A stretch of 36,844 nt of DNA from a virus: the IMG/VR virus record IMGVR_UViG_3300031957_001484, positions 1 to 36,844 of that record. One strand, written 5' to 3'. The number at the start of each line of letters is the position of its first letter. Position 1 is the stretch's first letter. Below the pieces are notes generated by a model that worked only from the letters and a program-made list of their open reading frames with translations, made no database searches and was not told the DNA's origin. This document shows, one piece after another, positions 1 to 36,844 of the stretch. Position numbers and translations under genes: made by a program.

Positions 1-258
1 AGTGCTTTGCCCATATGGGCCACCCAATGATATCATAGTTTTTGAAGATAGATTACTATTACTAATAGAATAAGTCCTACCACTCAATGTGCTTTTTTGA
101 AGGGATTGATTTTTTATAGGTACTGGGCCTTTAGAGCTTTTACCACCAGCGTGAATATTGTACTTATCCAAGCTTTTAGTTGTTTTTCTTGCAGCTCTTT
201 CACGGGCTTTTTTCTTACCATAAGCTATGCCAGCTTTTATGAGTGTTCTTGCGACCAT
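1..258 (-). CDS. Small basic protein of unknown function, C-terminus cut by window edge
   Basis: Reading leftward from an ATG at 258-256, an open frame of 86 codons runs off the left edge without a stop. The visible protein starts MVARTLIKAGIAYGKKKARE and is strongly basic over its first 40 residues (many Lys and Arg), then becomes Ser/Gly/Asn-rich. I do not recognise the family. There is no convincing Shine-Dalgarno sequence, but a TATAAT hexamer lies 7 nt before the ATG, which suggests this is the first gene of a leftward transcript with almost no leader. The rightward reading frame across the same DNA (97-390) is less convincing. It could be a DNA-binding or virion protein because of the charge, but that is a guess. 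Confidence 0.6.
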   Translation of the reverse strand, partial: MVARTLIKAGIAYGKKKARERAARKTTKSLDKYNIHAGGKSSKGPVPIKNQSLQKSTLSGRTYSISNSNLSSKTMISLGGPYGQST

Positions 259-265
259 AAATTCT

Positions 266-271
266 ATTATA
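266..271 (-). promoter_or_regulatory. -10 box TATAAT next to the start codon at 258
   Basis: On the minus strand TATAAT spans 271 to 266 and is followed by 7 nt and then the ATG at 258. No good TTGACA-like -35 is visible at 16-18 nt, so either an activator helps or the match is chance in AT-rich DNA. The palindrome and repeat array at 343-450 lie roughly 70-180 nt upstream and could be where a regulator binds. Confidence 0.4.
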
Positions 272-342
272 TAGATTATTTTAACCCCCGACTACTATAC
301 CCAAATCAACATTTTTACACTACGCAAGGAAATATTGATATT

Positions 343-450
343 GTGGTGTATCTAGATACACCACGGATACACCATCAGATACACCACTAAATCGTCTAGA
401 AGTGTTGATATACAACAATAATAATCATCAGATACACCAGATACACCACT
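343..450. repeat. Iteron-like GATACACCA array with a 22-bp perfect palindrome
   Basis: Five direct copies of GATACACCA start at 355, 366, 378, 431 and 440, and one inverted copy (TGGTGTATC) lies at 344-352. The inverted copy and the first direct copy form a perfect palindrome over 343-364, with half-site GTGGTGTATCT followed by its exact reverse complement. The first three direct copies are 11-12 bp apart, about one helical turn, so a dimeric protein could bind them on the same face. A weaker imperfect dyad (TGTTG/CAACA) sits near 404-418. Such arrays are typical of operators or iteron origins. Confidence 0.85.
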
Positions 451-635
451 TTAGGGTCGTGATTAAAAAAAGTGCATAGGGGTCTAGATAATCTATATAG
501 TAGAAAATTAAACCCCTACACATCTAGGTTGTATTATTTACGCATTATGCATTACCCCCTAATAATCTAATACCCGCATTTGTTTGATTTTCAACCAGAC
601 AATGATATAATTCTGGTGTTTATATATAATATCTC

Positions 636-668
636 AAGGCCGTGTAGGGAGACTGAAGCGGCCTTTTT
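636..668. terminator. Terminator-like hairpin
   Basis: AAGGCCG (636-642) pairs perfectly with CGGCCTT (659-665) around a 16-nt loop and is followed on the plus strand by three further T residues. On the minus strand the hairpin is preceded by A residues, so the signal is better for rightward transcription, although it lies downstream of the leftward gene at 807. The 16-nt loop is long for an efficient intrinsic terminator. It could instead be an RNA processing or protein binding site. Confidence 0.45.
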
Positions 669-710
669 CCGTTGTCCGTTATCCATTTATACTATATACA
701 TAACACCTAT

Positions 711-763
711 GGGGTTACCCTTTTGGCATTTTTTCCCAGAGTTGTTTTAAGCTAGGTAACCCC
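711..763. repeat. 9-bp inverted repeat GGGGTTACC/GGTAACCCC
   Basis: GGGGTTACC at 711-719 is matched exactly in inverse by GGTAACCCC at 755-763, with a 35-nt T-rich spacer. The arms are G/C-rich against a very AT-rich background. It lies just downstream of the leftward gene ending at 807. The spacing is too wide for a standard terminator; a dimeric protein site or a recombination-type site is possible. Confidence 0.5.
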
Positions 764-806
764 TTACAAATTATGTCTGATACAAAATTTTTCTTATTGA
801 TGTTTT

Positions 807-995
807 TTAGCTGTGTAGCTTTATGGGGCTGGGTTTTTTTTGGCTAATTTTATGAAACAAATTAATTAACCTATACCATTCCTTCTTAAATTTAGGATCT
901 TTAGTTCGCCAGTAACTCCTACTAGCTTCATCTATTTTAAAGGAAAGTGCTGTACGTGCCATATAACAAAAATCCCCAAACCACGGATAATGCAA
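807..995 (-). CDS. Small hypothetical phage protein
   Basis: A 62-codon frame read from a TTG at 995; an internal ATG at 962 would give 51 residues (MARTALSFKIDEASRSYW...). Neither start has a clear Shine-Dalgarno site, so the start is uncertain. The protein is charged and aromatic-rich (WRTKDPKFKKEWYRLINLF) with a helical, amphipathic look. No domain recognised. It is the last gene of the leftward small-gene cluster before the gene-free control region. Confidence 0.5.
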   Translation of the reverse strand: MHYPWFGDFCYMARTALSFKIDEASRSYWRTKDPKFKKEWYRLINLFHKISQKKPSPIKLHS

Positions 996-1045
996 AATAA
1001 ACGGTTCTAGCCCAGTTTATTCTAAACATTGTACAAATTTCTTTT

Positions 1046-1267
1046 CTAATGCTCATCAAAAGGTCCCTTATAATTACAAATAAATCCTACCACTCTTTTT
1101 TTATCATAATAATGAAAAGATCTCTGTCCAAACAGTGGTGTTTTTTTTACAGTCATTTTTACATTCTTTTCATACCACGTGTAACAGCTTTCGTAAATAG
1201 TTATGTCATAAGTTTCTACCTTATTAGAAGATACTAAAATCAACAAACTAATAACTATTTCTTTCAT
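1046..1267 (-). CDS. Small probably exported protein
   Basis: 73 residues. The N-terminus MKEIVISLLILVSS is a short hydrophobic segment after a Lys, as in a signal peptide or membrane anchor, followed by a polar region with Cys at about 28 and 64 that could form a disulfide in the periplasm. The start ATG shares an ATGA overlap with the stop of the gene upstream (1264), so translation is probably coupled. No family recognised. A role in the envelope during infection is an inference from the signal only. Confidence 0.6.
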   Translation of the reverse strand: MKEIVISLLILVSSNKVETYDITIYESCYTWYEKNVKMTVKKTPLFGQRSFHYYDKKRVVGFICNYKGPFDEH

Positions 1268-1674
1268 GTCTTCTTCTTATCTTTTAAGTTTAATTTATAA
1301 CGAATCTGATCGATTCTTTCCTTAATAGTACGTCTTTCTTCTTTCGTATCTACTCCTCGATATTTTTTATATTCGTTTTTATATTCAATCCAATAACATT
1401 GAATTTCAGTAAAAACAATCACCTTATTCTTTAAACACCATTTATATCTTTCATGTACATGGTCAGCGTCTAAATTGGCTAAATCACATATAGTTTTAAA
1501 ATCATTACTATTACTTAAAAACCACTCATGAGCATCTTTTTTATTATAAGCCTCGTTCTTACCACCTAAAGTGTATAAGCAATCCTCAAACGCTTGAATC
1601 ACTATAGCTTGGAAAAGTCTATGCTGTGATGTATCAGGGGTTTTTAATATTTCTGTCGCAATATTAGTGCCCAT
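1264..1674 (-). CDS. Conserved phage protein of unknown function (136 aa)
   Basis: I place the start at the ATG 1674-1672 (MGTNIATEILK...), which overlaps the end of the upstream gene by 11 nt; a longer TTG start at 1704 is possible. The core HRLFQAIVIQAFEDCLYTL ... AHEWFLSNSNDFKTICDLA ... DADHVHERY resembles a small protein often seen in phages of alphaproteobacteria, with a pattern of Leu/Trp-Ala-Ile-Gln-Ala, a Trp-Leu-x-Ser-x-Asp-Phe segment and a Cys-x-Leu-Ala turn. The C-terminus is rich in Lys, Glu and Arg. The function of that group is not established to my knowledge. Membership is from memory of the pattern. Confidence 0.7.
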   Translation of the reverse strand: MGTNIATEILKTPDTSQHRLFQAIVIQAFEDCLYTLGGKNEAYNKKDAHEWFLSNSNDFKTICDLANLDADHVHERYKWCLKNKVIVFTEIQCYWIEYKNEYKKYRGVDTKEERRTIKERIDQIRYKLNLKDKKKT

Positions 1675-1858
1675 AATCTTTAATAAGTTGTTTGAGTAAC
1701 TCAAGATAAAAAGTCTCCATTTTCTTTTGTCGGAGATCTTTACTTGCTTGGTAGTCTAAGAAAATATCATTCATGAATGCAGTGCGTTCCAATCCACTCA
1801 TGTCTTTTACATCTTGTAAGCCAGCATCTCTTACACGATCAAATATACTCATCTGCAT
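1664..1858 (-). CDS. Small hypothetical protein
   Basis: 64 residues from the ATG at 1858 (MQMSIFDRVRDAGLQDVKDM...); a GTG two codons earlier and an ATG two codons later are alternatives. It is highly charged and predicted helical, ending ...YLELLKQLIKDYGH. The 11-nt overlap with the next gene suggests coupled translation of the pair. No domain recognised. Confidence 0.55.
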   Translation of the reverse strand: MQMSIFDRVRDAGLQDVKDMSGLERTAFMNDIFLDYQASKDLRQKKMETFYLELLKQLIKDYGH

Positions 1859-1905
1859 AACCACCAGTTTTGGAAAGACAATGATATGGATATAGTAACT
1901 GGTGG

Positions 1906-2154
1906 CTACACATTCTTAACTAAGGATAATCCCAACCTTTTTGCAGTTTGTTTTCGTCCTTGTCGCCAAGCTCTGTCAGTTTTATCTAAAAACTGTAAAC
2001 TAAAGTTCCCCATTCCAAAATCATTACCATTGTAAAGCTGAAACATTATAGATGTTAGTTCATCATAGGTTTTTTTGTTAGGACTTATCATCACTAATTT
2101 TTCTAAACCCTGATCAAACACATCACTTAATGGTTTTCGCTTTATTTCTTCCAA
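1906..2154 (-). CDS. Small hypothetical protein, TTG start with strong RBS
   Basis: 82 residues. The start is TTG at 2154-2152, chosen because AAGGAG lies at 2166-2161 with a 6-nt spacer, and there is no better ATG before the conserved-looking beginning MEEIKRKPLSDVFDQGLEK. The C-terminal WRQGRKQTAKRLGLSL is basic and could contact nucleic acid. No family recognised. It heads a short leftward run after a 163-nt gap that contains a hairpin. Confidence 0.6.
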   Translation of the reverse strand: MEEIKRKPLSDVFDQGLEKLVMISPNKKTYDELTSIMFQLYNGNDFGMGNFSLQFLDKTDRAWRQGRKQTAKRLGLSLVKNV

Positions 2155-2267
2155 AACAATCTCCTTAATTATTAATAAAAAAAGGTTTGTTCGCTGTTCG
2201 GTAATTTAAGTAGTTAGAAACCTCTACTTTTCATTAGGTTATGAGGAATACATCTTTGTTTAACAAA

Positions 2268-2305
2268 TGGTAGACACAAGATCAAGTATTAATTTGTGTC
2301 TACCA
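2268..2305 (-). terminator. 12-bp perfect stem-loop downstream of the 2318-2533 gene
   Basis: TGGTAGACACAA (2268-2279) and TTGTGTCTACCA (2294-2305) are perfect inverted arms with a 14-nt loop. It begins 13 nt past the stop codon of the leftward gene ending at 2318. In the leftward transcript it is followed by UUUGUUAAAC, a weak U-tract, so a terminator or RNA-stabilising hairpin is likely. As the arms are equal in DNA it could also be an operator for the gene starting at 2154. Confidence 0.5.
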
Positions 2306-2317
2306 CCCAATATGTAG

Positions 2318-2533
2318 TTATTTGCCGTTTAATTTTTTTTCGCCTTGGGCCAACAGCTCAGCCTTAAGCTTTTCTACTGATTTACCAGTCTTTTTAGCTA
2401 TTATCTTAAGTTCGGAGTCTGCTAATTTTGCAATCATTGCCCCTGGTCTTCTAAAACCTTTTGCACCCATAGCTGTAACTATTTTATAGGTATCTATGTC
2501 TACAGCTACACTTTTCCATTTGCTCGTGTCCAT
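2318..2533 (-). CDS. Small protein, ribbon-helix-helix-like
   Basis: 71 residues starting MDTSKWKSVAVDIDTYKIV, with a good Shine-Dalgarno (AGGGAG) about 8 nt before the ATG. The pattern is a short beta segment with alternating residues (WKSVAVDID), then a helix, then RRPGAMIAKLADSEL. This resembles the ribbon-helix-helix layout of small phage DNA-binding proteins. The C-terminal half is Lys-rich helix. If correct it would be a dimeric DNA-binding regulator and a candidate for the inverted repeats in this region. The assignment is tentative; the gene itself is likely real. Confidence 0.6.
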   Translation of the reverse strand: MDTSKWKSVAVDIDTYKIVTAMGAKGFRRPGAMIAKLADSELKIIAKKTGKSVEKLKAELLAQGEKKLNGK

Positions 2534-2697
2534 ATTTTATACTCCCTTTTTGTTTTACAATTAGTGTTCATGAGTCTCCAATGTTCATCAATAAAATGCT
2601 CATGGAAAGATCTATGGTTACCTTTTCTATTGAGCAATCTATTCATCGCATTAACTCTTCTACTTACCCAATCAGTTGCAGTTTGCTTTTGTGACAT
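2506..2697 (-). CDS. Small basic hypothetical protein
   Basis: 63 residues from the ATG at 2697 (MSQKQTATDWVSRRVNAMNR), chosen over an upstream start at 2730 because GGGAG lies 8 nt before it. The sequence is rich in Arg, Asn, His and Trp and strongly basic. It overlaps the next gene by 28 nt and the upstream lipoprotein gene by 26 nt. No family recognised. Confidence 0.55.
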   Translation of the reverse strand: MSQKQTATDWVSRRVNAMNRLLNRKGNHRSFHEHFIDEHWRLMNTNCKTKREYKIWTRANGKV

Positions 2698-2836
2698 TGT
2701 CTTCGCTCCCTTTTTCAATAAACCACACATAAGACCACTCGGTGCTATGTGGTGTACATTTTTTACCTAACTTAACTGAATATGTAGAACAACCTGTTAA
2801 GATTGCTGCTACAAATATTATCATTATTGTTTTCAT
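2672..2836 (-). CDS. Small lipoprotein
   Basis: 54 residues from the ATG at 2836, supported by AGGAG five nt upstream. The start MKTIMIIFVAAILTGCSTYS is a textbook lipoprotein signal: Lys, hydrophobic stretch, then the lipobox LTGC with Cys16 as the probable lipidated residue. The rest is short and polar with two more Cys. It would sit in the outer or inner membrane facing the periplasm. It follows by 7 nt a gene for a 35-residue membrane peptide. A spanin or superinfection-exclusion role is possible but unproven. Confidence 0.7.
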   Translation of the reverse strand: MKTIMIIFVAAILTGCSTYSVKLGKKCTPHSTEWSYVWFIEKGSEDNVTKANCN

Positions 2837-2843
2837 TTTTCTC

Positions 2844-2951
2844 CTAGTAAAGAATTCCATACACCAATAAACCAATCAAAAATAAAAATATTTTTGGTGG
2901 TAAGGCTATACAGAGTCCCATTAATACAAAATAACCAAATTGTTTCATCAT
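2844..2951 (-). CDS. 35-residue membrane peptide
   Basis: From the ATG at 2951 (overlapping the upstream stop as ATGA) the frame encodes MMKQFGYFVLMGLCIALPPK followed by IFLFLIGLLVYGILY and stops at 2844-2846. Almost the whole peptide is hydrophobic, with two short membrane stretches or one kinked one around PPK. GGGAG lies 10 nt before the ATG. Its stop codon TAG overlaps the Shine-Dalgarno of the lipoprotein gene. It is small enough to be missed by ORF finders. A holin-like or membrane-exclusion role is a guess. Confidence 0.6.
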   Translation of the reverse strand: MMKQFGYFVLMGLCIALPPKIFLFLIGLLVYGILY

Positions 2952-3241
2952 CGGTGGTTATCTCCCGATGCTTTCTCTAGATCCTGCTCATAAGTTCTAC
3001 ATTCGATCTCATCTCTAACTAGATCTGTAGCTAACCATTGATTGACAGGATATACAGGGGCAACATACACATCTACTTTTGTTGATGCCAATCGTTCTCT
3101 TTGATCTTTAAAGTGTTCTGAGTCATCACTTGTGACTGCACCTGTTTGATCGTGTGTATGTGTTTTGCTTAGGATTTCATCCATTTGTAAAACCCATTTT
3201 TTAAAGAGGTGTGAGCTTGATTTAAGTTTTAGTTCATCCAT
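2948..3241 (-). CDS. Hypothetical protein (97 aa)
   Basis: I choose the ATG at 3241 (MDELKLKSSSHLFKKWVLQM), preceded by GGAGG at 5 nt, over the TTG at 3253. The protein is hydrophilic with a central THTHDQTGAVTSDDSEHF segment and a helical charged C-terminus (EIECRTYEQDLEKASGDNHR). It overlaps the upstream gene by 13 nt and the membrane peptide gene by 4 nt. No family recognised. Confidence 0.65.
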   Translation of the reverse strand: MDELKLKSSSHLFKKWVLQMDEILSKTHTHDQTGAVTSDDSEHFKDQRERLASTKVDVYVAPVYPVNQWLATDLVRDEIECRTYEQDLEKASGDNHR

Positions 3242-3540
3242 GCTGTCCTCCAATCTTCAAACTTATCTAATATAATATCAAATAAAGAATAAAAACTTAC
3301 ATTTGCTCTAAACTGTTTAGCAAATACAGCTTTATCTAATTCAACACCATTATGATAAAGTTTAATTTCTCCACGATTTTTATCAAAAGTTATAAGTACA
3401 GCTTCTGTTTCTGCACCTATAGTCTGTATGATATCCGTTGGGTCATTTTTAAAATTGACCTCTTTTACGTTTGTTGTAGCTGCATCAAAATTGTCTATGA
3501 CATCTTTGACTAAGCTAGGTTTTTTATCATTGTCATCCAT
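3229..3540 (-). CDS. Hypothetical acidic protein (103 aa)
   Basis: Starts MDDNDKKPSLVKDVIDNFDA with a clear AGGAG Shine-Dalgarno 6 nt before the ATG. A middle segment, ETEAVLITFDKNRGEIKLYH, reads as beta strands. The C-terminus is helical (FYSLFDIILDKFEDWR). It is the first gene of the leftward small-gene run; the gene-free 70 bp upstream separates it from the rightward gene at 3611 and must hold the promoters. Not recognised. Confidence 0.65.
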   Translation of the reverse strand: MDDNDKKPSLVKDVIDNFDAATTNVKEVNFKNDPTDIIQTIGAETEAVLITFDKNRGEIKLYHNGVELDKAVFAKQFRANVSFYSLFDIILDKFEDWRTAWMN

Positions 3541-3610
3541 GTTATACTCCTATTGTTACCTTAAATTTATACTTACTTTAATATTAAATGCAAGGATTAA
3601 ATGGGAGATT

Positions 3611-3823
3611 ATGAAATTTATTTTAACCCTATATGTTTGTTCCTTTATAGATTTTACTTGTGCTACAGGTGTATCTTATCCTATGCAATTTGATACTTGG
3701 AGAGAGTGTGTTACCGCTGCACATCAAGAATCGCAAATTATTCTAAACTCCTTACCACCACAGATGGTAGAAGCTAATAGATTAGCCACTAAATATACCT
3801 GTCAACAGCTCCTGGGTGCATAG
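3611..3823 (+). CDS. Small exported protein
   Basis: 70 residues. The start is the ATG at 3611, preceded by GGGAG, and not the longer frame from 3428, which would run through the oppositely oriented gene. The N-terminus MKFILTLYVCSFIDFTCATG is a probable signal peptide. The mature part (YPMQFDTWRECVTAAHQE...YTCQQL) has two Cys that could pair in the periplasm. This kind of short Cys-containing exported protein is common in marine phages, but no function is known to me. Confidence 0.65.
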   Translation: MKFILTLYVCSFIDFTCATGVSYPMQFDTWRECVTAAHQESQIILNSLPPQMVEANRLATKYTCQQLLGA

Positions 3824-3825
3824 GG

Positions 3826-3855
3826 TTGTATTTTTGTCATAATTTGTTATATAAT
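3826..3855 (+). promoter_or_regulatory. Sigma70-like promoter TTGTAT-N18-TATAAT
   Basis: TTGTAT at 3826-3831 and TATAAT at 3850-3855 are 18 bp apart. The ATG of the next gene begins 5 nt after the -10 box, so transcription would start at or next to the A of the start codon. This fits the absence of a Shine-Dalgarno sequence before 3861 and predicts a leaderless message. Confidence 0.6.
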
Positions 3856-3860
3856 ATCTT

Positions 3861-4121
3861 ATGAAGAGTTATCGCGTTCAGATACGATCAGAAGGAAAGT
3901 ATTATGATGGGATAATTAAAGCTAACAATGATGCTGAGGCCTTGCAACAGTTTAAATTGAAGCTGACCAATGGTGAGATCACAGCACAGGATGAACCTCT
4001 TTATACTAAGAAAAGAGTTTTCATCTCATATGAGGAGCTAAAAGATGGCACTACAGAAGTTGATATCAGAAAAACTTCAGTTGGAGTCCAAATGGGCGGG
4101 TCAAGCGTTATCACAGGGTAG
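3861..4121 (+). CDS. Small hypothetical protein, probably leaderless
   Basis: 86 residues, MKSYRVQIRSEGKYYDGIIK..., with alternating beta-type residues followed by a helix (ANNDAEALQQFKLKL), like a small alpha/beta fold of the kind found in phage accessory proteins. It has no Shine-Dalgarno but lies directly behind a strong -10 box. Its last 77 nt overlap the next gene in another frame. Function unknown. Confidence 0.6.
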   Translation: MKSYRVQIRSEGKYYDGIIKANNDAEALQQFKLKLTNGEITAQDEPLYTKKRVFISYEELKDGTTEVDIRKTSVGVQMGGSSVITG

Positions 4122-4230
4122 AGTAACGACTGACATGAAGTGGATCGATATTAAAATTAAAGATCTAAAGAAAAGAATCAACGAACAAAGTGTTGTTGAT
4201 GCATCTGCAGGTCTTTTAGATAACAGCTAG
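4045..4230 (+). CDS. Small helical hypothetical protein overlapping its neighbour by 77 nt
   Basis: 61 residues, MALQKLISEKLQLESKWAGQ..., rich in Lys, Glu, Leu and Ile and probably a helical pair. GAGGAG lies 7 nt before the ATG and supports this start, even though it lies deep inside the upstream gene. Both frames look protein-like across the overlap. Function unknown. Confidence 0.6.
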   Translation: MALQKLISEKLQLESKWAGQALSQGRVTTDMKWIDIKIKDLKKRINEQSVVDASAGLLDNS

Positions 4231-4280
4231 AAAAAAAGACTAGCAACCTAATCAAAAATCGTTTATACCAAGGGGTATCT

Positions 4281-4463
4281 ATGCCTCAAAAAAAAGGAGA
4301 CTCTTATGCTGATATTCCTAACTATATTCGGCACTATGTTGAATCAACCGAACGAGGCCACATTATTAAAATTCTTACTGAAACAGGACTCCAAACCTAC
4401 AATTGTAAGTGGCCAAAATATAAAAGAGCAAACGACCTTACCCAAAAGAAAACCGAAGATTAA
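4281..4463 (+). CDS. Small hypothetical protein
   Basis: 60 residues, MPQKKGDSYADIPNYIRHYV..., with AAGGGG about 6 nt before the ATG. It is polar and basic. It ends 4 nt inside the convergent zinc-ribbon gene, so the two stop codons overlap tail to tail. No family recognised. Confidence 0.55.
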   Translation: MPQKKGDSYADIPNYIRHYVESTERGHIIKILTETGLQTYNCKWPKYKRANDLTQKKTED

Positions 4464-4705
4464 ATAATACCTAAATCTCTTAGTTCTTGCGGTGGCCGTT
4501 GTACGGTACACATTGGGCAGTCTACCTTAATCTTTTCAGATTCACTTGTGTCTTTCCACACCCAAATTTCTCTTAAATCCTGACATCTAAGACATTGATG
4601 TTTAGGTTTAGGTATATATTTTTCTTTTTCCATTTCTATCTTAGCTTCCCTAAATAATTTTAACATAGCTTTATAAGCACCACCACTGTTGTAATCATTA
4701 TTCAT
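4460..4705 (-). CDS. Zinc-ribbon protein
   Basis: 81 residues. Two CxxC pairs, Cys38/Cys41 (CLRC) and Cys63/Cys66 (CPMC), are 21 residues apart and typical of a structural zinc site. The N-terminal half is a charged helix. It overlaps the 3' end of the DNA polymerase gene by 8 nt and so is the last gene of the replication operon, which suggests a helper role in replication or transcription. Its exact role is unknown. Confidence 0.7.
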   Translation of the reverse strand: MNNDYNSGGAYKAMLKLFREAKIEMEKEKYIPKPKHQCLRCQDLREIWVWKDTSESEKIKVDCPMCTVQRPPQELRDLGII

Positions 4706-6569
4706 CTTTAGCTTCTCCCCAACTTCTACCTAAAGCAACATCACATTTGAACGGAACCTTTAAATTATCAACCGCGTTTTCCATTTTATCTTTTATAACT
4801 TCAATATCTTTGTCAGTTCCTATACTAAAACAAAGTTCATCATGTATTTGTAACAAAGGTAAATGACCAGCTTTAGCACAATTAATCATAGCTTGTTTAG
4901 CTTGGTCTGCAGCTGAACCCTGTATTAATCTGTTTAAAGCTTTGTAAGTAAAGGCTCTTCTAATATTATTTCCATAATTAGCTTTAGCTTCATTATAATT
5001 CATAGCTTGATTCATACCAAATGTTGCAGGCTCCCATTTATCAAATCTACACTTACGACCTTTTATAGTTCTTATAAAACCAAACTTACTCGCTGATTGT
5101 GTTACAGCTCCAGCTAATTTTTTTACAAAAGGCACTCTTGAATTATATTTATTTAAAAGGATCTCTGCCTTGTCCTTATCAATACCAAGTTCTTTAGATA
5201 ACTTTGCTTTACCCATACCATAAAAAAGACCCAAATTGATCGTCTTGGCTTGTGTTCTAGATATACCTGCCATATCAGCTACAATTTGATGAAAGTCAGC
5301 TGATTCGTCTGCGTAAGCTTGTATAAACTCTTCAGACCCATCTAAACGCTCTCCGATGGACGCTGAGTAGTGTGCTACTAAACGTGGCTCCTGCTGTGAA
5401 TAATCAAACGAACCCCACTGTCTGCCCTCCTCTGGAAGGAATAGAGACCTTATTTTACTACCAAACTCTTTATTTCTTGCGGGAATTTGTTGAAGGTTAG
5501 GATTAGCATAGGATAGTCTTCCTGATACAGTTCCGCCTTGATCAGATCTTAGTTGGTTTATCTCTGCATGTATCCTTCCCTTATGAACGTACCTTTGTAT
5601 CGAATCTATAAATGTGGAATGAAACTTATTTATTTCTCTTGCCTCTCTTACAAGGCCAGCTATTGGATGCTCACAATTCATCAACCAATTCGTTGTAAAA
5701 GACGGCTCGTCAGATTTTGCAGTTCTTGGATACTCAACACCTAATCTATCAAATACTTGTGCTACACTTCTTGCAGCCCAAATATCTACATCTAAGGTAG
5801 TTTCTTTTTTTATCTTACGTAATACTTCAAATTCTTTTTTCTTAAATTCTTTTTTCAATATGTGAGCTTTTTCTTCATCAACTCTTATACCTATCTGTCT
5901 CATTTTAATTAATGTTGGTAGTAGTTCCATTTCCATGTCCCAAACATCATTAATAGATTGTTGTTGTATTTCTGTTTTAAATCTCTGCCAAAGTTTTAAT
6001 GTAAGAGCTGCATCTTGTTCAGCATAAAAACCTACGTAACCCGCAGGCATTTTCCATAAATCTGCTTTTGGATCTATACCCCACTCTTTTGCTTTCTCAT
6101 TTAAAAAAGTCTCATTTTTAATTTCACCTAAATAATCTTTAGCACAAGCATTTAGTGAGAAACTCCATCTGTTTTCGTCAATTAACGCTGCTGCTATCAT
6201 GGTATCTACAATTTTACCATTGATCTCAAAACCATTAGCTATCAACCAACCAACATCGTATGAAGCATTATGAAATATTTTTGTGCTAGGTCTTTTTAAT
6301 AAATCTACCATCCAAGCTGTAGTTACAGCTAGATCCATGTTACCACCAGCATCATGAGCAATCGGGAAATACCATTGCTTACCTAAAGCTGCAACAGCAA
6401 ACCCAACAACATGGCCTTTACCTGTAGCCCAACCTGATCCTAATCTTTTTAGTTCAGGGTCTTTTGTTTCTAAATCTATTGCTACCTCTGTAGCATCTCT
6501 TAAGTCAGGATATTCTGAAGGAGCTACCCAATCAGAATCATTATAAATAAAATTTAATTGATGACTCAT
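4698..6569 (-). CDS. polA: Family A DNA polymerase with 3'-5' exonuclease
   Basis: 623 residues. It lacks the 5' nuclease domain of bacterial Pol I, as phage replicative polymerases do. The exonuclease domain has Exo I IDLET (Asp32, Glu34), Exo II HNASYD (His100 to Asp105) and Exo III YAEQD (Tyr182, Asp186), so proofreading should be active. The polymerase domain has motif A FDYSQQE (Asp389), motif B R438-TQA-K442-TIN-L446-GLFY450-G and motif C HDE (576-578). Leu446 sits at the position of E. coli Phe762, a residue known to vary among phages (Phe, Tyr or Leu). Leu there is linked in the marine virus literature with slower, more accurate synthesis. The start ATG overlaps the DUF3310 stop as ATGA. 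This is the phage replicase. Confidence 0.97.
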   Translation of the reverse strand: MSHQLNFIYNDSDWVAPSEYPDLRDATEVAIDLETKDPELKRLGSGWATGKGHVVGFAVAALGKQWYFPIAHDAGGNMDLAVTTAWMVDLLKRPSTKIFHNASYDVGWLIANGFEINGKIVDTMIAAALIDENRWSFSLNACAKDYLGEIKNETFLNEKAKEWGIDPKADLWKMPAGYVGFYAEQDAALTLKLWQRFKTEIQQQSINDVWDMEMELLPTLIKMRQIGIRVDEEKAHILKKEFKKKEFEVLRKIKKETTLDVDIWAARSVAQVFDRLGVEYPRTAKSDEPSFTTNWLMNCEHPIAGLVREAREINKFHSTFIDSIQRYVHKGRIHAEINQLRSDQGGTVSGRLSYANPNLQQIPARNKEFGSKIRSLFLPEEGRQWGSFDYSQQEPRLVAHYSASIGERLDGSEEFIQAYADESADFHQIVADMAGISRTQAKTINLGLFYGMGKAKLSKELGIDKDKAEILLNKYNSRVPFVKKLAGAVTQSASKFGFIRTIKGRKCRFDKWEPATFGMNQAMNYNEAKANYGNNIRRAFTYKALNRLIQGSAADQAKQAMINCAKAGHLPLLQIHDELCFSIGTDKDIEVIKDKMENAVDNLKVPFKCDVALGRSWGEAKDE

Positions 6570-6835
6570 GAATCTTGCATCTGAGCTATTTCAGCCGCAA
6601 ACTCCTCTACCTCTGCATGGGTAACATCATCGTTTTTCTTTTTTATAAAATCTATTTCCATTTCACAATAATGAATTATTTTTTCTAAATCTTGTATTCC
6701 GCCTTTGTTTTTGTATCTGCACGCATATCTTATTACATTGGCTTGAAAAGGATTTAAGTTATTTTCTTGAACAAATGTCCAAGGCTCGATGGCAAAAGAT
6801 TTATAGTGAGATCCACCAATTTGTTTCTTAGGCAT
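6566..6835 (-). CDS. DUF3310 family protein
   Basis: 89 residues. The family pattern is clear: GGSHYK near residue 7, then NLNPFQANVIRYACRYKNKG, then DLEKIIHYCEMEI. DUF3310 proteins are small phage proteins usually found in replication or nucleotide-metabolism clusters, sometimes labelled nucleotide kinase; their biochemical role is not firmly known. Here it lies between the helicase (overlap 8 nt) and the polymerase (overlap 4 nt), so it is co-translated with the replisome. Confidence 0.88.
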   Translation of the reverse strand: MPKKQIGGSHYKSFAIEPWTFVQENNLNPFQANVIRYACRYKNKGGIQDLEKIIHYCEMEIDFIKKKNDDVTHAEVEEFAAEIAQMQDS

Positions 6836-8438
6836 AGTTACTTTTATACAATTTATAATATTTAGACAAGGGAAAATGATATCTATGATATGTGCCTAAT
6901 AAGTGTAAAGTATTTATAGTTCTAGTAACTCCTGTGTACCAAACCCTTAATTCTTTTATTCTTTCATCTAAACTTTTACGATCAAAATGAGAAGGGAAAT
7001 TACATTTAGCTGATACTACTACGTTATCTGCTTCACCACCTTTTACTTGATGTATGGTATCAATAATGATTCGGGCTTTTGCATCTAGATCTACTTCTTT
7101 GTTTATAATCGTTCTAAAGTATCTTTTCTCACTATCTTTAAACTTTCTTTTAAAAGCATCTGCCCAAGGTTTTTTTTCTTCTACCATACCACCTTGTAAA
7201 TGAAGTTGTTCAAAGTTAAATACTTGATTAGGATGAGCAAAGCTCCACTTCTTACTGTCCGTTGATCGGTAGCCGTGATCTATGTTTAATAAATAGTTGT
7301 ACATATTACAGGCATCTTCTCTAGTTATAGATCCACCTTCAACAATCTTGTCCCAATCTTGTATGGCTTTCCATTGATTTACATCAAATGATTTATTGCC
7401 TCGCATATCCTGATAATAAAGACCCATCTTCTTTGCTTCGTCTTGCAGCTCTCGCTTCACATCGTTTATTCTAGCAAGCACCATCCAGGTCCCTTCTATA
7501 TCCCAAGGTACTTTTTTCAGTGTACTCCATTTATAGATCTCACCATCTTTATCGTTAGATGTAAAATCTTTTTCGATTCGGTGGCCTTCCATACCATTTA
7601 ATAAACACTTAGAAAAAAAATGTACTTTCTTATTAAGTCTTCTAGATTTTTGTAATATCTTTACCTTACCTGGAAACGTTTGAAAGAATGTAACTTCTGC
7701 ACCGTTCCATTCATAGATAGCCTGATCATCATCACCTGCTAAATAAACTTTGTCAGAATGTTTAGCTAACTTAACAACCATATCCCATTGTAAAGGTGTT
7801 AGATCTTGAGCTTCATCAACCATTAATACTTTAAAAGGAATAGGTAAACCTGAGTCTATATACTTCTGCACCATATCTGTAAAATCTAAACGATCATTTT
7901 TAAACTCTCCAGGTTTAGATTCGTAAGTTTTATATTGTTCGTATCCTGCTATAATAGATTTAAACTGTTGTAGCCTTACTTTCTTTCGAGGTTCTTTTTT
8001 GTATATATCTATTGGATCTGCTTTCATATTTCTTGCTCTGTCATATATTTGTAAAGACCAATTGTTATAAACTTTTTGATCATCCCAAGTGGGTTTGTAA
8101 TTAATCTTTACCGTTCCATACTGCGTATGAAACTGAAGCATATCTACTTTAGGATCTAATACAGGAATGTCAGCAAATTGTTGTCTAGCTAATGAATGTA
8201 AAGTTCTAAAATATTTAAAGTCATCTTGATCATAACCTTTAAAATCTTTTCTTACTCTATCTAAACATTCTTCAATAGCTTTGTTAGTAAATGAGATATA
8301 ACAGATCTCATCAGGAGATATGCCTCGTTTTAGAAATCGTTTAACTCTTTCTAAAAGTCTGTGGGTTTTACCTGTGCCTGGTGGGCCAAAGAATTTAACG
8401 GTCTTCCCATGGAGTTTTTGCTTTAGTGAATTTGACAT
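6828..8438 (-). CDS. Superfamily 1 (UvrD/Rep-type) DNA helicase
   Basis: 536 residues from the ATG at 8438 (MSNSLKQKLHGKTVKFFG); a GTG at 8513 would add 25 residues that overlap the primase gene. Motifs in order: Walker A GPPGTGKT (18-25), Ia FTNKA (50-54), RTLHSLA (78-84), Walker B DEAQD (208-212), motif III AGDDDQAIYEWNGA (234-247), and near the C-terminus TIHQVKGGEADNVVV and YTGVTRT, the motif V and VI equivalents. This is an ATP-driven single-strand DNA translocase and unwinding enzyme. No DnaB-type helicase occurs in the window, so it may serve at the fork or in recombination. Confidence 0.93.
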   Translation of the reverse strand: MSNSLKQKLHGKTVKFFGPPGTGKTHRLLERVKRFLKRGISPDEICYISFTNKAIEECLDRVRKDFKGYDQDDFKYFRTLHSLARQQFADIPVLDPKVDMLQFHTQYGTVKINYKPTWDDQKVYNNWSLQIYDRARNMKADPIDIYKKEPRKKVRLQQFKSIIAGYEQYKTYESKPGEFKNDRLDFTDMVQKYIDSGLPIPFKVLMVDEAQDLTPLQWDMVVKLAKHSDKVYLAGDDDQAIYEWNGAEVTFFQTFPGKVKILQKSRRLNKKVHFFSKCLLNGMEGHRIEKDFTSNDKDGEIYKWSTLKKVPWDIEGTWMVLARINDVKRELQDEAKKMGLYYQDMRGNKSFDVNQWKAIQDWDKIVEGGSITREDACNMYNYLLNIDHGYRSTDSKKWSFAHPNQVFNFEQLHLQGGMVEEKKPWADAFKRKFKDSEKRYFRTIINKEVDLDAKARIIIDTIHQVKGGEADNVVVSAKCNFPSHFDRKSLDERIKELRVWYTGVTRTINTLHLLGTYHRYHFPLSKYYKLYKSNYA

Positions 8439-9966
8439 TTTTGTTTTTGTGTTCTGTTTGTTTTGGTAATGTGGCAACCCAATGTCTAGCTTGTACTCCT
8501 TGAAACTTTGCACTTTTCTTACAGCCTGCTCCTTGTAGGAACATTGTACAATCTTTTTCAGACCAATTATATCCTTGTTTCTTCATAAATTGTCTAAAGG
8601 TCTCAAGTTTAAACCTTATTTCTGTATTGTCTTGCCAAATATTATCGTGTTCAATTTGATCAAACTCAGTAATCGTATCAGTATCCTCAAAGAATTTTAC
8701 AATTCTAGTATTAAATACTTCTGCTCGTTCTTCGTCTCCATCAAATCCTTCCATATCTTGTTTGTTACTTATAAGTTCTTCTAACCAATCTCTGTAAGGA
8801 TCAGGATCTCTCTTGCTTGGTTTCAAAGGTCTCCAAACAATATCATAATTTAGTAATCTCTCGCCTAATAATTGTTGTTGATACAATTGCTTTGTATCTA
8901 ATTTCACGACTTTACCTTGTATAGGTAAAAGCCAATAAGGATCAGGATATGAATTTACTTTTACTAACTTACCTACTTCAGGAATAGCTTCATTTAATCC
9001 AATACCGTATTTTCGTTTGGCACATTGCGTAGATCCATTACAATACATTCTTGCAACCGATGTACCACATTTAAAAGAATAATCTTTTTTATCTACTTGT
9101 TCTATTACTTTTGCAATTTCTCTTGGATTTAACGGTGGAACGCATATCTCTTTGTTAAGTTCCCTAATATGTTCTTCCCAATAGTTCTTGTCTTCATTAA
9201 TCTTTTTACATAAAACACCAACATTAAACATAGCATCATTACGGCCTTCGCCCTCTTTTATTTTATTTCTAATAAACTTGTTAACGCAATTAGGCCATTG
9301 CTTGTCTTCGCTATCTTTGGCAGTTTTAAGTTCTTCAAATTGTTTTTTTGTAATTACAAACTTCTTTACATATTCTAAGTATTGTTCGAACGATAAACTT
9401 TTAGCCTCATCATCCATAGCACATCGTGTTGGAAACTTTGCATTTTGGTAAGGCAGGTTAACAAATTGACCTTTTTGTTTGTCATCCCATTTCTCAGGAG
9501 TAAGATCTACATTATCTTGTGCTGGAAAAATATCTGTTTTAGCATCATTGACTCCTATATCAGAAGCAATTGAGATCATTTTTTTACGCATAGCTGATGC
9601 AGCTACAGGTTCTTCTACATGTAATATTAAATGTAATCCATTTGACTTAGATCTATAGGGGACAAATGGATATTTTCGTTCTCTAATTAATTTAATAAAT
9701 TTTTTATGATCAATGTTATATCGATCTACATCTATTACTCCCCAACTTGCAGTAGAGTCATCTCGTATGGGAACAGATCCAAAACTATCTTTACCATCTA
9801 AATGGTCTAGCCAATTTTGATCCGTCATAGGGATAGGATTTATCCAACTACGCCATTCATCTTTTCCGTCAGATCTTTGCTTACCTAACTTTTTAGATTG
9901 CCCGTGATAAGTATCAGACCCCTGGAACAGTTTTTTAAACTGCTCCAGAGATTTATTAAAATCCAT
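8395..9966 (-). CDS. Archaeo-eukaryotic-type primase (AEP) with PriCT-like region
   Basis: 523 residues. The catalytic pair Asp79-Val-Asp81 in WGVIDVDRYN, the SKSNGLHLILH segment (His112) and Asp145 in TDIFPAQ, followed by GQFVNLPYQN, match the AEP/prim-pol active site. Residues about 230-310 (RNKIKEGEGRNDAMFNVGVL...) look like a PriCT domain. A Cys cluster about 315-335 (CGTSVARMYCNGSTQC) may bind zinc or iron-sulfur. The C-terminal 180 residues are a further, unnamed domain. It makes primers and possibly some DNA for the polymerase. It follows the SSB-like gene by 2 nt and overlaps the helicase by 44 nt. Confidence 0.87.
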   Translation of the reverse strand: MDFNKSLEQFKKLFQGSDTYHGQSKKLGKQRSDGKDEWRSWINPIPMTDQNWLDHLDGKDSFGSVPIRDDSTASWGVIDVDRYNIDHKKFIKLIRERKYPFVPYRSKSNGLHLILHVEEPVAASAMRKKMISIASDIGVNDAKTDIFPAQDNVDLTPEKWDDKQKGQFVNLPYQNAKFPTRCAMDDEAKSLSFEQYLEYVKKFVITKKQFEELKTAKDSEDKQWPNCVNKFIRNKIKEGEGRNDAMFNVGVLCKKINEDKNYWEEHIRELNKEICVPPLNPREIAKVIEQVDKKDYSFKCGTSVARMYCNGSTQCAKRKYGIGLNEAIPEVGKLVKVNSYPDPYWLLPIQGKVVKLDTKQLYQQQLLGERLLNYDIVWRPLKPSKRDPDPYRDWLEELISNKQDMEGFDGDEERAEVFNTRIVKFFEDTDTITEFDQIEHDNIWQDNTEIRFKLETFRQFMKKQGYNWSEKDCTMFLQGAGCKKSAKFQGVQARHWVATLPKQTEHKNKNVKFTKAKTPWEDR

Positions 9967-9968
9967 AA

Positions 9969-10748
9969 TTAAAATGGAGTTTTAGCTGATTCTTCTTCTT
10001 GGCCGTGTTTTACTTTAACACTACCTGTTGCTAAAGATTGTCTAAATTTGTAAGCTCTATTAACTAAGCTTTCATCATTTACCAAACCTTCAGATGTGAT
10101 TTCCCAACCATACCAAGAACCTAATTGGTTTTTCTCCAAAACGGTTTTTAATCTGTATTGTTGAGTGAACGGTGCAGGTCTAAAAAAACCTTTGCCATCT
10201 TTTTTAGGGACTTGCATCATGTTCATCATTGAATTCCACTTTTTAGATTTCTTTCTTTGAGTAGATTTCATTGTGATTAAGGCTTCGCTTGCCATATGAT
10301 CTTCAACAACCACAACAAAGTGTGATGCTGTTTCTTCGATGTAATTACCTGATTCTAATCTATCCTTACCATCATCACCTCTATTTGTTTTAGACATGAC
10401 ATCACTATCGGCTGGATAAATATTTCTAGGTGCACTACTACCTTCTTGTCCTCTATCTGCCCATTCAATATATTCAAATTTGTAATAAGCAGGTATTACC
10501 AACATACCTTTATTACCGTCATAGAGTTTATCTGTAACAGTATTATAGATCATTCCTGGTTTTGCAGCTTCAATATACTTAGAATCCCCAGCTGTCACTT
10601 GTGGTGATAACTGTCCTAAAATTTTAAGAAATGGTAACTGCAGTGATTTGCTGTCAATGTTTTCAAAACCTTGATCAGCAAACTTTTCGATGTCGATTGT
10701 TGCTACTTCGTTTTTCTTCTTTGTAGCTACTTCTTTGTCGTTAGACAT
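9969..10748 (-). CDS. Single-stranded DNA-binding-like protein
   Basis: 259 residues with a Lys/Glu-rich start, a compact mixed core (LQLPFLKILGQLSPQV...MLVIPAYYKFEYIEW) and a tail EEESAKTPF. The short acidic tail ending in Pro-Phe mimics the C-terminal tip of SSB proteins that recruits partners. Its place between the coiled-coil gene and the primase fits a phage SSB acting like T7 gp2.5. GGAG lies upstream of the ATG. I call it SSB-like by context and tail more than by a proven fold. Confidence 0.65.
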   Translation of the reverse strand: MSNDKEVATKKKNEVATIDIEKFADQGFENIDSKSLQLPFLKILGQLSPQVTAGDSKYIEAAKPGMIYNTVTDKLYDGNKGMLVIPAYYKFEYIEWADRGQEGSSAPRNIYPADSDVMSKTNRGDDGKDRLESGNYIEETASHFVVVVEDHMASEALITMKSTQRKKSKKWNSMMNMMQVPKKDGKGFFRPAPFTQQYRLKTVLEKNQLGSWYGWEITSEGLVNDESLVNRAYKFRQSLATGSVKVKHGQEEESAKTPF

Positions 10749-10750
10749 GT

Positions 10751-11293
10751 TTACTCCTTCGTTTTTAGTTTAGCTTTATTTGCAATATAGATACCAAATA
10801 AATCAAACGGGAGTTCCTTTCCTTTTTCAACTTGTTCCTTAGCAAATGCTTTAAGAGTCATTGGTTCAACTTTTTGCTTTTGCAAATATTTAAATCCAAA
10901 GTTCTCGCAAACCTTTACTAATTCTGCAACTTGATTGTCTTGTCCTCTATTGAAAGTAGTTGTAACCGTATTTTTAATTAGGTCACCAAACCCTTTTTCA
11001 CGAAGCCAACTGAAAGCTTCTTCGACACGACTCTCAGGTATTCTAGCCCCATAAAAGGGCTTAACTTCAACTTGCGTGCCGTCCGCAAGCTTGATTGCGT
11101 TAACACCAGCTTCTTGCATTAACTCTGGTATTTTACGTTCCTGATAATCTTTATATTTAGCTTTCTTTGCGGAAAGAATTTCCTCAGCTTGTTCGATTTC
11201 CTTTTCTATTTTTTTCATTTCATTACAAGCATCCGAGATTGATTTCGTGCTTGCAGTATCAACTTCTAAATTAGAAAATTTTTCGATATCCAT
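10751..11293 (-). CDS. Coiled-coil protein at the head of the replication operon
   Basis: 180 residues. Residues about 20-55 form a heptad-like coiled coil (ACNEMKKIEKEIEQAEEILSAKKAKYKDY), followed by a beta region (VNAIKLADGTQVEVKPF) and a helical C-terminus. Such proteins lie next to SSB and exonuclease genes in many marine phages, but I do not know a function. It is the first gene after a good promoter (TTGACA-N16-TATAAG) with the ATG only 10 nt behind the -10 box. There is no Shine-Dalgarno site, suggesting leaderless translation. The downstream SSB-like gene follows after 2 nt. Confidence 0.75.
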   Translation of the reverse strand: MDIEKFSNLEVDTASTKSISDACNEMKKIEKEIEQAEEILSAKKAKYKDYQERKIPELMQEAGVNAIKLADGTQVEVKPFYGARIPESRVEEAFSWLREKGFGDLIKNTVTTTFNRGQDNQVAELVKVCENFGFKYLQKQKVEPMTLKAFAKEQVEKGKELPFDLFGIYIANKAKLKTKE

Positions 11294-11303
11294 ATCTAAA
11301 CCG

Positions 11304-11331
11304 CTTATAAATTATTCTCTTGCGTTGTCAA
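11304..11331 (-). promoter_or_regulatory. Sigma70 promoter of the replication operon
   Basis: On the minus strand TTGACA (11331-11326) and TATAAG (11309-11304) are 16 bp apart, near consensus. The first gene's ATG is at 11293, so the leader would be about 0-4 nt. The same 65-bp gap must also hold the rightward promoter for the SNF2 gene; a TATAAA at 11341-11346, 12 nt before its ATG, is a candidate with only a weak -35 (TTGCGT at 11320). Confidence 0.7.
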
Positions 11332-11358
11332 ATAAAAAAATATAAAAATTAGCTGGAT

Positions 11359-12792
11359 ATGGCAGATTTTAAGTACCCCTATAAAACCAAACCTTATGAA
11401 CATCAAAGAAAAGCATTAGCCGAATCAGCTGATAAAACAACCTATGCTCTTTTTATGGAAATGGGTACGGGTAAAACAAAAACGACAATAGATAATATTG
11501 GTTATTTATATTTGAAGAAACGCGTAAATGCTGCCTTAATAGTTGCACCTAAATCTGTGTATACTGTATGGAAGAATGAAATAGAAGCACACTTACCTGA
11601 TGAAATACCAAGATCTATTTTTGCTTGGAAAGTAAACAAACCTAAACAATACAAAAAATTTATAACAGAAAAAGATAAATTAAAGTTTTTTCTTATCAAT
11701 GTAGAAGCTTTATCAACAAAAAAGGGATTGGATGAATGTAATAAGTTTTTAATTAACCAGCCACAAAATATAATGGTAATTGATGAATCCACGACCATAA
11801 AAAACCCAAAAGCAAAACGAACAAAAAACATTTTAGCGCTAAGATGGCGAGCCCGTATAAGGCGTATATTAACAGGATCACCAGTAACAAAATCTCCATT
11901 AGATCTTTATACACAATGTGCCTTCCTTGATCCAGCATTATTAGGTTTTAAAAGCTTTTATGCCTTTAGAAATAGATATTGTACCTTTGATGATGTGTAT
12001 GTGGCTAGAGGAGAAACTATAAGAGTACCTGATGGTTTTACTAATTTAGATGAATTGGAACAAAAACTAAAAACATTCTCTTTGAGATTAACTAAAGATC
12101 AATGTTTAGATATACCTGAAAAAATATATCAAAAAAGAGAGATAGAATTAGAGGGAGAGCAAAGAAGAGTTTACCAAAGACTTAAAATAGAAGCGTTGGC
12201 TAAATTTGAAGATGAAACAATATCAGTTCATAATCAATTAACAGAGATATTAAGATTACATCAGGTAGCTAATGGATATGTAAAAAGCGATGATGGTGAA
12301 ATATTACAATTTAAAAATGAAAAACTTAAAGCTCTTCTAGAGATACTAGAAGAAACAGATCAAAAGGTAATTATATGGGCAACCTATGTACATAACATTC
12401 ATGAAGTAATTGGTGCCTTGAGTGAAAAATACGGAAGCAAATCTGTCGTATCTATATATGGTGAAGTATCACAACAAGATAGAATGGTGGCCGTTGACCG
12501 TTATCAAAACGATACTGAGTGTAGATTCTTTGTAGGTAATCCCACAACAGGAGGTTATGGTCTTACTTTAACAGCAGCAAAATATGTTGTTTACTATTCT
12601 AATAATTATAATCTTGAAGTTCGTTTACAGTCAGAAGATAGAGCACACAGAATAGGTCAGACAAAGAATGTAGTTTATATTGATATAATAGCTAAGGATA
12701 CAATTGATGAAAGAATCGTTAAGGCCTTAAAACAAAAACAATATTTATCTGCTAAGACTTTAGGAGACAAAGCCAAACAATGGCTTATCTAA
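11359..12792 (+). CDS. SNF2-type superfamily 2 DNA helicase/translocase
   Basis: 477 residues. YEHQ (13-16) is the Q-like motif, EMGTGKT (34-40) Walker A, DEST (142-145) Walker B in a DESTTIKN context typical of SNF2 proteins, TGSP (172-175) motif III, and QSEDRAHRIGQ near the C-terminus is the SNF2 motif VI arginine-finger segment. It is a minimal double-strand DNA translocase, without extra targeting domains. It is the only rightward gene in the region 4464 to the right end, divergent from the replication operon and ending 4 nt inside the convergent nuclease gene. Likely roles are fork remodelling, recombination or removing bound proteins from phage DNA. Confidence 0.93.
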   Translation: MADFKYPYKTKPYEHQRKALAESADKTTYALFMEMGTGKTKTTIDNIGYLYLKKRVNAALIVAPKSVYTVWKNEIEAHLPDEIPRSIFAWKVNKPKQYKKFITEKDKLKFFLINVEALSTKKGLDECNKFLINQPQNIMVIDESTTIKNPKAKRTKNILALRWRARIRRILTGSPVTKSPLDLYTQCAFLDPALLGFKSFYAFRNRYCTFDDVYVARGETIRVPDGFTNLDELEQKLKTFSLRLTKDQCLDIPEKIYQKREIELEGEQRRVYQRLKIEALAKFEDETISVHNQLTEILRLHQVANGYVKSDDGEILQFKNEKLKALLEILEETDQKVIIWATYVHNIHEVIGALSEKYGSKSVVSIYGEVSQQDRMVAVDRYQNDTECRFFVGNPTTGGYGLTLTAAKYVVYYSNNYNLEVRLQSEDRAHRIGQTKNVVYIDIIAKDTIDERIVKALKQKQYLSAKTLGDKAKQWLI

Positions 12793-13454
12793 CCTTTCTT
12801 TATTGCTTTTTTAAAAGTTTCTAATCTTTCTAGGAATTTATTTGAATATTCCTCTAATACGGGCTCTGAGAGCTTAAATTCTTGATATAGGAGGTCTCGG
12901 GTACATATTGCTACGATACCCTGCTCTATGGGGCCGTAATGCGTTTTATGGGCTAAATAATAGGCACCTAGCTGACACTTATAATCATCTATCCACTCTT
13001 CTCGTTTTGGGCGGTTACTTTGTTTAAAATCAATAATTGATGGCTTTCCATAAGCCATAGCTACAAGATCTGTTGTGCCTGCATATTCTTGGTTGTATGC
13101 TAAAGAAACTTCATTACCCCAAACCTCTTCAACTCCTAGATTATCTTTTATAACTTCTGCCATCTTTCTTGGCTTTATACCCTGTTCTGTTTCGTTGTAA
13201 TATTTTTCACCATTATAATAATACTCAAGGACTCTGTGCATTTCAGTTCCTATTGTTGATGCATTTTTCATTATTCTATCTGCTTCTTCATTACCTACTC
13301 TTCTTCTCCAGTCATCTAAAAACTTACTATCTTTTGTCGCTGAAAGTATGGTTGTAACACTAGGTACAGGATTCTCATCAACTAAGTATTTTCTACCTGT
13401 TGTAGATTGAAATCGATTATGTTTTTTGTAAGGATATTTCTTAAGAATGTTCAC
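12789..13454 (-). CDS. PD-(D/E)XK nuclease of the RecB/Cas4 type
   Basis: 221 residues from a GTG at 13454. Conserved parts are GTEMHRVLE (His73), GNEVSL (Glu115), GTTDLVA (Asp129), IIDFKQ (Asp142, Lys144) and QLGAYYLA (Gln161, Tyr165), which together match the RecB-family metal-dependent exonuclease site. Phage members process DNA ends or degrade host DNA. It ends 4 nt inside the convergent SNF2 gene, which may give antisense control of the pair. There is no strong Shine-Dalgarno; it starts 9 nt after the holin-like gene. Confidence 0.9.
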   Translation of the reverse strand: MNILKKYPYKKHNRFQSTTGRKYLVDENPVPSVTTILSATKDSKFLDDWRRRVGNEEADRIMKNASTIGTEMHRVLEYYYNGEKYYNETEQGIKPRKMAEVIKDNLGVEEVWGNEVSLAYNQEYAGTTDLVAMAYGKPSIIDFKQSNRPKREEWIDDYKCQLGAYYLAHKTHYGPIEQGIVAICTRDLLYQEFKLSEPVLEEYSNKFLERLETFKKAIKKG

Positions 13455-13463
13455 TCTATAGTT

Positions 13464-13685
13464 TTAGAATATTTTAACTACAAGTGCAACAATTAAACCA
13501 ATCATTGTAGTCATTAAAAACCCTGTACTACTAATCATAATTTTCTCTAGTCTATGTACATCTTTGTGTAAATCTTCAATTCTTTTGTTGGTTTCTTTCT
13601 GCATAATATGACAGAGCTTTTCGTGATCCGTTATCCGTTGATGTGCAAGCACATCTTCGTTATTAAACTTCTTACGTTTGACCAC
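13464..13685 (-). CDS. XhlA/holin-like membrane protein
   Basis: 73 residues, GTG start supported by AGGAG 5 nt upstream. Residues 20-50 are an amphipathic, coiled-coil-like helix (TNKRIEDLHKDVHRLEKIM) and residues 52-72 are one membrane span (GFLMTTMIGLIVALVVKIF). This layout is that of small haemolysin XhlA/holin-like phage proteins, which help release or act in lysis. No endolysin gene is next to it in the window, so the lysis role is inferred from shape alone. It overlaps the 1020-residue gene by 14 nt. Confidence 0.6.
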   Translation of the reverse strand: MVKRKKFNNEDVLAHQRITDHEKLCHIMQKETNKRIEDLHKDVHRLEKIMISSTGFLMTTMIGLIVALVVKIF

Positions 13686-16600
13686 TTTCTCTCCTTTGTG
13701 CTATTGCATTTGCTGTAGAATCAAAAGGGTACAATTGCTGTACTTGTTGAGAAGATACTTGACCCTGTGGTGTTTGTGGAACTTCTGCTGTTTGTGGAAC
13801 AACAGGTTGTAATTGTAAATCATCAGTAATTCTTGGATCGTCTGCTTCTTCGTCTCTTCTAGCTTGTTCTAAAACTGTTTCTGTATCTGCTTCAACTGTT
13901 CTATTTAAGTAAGCTACCATATCATTATCAGTATTTACATCACCCGATGATTTTTGTAAATCACCTGCATACATAGTTTCAATAACTTGTTTTGGTAAAT
14001 TTTTATCATCATAAAGAGGTTGAGGTATTTGATAAGATAAATTTAATAGTCTTTCTTGAATTTCTTTCGGATCTACAGTTCTAGGATCTACTCTTGGTAA
14101 ATCTTGTTCTTGATCTGCAAAGTAATTATATAATCTTGCAAAGGCATCTCTTTTTCTAGTTAAACCTACAGCAGTTAATTTTGGATTGATACTTCTTCCA
14201 GTAAACTTTCTTGAAGTTCCAAATAAACCTTTTTGTACTTCACCAATTGATTTACCTTTTAATAATTTTATTTGTTCTTCAGGTAATAATGCATCGTTCA
14301 TATATCTTAAAGCTGTTGGATCTGTAAGCATCAAACCCGCTCTTCTAGCCATTAATAAAAATATTGCAGGTGCAAATGGATTAACAGCGAAAGCTGCACC
14401 ACCAATAAACATACCACCAGCTACGGATCCTAATGATCCTAATGTAAATCTTCTTTGTAAGAATGTAGATGTATCTGATACAGGTATATCAGATATAGAT
14501 TTCATGTAGTTTGTAAATCCATAAAAGTCTTTAGCACCATCTTTGCCTAACATTTGAATCATTTTTTCTCTACCAAGATCTTCAGTAGCTTTACCTATTC
14601 CTAATTTATTCATAAACTTATTAATATTAAACTGAGCAAAGTCTTCAGGTGAGAATCTAATATCAGTCACATCAAAAATACCATTACCTTTTTGTACATC
14701 AGTAATTTTAAAACCTCTAGCTGCTTCTATAGAATCAGTGCCTAATCTTTCCATAACATCTTGTGCATATTCTGTACCTGCTTTAACACCTGGAGCCATG
14801 TCGATTGTATCTCTAAATACTGATTTTGCTTGTGGAGCAGTAGCGGAATCAAATGAATCTAAAAAAGCATTAAACATGTATCTCGCTTTGGCTGCATCAA
14901 ACAATAATTTACCTTGTTTAGTTGCGTATTTACCTTCAGCACCAATTAATGTTTTAAAGCTTTTTAAAGCCTCAGCTGAGTTAGATTGAAATACATCTCT
15001 TTCCATTGTAGAAAATAATAAATCTCTAGGCATTGCCTCTCTTCCTACAATTCCAAACGTACCTTTATTTGTAAATAATTGTTTATCAAACTTTTGCAAT
15101 GATCTAGCTGCAGCTGGCGTTGTATACATATTTAAAACTTTGTTGAAGGTAGCGTTAGCATCATATAGTTTATCTCTTAATTTTTCTGCGTTTTTTATAT
15201 TACTTTGTATAAAAGCTTCAGCTCTTTCGGGGCTTTGTTTAGCTAATCCATCAAAGGTAGCTTTGATACCTTGATCTTGTAAGAAAGCACCTTTTGTTAA
15301 GTTTGCCCCAAATGCATTAAAATCATTTTCTAAAGCTTCTCTTATCATAAACATTTGTCTACCAAGTGTTTTGTAGTCTGTTCCTTGAATAGCATTATTT
15401 AACATTTGAATTACACCTTTGTATTGTTTTGGAGTAATCATGTTAGTTCCAATAGCATCCATCGCATCATAAAATAAATTTATTGGATCTCCCGTTTGTT
15501 TTAAAGTTTCATCAATATTTTTTGCCATCATTGATCTTTGTGTATCAGGAAACATACCTGTCAATGATTGTTTAAGTTCTTGTGCTTTAGCTACTGTTTT
15601 ATCTAATTTAATTATAGCTGGGTTACCTACGGTGTCCGCTAATCTTTCAAAAGCATCATACTTAGAACCAATCAAATCCATATTATCATTAAATACTTTT
15701 GCAGCTTGGTTATAAATTGAATGTGATAAAGCGCCTGTTTTCATTAACGGTGCGTAAGAAGCTAATTGATCAAGATACATTCTTCCTGCTTTTTGTTCTG
15801 CACCTTGAAAAGCTTGATTAGCTATTGGTCCAATGAATGGAAATACACCTACTGTTTTAAAAAATCCTTTACCAATACTCGTAAAAGGTCCGTTGTCCAT
15901 TGCTTGAATTAACGGAATCGGTAAACCTTTATCTCTTGCATACTCTGCTAGTTCTTTTTGTTTAGCACCTTTTGTTCCAAATAATTTACTTCCTAATTTA
16001 CCTAATGGTCCAGCTATAAAAGGAGTAAGTAAGGATGCACCTGTATTCCAATAAGCAGCAGTTTTCATTTCGTTTAATGCATTTAAAGTCATATCAGAAT
16101 TAATTTCTTTGTCAGGTAAATCTGCAAATTGATCAGATATTTGTGAAGCTATAAAAGTTCCTGCTTGTTCGTTTAACATATCGTAAGTCACTGATCCTGT
16201 ACCAGCACCTGCCGTACCACCAAGTATTGAATAAATTTCTGCTCTACCTAATGGACTTTGAACAACTTTAGCAGGTAAGTCTGCTACTCTTCCTAACAAT
16301 TTAAAAGCTCCACCTAAAAGTTTTAATCTTCCTGGAAGTCTTTGAGTAACTGCATCAGCTACTTTTGCCATTTTACCTGGACCTTTTTTCCAAAGATTAC
16401 CCGATTTAGCCGCTCCATAAATTTGTTCTCTCATTGTAATATAAGGCACAATCGATCCTGTAATATCACCAGCAAATACAGCTGTTGGTCTACCTTTGAA
16501 AAAAGAATCTTCTGCTGCAAGAGCAGTAGCTATAGGGTCTTTATAATATTCTTGCTCTGATGCTATTTTTTTAGCTGCTGTATCACGTTGAGATGATAGT

Positions 16601-16734
16601 TCAGACATAGTTGGGCCCGTAAGTTTTTTTCTTCTAATAAGTTCGTCTATTATTTTTCTTTGCTTAGGACTAAGTGTGTTAGGATCTAAAGATCTATTAT
16701 CTAGTGACTCTTGTAATTGTTCTATTGTAGCCAT
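13672..16734 (-). CDS. Large internal virion/ejection-type protein
   Basis: 1020 residues, starting MATIEQLQESLDNRSLDPNT. It has several Ala/Gly/hydrophobic stretches that could enter membrane (for example ILGGTAGAGTGSV near 170 and VAGGMFIGGAAFAVNPFAPA near 770), long Lys/Ala helices, and a Gln/Pro-rich C-terminus (VVPQTAEVPQTPQGQVSSQ). Size, composition and position after two similar genes match internal core proteins of short-tailed phages that are ejected to form a DNA channel. No transglycosylase motif was seen. Start and upstream stop overlap as TAATG. Confidence 0.6.
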   Translation of the reverse strand: MATIEQLQESLDNRSLDPNTLSPKQRKIIDELIRRKKLTGPTMSELSSQRDTAAKKIASEQEYYKDPIATALAAEDSFFKGRPTAVFAGDITGSIVPYITMREQIYGAAKSGNLWKKGPGKMAKVADAVTQRLPGRLKLLGGAFKLLGRVADLPAKVVQSPLGRAEIYSILGGTAGAGTGSVTYDMLNEQAGTFIASQISDQFADLPDKEINSDMTLNALNEMKTAAYWNTGASLLTPFIAGPLGKLGSKLFGTKGAKQKELAEYARDKGLPIPLIQAMDNGPFTSIGKGFFKTVGVFPFIGPIANQAFQGAEQKAGRMYLDQLASYAPLMKTGALSHSIYNQAAKVFNDNMDLIGSKYDAFERLADTVGNPAIIKLDKTVAKAQELKQSLTGMFPDTQRSMMAKNIDETLKQTGDPINLFYDAMDAIGTNMITPKQYKGVIQMLNNAIQGTDYKTLGRQMFMIREALENDFNAFGANLTKGAFLQDQGIKATFDGLAKQSPERAEAFIQSNIKNAEKLRDKLYDANATFNKVLNMYTTPAAARSLQKFDKQLFTNKGTFGIVGREAMPRDLLFSTMERDVFQSNSAEALKSFKTLIGAEGKYATKQGKLLFDAAKARYMFNAFLDSFDSATAPQAKSVFRDTIDMAPGVKAGTEYAQDVMERLGTDSIEAARGFKITDVQKGNGIFDVTDIRFSPEDFAQFNINKFMNKLGIGKATEDLGREKMIQMLGKDGAKDFYGFTNYMKSISDIPVSDTSTFLQRRFTLGSLGSVAGGMFIGGAAFAVNPFAPAIFLLMARRAGLMLTDPTALRYMNDALLPEEQIKLLKGKSIGEVQKGLFGTSRKFTGRSINPKLTAVGLTRKRDAFARLYNYFADQEQDLPRVDPRTVDPKEIQERLLNLSYQIPQPLYDDKNLPKQVIETMYAGDLQKSSGDVNTDNDMVAYLNRTVEADTETVLEQARRDEEADDPRITDDLQLQPVVPQTAEVPQTPQGQVSSQQVQQLYPFDSTANAIAQRRESGQT

Positions 16735-18944
16735 TATTTATCAAACTCCTCTAATAGTCCTGCATCATCTAATTTTTTTATAAATTGATCTGTTACAGTT
16801 TTACCTGATTGTAATCTGAATTGATTTTGTACTCTCATGTTTTGTAGAGTTCTTTCAAGACCACCAACTCTTCTGTAATCGTTTTCGTATCTTGTAATGT
16901 CGTCTTGTAACTGTTGACCTATTGCTTTGATTGATGCTTCTACAGATTTAGAACCTCTAGTTAATGTAAACAAGTTTACAAGTTTTTCTGCAGCAGCTAC
17001 GTCTCTAGCAGTCAATCTATCTTTGTCTTTGAATGAGTTAGCTAATGCATATACCAATGTTGTTTCAGCCACAGCTAAAGACTCTAGTGTTTCAGCATCT
17101 ACCTTACCAGGTGTTCTAGCTTTAATTCTCTTTTCAGCATCTTTATAAAGTTTATTAAAGTCAGTATCTTTTAATAATTGTTTTTTACTTTTTTCGTCTA
17201 GGTCTGAAGCTTCTATTTGAGCTCTATATGCTGCTGCTGCAGCTCTAGCTTCGCTTTTACCTCCTCCAAAAGAAAAACCTAAATCAGATAATGCTGATCC
17301 AAATCTTGTTTTAAACAAATTAATGGCACCAGCTGGTCCAACTGATTCTGGTTGAGCAGCGATCGTGTCTAATACATCATTAGTTATTTTAAATGTTTTG
17401 TATCTATTGGATAATGTATCACCAATCTTCATGGTTTCTGTATTTACAGTTTTCTTATCTAAGAATTGATTTACTTGACCAAAACCTGGAACATTTGCTT
17501 GGCTACTTACAGCTGCATAAATTTCATTTCCTCTTTGATCAACTTGTCCAGTAGCAAATTCCATAGTACCACCTTTAGTTTGTCTACCTTTTACATTAAT
17601 TGTATTACCGTTATCATCAATAAATTGTATAATTCCTAACTCACCGCCAAAAGGTTCTCCCGCTGCAGCATCATTAAATAATTTCATCTCATCAAAAGCA
17701 AAACTCAAATAAGTTTCCATAGATTTATTTTCTAATTCATTTTGTTTTAATTTCATAATTCCATAATTACTTACTGCTGGACCTAAAGCTTGACCAAAAA
17801 TTTGTACAGCGCCTGCTAAACCTCTTTGTTTAGAAGTTCCCGCCATCAATCCAGCTGCTAATTGACTTAAAAACATAGACCTAGCTACATCACCTTGGGG
17901 CTCCATACCCATTTCAGCTCTTATTTCTTTTGCTCTTTGTATTAAGTTAGTTGTGTATCTTTTACCACCAATAGGTTGTTCTGTTCCTTTACCATCTTGT
18001 GCAGCATTAAATGTTTTTTGAGCTACTTGTTCTGGAGTTTCTTTAACTGGAGCAGGTGGTTTAGATGAAATATCTTGTCCTTCAATACCTACAGGACCCT
18101 CTAGTCCCCCATCAATAGTTGATCCGCTGTCCGTTTGCATTGCTACGGTTTGTGGCTGTATTGTTTCTTTTAAAATCTCACCACGTTTATTTTTTACTAA
18201 TTTATTTAGATCAGCAATATTTTCACTGCCAACTTTAATTTCGTTTTGAGGAGCGGTTAATTGATCAGGTACTATACCTAATTCAGATCCTTCTGCTTGT
18301 GCAACCTTAATTTTTTCTTCTTGTGCTTTTTTAATTGCACCTCTACCTCTAGGTCTAGATGGATCTAACTTTCTAAAAGGATTAATTGCTCTATCACCAG
18401 TTGCTAATGGTTCACCAGCTAAAACTCCTCCAGTAATTTGATCAAATGTATTTTGAGTAGGATCATTTTTATCAAGGCCAATCATAGAATTTGGATTATC
18501 TCTTCTAATCTTGTCTGCTAAAGCACTTAAACCTTTTAAACCTGCATAACCATAACCAATAACTCTGCCAGGAGGCGTTAATCCTGCAAAACTAGCAGCA
18601 AGATTTATTCCTGATTTTAAAGGTCCTGTAACACCAAGTTTTGTTAATATGTCATCAGATAACATAGCAGTTCCAGTAGCTGGAATTGCACCTCTTATTA
18701 AAGGACGTATACCAAAATTATTTTTTAAAAATTGACCAGTTCTTTGCATGGCTGGTCTAACGTTTCTTCCAAAAAATCCTTGTTGGTTTACAGTTAAAGG
18801 AAAATTTCTTGCCATCTGTCCTGTTGTGTTAACAGTTGGTGCACCTATCATTTGACCTATTCTAGCTTTAACAGGTTTCAATGCACCTTTTCTTAAAGCT
18901 TGTTGTCGAAACAGTGGTCTGTTTAAAACTTTATCTAGGGACAT
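16734..18944 (-). CDS. Second large virion/ejection-type protein
   Basis: 736 residues. The N-terminal 110 residues are basic with Ala/Gly/Leu stretches (ATGTAMLSDDILTKLGVTG, INLAASFAGLTPPGRV). The middle is hydrophilic, and the C-terminal third is Ala/Lys-rich helix (ARAAAAAYRAQIEASDLDEK). A strong GGAGGGAG site precedes the ATG, whose start overlaps the previous stop as TAATG. Together with 13672-16734 and 18944-19816 it forms a three-gene set like the three internal core proteins of T7-type phages, although I cannot show sequence homology. Confidence 0.6.
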   Translation of the reverse strand: MSLDKVLNRPLFRQQALRKGALKPVKARIGQMIGAPTVNTTGQMARNFPLTVNQQGFFGRNVRPAMQRTGQFLKNNFGIRPLIRGAIPATGTAMLSDDILTKLGVTGPLKSGINLAASFAGLTPPGRVIGYGYAGLKGLSALADKIRRDNPNSMIGLDKNDPTQNTFDQITGGVLAGEPLATGDRAINPFRKLDPSRPRGRGAIKKAQEEKIKVAQAEGSELGIVPDQLTAPQNEIKVGSENIADLNKLVKNKRGEILKETIQPQTVAMQTDSGSTIDGGLEGPVGIEGQDISSKPPAPVKETPEQVAQKTFNAAQDGKGTEQPIGGKRYTTNLIQRAKEIRAEMGMEPQGDVARSMFLSQLAAGLMAGTSKQRGLAGAVQIFGQALGPAVSNYGIMKLKQNELENKSMETYLSFAFDEMKLFNDAAAGEPFGGELGIIQFIDDNGNTINVKGRQTKGGTMEFATGQVDQRGNEIYAAVSSQANVPGFGQVNQFLDKKTVNTETMKIGDTLSNRYKTFKITNDVLDTIAAQPESVGPAGAINLFKTRFGSALSDLGFSFGGGKSEARAAAAAYRAQIEASDLDEKSKKQLLKDTDFNKLYKDAEKRIKARTPGKVDAETLESLAVAETTLVYALANSFKDKDRLTARDVAAAEKLVNLFTLTRGSKSVEASIKAIGQQLQDDITRYENDYRRVGGLERTLQNMRVQNQFRLQSGKTVTDQFIKKLDDAGLLEEFDK

Positions 18945-19816
18945 TATCTCCCTCCCTGCATACCTTGAAATGCTTGGAATGCGCCTATACCCGTACCTAC
19001 TGATTGTGCTAAAGGACTTGTTACAGGAGCTGTAGTTGTACCAATCGATGATTGTGATTTAGGTCCAGCTGCATAAATATTAGATAAGAATTCTGCCCTT
19101 TGATAAGGTTCGTAAGCTTGTTGTAATTGTGATTGTCTAGCAGCATCTGTTGTTGCTTGTGCAAGTTGTCTTTGTAATCCACCAGCTTGCATTAATTGAT
19201 TTATATCTGCTTGTGCCATCTGTTGTTGGCCTTGTCCTATATTAGCTAATTGGCTTCCTATGTTGCCTTGCATTTGTTGTTGATTTTGTGCAGCTTGTAA
19301 GGCTGTTCCAAAACCTTGTTGTTGTGCTAGACCTACTTTACCTAATCGTGCTCTTTCTAATTCTGCTTGTGCAACACCTTCTCTTCCACCACCAAAAGCA
19401 CCTGACATAACAGCTTGTGCACCTAATTTATTTTGTGCAATTGCTGCTTGTCTATTTATTTCATCAACAACATAAGATTGATAAGGATTGAAAAATTGAT
19501 TTATATTTGGAGTTTGTGCTGCAAGTAATTGTCCGATGCCCGATGTTACTGTTGGAGCACCAACTCCTGTTTGGCCTGCCGCTGTTATACCTTGTTGCTC
19601 TAAAGCTCCAAGACCAGCAACTTGCATATCAGGAATATTAATAGGTTGACCAGCTATTCCTCTAGCTAGATCCATAAGTTCTATTTTACGTTCTTCAACT
19701 CCTGGTGCCTCTCTAATTACTGATGTATTAAAAGATGTTCCACTTGATGAAGGTTGTGCAGGTGCAGATCCACCGCCGCCTCCGCCGCCAAATATACTAC
19801 TTACTATTGATCCCAT
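18944..19816 (-). CDS. Gln/Ala-rich virion protein
   Basis: 290 residues. It starts MGSIVSSIFGGGGGGGS, a Gly loop, then a Pro/Ser spacer, then a long Gln/Ala-rich helical region (about 130-240: QAAIAQNKLGAQ, LQAAQNQQQMQGNIGSQLA) and a Thr/Ser/Gly tail. Low complexity of this kind is found in P22 gp7/gp20-like and T7 gp14-like ejection proteins. Context agrees. It is one of three adjacent genes with that character. Confidence 0.6.
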   Translation of the reverse strand: MGSIVSSIFGGGGGGGSAPAQPSSSGTSFNTSVIREAPGVEERKIELMDLARGIAGQPINIPDMQVAGLGALEQQGITAAGQTGVGAPTVTSGIGQLLAAQTPNINQFFNPYQSYVVDEINRQAAIAQNKLGAQAVMSGAFGGGREGVAQAELERARLGKVGLAQQQGFGTALQAAQNQQQMQGNIGSQLANIGQGQQQMAQADINQLMQAGGLQRQLAQATTDAARQSQLQQAYEPYQRAEFLSNIYAAGPKSQSSIGTTTAPVTSPLAQSVGTGIGAFQAFQGMQGGR

Positions 19817-20271
19817 TAAACTTCTCTCTCCATTTGAATATGTTTAGCTTTCCAACCCCATTTTTTAGATACTCTTGACCAACCTGGTCTTACCCAAAAG
19901 CTCAGTTTTTTGCATCCATTTAGTTTAGCAAATTTTGTAACTGTTTTCACTATCTTGTCCTCCCATAAATGTCTTTTCTTCCCTGTACAAATAATTGCCT
20001 CAAGTTGAGAGTAGTTAGGTAAAGCTGCTATTCGTGTTACAAATAAACCAAAGACTTGGTTTAATTCTTCTTCATCACTTCCAAAAACCAAAAATAATTG
20101 AGCTTCGTCTTTTTTAAGTAAATCTTTAATGTCCTTAGCACTTGCAAAACCACCTGAATAATTTAAAGCTTCAGCTACCATAAAATCACACAACGGCCAA
20201 AACTTATCAATGAATTTAGGTTCTACAGATAAAACTGATAGATCTGGTTTAGCTAACTTTTGTTTGTGCAT
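19816..20271 (-). CDS. GNAT-like protein in the virion module
   Basis: 151 residues from the ATG at 20271 (MHKQKLAKPD), preceded by AAGGG; a longer frame to 20340 would lie inside the preceding gene. The central part (AQLFLVFGSDEEELNQVFGLFVTRI) and the end (LSFWVRPGWSRVSKKWGWKA) have the beta4-beta5 look and the GW-x-R-x-x-KK-x-GW ending seen in phage GNAT acetyltransferase-like proteins. The acetyl-CoA loop is not clear. Such genes occur between structural genes in marine short-tailed phages; the target is unknown. Function is tentative. Confidence 0.55.
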   Translation of the reverse strand: MHKQKLAKPDLSVLSVEPKFIDKFWPLCDFMVAEALNYSGGFASAKDIKDLLKKDEAQLFLVFGSDEEELNQVFGLFVTRIAALPNYSQLEAIICTGKKRHLWEDKIVKTVTKFAKLNGCKKLSFWVRPGWSRVSKKWGWKAKHIQMEREV

Positions 20272-21364
20272 TTTTGCCCTTCTGTAATAAATCAAAAACT
20301 CGTTTGTATCGAGCTTGTTGGTCATAGAAGTATTTTGCACCTTTTTCTCTCATATCTTTCATGCTATTAGGGTTTCCTCCAGCAATGATACCAGCGCCTA
20401 ACACTCCATCTGCTCTTGTTACAAACTCTCCGTCTGCTAATTGAGCTAACATTGTATCTTCGTCTTTGTCTCCTGTGCCTGACCCATCTTCGACATATCC
20501 TGATGCTCTCACATAATTTACAGAATCATCTTCGTCATGAGTTCTTTTACTTGGAAGGTAATTAATACCACCTTCATTAAATTTTTTTATTTCTGCTAAA
20601 CCACCTTTATTATATCTATCTGCCTCTATTGCATATGGACCTTGTCTAAAGTCTCCTTGGTTTTTAGGATCCGCTTCAGGTATGTAAGGTTGTTCAAATG
20701 TTTTCTCTACACCTGTTTCAGGATCTATGTATCTAAAACCACCTCTTGCTTTTTGTAAATCTGCTACTGCTAAATTATAAGTTGGAGTAAAAACATCTTG
20801 TGGTTTAGGATCAAAAGCACCTCCAAAATATGTTCCTGCTCCTACTGCTAATGCAGCTTTCATAGGATCAATTTGTAATTCACCTGTGAAGTCGCCTGCT
20901 TTAGTTAATCTTTGTCTTGTAAATAATTTTTGTAAAAAGTTTTGTTCAGCTCTTGTGCCTCCAGGTCCGCCTGCTGCATTGGCTGCCGCTGAGCCTGTTG
21001 CTAAATTTGCTAGTTGACCTTCGTTACCAACTAATCCTTGCATATATCCAGGATCACCACCAGTAACCATTCCTGGATTTGTTACACCACTTAAACCAAT
21101 CATTTGTCCAGCCTGTGTTTGACCTAAAGCTTGTATTGGTCCTAATTGAGTGAAGGGTGTAAATCCAGTTTGCGCTGCAGAAAAACCAGGTACGCCCATT
21201 GCTGAACCTCCAGCCAAGACACCTTTACCACCGTAGTATCCAGCTGCTGCTCCTGTAAGTCCGCCTAATATTCTTTGAAGTCCTGATCCACCAGCGTCTT
21301 TAGATCCTTTATAACCTTTGTATCCTCCGTAGGCGGCTAGTGCATAGGGTAAAAATTGTAACAT
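20249..21364 (-). CDS. Gly/Ala-rich structural protein
   Basis: 371 residues. The first 150 are Gly/Ala-rich with short hydrophobic blocks (AAYGGYKGYKGSKDAGG, LTGAAAGYYGGKGVLAGGS). The C-terminal part has TMLAQLADGEFVTRADGV, then GAGIIAGGNPNSMKDMREKG and KYFYDQQARYK, a pattern I associate with virion proteins of uncultured marine phages. No enzymatic motif. It ends 23 nt inside the GNAT-like gene. Probably a tail or ejection component. Confidence 0.6.
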   Translation of the reverse strand: MLQFLPYALAAYGGYKGYKGSKDAGGSGLQRILGGLTGAAAGYYGGKGVLAGGSAMGVPGFSAAQTGFTPFTQLGPIQALGQTQAGQMIGLSGVTNPGMVTGGDPGYMQGLVGNEGQLANLATGSAAANAAGGPGGTRAEQNFLQKLFTRQRLTKAGDFTGELQIDPMKAALAVGAGTYFGGAFDPKPQDVFTPTYNLAVADLQKARGGFRYIDPETGVEKTFEQPYIPEADPKNQGDFRQGPYAIEADRYNKGGLAEIKKFNEGGINYLPSKRTHDEDDSVNYVRASGYVEDGSGTGDKDEDTMLAQLADGEFVTRADGVLGAGIIAGGNPNSMKDMREKGAKYFYDQQARYKRVFDLLQKGKNAQTKVS

Positions 21365-21410
21365 ATATTATGTATTCCTTAAAATTAGCTAATTAGGAAA
21401 TATTACCATT

Positions 21411-22232
21411 TTATGAGGTCTTTGACAACTCATCGGAAAAAGACCCTCTATATTGGTGTTCTCCTATATGACTTATTTTCTCTGTTATAAGAGCATGACA
21501 TTTACCACCTATATTTTTCCATCTCTTACAAAAAGCAAAGTCTTCTCCTAAATAAGTTTTAGTTTCAGGATCAAAATCAGTGTCAAAAAGATTGTATAAA
21601 TATGGTTTTGTTTCCATTTTACCGTTAATAATAGTTTTTTGTATTATCTCTTTTTCAGGATAAGCTTTAATCATCTTTTCAATAACTTCTCTTTTTATTA
21701 GCATACATCCCGTAGGTGAATGAGTAACTTCAATAACTCCATTTTTATCCATCTTTATATTCTGCTCGTCTTTTACTTTCATAGGATATTGATAGAAGCC
21801 TTTATATTTAAGATCTTCAGCATTTTTAATTATACCTGTTTTGACTTTATTAAAACCTTTTTCCCAGTTAAAAGTCTTTAGTGGGTAAGGCACTGATATG
21901 ACATCTTTGTTTGTGTCTGCCATTTTAAATATAGATTCACTATCAAAATCTATGTCTGAATCAATAAATAATAAATGTGTACTATCTGTCTCCATAAAAC
22001 TAGACACACATAAATTTCTACCTTGAGTAACTAAAGAAGATTTCATTACTTGAAAACAAGTTAATACATCTTTCTTCATACATTGTTTTTGAAACTCTAG
22101 ACAAGCTTGAAAATAATGTATGGATACATCGCTATGAACAGGAGTGCCTACAAAAAATCTATACTTACTTTTTGTTTTAGGTTCTGTTTTTTCGTTTTTA
22201 CCAAACCAAATTGGTTTACTTGGATCTTGCAT
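21411..22232 (-). CDS. GT-A type glycosyltransferase
   Basis: 273 residues. A Rossmann-like start (YRFFVGTPVHSDVSIHY), a metal/nucleotide-sugar motif HLLFIDSDIDF (DSD at 91-93), SPTGCMLIKREVIEKM and LGEDFAFCKRW near the C-terminus are typical of GT-A, family 2-like enzymes in marine phages. It transfers a sugar from a nucleotide donor; the acceptor is unknown. It overlaps the GT4-type gene by 17 nt, so the pair is co-translated. A 46-nt gap follows before the Gly-rich protein. Confidence 0.85.
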   Translation of the reverse strand: MQDPSKPIWFGKNEKTEPKTKSKYRFFVGTPVHSDVSIHYFQACLEFQKQCMKKDVLTCFQVMKSSLVTQGRNLCVSSFMETDSTHLLFIDSDIDFDSESIFKMADTNKDVISVPYPLKTFNWEKGFNKVKTGIIKNAEDLKYKGFYQYPMKVKDEQNIKMDKNGVIEVTHSPTGCMLIKREVIEKMIKAYPEKEIIQKTIINGKMETKPYLYNLFDTDFDPETKTYLGEDFAFCKRWKNIGGKCHALITEKISHIGEHQYRGSFSDELSKTS

Positions 22233-23151
22233 TTCCTAATACTCCTCTTAGAAATCCATCCCAGTGTCCTGCAATAACTTTCCAATTATAAAAATGATTA
22301 AAGAATTTTTGTTGAAACTCTAAATGATTATGACACCCAACCTCATTCAATTGTCCAGGTATTTGATCTATTACAGCTGCAAATTGCATAGCTAAATTTT
22401 TCCAGTTTTTGTCCATAGGTATATAAATTGGAAACTCAGAACAAGTTTCATAAAGTGCTCCGTTGTCCGTTGTTGCTACATACAGTCCACAAGCTAAAGC
22501 TTCAATTGCTGATATACAAGAAGTCTCTTCCCAAATATTAGGATAAACAAATGCATCGTAGGTATGTAAGTTTTCTAAAATATAGTCATTAGGTTTATAT
22601 CCTATGTAATTTACATTAGGTAACTTTTCACATTGATCATATAAGTCTTGATATGAATGATCATTTTTTTCCTTAAATTCATTTCCATAAACCTGTGTAC
22701 TACTATACACATCCAAAGTTATGTTTTTATTATTTACTAACTGCATAGCACCTAATAAGACAGATAGGCCTCTCCAAGGTGTTGGTTGATATATTAATTT
22801 TATTTTTTCTCTTTTAGGTTTAGGATCTCTTTTTTTAATATCAGGAATTCCGTTTTTTATTACCGTACATAAATGCTCAGGTAATGAAAAAGTTTTTCTA
22901 AACTGTTCGTAGTTCCAATGGCTATTAAAAACATAATAATCATATTGTTTTATTTGCTCGGGATCTTTAAAGAACTCTTGAAAATGAGGTTGATCAGGAG
23001 CCATTTTTTGCCAAAGAATATTTATTTTATTTTTTGATAAAGGGACTTTGTGTGGCACTGAAGTGCATATTTGAAACTTGTCTAGTAATTCTTTGGAAAC
23101 ATACTTTTGCAAAAAACCAAGCTGTAGTTCTGTTCCACCTAATGGATTCAT
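22216..23151 (-). CDS. GT-B type (family 4-like) glycosyltransferase
   Basis: 311 residues. NPLGGTELQ at the N-terminus is the glycine loop of GT4 enzymes; KNGIPD (99-104) and the donor-binding EETSCISAIE (Glu209-x7-Glu217) are classical. It is shorter than the usual 350-400 because the acceptor domain is small. It starts at an ATG overlapping the stop of a 57-residue gene as ATGA. Acting with the neighbouring GT-A enzyme it could build a two-sugar decoration on virion protein, host glycan or DNA. Confidence 0.87.
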   Translation of the reverse strand: MNPLGGTELQLGFLQKYVSKELLDKFQICTSVPHKVPLSKNKINILWQKMAPDQPHFQEFFKDPEQIKQYDYYVFNSHWNYEQFRKTFSLPEHLCTVIKNGIPDIKKRDPKPKREKIKLIYQPTPWRGLSVLLGAMQLVNNKNITLDVYSSTQVYGNEFKEKNDHSYQDLYDQCEKLPNVNYIGYKPNDYILENLHTYDAFVYPNIWEETSCISAIEALACGLYVATTDNGALYETCSEFPIYIPMDKNWKNLAMQFAAVIDQIPGQLNEVGCHNHLEFQQKFFNHFYNWKVIAGHWDGFLRGVLGNARSK

Positions 23152-23321
23152 TGTGTGCTACCAAATATAGGAAGATCAGGAACTTGAACTTCAACGTCAG
23201 TAGCTAAATCTTCTTTAGGATGCTCAGCTAAAAAAGCTTCTTCTGTCTCGTATCTTTCACCTGTCTTAATACTTCTATAGATAGTTTTAGTTTTACATTT
23301 AACTTTTTGATATACGGTCAT
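23148..23321 (-). CDS. Small hypothetical protein (57 aa)
   Basis: Frame from the ATG at 23321 to the TGA at 23150-23148: MTVYQKVKCKTKTIYRSIKT, then a Glu-rich stretch and ...DLPIFGSTQ. It fills most of the gap between the glycosyltransferase and the basic protein gene, and its stop overlaps the next ATG by ATGA. Unknown; small and hydrophilic. Confidence 0.55.
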   Translation of the reverse strand: MTVYQKVKCKTKTIYRSIKTGERYETEEAFLAEHPKEDLATDVEVQVPDLPIFGSTQ

Positions 23322-23340
23322 TGTATTTAATTACAATATA

Positions 23341-23475
23341 TTAACGCCCTTGTCCAATATATTTCTTTCGTCTAGGAATTTTTTTACTATAACTCTTGGC
23401 ATGTTGACCAGGACGTTTTTTTGGAGTTCGCTTATGATAATTATTAACTCCAAAGAGTGCTTTCTTTTTAGCCAT
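23341..23475 (-). CDS. Very basic 44-residue protein
   Basis: From the ATG at 23475 the frame reads MAKKKALFGVNNYHKRTPKK and continues ...RPGQHAKSYSKKIPRRKKYIGQGR, stopping at 23343. About 40 percent of residues are Lys, Arg or His. Short proteins beginning with a LFGVNNY-like segment and ending in Lys/Arg occur in uncultured marine phages, to my recollection. High charge suggests DNA or RNA binding or packing in the virion. The start overlaps the upstream stop (23468) by 8 nt. Confidence 0.65.
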   Translation of the reverse strand: MAKKKALFGVNNYHKRTPKKRPGQHAKSYSKKIPRRKKYIGQGR

Positions 23476-23803
23476 TTTCTTGAGATCTGTCTAATTGGGC
23501 ATAACTTACAACACCTGTAATTTCATTAGCTGTACCTGCTTGAATTTTTAATATGTCGCCGCCTTCTAAATTTAAAGTATCTTTTATAAGGTTTTCAGAT
23601 GACTTGTTTAAAACCGCATGACCTATCTCAACATCTGATCCTCCTGATTTTTTTAAATAAAGATCAACATCAACATTACTTGCAGTTGCATGAGATCCTT
23701 GAACCATTTTACATATTGCTGAAGATGAAGTTGATATAGTCAACACAGTTGTTAAGTTGGTTGTTGTAAGACTATAGGTTGTACTTTTATATTGTATTGT
23801 CAT
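23468..23803 (-). CDS. Small beta-rich virion protein
   Basis: 111 residues rich in Ser, Thr and Val with alternating hydrophobicity (YSLTTTNLTTVLTISTSSSA, DVDLYLKKSGGSDVEIGHAV), the look of a beta-sandwich. This type is found next to neck/tail genes in marine phages and is likely structural (decoration or tail-associated). ATGA overlap with the 54-residue gene upstream. Unknown specific role. Confidence 0.65.
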   Translation of the reverse strand: MTIQYKSTTYSLTTTNLTTVLTISTSSSAICKMVQGSHATASNVDVDLYLKKSGGSDVEIGHAVLNKSSENLIKDTLNLEGGDILKIQAGTANEITGVVSYAQLDRSQENG

Positions 23804-23964
23804 GATAAAAAATAAGTAAATGCATCTTGTTTGTTTTTTATATCATTCTCATATGAAAAATTCAACTGAGACTGAAGAGTTCTAAAGGCTTGAAGTATTT
23901 GTCTTTGATCTTCTTGAGAATATTCAGTTTTAGGTTCAGGTATTTGTATTGTTATTTTTGCCAT
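23800..23964 (-). CDS. Small protein (54 aa)
   Basis: From the ATG at 23964, which shares one base with the stop of the large tail gene (TAATG), the frame reads MAKITIQIPEPKTEYSQEDQ and ends ...NKQDAFTYFLS, with the TGA at 23802-23800 overlapping the next ATG. Start and stop both couple to neighbours, which supports a real gene. A beta strand followed by a helix; function unknown, probably structural or chaperone-like. Confidence 0.6.
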   Translation of the reverse strand: MAKITIQIPEPKTEYSQEDQRQILQAFRTLQSQLNFSYENDIKNKQDAFTYFLS

Positions 23965-26144
23965 TATCTTCTACCATCCACTCTAACATCAAATCTAAAC
24001 GTACCGTATCTCCAGCTCTCATCTAAATTTTCATTTTCAATTTGAACAGCAGCTAACCTTGCTCTTGCTCTTGTATCAACTTTAGATGTGCTTGAGTTTA
24101 TTGTAAAAGGTCCTAAAGGACTTGATGTTGAAGTTGTTCCTTGAGGAAACTCATTTAAAAATATAGTTACTTTTGCGTTACCACTTATACGTTTAAAGTC
24201 TGGTAAAAACCTTTTAATACTCATTAAAAATTCTCCATCTCCTGGAACACCTGCATTACCATTTAAATCAAACTCTCCTGATTTTATAAAAGATGTAATT
24301 GCTGTTGAAGATCCATCACCATTTAATTGATTTACACCTACTTCATGTTCATAATAAATAGATGCCCCATTAGAAACACCATTTACTACTGGAAAAGTTG
24401 GTGTGTCTGAAGCATTGTAATCTGTAGCATAAGGTTGTTCGTAAACTGTTGAACCCACCCAAGTTGTTCTATCTAGAGTTCCTGTCGTCCAAACTTGTTC
24501 GTCAAAATTATAAGTTACAACCCTATCAACAACTAAAGAACCAGCAGAAGGGTAAAACCAATTAATTTCTGAGTATAGTTCATTAATACCTCCAAAAACT
24601 AATTGCCCTGAATTATAATTTATACCTGGATTATTACCGTCAGTTGTAAAAACAAAGTCTTCTACTAAACAAGGTAGTGATTTTACAGTACCATCATAAA
24701 CATAGAACCCTCCTGTTTTACCCATCCAATATACCGCACCGTTTGCAAACACACCTGCGTTTTGCCCTAATAGTCCGTTGTTAGAACCGACTTTCCTAAT
24801 TGAAAAAGTAAATGGTGGTCCAACAAATTGCATTTCATATGCAGCTGTGTCGGTAAGAACTAAAATATAATCTTTACCTTTTATGGCTCCTATTATTCTT
24901 GTGCCATCATCAAGTCTAAAAGTACCAGCAGTATTTGTTGAAGTTGGTTGATAATCACTCAAACTTTCTTGATCAGAAAATCTTATAAACATTTTATCTT
25001 GTGTTGTTGAAGTTCCAATTGTAGTTTCTGTACCTAAATGAAATAAATGCCTGTCTCTGTCTGATACTATAGTCATTACTGATGCTGTTGGCATACCTGT
25101 GCCAAGGGTTGCTCTCGTATTTAATGCGTTACCTGCTGAGGGGTTCCAGGTAAATGTTTTTCCATTATGAATTGTTGCTATTAAAATATCACCAAAGTTT
25201 TCTAAAGACCACATTGCAGGATCAATAGTTACTGTGCTTGAAGATGAAGCGTCACCCCATCCTATGTAGCTAGATATATCAGTTACTGTTGCTCCATTTG
25301 TATGTTCAACTGCAGTCGTTCCATTAATACCCCTTGTAATTCCGCTAAGTGTATTTGTACCTGTGTCATTTGCAGTGTAAGACATGTCTTCAGATCCAAT
25401 TCTTATTGAACCCGTTGCTGGGAATGAAGATGTAGCTGTAAGAACTACACTGGTATCGCCTACTAACATGTTACCGCTGTTATTCATTGTTGTTGTACTT
25501 TGCGCAATAGTTCTTCCGCCAAATAAATACGTACCCCAACCATATCCATAAGTTTGATTTAAAGGACCTACGGGTTGGTAAGGATTAACATCTAATGTTC
25601 CGTTGTTCGTTGTTCCTGAACCTGATTCTACTGAAGGCATTAAAATTGTAAATGTTGTAAATGATGGTGTTGTTTGTACTTCGAAAACTTTATCATCAAA
25701 ATCTGACGCTGTGTAACCTGTTTGTCCCGCAGTAAAAGATCCTGCATTAGCGAAGGTAGTCAATTCTCCTACTTCAAGATTGTGTGCAGAGCTTGTAGTA
25801 ATTGTAACTATAGCTGATGCATTAGTCGTTGTTATGTTTGCACCTGTAGAGAAATTATCTGTTTCTAAAGGTGTTATATCGTAAAGAACACCTTCGTAAT
25901 AAATTGTTAAAACTTTATTTGTACCTATCGCTGCATATCTTTTTCCTGAAATATCAGCCCAAACATGTTGTTGTCTTGCAGCACCAACAATTTTGTCACT
26001 ACATAAAGCAGACCAGCCCCCTATTTTTTCTGGTTCACCATATCTAAAACGCACATTGTCACCATCCACCCAACGACCTTCTGCGTCTGCTGGTGTAGAT
26101 TGTTTATCGAACCCTGGTGCTATATTTACTTTTGATAAAGGCAT
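23964..26144 (-). CDS. Large neck/tail structural protein
   Basis: 726 residues. The start MPLSKVNIAPGFDKQSTPAD, followed by DNVRFRYGEPEKIGGW, is characteristic of a large beta-rich protein of short-tailed marine phages, in the role of T7 tail tube B or P22 gp10-type packaged-DNA stabilisation protein. The sequence is dominated by beta-strand patterns with many Thr, Ser, Gly and Asn and few Lys. It begins directly after an extended -10 box (TGGTATAAT), 5 nt before the ATG, with no Shine-Dalgarno. It would head a leftward transcript of virion genes, with the carbamoyltransferase operon ending just upstream. Confidence 0.72.
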   Translation of the reverse strand: MPLSKVNIAPGFDKQSTPADAEGRWVDGDNVRFRYGEPEKIGGWSALCSDKIVGAARQQHVWADISGKRYAAIGTNKVLTIYYEGVLYDITPLETDNFSTGANITTTNASAIVTITTSSAHNLEVGELTTFANAGSFTAGQTGYTASDFDDKVFEVQTTPSFTTFTILMPSVESGSGTTNNGTLDVNPYQPVGPLNQTYGYGWGTYLFGGRTIAQSTTTMNNSGNMLVGDTSVVLTATSSFPATGSIRIGSEDMSYTANDTGTNTLSGITRGINGTTAVEHTNGATVTDISSYIGWGDASSSSTVTIDPAMWSLENFGDILIATIHNGKTFTWNPSAGNALNTRATLGTGMPTASVMTIVSDRDRHLFHLGTETTIGTSTTQDKMFIRFSDQESLSDYQPTSTNTAGTFRLDDGTRIIGAIKGKDYILVLTDTAAYEMQFVGPPFTFSIRKVGSNNGLLGQNAGVFANGAVYWMGKTGGFYVYDGTVKSLPCLVEDFVFTTDGNNPGINYNSGQLVFGGINELYSEINWFYPSAGSLVVDRVVTYNFDEQVWTTGTLDRTTWVGSTVYEQPYATDYNASDTPTFPVVNGVSNGASIYYEHEVGVNQLNGDGSSTAITSFIKSGEFDLNGNAGVPGDGEFLMSIKRFLPDFKRISGNAKVTIFLNEFPQGTTSTSSPLGPFTINSSTSKVDTRARARLAAVQIENENLDESWRYGTFRFDVRVDGRR

Positions 26145-26149
26145 GTTAA

Positions 26150-26158
26150 ATTATACCA
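26150..26158 (-). promoter_or_regulatory. Extended -10 promoter TGGTATAAT
   Basis: On the minus strand TGGTATAAT (26158-26150) is an extended -10 (TGnTATAAT) 5 nt before the ATG at 26144. It lies just downstream of the end of the carbamoyltransferase operon (26163). No strong -35 is visible, as is usual for extended -10 promoters. It would start the neck/tail gene transcript at or beside its start codon. Confidence 0.6.
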
Positions 26159-26162
26159 CAAG

Positions 26163-26489
26163 CTATTTGGGTAAGAAAGTTGTCCATTCTAAGTGTTTTA
26201 TTAAATCGTTTATATACAATTTCCTCTTCTTTTCTTTACGTATGTGTTGATGTAATTCCTCCAGATCTAAGATAAGCCATTCTTTATCAGCTTCTAAAAC
26301 CATTTTTTGAGCTTTAGTATTGAGCTTTCCATTTTGAGCTGGTGTTCCATCAGATAACTTAAACATATTTCTTACATCAAATCTATAAAAAGCATTTTGT
26401 CCTTTTATCATTCCAGCAATATTCCATGATGTTTTTTCTTTAGGGTATTCTATGTTAGTTAAATGTTTAGCAAATCTTTTAACAATCAT
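26163..26489 (-). CDS. Unknown 108-residue protein closing the carbamoyltransferase operon
   Basis: MIVKRFAKHLTNIEYPKEKT..., with an Ile/Trp-rich core (WLILDLEELHQHIRKEKK) and a Lys-rich end. It overlaps the C-terminal carbamoyltransferase piece by 11 nt, so it is made with that enzyme. I recognise no domain. Its tight coupling suggests an accessory subunit, a substrate or a regulator of the modification enzymes; this is inference. Confidence 0.6.
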   Translation of the reverse strand: MIVKRFAKHLTNIEYPKEKTSWNIAGMIKGQNAFYRFDVRNMFKLSDGTPAQNGKLNTKAQKMVLEADKEWLILDLEELHQHIRKEKKRKLYINDLIKHLEWTTFLPK

Positions 26490-27012
26490 CTGGTTTATAA
26501 ATCATATTAATGTTCATTTGCTTACAAGACCAAATAGCAAAATCTATATCTTCTACAATTGGAAATCCTGCTACATTAAAAGAAGTGTTTAATAACATAG
26601 GAATTTTAGTTTTCTTATAGAAGTTATTAATTAAATCATAGTAATATTTGTTTTGTTTTCTAGTTAATGTTTGCATTCTAGATGTATTATCCACATGAAC
26701 AATGGCAGGAGTTTCTTTTATTGCCTTAGCTTTAGCTGGCAGAGCAAAAGACATATGGGGTGATTCTTTTAAATTACCTAAATTAAAATATTCAGAAACA
26801 TGTTCTAACATAATAGTTCCTGCCAAAGGTCGCCACCACTCTCTTCCTTTTAAAGTGTTAATTATGTTTTGAGCTTTTTTATTTCTAGGGTCAAACAAAA
26901 TAGACCTATTACCTAAAGCTCTTAAACCCATCTCACTTGCACCTTGAAAAATAACAACAGGTTCTTGTTTTAATAAAAGCTCTACAGCTTTGTTTTCATT
27001 ATTTGTAATCAT
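26479..27012 (-). CDS. Carbamoyltransferase, C-terminal domain (split gene)
   Basis: 177 residues matching the C-terminal domain of the NodU/CmcH carbamoyltransferase family: EMGLRALGNRSILFDPR (near residue 25), INTLKGREWWRPLAGTI, IVHVDNTSRMQT and LLNTSFNVAGFPIV. Here Leu replaces the usual Pro of GPRALG. It starts at an ATG that overlaps the end of the N-terminal piece by 14 nt in a different frame. In related enzymes this domain works with the N-terminal domain to move carbamoyl from carbamoyl phosphate, via ATP, to an acceptor hydroxyl. Confidence 0.82.
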   Translation of the reverse strand: MITNNENKAVELLLKQEPVVIFQGASEMGLRALGNRSILFDPRNKKAQNIINTLKGREWWRPLAGTIMLEHVSEYFNLGNLKESPHMSFALPAKAKAIKETPAIVHVDNTSRMQTLTRKQNKYYYDLINNFYKKTKIPMLLNTSFNVAGFPIVEDIDFAIWSCKQMNINMIYKPDDC

Positions 27013-27925
27013 TACAGTATAAAGCTACTCCAATTGCTGTTCCTGCATCATGTGGTACAGGATCTATAAAAAAATTTATGTCTTTGAATTTTTGCACGTA
27101 TTTAAAATTATTGACACAATTCAATGCTACTCCTCCAGTAAGTATTATATTTTTAAGACCTCTGTAATCAACAGCTTGTTTAATTAACTCGCAAGTTCTT
27201 TTAAAATTTTCTTCTTGGATATCTGCAGCTAATTTAACATGATCATAGTTTAAGTTATATTTTTTATTTGTATAATGGTAAGAGGACAGACCCATTAATT
27301 TACCAGCCTCGCCATAAACAAAACCCATCAACTCACTACCTTTGTTAAAAGCAATTCCACCAGGTGAATTAGAACTAAAGAGATATTGAACACCATTAAT
27401 AGTTCTCAAGATTTTGTGATCTGAATAATGAAACACATTATGTTCTACTGGTATGTCAGGCATATTACTGCAGTGTTTAAAATATTCTACATAGCTTTGT
27501 TTGTTAACATACATAATAGTTTCAATTTCTTGAAAAGGCCAAGTAGTTGGTCTTGCACCTCCACCGTCTACAACTATAGCCATAGCTTCTTCAAAAGGTG
27601 AGAAGTGAAATCCTGTAAGTCCGTGATAAAGATGATGTTTCTTTTTGTCATGAAATAATGGACAGTGTTTAAATTTTTTATGAATGTCTTTTGCAAGATC
27701 TGTAGGATTTATTTCTTGAGAATAATCAACAGTATTATATGCCACTAAATCTATTTTTTCATTAATATATTTATTTAGAGTAATAAAATTATTTACTTCA
27801 TTTATAACAGCACGCATATTTTTATGTTTACAAAATCTTTCTTCGTGTAAAAAAGATTTTATAATACCATTTTCTAATAAACATACGGACACATTGTGTG
27901 ATAAATTTACTCCTAGTATTTTCAT
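26999..27925 (-). CDS. Carbamoyltransferase, N-terminal (ASKHA/Kae1-like) domain (split gene)
   Basis: 308 residues matching the N-terminal domain of the same family: MKILGVNLSHNVSVCLL, KKHHLYHGLTGFHFSP (metal His cluster), AIVVDGGG, LTGGVALNCVNN and DPVPHDAGTAIG. The first HDxS-like motif reads HNVS, losing the usual Asp. It stops at TAA 27001-26999 and the C-terminal domain continues in another frame. A two-protein enzyme, a frameshift mutation or a sequencing error are all possible. The start overlaps the previous gene as ATGA. Confidence 0.82.
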   Translation of the reverse strand: MKILGVNLSHNVSVCLLENGIIKSFLHEERFCKHKNMRAVINEVNNFITLNKYINEKIDLVAYNTVDYSQEINPTDLAKDIHKKFKHCPLFHDKKKHHLYHGLTGFHFSPFEEAMAIVVDGGGARPTTWPFQEIETIMYVNKQSYVEYFKHCSNMPDIPVEHNVFHYSDHKILRTINGVQYLFSSNSPGGIAFNKGSELMGFVYGEAGKLMGLSSYHYTNKKYNLNYDHVKLAADIQEENFKRTCELIKQAVDYRGLKNIILTGGVALNCVNNFKYVQKFKDINFFIDPVPHDAGTAIGVALYCNDYK

Positions 27926-29559
27926 TTAATTAAACCTTTCTTAATTTCAGGAAACCATAATATATCAATTTCACTTTTATAAAAACAATCAATTGCTTGT
28001 TTTGGTGTTTCTATTAATGGCTCTCCTGCTAAATTAAAACTTGTATTAAGTAGAGCGGGCACTTTAGTTACTAAATTAAATTCCTTTAACAAATCAAAAA
28101 AATATCCATCATCTTTTGATACAGTTTGTACCCTACAAGAATTGTCTACGTGTACTACACCAGGTATTTTATTATTCTTTACTTGAAAAGATAATGTCAT
28201 AAAAGGTGATTTTTTAAGTTTATGAGTTACAAAATATGAAGTGAAAAAAGATTCTAGAATAGACACTGCAAAAGGACGATACCACTCTCGTTTTTTTACT
28301 TTGTTGATTATTTTTTTAGCATCCTTGTTCCTTGGATCAAATAATATAGATCTATTGCCTAGAGCTCTAGGACCAGCTTCAGCTACACCATTATATACGG
28401 CTACAATTTTTCCGTTACTTAAATGACTAGCAATTTGTTTGGACGATATGTTTTGACCATCTACATTTATTTTGTGCTTAGTATTATTAAAGAATGTATT
28501 TATTAATGGATTTTTTTTATTTTTATAAGTGTTTCTAGTTTCGTTATAATAAATTAAAAGCGCAGCACCAATACTATTTCCTGAGTCATCAGCTAGGGGT
28601 TCAAAGTAAAAATTAACATTAGGTAAATTTTTTACTAAATACTCGTTAGTTACAACATTCAAAGCATATCCTCCAGATAAACAAACATTTTTTATACCTG
28701 TTTTTTTTACGTATCGTTTTATTAATTTAAGGACTTGTTCTTGTGTTTGCTTCTGTACTTGGAATGCGTGATCAGCATAAAATTCATATTGTTTCTCGGT
28801 TAGATTATTTATTTTTTTATGTAGATGTTCTTTTAATATAGTCTGTTGATTATAGTCCTCTTCGTGATGATAGATATTGGAGTTAGGTCTATTGTCAGTA
28901 AACAAAGACACATACTTTTTATCTTTACCATACGCAGATAAACCCATTGTCTTACCATTCTCCAATGCATCTTGACCAATCAATGTAGTAGCTGTCTCAT
29001 ATACTTTAGTAATGTTCATAGAAGAATCAGCATGGGCTTCACAGTCAGGATACGGTTTCATTAACTCTGTTAGATTTTTTTGATTTTGTACATCATTATT
29101 AACACCATTGTTTAAAGTCCAATATGTTTTATAAATCGGTTTAAAAACGCACGGATATTTTGAAGTAAATATAGTTTCACTTTCTCGTAAACCATTTCTT
29201 AAAGAACCATTACGATCAATGATACAAGACAAAGATTCTTTAAACCCACTATTATAAAAAGCTAAAGCTGCGTGACACAAATGATGTTCGTTGCACAAAC
29301 GAATTATTGGAACATTAATTTTTTTAAATACAGTAATCTCAATGTATTTATTATCTTCAGCTTCATGAGTCGGTGAAGAAATAACAACTATATCTATTTT
29401 ACCTTTTGCTTTTTTAAATGCTTGTTCAAGTGCGAGTATTGGATATTTGTCTCTTTTTTTTCTAGATAGTCTTTCTTCTTTACAAAAAAATTCTATTTTA
29501 CCATTATTTATGATTGCGACACTGCTGTCGTGTAGTGTTGATATGCCTAGTATTCTCAT
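27922..29559 (-). CDS. Full-length carbamoyltransferase (NodU/CmcH family)
   Basis: 545 residues, the usual length. N-terminal domain: MRILGISTLHDSSVAII, with HDSS intact, His92/His93 and His96 in EHHLCHAALAF for the metal, SGGYALNVVTN and EPLADDSGNSIGAAL. C-terminal domain: EAGPRALGNRSILFDPR, KREWYRPFAVSIL, GVVHVDNSCRVQT and LLNTSFNLAGEPLIE. Family members carbamoylate hydroxyls of sugars or antibiotics, with carbamoyl phosphate and ATP, through a carbamoyl-adenylate. The ATGA overlap at both ends shows coupled translation with the 2-oxoglutarate oxygenase-like genes upstream and the split copy downstream. It is the active-looking copy. Confidence 0.93.
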   Translation of the reverse strand: MRILGISTLHDSSVAIINNGKIEFFCKEERLSRKKRDKYPILALEQAFKKAKGKIDIVVISSPTHEAEDNKYIEITVFKKINVPIIRLCNEHHLCHAALAFYNSGFKESLSCIIDRNGSLRNGLRESETIFTSKYPCVFKPIYKTYWTLNNGVNNDVQNQKNLTELMKPYPDCEAHADSSMNITKVYETATTLIGQDALENGKTMGLSAYGKDKKYVSLFTDNRPNSNIYHHEEDYNQQTILKEHLHKKINNLTEKQYEFYADHAFQVQKQTQEQVLKLIKRYVKKTGIKNVCLSGGYALNVVTNEYLVKNLPNVNFYFEPLADDSGNSIGAALLIYYNETRNTYKNKKNPLINTFFNNTKHKINVDGQNISSKQIASHLSNGKIVAVYNGVAEAGPRALGNRSILFDPRNKDAKKIINKVKKREWYRPFAVSILESFFTSYFVTHKLKKSPFMTLSFQVKNNKIPGVVHVDNSCRVQTVSKDDGYFFDLLKEFNLVTKVPALLNTSFNLAGEPLIETPKQAIDCFYKSEIDILWFPEIKKGLIK

Positions 29560-30086
29560 TCAAATGTTGTAACAAAAGCAAGTCTTTCTCCAAATCTAGG
29601 GTGATAGTGCCAATGGTGTGAGTTATTAAAACAAACTCCTTTGTATTGTTTGGGTGTGACTTTCTTTAAAATTTTTTTCTCATCTTCATCTAAAATAAAA
29701 AGTTTAGCTTTCTTGTCTTGTACATCATTCAAGTAAACTATTAATTGTTTGTGTGGAAATAAATGGTCTTTGTGAACAGGACATTTAACCATACCATTAT
29801 TGTAAGTCAGGTTTATAGACATTCTGTGAATAAGTTTATACGTAAGATTATTTTTTGATACAAAATCTTGAAGTATACCCTCACCCCACGGATGATATTT
29901 AGAATTCCATTTATCTTCTCCTGATCTAAGAATAGTATGTTCAAAAAAACCGTTGTATCTATCATCTCCTTCAATAATTCTTGTCTTATGATAAAAGGCA
30001 AAATTTAAACCCAAGACTTCTTTATCAATAAAGTCTTTACTTTCTTTACTTAAAAAATCATTATCTTCTTTAAAATCTAACATCAT
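29556..30086 (-). CDS. 2-oxoglutarate/Fe(II) oxygenase-like protein 8
   Basis: 176 residues. The C-terminal half has a jelly-roll pattern with His105-Lys-Asp107 (CPVHKDHLFPHKQLIVYLND) as the first two iron ligands, a His cluster at 157-162 (SHHWHYH) containing the third, and Arg168 (FGERLAFVTTF) as the likely 2-oxoglutarate salt-bridge residue. The N-terminal 90 residues are polar. It is the last of eight in order of transcription and overlaps the full-length carbamoyltransferase by 4 nt. Predicted to hydroxylate a substrate using O2 and 2-oxoglutarate; the substrate is unknown. Confidence 0.72.
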   Translation of the reverse strand: MMLDFKEDNDFLSKESKDFIDKEVLGLNFAFYHKTRIIEGDDRYNGFFEHTILRSGEDKWNSKYHPWGEGILQDFVSKNNLTYKLIHRMSINLTYNNGMVKCPVHKDHLFPHKQLIVYLNDVQDKKAKLFILDEDEKKILKKVTPKQYKGVCFNNSHHWHYHPRFGERLAFVTTFE

Positions 30087-30652
30087 TTAAAATTATATGT
30101 AAAAACAATTCTTTTACAATCCTCTTGTTTATTATAGCACCCGTGAGAAATATGACTACGCCACATAATTAGATTACCTGTTTTAGGTGGATAACTAGCT
30201 ATGGTGTAAGTTAAATCATTAAATGCTCTTTTATTTTCAGGGCCGTCATGATGCGCAGTTTGATCGTTAGGATTCATCATATCTATTACAGGGTTTTCAA
30301 AATTTAAATGTGTATCATGTTCATAACCTTCTAAAAAGAAAACAGCCGAAAAAACAAATCCTGGATGCCTATGAAAAGATTGTCCTCCTCCCAAAGGATA
30401 ATCTAATAACCAAGATTCTTCACAATTAAATTTTTTAGTGTAAAGAAGTCCTTTAGCAAATTTATTAATTTCATTGTGTACCCAATCATTAATTTTCTTG
30501 AATTTTATATTTTTATGAACCCTTTCTCTACAAAAACCTGATTCTTCATAATGATATTTTGATATTAATTTTTTGTATGGCTTTTGAATCTTGTCTACAA
30601 AAGGACATTCAGATACCGCTATTGATGTAGGAAACCACCTATGTATAATCAT
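30083..30652 (-). CDS. 2-oxoglutarate/Fe(II) oxygenase-like protein 7
   Basis: 189 residues. SFHRHPGFVFSAVFFLEG (His94-x-His96) is the HxHP segment of the 2OG-FeII_Oxy_5-type group, where His replaces the usual Asp at the second position. NLIMWRSHISHGCY (His167/His170) supplies the distal His and KRIVFTYNF (Arg181) the 2-oxoglutarate Arg. An extra HHDG motif (134-137) lies between. Overlaps 4 nt with both neighbours. Confidence 0.72.
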   Translation of the reverse strand: MIIHRWFPTSIAVSECPFVDKIQKPYKKLISKYHYEESGFCRERVHKNIKFKKINDWVHNEINKFAKGLLYTKKFNCEESWLLDYPLGGGQSFHRHPGFVFSAVFFLEGYEHDTHLNFENPVIDMMNPNDQTAHHDGPENKRAFNDLTYTIASYPPKTGNLIMWRSHISHGCYNKQEDCKRIVFTYNFK

Positions 30653-31197
30653 TGTTCAAACTCACACCAACCTGTTACGATATACTTTTCCTCAGTTGGA
30701 GAAGGAATACCTCTATGGGTATGTGTAAAATCAGGAGGCCATAATAACGTAAGACCTTTTTTAGCTTTTACTTTTTTGCCATAGTATTTAAATTCTGTTT
30801 CGCCTTTGTCTTTCACTGTATTTAAGTAAGTCATATAAACTAGAGCTCTATTGGCAAAGTACCTGTTGCCTCTTTCACAGTGCCATGAAAAAAAACCACC
30901 TTTAGGTTTGTAGTATTGTATGTTGTTACCTGCAGCAGAAGTCCTTATATTTGGTATTTGATATTTTTTACAATAGGCATCTAAACCCACAGCTAATGCC
31001 TTAAAATATTTTACCATCGTAGGATTTGTTGTATCATTATAAAAAGATACATCGGTTGAGTCTTTTACTTTTAAATCTTCGCCGCCACTGTACACGCCTT
31101 TCTTTTTATACTCTGTATTTTCTTTAAAATATTTTATTATATCATCGCAAAGTTTTAGATCTATATTAAATTTATAAATAAAGTCATCGTGTTTCAT
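30649..31197 (-). CDS. 2-oxoglutarate/Fe(II) oxygenase-like protein 6, HxE variant
   Basis: 182 residues from the ATG at 31197 (GGGAG 7 nt upstream; ATGA overlap with the previous gene). SWHCERGNR (His106-Cys-Glu108) has Glu in the usual Asp position, a variant known in some Fe(II)/2-oxoglutarate enzymes. RALVYMTYLN and GETEF follow as the next strands, then PPDFTHTHRG (His159/His161) as distal ligand. Lys171 (EEKYIVTGW) stands where an Arg is expected. Likely active but with altered metal or substrate handling; substrate unknown. Confidence 0.72.
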   Translation of the reverse strand: MKHDDFIYKFNIDLKLCDDIIKYFKENTEYKKKGVYSGGEDLKVKDSTDVSFYNDTTNPTMVKYFKALAVGLDAYCKKYQIPNIRTSAAGNNIQYYKPKGGFFSWHCERGNRYFANRALVYMTYLNTVKDKGETEFKYYGKKVKAKKGLTLLWPPDFTHTHRGIPSPTEEKYIVTGWCEFEQ

Positions 31198-31751
31198 ATT
31201 AGATCTCCCGTCCATTTAATAGATATTCTAGAAAAGTTTGGTTTGTTAAAAGCTTTTGCATAGTGTGGATCTGATGCTCTCATTTTTATTAAACGCCCGT
31301 GTTTAAAAGGTATTTTTTTCTTGCTTGGTAAATGTATAAACTCACCTCCTATTTTATCAGGAAGATCTTGACTACATAACATTAATATAAAAACAACTTG
31401 ATTATCAGGTCCATCAACATGAGTGCTACCATCCATACCTTTAAATTGTAAGTTACCATCAATAGTGGTTAGGTTTGCATTCATTTTAAAATAATTTAAA
31501 ATATGACCAAAAGCATTTATTAAAGTAAAATTTAATTCTTTATCGTGAGGGTCATATTGAATGTCATAAGCATTATATTTTTTAAAAAATAATTTACCAA
31601 AAAATGTATGACTACCTTTTTCAAAATATGGCCAGCCTTTTCTATTAGCCGTATTATTTGGATACCATGGGGCCTTTACTAATTTATGGGCTATCTCTGT
31701 TGACCATAACAAGTCAAAGACATCATCAACGTATTCTATTTTTTGTAGCAT
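31194..31751 (-). CDS. 2-oxoglutarate/Fe(II) oxygenase-like protein 5
   Basis: 185 residues; the ATG at 31751 has AGGAG 6 nt upstream. His111-Val-Asp113 (GSTHVDGPDN), GGEFIHLP, His163 (SDPHYAKAF) and Arg175 (FSRISIKWTG) give the full HxD...H...R set expected for an active Fe(II)/2-oxoglutarate dioxygenase. The N-terminal 90 residues carry Trp/Tyr/Phe-rich segments that may bind the substrate. Overlaps the upstream gene by 26 nt, the longest overlap in the cluster. Confidence 0.78.
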   Translation of the reverse strand: MLQKIEYVDDVFDLLWSTEIAHKLVKAPWYPNNTANRKGWPYFEKGSHTFFGKLFFKKYNAYDIQYDPHDKELNFTLINAFGHILNYFKMNANLTTIDGNLQFKGMDGSTHVDGPDNQVVFILMLCSQDLPDKIGGEFIHLPSKKKIPFKHGRLIKMRASDPHYAKAFNKPNFSRISIKWTGDLI

Positions 31752-32331
31752 AATAATCTCCTGGTAATCCTAAAAATGGCCTTGTGTCATATAACAAAGG
31801 ATTTTTATCTTTGATGTTGTAATGTAAAAATATTTGTACACACTGTTTACCTTTAAAAGGTTTTCTCCAATGTGTAAATTGTGTGCCGTTGTAAATAAGC
31901 ATATCTCCAGGTTTAAACTTTACCTCGATATCTTTTTTATTATTCTTGTAATAGAAAGACCAAGGATCTCCACCTAAAAACAATGTAGTTGAAATATGAC
32001 AACTTTTTCTATCTGTGTGTTTCTTAAGTTCATTACCTTTTTGATATACTCTAGTATAGGAATAGGTAGGCACTAATTTTAATTTAGTTTTCTTTTCCAT
32101 CATAGGTAATAAATCAACTAACATTCTATCTCCAAGAATATCTCCATACATAGAGAAAGCGTTTTCAACTTGACCATCATTAAGCATTCCCCACTCAACC
32201 GCATCTTTGGGCACATAGCCATCTTCCATTAATCTTAAGGCTACTTTTTCTTTGAGTAAAAAATAATCATAAGTTATTTTAGCTCTCTCTTGTGATATGG
32301 CTTCTTTAATTAGTATTGCATCTTTAAACAT
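31726..32331 (-). CDS. 2-oxoglutarate/Fe(II) oxygenase-like protein 4
   Basis: 201 residues. YTRVYQKGNELKKHTDRKSC contains His105-Thr-Asp107; HISTTLFLGGDPW is the next strand; PGDMLIYNGTQFTHW carries His154 as distal ligand. The Arg expected about 10 residues later is not obvious (Gln163/Gln166 there), so 2-oxoglutarate binding may differ. Otherwise it matches small phage 2OG oxygenases of marine T4-like and short-tailed phages. ATG overlaps the upstream gene by 8 nt. Confidence 0.75.
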   Translation of the reverse strand: MFKDAILIKEAISQERAKITYDYFLLKEKVALRLMEDGYVPKDAVEWGMLNDGQVENAFSMYGDILGDRMLVDLLPMMEKKTKLKLVPTYSYTRVYQKGNELKKHTDRKSCHISTTLFLGGDPWSFYYKNNKKDIEVKFKPGDMLIYNGTQFTHWRKPFKGKQCVQIFLHYNIKDKNPLLYDTRPFLGLPGDYYATKNRIR

Positions 32332-32917
32332 AAGGTTTTCCTAAATGCCAATTTGTTAAACTAAATCTTGTGCCTTTTGTTACGTGTTTAACTCTGTGCC
32401 AAACAAAGGATGGAAAAACCACAAGAGAACCTGCAGATTCCATAAACTTAGGTGATTCAATCTTAAGTTTGTCGTGACCTTGCTCAAAAGAAAACTCTAA
32501 TTTTCCGCCTTCATATTCATCTGCATTATTTAAAACTAACACACTTGATAACTTTCTAATTTTTCCTTTGTATGCCCCTTTAGAATAAGGTTCTGGCCAT
32601 GCATCCATATGCCAATTATAATATTGACCTTTAGAATATTTTGTTAATTGACATTGTTCTGAAGTATCCCATTGAAAATTCCAACCTGCTTGTTTGTTAG
32701 CATCGTTTATAAATGGATGTATTATTCGGTACAAGAAAGGATCTGAACGAAATGCAACATGTGATTTTCTAAATTCAAATAATTCTTTTTTCTTATGTGA
32801 TTTACCGCCAACTGTGCCTAAAGATTTTTTAGATTTATCTAATAAGTTTTTTATTTTTTCACAAACTGAAGGTGCTACTGCGTTTTTATAAACCCAATAA
32901 GACCATTTTAAATTCAT
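32324..32917 (-). CDS. Prolyl-4-hydroxylase-type 2OG oxygenase (PKHD-like)
   Basis: 197 residues from the ATG at 32917 (ATGA overlap; TTGGAG 6 nt upstream). YYNWHMDAWPEP (His103-Met-Asp105), KLSSVLVLN, EGGKLEF, GSLVVFPSFVWHRVKHV (His174) and GTRFSLTNWHLG (Arg184) follow the PiuC/P4Hc layout closely, so this is the best-matched oxygenase of the cluster. Family members hydroxylate prolines or small molecules using Fe(II), O2 and 2-oxoglutarate. The neighbouring Gly/Pro-rich tail fibre is an attractive but untested substrate. Confidence 0.83.
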   Translation of the reverse strand: MNLKWSYWVYKNAVAPSVCEKIKNLLDKSKKSLGTVGGKSHKKKELFEFRKSHVAFRSDPFLYRIIHPFINDANKQAGWNFQWDTSEQCQLTKYSKGQYYNWHMDAWPEPYSKGAYKGKIRKLSSVLVLNNADEYEGGKLEFSFEQGHDKLKIESPKFMESAGSLVVFPSFVWHRVKHVTKGTRFSLTNWHLGKPYV

Positions 32918-33531
32918 TCTATACTCCAATTAAAAGATAAACTTATTCTATCAGAACTTGTTTGATTAGGAGCTGTAGCGTGTTTTAAATGTGAGGGAAA
33001 AAGAATTAATCTTTGAGTTTTAGGAATTGCGTTAAACCTAGCAGAATTAAATGGATTATAAGAGTTTATTGGATACTTAAAAAACATTTTTCTACCACCA
33101 AGTAAATTATCAGGATTTACAAAATAAAGATTACCGCATTTTTCGTCGTTGGATGTTTTTAAATAATATACAGCAGAAAAATCACAATTTGATACTCCTC
33201 CATCGTGTGCGTGTTCTTGGTTATAATGATTTTTTTTATTTATATTAAACCAAAGATTATCAATCTTAATATTAAATTTATCTTTTTCTAAAAAAGAATT
33301 AGCATATTTTTTTAATGCGGGTTCTATATTTGTAATAAATTGATTTATGATAGGAAAGCTACAATCAACATCTTTACTTTGCCATCCACCAATATTACTT
33401 ATTGATCTGCCTTTTTGTTTTTTAATTTTATTACAGTAATTAATTAGTTGATTATTTAGTTTAGTTATTTTTAAATCACCAACATAAATTGGAGTTGCAA
33501 AAATTATTTCTGTTCTATCTAATTTCTTCAT
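32914..33531 (-). CDS. 2OG-FeII_Oxy_5-type oxygenase-like protein
   Basis: 205 residues. NLWFNINKKNHYNQEHAHDG (His107-x-His109), CDFSAVYYLKTSND, GNLYFVNPDN, RLILFPSHLKHATAP (distal His181 or His184) and DRISLSFNWSIE (Arg195) match this group closely. The N-terminus ATPIYVGDLK with Asn/Lys-rich helix is also typical. Its stop overlaps the next start as ATGA; it overlaps the upstream gene by 17 nt. Most likely an active hydroxylase, substrate unknown. Confidence 0.82.
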   Translation of the reverse strand: MKKLDRTEIIFATPIYVGDLKITKLNNQLINYCNKIKKQKGRSISNIGGWQSKDVDCSFPIINQFITNIEPALKKYANSFLEKDKFNIKIDNLWFNINKKNHYNQEHAHDGGVSNCDFSAVYYLKTSNDEKCGNLYFVNPDNLLGGRKMFFKYPINSYNPFNSARFNAIPKTQRLILFPSHLKHATAPNQTSSDRISLSFNWSIE

Positions 33532-34069
33532 AAGTCTGTATTAATAAAGTGTTTATTCTTTCGCTAGTATTTTTAGTTATATAATAATTTAATGAAGAAG
33601 GAAAGCAATAAAAATAATTGTTTTCTAAATTAATAGTCCAAGTTCTATTTCTTCTACGATGGTCATCAAAATCTATAATAAGTTGTGAACTATCTTTTTG
33701 TACATCTACACAATAAATAAAAGTATAATCAGGAGAAAGTTTATCATCATTAATATGATTATGATTTCTTTTTTGACTTTGATTACCTGGTAAAATATGT
33801 AAAGCGTATGTATCTTGAACTACAAGATTAGGACTTTGTAATTTTCTTTTATGTAAATCAAAACTTCGAGCATCATACCACCAATGAGCCAGTTGAGTTA
33901 GAGATCGTATATTAACTATTTTTAATAATTCAGTATTATTATGGTATTTTTTTAAATAATAACTTTCTGCTATATTAAATAGTAATTCTTGCCTATCTAT
34001 TTTAAATAGGTCTGGAGGTCCTACTTCACCTGTATAGAAAATAGTTTCACTAAAAATCTTTCGTATCAT
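33515..34069 (-). CDS. Degenerate 2OG oxygenase-like protein, first of the cluster
   Basis: 184 residues. It aligns by eye with the next gene: HNHIND (His103-x-His105) for the HxH segment, YTFIYCVDVQ, then YFYCFPSSLNYYITKNTSERI against LILFPSHLKHATAPNQTSSDRI. The distal His has become Tyr162 and the flanking His a Ser, so iron binding is likely lost or changed. Arg171 is kept. It may be a non-catalytic partner or a decayed copy. It heads the coupled run, after the fibre-associated gene and a 20-nt gap. Confidence 0.65.
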   Translation of the reverse strand: MIRKIFSETIFYTGEVGPPDLFKIDRQELLFNIAESYYLKKYHNNTELLKIVNIRSLTQLAHWWYDARSFDLHKRKLQSPNLVVQDTYALHILPGNQSQKRNHNHINDDKLSPDYTFIYCVDVQKDSSQLIIDFDDHRRRNRTWTINLENNYFYCFPSSLNYYITKNTSERINTLLIQTYEEIR

Positions 34070-34089
34070 CCTGAACGAAATTTAGTATA

Positions 34090-34488
34090 TTATGTTCTTT
34101 TAGTCCACTGTTGATTTGTTTCATCCCAATCGTAAGAATCAGGGTGAGTTTGAGCTGTGACTCCATCATCAGCTACGCCTGAAGTATAGGTTTCAGGATA
34201 TGCTACTGGGGCTTCCCATAAGCCAGTAGAAGAATTTAACGTCCAACTTGCATAGGGTTGTAATTTAACAAATTTATCAATGTCTGCATTGTATTTCATA
34301 CCTATGGCAGCATATTGACCTCTTGGGTTAGGGTCTTCATCTCTGTAAGTTTGTTTCCAGCTTTCCCAACCAAATATTTCTTTACATTTTGCTATACCAG
34401 CTTCTTCTGTTGGTGCATCAGAATCCTGAAGAACCGTTGTAGACAAAACTACGTTGTCTGAATCTAATTTTGCAAAATATTTAGCCAT
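34090..34488 (-). CDS. Tail-fibre-associated protein
   Basis: 132 residues, starting MAKYFAKLDSDNVVLSTTVL. Proteins with this start, a QYAAIGMKYNADIDKFV core, a PYASWTLNSSTGLWEAPVAY segment and a C-terminal YDWDETNQQWT are common near tail fibres of marine phages, including cyanophages. The exact role (fibre chaperone or fibre tip) is not settled. It starts at an ATG sharing a base with the previous stop (34488), so it is coupled to the Gly-rich fibre gene. Confidence 0.8.
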   Translation of the reverse strand: MAKYFAKLDSDNVVLSTTVLQDSDAPTEEAGIAKCKEIFGWESWKQTYRDEDPNPRGQYAAIGMKYNADIDKFVKLQPYASWTLNSSTGLWEAPVAYPETYTSGVADDGVTAQTHPDSYDWDETNQQWTKRT

Positions 34489-35393
34489 TATCCTACGTAA
34501 GTTCCTGAAGCGTTAAAAGTGTGAATAGTGTCTGAACCAGAAGTAGTTACTGAGCCTGAGTCTGTTTCAGAATCAGCTGTTAATCTTCTAATAATTACAA
34601 TACCGTTTCCTCCACCTTGTGTTCCTTGAATAGATCCTCCAGCTCCGCCGCCTAAACCATCAGTTCCTTTGTTTCCAGAAGCAGTCCAACCGCCGCCACC
34701 AGATCCGCCACCGCCAGCTCCGCCAGAACCTGATGAAGGGCCGTTTGGTCCCATTTGGGCACCACCGCCACCACCTGCGTAAGTTACTGAGGATCCTGTA
34801 ATGTTAGAAGCAGTTCCTGCTCCACCTGGTCCTCCAGAATTACCGCCTGCAGCGTTAGCTCCTCCGCCACCGCCTCCAGCACCGCCGTTTGGAATTCCTT
34901 GTGATAAAGATCCACCACCTGGATTACCTTGTGATGGTGATACAGGAGGAACGTTTCCAGCTCCGCCTGGTGCAGCTCCTAAAGATTGCCATGGTTGTGC
35001 ACCACCGCCACCTGAGCCACCATCAATACCTTGATTATTATTTGGGCCGTATCCTGGATTAATGTTGTATCCTCCAGCTCCACCGCCTGCTGATGTAATT
35101 GTTGCATCATTACCTTCAAAAGAAGAATTAACTCCGTTTCCAACTCCCGCTGAATCAGCTTGGGGTCCGCCAGTTCCAACAACAACAGCATAGTTTTTAC
35201 CTGTTGTCACTTCAAAAGTTTTAGAAGCTATTGTACGAAAGCCTCCGCCACCGCCGCCTCCGCCGCCGTAACCAGAGTTAGAACCTCCGCCTCCTCCGAC
35301 GATTAAATATTGAACGTTATAAGGTACTCCGCTTCCTCTAGTTTGTCCTAAACCTTTTGATGCTGCTGCTCCAAATGATCCTAATATTGGCAT
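34488..35393 (-). CDS. Glycine-rich tail fibre/adhesin protein
   Basis: 301 residues. After MPILGSFGAAASKGLGQTRG and VQYLIVGGGGGSNSGYG come long Gly runs (nine or more Gly in a row) and beta segments (FEVTTGKNYAVVVGTGG), then a Gly/Ala/Asn/Pro region (residues about 110-265), ending in IVIIRRLTADSETDSGSVTT and IHTFNASGTYVG. This is the glycine-rich domain of phage distal fibres, whose Gly packing forms polyglycine-type helices in related adhesins. SD GGAG lies close to the ATG. Its Gly/Pro content makes it a candidate substrate of the adjacent hydroxylase genes. Confidence 0.85.
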   Translation of the reverse strand: MPILGSFGAAASKGLGQTRGSGVPYNVQYLIVGGGGGSNSGYGGGGGGGGGFRTIASKTFEVTTGKNYAVVVGTGGPQADSAGVGNGVNSSFEGNDATITSAGGGAGGYNINPGYGPNNNQGIDGGSGGGGAQPWQSLGAAPGGAGNVPPVSPSQGNPGGGSLSQGIPNGGAGGGGGGANAAGGNSGGPGGAGTASNITGSSVTYAGGGGGAQMGPNGPSSGSGGAGGGGSGGGGWTASGNKGTDGLGGGAGGSIQGTQGGGNGIVIIRRLTADSETDSGSVTTSGSDTIHTFNASGTYVG

Positions 35394-35412
35394 ATTTCTA
35401 CTCCTTCTCCTA

Positions 35413-36504
35413 TTAAGCGAATTGAGTCTGAGAAGCTAACGCTGTAAACGTAGCATCACCAGTTTTAATCACTGTGTATGTATAAGCATCTAATGAGCTA
35501 GCATTTCCAGCTGTTGGCGCTGCTCCACCTTGCCATTCAGGAGTTACGGAAGATCCATCGATTTGAAAAGCATTATTGTAATATGGTGTAGAACCTTGTT
35601 TTACAATAAATGCTACAGTAATAGATTCACCTGTATCCATAATAGAGTTTAATGAATTAGATCCATCTCCTCTTAAGTTTACTGTGAAGTTTGCTGCTGC
35701 ATCAGTTGTGTAATTTAAAACTGCTTGTGTAAGAACATCATAGTTAATTGTTCCAGTAGCTGCTGTTGCAGATGTTGTAACTTTTTCTGCAACACTTTGA
35801 ATTTTACCTTGACCGTTAAAAGTTGTTCTACCAATACCTTTTGGTGTTAAATTTAAATCAACATTACTGTCTCCACCTGTAGCTTGAATATTAGGAGCAT
35901 TTCCTGTTGCTGCGTTTACTACAGTTAATTCGTTTACTGCGGAAGCAGTTGTAGTAAATTTAATTTGTTCTAAACCATTTTCATCACCGATGAAATTACC
36001 ATTATCAATTAAAATATTATTTCCGTTAGCATCTAAATTACCACCTAATTGAGGTGTAGTGTCATCTACTACAGCATCAATACCTACTGATGAGAATCCT
36101 GAATCTACAATATTAGTACCATCAGAAATTAAAATTCTAGTTTCTTTTTCTGTAGCACCAAAAGTGTATCCTGTTCCACTTACTGTTTTAAATTCTACAG
36201 TGTATGCACCCGATGTGCCATTTATAATAATGTAAGATTTTTCAATTGAATTTGGAATTGTTACTGTTTGATTTCCTGTAATTGTCCCAGTAAATTTTAT
36301 TACTTGGTTTCTTGCCTGTGAGATTGTTGCATCTGTCATTGCAAGAGCAGTAGTTTGTACACCCCCTGCAATTGAAATAGCTTCATAACCTGCTACGGCT
36401 TGTTGAATTAAGTTTAAATTAGAATTTGTTTTATCTCCCCATGTACCAGCGTTTTCGCCAGTTGCCATAAGTTCTAAACCGAGATCTGAAAATGTTGATG
36501 CCAT
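35413..36504 (-). CDS. Tail fibre protein
   Basis: 363 residues. The start MASTFSDLGLELMATGENAG, followed by TWGDKTNSNLNLIQ, is a recognisable start of fibre proteins of marine phages. The body is beta-rich with Thr, Asn, Gly and Ser (TGTITGNQTVTIPNSIEKSYIII) and repeated short strands. No enzymatic motif. AAAGGT lies just before the ATG. Likely a receptor-binding fibre or its shaft; the downstream Gly-rich gene could be its tip. Confidence 0.83.
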   Translation of the reverse strand: MASTFSDLGLELMATGENAGTWGDKTNSNLNLIQQAVAGYEAISIAGGVQTTALAMTDATISQARNQVIKFTGTITGNQTVTIPNSIEKSYIIINGTSGAYTVEFKTVSGTGYTFGATEKETRILISDGTNIVDSGFSSVGIDAVVDDTTPQLGGNLDANGNNILIDNGNFIGDENGLEQIKFTTTASAVNELTVVNAATGNAPNIQATGGDSNVDLNLTPKGIGRTTFNGQGKIQSVAEKVTTSATAATGTINYDVLTQAVLNYTTDAAANFTVNLRGDGSNSLNSIMDTGESITVAFIVKQGSTPYYNNAFQIDGSSVTPEWQGGAAPTAGNASSLDAYTYTVIKTGDATFTALASQTQFA

Positions 36505-36526
36505 AATTACCTTTATTTTATATTGT

Positions 36527-36844
36527 TTAAGCTGCTAAATCAACCTCGCTCCATGTATTATTTACACCAGGATTAATCTCGCTCCATGCAGTAATGTTAA
36601 CTGTGCCAAGTGAGGCTGTCAACCCTATACCAGTAACTGGTACATTTGCTGTAGTTGTTTGAGTTGTTGAGCCAGCAGACGAATTTAATAATCCAGCAGT
36701 AGTTACTGGATATACAGAAGCTTGTTGTACAGATCCTTGACTTAAAGTTGCTACTTGTCCAGTAACACTTTCAACAGTTGTTTGTACAAGTGATGTTGTG
36801 CCTAAAGATAAGGAAGCTTGTATACCAGTTACACCTACTTCTAT
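36527..36844 (-). CDS. Structural/fibre protein, N-terminus cut by window edge
   Basis: Reading leftward from the edge, 105 sense codons precede the TAA at 36529-36527. The sequence contains degenerate repeats (GVTGIQASLSLG, ANVPVTGIGLTASLGTVNIT) and ends with two copies of a short motif, TAWSEINPGVNN and TWSEVDLAA. Repeats of the VTG-x2-L-x3-LG type with a C-terminal WSEI/WSEV pair occur in fibre or structural proteins of marine phages. The 5' end lies beyond the window. Confidence 0.8.
   Translation of the reverse strand: MEVGVTGIQASLSLGTTSLVQTTVESVTGQVATLSQGSVQQASVYPVTTAGLLNSSAGSTTQTTTANVPVTGIGLTASLGTVNITAWSEINPGVNNTWSEVDLAA

Follow-up and report, generated by a model that had tools for sequence, protein, structure and literature searches.

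Marine phages widely carry genes for 2-oxoglutarate (2OG) oxygenases, classed as 'auxiliary metabolic genes', to which roles in host metabolism, nitrogen sensing, DNA repair or the supply of heme and iron have been ascribed. For the HTVC023P-type pelagiphages, PMC9599517 describes eight non-orthologous 2OG genes and a co-located 'ferrochelatase' as 'partner AMGs', often nearby 'although not adjacent', with an iron/heme reading; 'carbamoyl' occurs 0 times in its main text. Section 3.4.10 of PMC7824862 describes a carbamoyltransferase-halogenase-2OG cluster in the jumbo cyanophage S-SSM6a, and reads such jumbo cyanophage clusters as capsule decoration or a secondary metabolite. The 5-hydroxymethylcytosine carbamoyltransferase described in PMC8670742 partners a thymidylate synthase homologue, and the same account gives carbamoyltransferases on unmodified contigs unrelated neighbours, for example group-1 glycosyltransferases. 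Finally, CanE (lasso, PMC9266682) and CorC (graspetide, PMC13097080) are described as 2OG enzymes that act on ribosomal peptides.

The window, which is the whole 36,844-nucleotide stretch analysed here (IMG/VR record IMGVR_UViG_3300031957_001484), belongs to a small ocean virus with kinship to viruses of SAR11 bacteria. Its gp10 is 49-54% identical to those of HTVC023P and HTVC027P, with neighbour genes in common, and gp10 homology and tail gene order place the phage in the HTVC023P-type lineage of PMC9599517. In contrast to the arrangement described there, the oxygenase genes of the window form an adjacent array within the tail-fibre module; the 'ferrochelatase' is relabelled below, and an association with fibre type is added. 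The enzyme kinds are those found together in S-SSM6a, but the genomes of this lineage are ~60 kb and most relatives carry oxygenases alone.

An earlier note on this DNA had described a coupled, AT-rich block of twelve genes, and this description holds. The block consists of 12 minus-strand ORFs (26163-34069). Eight are DSBH-type genes; the others encode a full-length NodU-type carbamoyltransferase, a second one split over two genes, and a 108-residue protein. Each of the 11 junctions is an overlap, of 17, 16, 8, 26, 22, 4, 4, 4, 4, 14 and 11 nt, and G+C is 0.293 versus 0.348 in the rest of the window, a value undercut by 1 of 145 same-size sliding windows. The start called for ox3 is a TTG; an ATG follows four codons later, so that some overlaps may truly be 4 nt. 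The features of the locus are as follows.

f363, 35413-36504, minus strand: conserved tail protein that anchors the locus upstream; HTVC027P homologue annotated 'putative tail protein'.
gly, 34488-35393, minus strand: glycine-rich tail protein, a candidate both for the adhesin and for the substrate (Gly_rich_2, 6.5e-14).
f132, 34090-34488, minus strand: tail-fibre-module gene marking fibre type A (phrog_7759); among tail genes in other phages.
ox1, 33515-34069, minus strand: 184 aa, DSBH-like without a conserved iron site, pseudo-oxygenase (phrog_81, E 1.1e-5).
ox2, 32914-33531, minus strand: 205 aa, 2OG-FeII_Oxy_5-type, HxH..H, Arg (Pfam 1.1e-17, phrog_81).
ox3, 32324-32929, minus strand: 201 aa, P4H-like 2OG oxygenase, HxD..H, Arg, TTG start (Pfam 4.9e-16, phrog_61).
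ox4, 31726-32331, minus strand: 201 aa, array core member (phrog_2954); database label 'ferrochelatase'.
ox5, 31194-31751, minus strand: 185 aa, divergent DSBH, HxD..H, Arg (phrog_274 6.4e-14, weak hhalign).
ox6, 30649-31215, minus strand: 188 aa, P4H-like, HxE..H, Lys, core partner of ox4 (Pfam 6.2e-9).
ox7, 30083-30652, minus strand: 189 aa, 2OG-FeII_Oxy_5-type, HxH..H, Arg (Pfam 9.5e-11).
ox8, 29556-30086, minus strand: 176 aa, divergent DSBH, HxD..H, Arg (phrog_274 3.7e-20).
CT1, 27922-29559, minus strand: 545 aa, full-length NodU/CmcH-type O-carbamoyltransferase (Carbam_trans_C 2.7e-56, _N 1.7e-28).
CT2N, 26999-27925, minus strand: 308 aa, N-terminal half of a split carbamoyltransferase (Carbam_trans_N 8.3e-11, phrog_1601).
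CT2C, 26479-27012, minus strand: 177 aa, C-terminal half of the split carbamoyltransferase (Carbam_trans_C 1.4e-51), conserved split clade.
p108, 26163-26489, minus strand: 108 aa, predicted PD-(D/E)xK-like fold (model pLDDT 88).
gp10, 23964-26144, minus strand: virion structural protein that anchors the locus downstream (phrog_3287, 1.4e-84); some homologues carry the annotation 'phage stabilization protein'.
GTa (21411-22232) and GTb (22216-23151), 21411-23151, minus strand: glycosyltransferases, a second hotspot in relatives.

All eight small genes had been taken for DSBH proteins with iron sites. The fold assignment is borne out for most of them by PHROG, hhalign and, for ox4, a structure model with Foldseek. 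The Pfam cut-off for the Fe(II)/2OG oxygenase (DSBH) superfamily is passed by ox2, ox3, ox6 and ox7; in sequence comparison ox1, ox4, ox5 and ox8 are tied to it only through PHROG matches and hhalign, ox5 most weakly. By hhalign, ox6 aligns to ox3 at 100%, ox7 to ox2 at 99.9%, ox1 to ox2 at 94.6%, and ox8 to ox3 at 94.9%, the last contrary to its endonuclease V label. That PHROG label ('DNA endonuclease V'), which would make ox5 and ox8 T4 endonuclease V, was rejected, as they match 0 Pfam families at E≤1.

The iron-site claim stands for ox2-ox8, where an HxD/E..H triad (ox3, ox4, ox5, ox6, ox8) or HxH..H instead (ox2, ox7) is kept. Ligand columns read HxH..H in 48/48 ox2 and 7/7 ox7 sequences (C-terminal Arg in 45/48 and 6/7) and HxD..H in 80/80 ox3, 8/8 ox8 and 2/2 ox5 sequences, each with the C-terminal Arg (80/80, 8/8 and 2/2); ox5 is known only from near-identical relatives at three loci, the window counted. 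The ox6 family has HxE/D..H, with both His residues in 26/26 and Lys or Arg at the C-terminal Arg position. Judged by these residues, seven of the eight genes look active. The claim fails for ox1, whose family has lost the ligands: the distal His is Tyr in 20/20, and the first-motif columns and C-terminal Arg are unconserved. With the triad missing, ox1 is not counted among the active Fe(II)/2OG oxygenases.

The published label of ox4 was likewise rejected, with no Pfam ferrochelatase match among 50 members at E≤0.01. HxD..H ligands occur in 83-84 of 85 family sequences, Gln replaces the C-terminal Arg in 82/85, and H105, D107 and H154 are invariant in 50 sequences. The structure model (pLDDT 92.9) has a DSBH fold, with 611 PDB matches at E≤0.001 in Foldseek; the best 50 of these 611 are titled 2OG, AlkB, PHD-type or putative oxygenases, bar 3bvc and PolD. 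Among the matches listed, 3bvc is uncharacterised and the title of PolD mentions only iron and succinate. The best Foldseek matches are protein prolyl hydroxylases, Pseudomonas prolyl-4-hydroxylase (P4H; PDB 4j25, 4iw3) and also PHD2, which share the fold and iron triad with ox4 but only ~10-13% identity and differ from its Gln at the usual C-terminal Arg. The model aligns to P4H with a VIA Z of 16.0; the VIA list is topped by SnoN, a natural-product pathway epimerase tied with P4H, which counts against the adhesin reading set out below. The model thus predicts a prolyl-hydroxylase-like 2OG oxygenase.

Some cellular relatives of ox4 lie in or near peptide clusters. Among 32 chromosomal loci, L211 (lasso) and L205 (graspetide) have ox4 inside such a cluster; at a further four, lasso markers lie at a distance of 1.6-8 kb. 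The substrate in lasso and graspetide clusters is a ribosomal peptide. Peptide-cluster marker queries gave 0 matches at 26/32 loci, all of these being raw counts, uncorrected for background; two of the 26 adjoin NRPS-type genes. L205 also carries DUF6817, a family that occurs at eight viral loci, of which six are near-copies of a single array. These clusters are of the same kinds as those of CanE and CorC, a likeness of cluster context; unlike them, the viral loci gave 0 matches to lasso/graspetide core queries.

Conservation was assessed at 35 loci picked solely by gp10, with 8 kb of upstream sequence present and without dereplication. As had been anticipated, the multi-oxygenase neighbourhood is conserved: at least two oxygenases lie beside tail-fibre genes at 32/35 loci and at least one at 33/35, the 2/35 without any being more distant gp10 loci. 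The expected co-occurrence with carbamoyltransferases holds on the oxygenase side (32/35) and fails on the other, with a carbamoyltransferase within 9 kb upstream of gp10 at just 2/35. Because only these two unselected loci have one, the carbamoyltransferase is an optional addition, and 'hydroxylate, then carbamoylate' finds no support as a general scheme. At the core of the locus stands the oxygenase array, in particular the ox6-ox4 pair, to which carbamoyltransferases, halogenases and sulfotransferases are optional extras. In relatives the row runs to as many as ten oxygenases, and the array is therefore not chance. It keeps a stable position in the tail module, flanked by fibre genes and gp10, and the oxygenase set recurs near fibre genes in unrelated T4-like phages, cyanophages and pelagimyophages among them (S-CAM8, P-RSM4, S-MS29, HTVC008M, Mosig, S-RIM44 and Sf-FR1).

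Array size and strand appear to go with tail-fibre type, an association that is borderline after tree correction. Loci with gly+f132 fibres (n = 16) have 4-10 oxygenases, and ox1 in 13; those with U0/U1 fibres (n = 32) have 1-4, once 7, and those with collar fibres (n = 8) have 3-4, with ox1 in 0 of either group. At least one oxygenase is on the opposite strand at 8/8 collar loci, and all are at 6/8. Among the gp10-chosen loci, median oxygenase counts by fibre type are 5 versus 3 (n = 13 each, p 0.006, descent ignored). Fibre type A needs six changes on the gp10 tree; over six independent pairs, an average of 4.8 have the array of five or more on the type A side, and none shows the reverse (median p 0.0625). 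The pair test gives p 0.031 for ox1 presence and p 0.0625 for the minus strand with type C; without four long-branch rows, four pairs are left, all in the expected direction (p 0.125). Carbamoyltransferases show no clear link to fibre type (2.8 pairs with, 1.1 against, of six). The repeated fibre-type change supports the suggested exchange as a cassette, and since fibre genes and array are physically linked, the association may reflect joint transfer without function. Elsewhere, gly/f132 fibres occur with no array at all, a point against the adhesin reading: 11 of 19 f132-bearing records have no oxygenase in the stretch examined.

The best reading, which we hold tentatively and somewhat short of probable, is that the cassette hydroxylates, and sometimes further decorates, a virion adhesin. 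We infer that the array would be expressed together with the virion genes, and that its small prolyl-hydroxylase-type enzymes, several in number and dependent on Fe(II) and 2-oxoglutarate, would hydroxylate side chains of a phage-made polypeptide, the likeliest substrate being the variable adhesin encoded directly alongside (gly/f363 here). The ox6-ox4 pair would perform the basic step, extra oxygenases would join for particular fibre types, and the ligand-less ox1 might hold the substrate or assist the others without catalysis. In some phages, optional transferases would then complete the modification; here the carbamoyltransferases might carbamoylate the new hydroxyls, or sugars from the two nearby glycosyltransferases. 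The outcome would be an adhesin of altered chemistry, tuned to or shielded from the host surface.

The main rival, to be taken seriously though we think it unlikely, is that the oxygenases act with the glycosyltransferases and carbamoyltransferases on sugars of the host LPS or capsule during infection, so that competitors no longer find the receptor and progeny are released; enzyme set and fibre type would correlate since both answer one receptor. The predicted full-length and split carbamoyltransferases are both present: 545 aa, and 308 + 177 aa in two frames, match the Carbam_trans N and C models. CT1 has both domains and CT2 has them on two genes, as befits the NodU/CmcH family. CT1 is not NodU itself but a superfamily member only (NCBIfam NodU equivalog score 134.8 bits vs a cut-off of 1000). 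Its solved relatives include TobZ, the decarbamoylnovobiocin enzyme and GdmN; the first two act on antibiotic sugars, which GdmN is not known to do, and the first two favour sugar remodelling. So do CT1 relatives near nucleotide-sugar or heptose genes in S-SCSM2R and P-SSM2, and the glycosyltransferases downstream of gp10 in window and relatives alike (GTb matches Glycos_transf_1 at 2.4e-13, GTa weakly Anp1 at 0.0022). Capsule decoration is one option given for the cyanophage carbamoyltransferase/halogenase/2OG oxygenase cluster in the section cited from PMC7824862. Nevertheless, the core is an oxygenase pair rather than transferases, and ox4 resembles protein hydroxylases and has some cellular relatives in or near ribosomal-peptide clusters.

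Those same clusters lend something to an improbable alternative, that the product of the array is a small molecule or short ribosomal peptide, made or tailored by it for use on competitors or the host. The mix of halogenase, sulfotransferase, carbamoyltransferase and 2OG enzymes recalls natural-product clusters, and a secondary metabolite is the other option offered in that section of PMC7824862. However, a search of loci L005-L164 and the window, confined to single lasso and graspetide core-enzyme queries (ATP-grasp, Asn-synthase, PqqD, transglutaminase and HprK), yielded 0 matches. The stable tail-module position also argues against a small molecule.

DNA hypermodification, in which oxygenases hydroxylate bases and carbamoyltransferases cap them, is quite improbable. 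A phage enzyme of the same superfamily as CT1 and CT2 makes 5-carbamoyloxymethylcytosine, as reported in PMC8670742, and the split carbamoyltransferases group in a single clade, four members of which are ThyX-linked, so that CT2 could act on nucleotides. Against this, ThyX lies within 8 kb of only 4/74 distinct carbamoyltransferase units (a search for ThyX alone), no ThyX or ThyA was found in the window, whose record may be incomplete, and the array goes with fibre genes. The window also has group-1-type glycosyltransferases, like the neighbours that PMC8670742 describes on unmodified contigs. DNA, which the earlier note had listed among the possible targets, is thus without support in the window as the array's substrate and an unlikely one; for the split carbamoyltransferase it is less unlikely. 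The p108 model matches RecU and I-Ssp6803I weakly (best Foldseek E 0.015); D38 and K62 are invariant in its family, yet position 60 of the putative PD-(D/E)xK motif is nearly invariant Ala, and p108 is also present in loci without a carbamoyltransferase.

A metabolic role, in which 2-oxoglutarate or iron draw steers host nitrogen or iron status, or the oxygenases serve DNA repair, has been proposed in PMC3037559 and PMC12753301 and accords with the 2OG-'ferrochelatase' pairing described in PMC9599517, but it is very improbable: prediction makes the 'ferrochelatase' one more 2OG oxygenase, and 2OG consumption would not call for many distinct conserved enzymes tracking fibre type.

Taken more broadly, the adhesin reading raises a possibility that we regard as rather doubtful: that the adhesins of marine phages mature in the manner of ribosomal natural products, a fibre-specific hydroxylase set with optional halogenase, sulfotransferase or carbamoyltransferase making non-standard side chains, host range being set by modification and fibre sequence, and fibre and set moving together between podovirus-type and T4-like phages. 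HTVC023P and HTVC027P are isolates, and the question is directly testable on virions. If the array does modify a virion adhesin, the published 'ferrochelatase' partner would vanish, host range would not be predictable from fibre sequence alone, and a large class of marine phage genes would shift from host metabolism to host recognition.

As judged from gp10, a virion structural gene, and from the order of the tail genes, the phage of the window (a virus record, 36,844 bases) groups with HTVC023P-type pelagiphages; its gp10 is 49-54% identical to those of HTVC023P and HTVC027P by sequence comparison. The coupled block of twelve genes described in the earlier note is confirmed. Twelve minus-strand genes lie between the tail-fibre genes and gp10, all eleven junctions overlap, and the block is AT-rich as claimed (G+C 0.293 vs 0.348 for the rest of the window). 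It comprises eight adjacent oxygenase-type genes (ox1-ox8, the array), a full-length carbamoyltransferase (CT1), a split one (CT2, as CT2N and CT2C) and p108, which encodes a 108-residue protein. The principal features are as follows.

36504-34090, fibre genes f363, gly and f132, one flank of the block
31726-32331, minus strand, ox4 (phrog_2954, labelled 'ferrochelatase')
31194-31751, minus strand, ox5 (phrog_274, labelled 'DNA endonuclease V')
29556-30086, minus strand, ox8 (phrog_274, labelled 'DNA endonuclease V')
26163-26489, minus strand, p108 (PD-(D/E)xK-like fold weakly predicted)
26144-23964, gp10, the other flank of the block

Promoter and terminator scans gave nothing above chance level, and the repeat search returned the CT1/CT2 homology plus short matches of low identity.

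Four of the array proteins (ox2, ox3, ox6 and ox7) pass the Pfam cut-off for 2OG-Fe(II) oxygenase families, and ox1, ox4, ox5 and ox8 were detected through PHROG profiles and profile-profile comparison. The latter matches ox1 to ox2 (94.6%), ox8 to ox3 (94.9%) and ox4 to ox3 (67.5% in one direction, 22.8% in the other), and is weak for ox5 against all. Iron sites had been proposed for all eight; the ligand columns are kept in seven families, but the ox1 family is without them throughout. Ox1 is thus a conserved pseudo-oxygenase, since the ligands are lost across its whole family. The 'DNA endonuclease V' label of phrog_274 looks wrong for two DSBH-like members, ox5 and ox8, and we rejected this identity, for which the PHROG label is the sole source.

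PHROGs and phage records annotate ox4 as 'ferrochelatase', and passages of PMC9599517 treat the gene as the ferrochelatase partner of 2OG oxygenases. The ox4 model (mean pLDDT 92.9) has Pseudomonas prolyl-4-hydroxylase, PHD-type enzymes, ALKBH7 and PiuC among its high-ranking PDB matches. It aligns with 4j25 at a VIA Z of 16.0 (rmsd 2.5, 156 residues), a tie with the 2OG-dependent epimerase SnoN (Z 16.6). There is no ferrochelatase among the PDB and VIA structure matches listed for the model and no Pfam ferrochelatase match among 50 family members, and this identity is rejected. The label, carried by phrog_2954 and many cyanophage and pelagiphage records, appears to denote a misannotated 2OG oxygenase.

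Related loci were collected by a carbamoyltransferase search (64 loci), a gp10 search (the top 80 from 598 or more) and a later search (the top 80 from 597 or more). Across 57 f363-gp10 intervals, at least one oxygenase is found in 56 and at least two in 54; shifting the left anchor of L149 and L151, which then have 4 oxygenases each (previously 1 and 0), brings these to 57/57 and 56/57. Of the 57 loci, 48 have a member of the ox4 family, and in 36 ox6 and ox4 stand next to each other. Carbamoyltransferase counts in this set are inflated because many loci with type-A fibres came via the carbamoyltransferase search. A fairer set takes the 35 loci that were chosen by gp10 and extend 8 kb or more upstream of it (not dereplicated). 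Oxygenases occur in 33 of them, numbering two or more in 32 and five or more in 8, and 2 loci carry a carbamoyltransferase. The array is therefore the rule in this phage group and the carbamoyltransferase the exception. The conserved neighbourhood for which the earlier note proposed a search is supported for multiple oxygenases but, as a general scheme, not for their coupling to carbamoyltransferases. A few more distant gp10 relatives are without the array.

A second hotspot, downstream of gp10 and ahead of two glycosyltransferase genes, holds oxygenases in L075, L085 and L102 and split carbamoyltransferases in L075, L076 and L102. Tryptophan halogenases (12 matches) and sulfotransferases (12 matches) were found in 12 and 11 viral loci, respectively. 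Halogenase-like genes (L008, L009, L010, L015, L016, L018, L019, L031, L037, L058, L154, L158, L165, L179) and sulfotransferase-like genes (L022, L023, L026, L028, L029, L030, L036, L038, L068, L092, L126, L167) accompany oxygenase or carbamoyltransferase genes, several within arrays. Added halogenases and sulfotransferases are consistent with stepwise decoration.

Three fibre types recur: A (gly and f132), B (U0/U1) and C (collar-domain U3 and U4). Type-A loci carry 4-10 oxygenases (n = 16; ox1 in 13), type-B loci 1-4, once 7 (n = 32; ox1 in none), and type-C loci 3-4 (n = 8). One or more of the oxygenases lie on the opposite strand in every type-C locus, and all of them do in six. Medians in the gp10-chosen set are 5 for A vs 3 for B (n = 13 each; p 0.006, uncorrected for descent, with A loci from three gp10 queries and B loci from one). 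On the gp10 tree (53 of the 57 loci, four short ones omitted), types A, B and C require six, nine and six changes, and fibres have therefore been swapped often. Six independent pairs associate arrays of at least five oxygenases with type A in 4.8 cases on average and show the reverse in 0 (median p 0.0625); p is 0.031 for ox1 presence and 0.0625 for type C with the minus strand. Removal of four long-branch rows leaves four pairs and p 0.125. Carbamoyltransferase and fibre type show no clear direction in such pairs.

For replication in 159 new loci, the expectation that type A mostly occurs with ox1 was fixed before the results, and it failed: ox1 is present in 9 of the 21 new type-A loci. All 21 have oxygenases, 15 of them at least four, and in 10 of 12 new loci with f132, gly is its immediate upstream neighbour. 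No type-B or type-C locus turned up, so that the replication covers type A; of the 159, 94 are without a fibre marker or gp10, and 44 'other' loci, many incomplete, have 0-4 oxygenases (none in 12). The comparisons by fibre type are suggestive, not decisive, of a link between array and fibre type, and physical linkage alone could produce the association. The U1 family (~248 residues, no Pfam match; L158 at 7803, L164 at 9925) is common to type-B pelagiphage loci and to cyanomyovirus runs beside a halogenase, and may be a further enzyme.

T4-like phages infecting cyanobacteria and SAR11 likewise carry ox4 within an oxygenase run close to fibre genes; of 12 ox4-bearing annotated records examined, 10 show this. 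S-CAM8 combines gly, CT1, ox6, ox4 and f132 with four further oxygenases, 3.5 kb from an annotated fibre gene; P-RSM4 and S-MS29 are similar. Related runs in HTVC008M, Mosig, S-RIM44 and Sf-FR1 have fibre or tail genes on one side and neck genes on the other, with tryptophan halogenases in the latter two phages. S-RIM32 is loose (array 2-6 kb away), and ACG-2014f is an exception, its longer ox4 gene being distant from the fibres. Fibres with f132 are also found where there is no array: among 19 of the 35 f132-bearing records (12 examined with 6 kb flanks, Greip on one side only), at least two oxygenases are near in 7, one in 1, and none in the stretch seen in 11.

Relatives of ox4 also occur on 49 bacterial genome contigs, classed by eye from gene content as 17 phage or phage-like and 32 chromosomal. 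Peptide clusters enclose ox4 in two of the 32: a lasso-type cluster in Brevundimonas (L211, 4457-9947; HprK-like, PqqD, Asn-synthase, ox4, transglutaminase) and a graspetide-type cluster in Xanthomonas (L205, 6641-10816; 2OG oxygenase, DUF6817, ox4, MvdD-type ATP-grasp, C39-2OG fusion). Each has at least one 2OG oxygenase besides ox4, and both include an ox6-kind oxygenase. Lasso markers lie 1.6-8 kb from ox4 in L184, L199, L201 and L203 (a raw count), NRPS-type genes adjoin ox4 on two near-identical contigs, and the marker queries had no match in the other 24 chromosomal loci. DUF6817 is found at eight viral loci, of which six are near-copies of a single array. Passages on CanE (lasso; PMC9266682) and CorC (graspetide; PMC13097080) describe hydroxylation of a ribosomal peptide by such enzymes. 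The position of some ox4 relatives in or near clusters of this kind indicates a polypeptide substrate; among the genes compared for association, the polypeptides that accompany the array are fibre proteins. The argument is weakened by the raw nature of these counts and by the position of ox4, which lies inside the peptide cluster at just two of the six loci.

What the data show is the enzyme families and the conservation of the locus, whereas substrate, residue, order and timing are inferred. The reading that we favour, tentatively and at somewhat under even odds, is that the cassette hydroxylates fibre side chains and at times decorates them further. The ox6-ox4 core would hydroxylate side chains of a fibre protein, extra oxygenases would extend the modification for type-A fibres, and carbamoylation would be optional in the window phage. 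Section 12 of PMC12753301, on expression timing in HTVC027P, does not name gp72-gp74. Remodelling of host glycans is a rival that is likewise compatible with the fibre-type association, and it is the best reading for carbamoyltransferases close to sugar genes.

As a rival target, DNA is kept alive for CT2, since ThyX-linked genes are among its clade mates. Both CT1 and CT2 are of NodU/CmcH type, with solved relatives including TobZ, the decarbamoylnovobiocin enzyme and GdmN. In a tree built from 59 of the 80 units after removal of identical rows and of 15 near-copies (14 loci), one clade takes 12 of the 13 split rows; the split is therefore old, and a frameshift artefact is rejected. Split genes lie within 8 kb of ThyX in L163, L055, L057 and L051, three of the four in reversed, C-then-N order, and are candidates for a nucleotide- or DNA-acting group. 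Passages of PMC8670742 name three discriminating carbamoyltransferase residues (W408, G421, R423) but do not assign letters at these sites to modified DNA. Passages of PMC9146016 and PMC10436341 seemingly read phage carbamoyltransferases as pyrimidine-biosynthesis type, a family different from NodU/CmcH. A dedicated carbamoyltransferase partner role for p108 is rejected, as it is present at L070, L071, L250 and L310 with no carbamoyltransferase in view; its PD-(D/E)xK-like model (weak RecU and I-Ssp6803I matches) shows no conserved catalytic acid, and p108 could be connected with cassette mobility. Small-molecule synthesis by the array and a role in host metabolism are further rivals to fibre hydroxylation.

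Passages of PMC9599517 report eight 2OG genes in the HTVC023P-type group, frequently nearby 'although not adjacent', whereas those of the window overlap in one block; its main text is without 'carbamoyl'. Sections of PMC7824862 describe how carbamoyltransferase, halogenase and 2OG genes cluster in a jumbo cyanophage, and sections of PMC7029224 a host-recognition cluster of pelagimyophages. In a literature search that left subscription journals largely uncovered, we noticed no proposal of oxygenase modification of phage fibres. As far as these searches show, it is apparently new that the array belongs to the fibre module and tracks fibre type, that a pseudo-oxygenase and a hydroxylase under a wrong label are among its members, and that some of its cellular kin reside in or near peptide-modifying clusters. 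The component genes are of known kinds; what is new is their arrangement and the proposed target.
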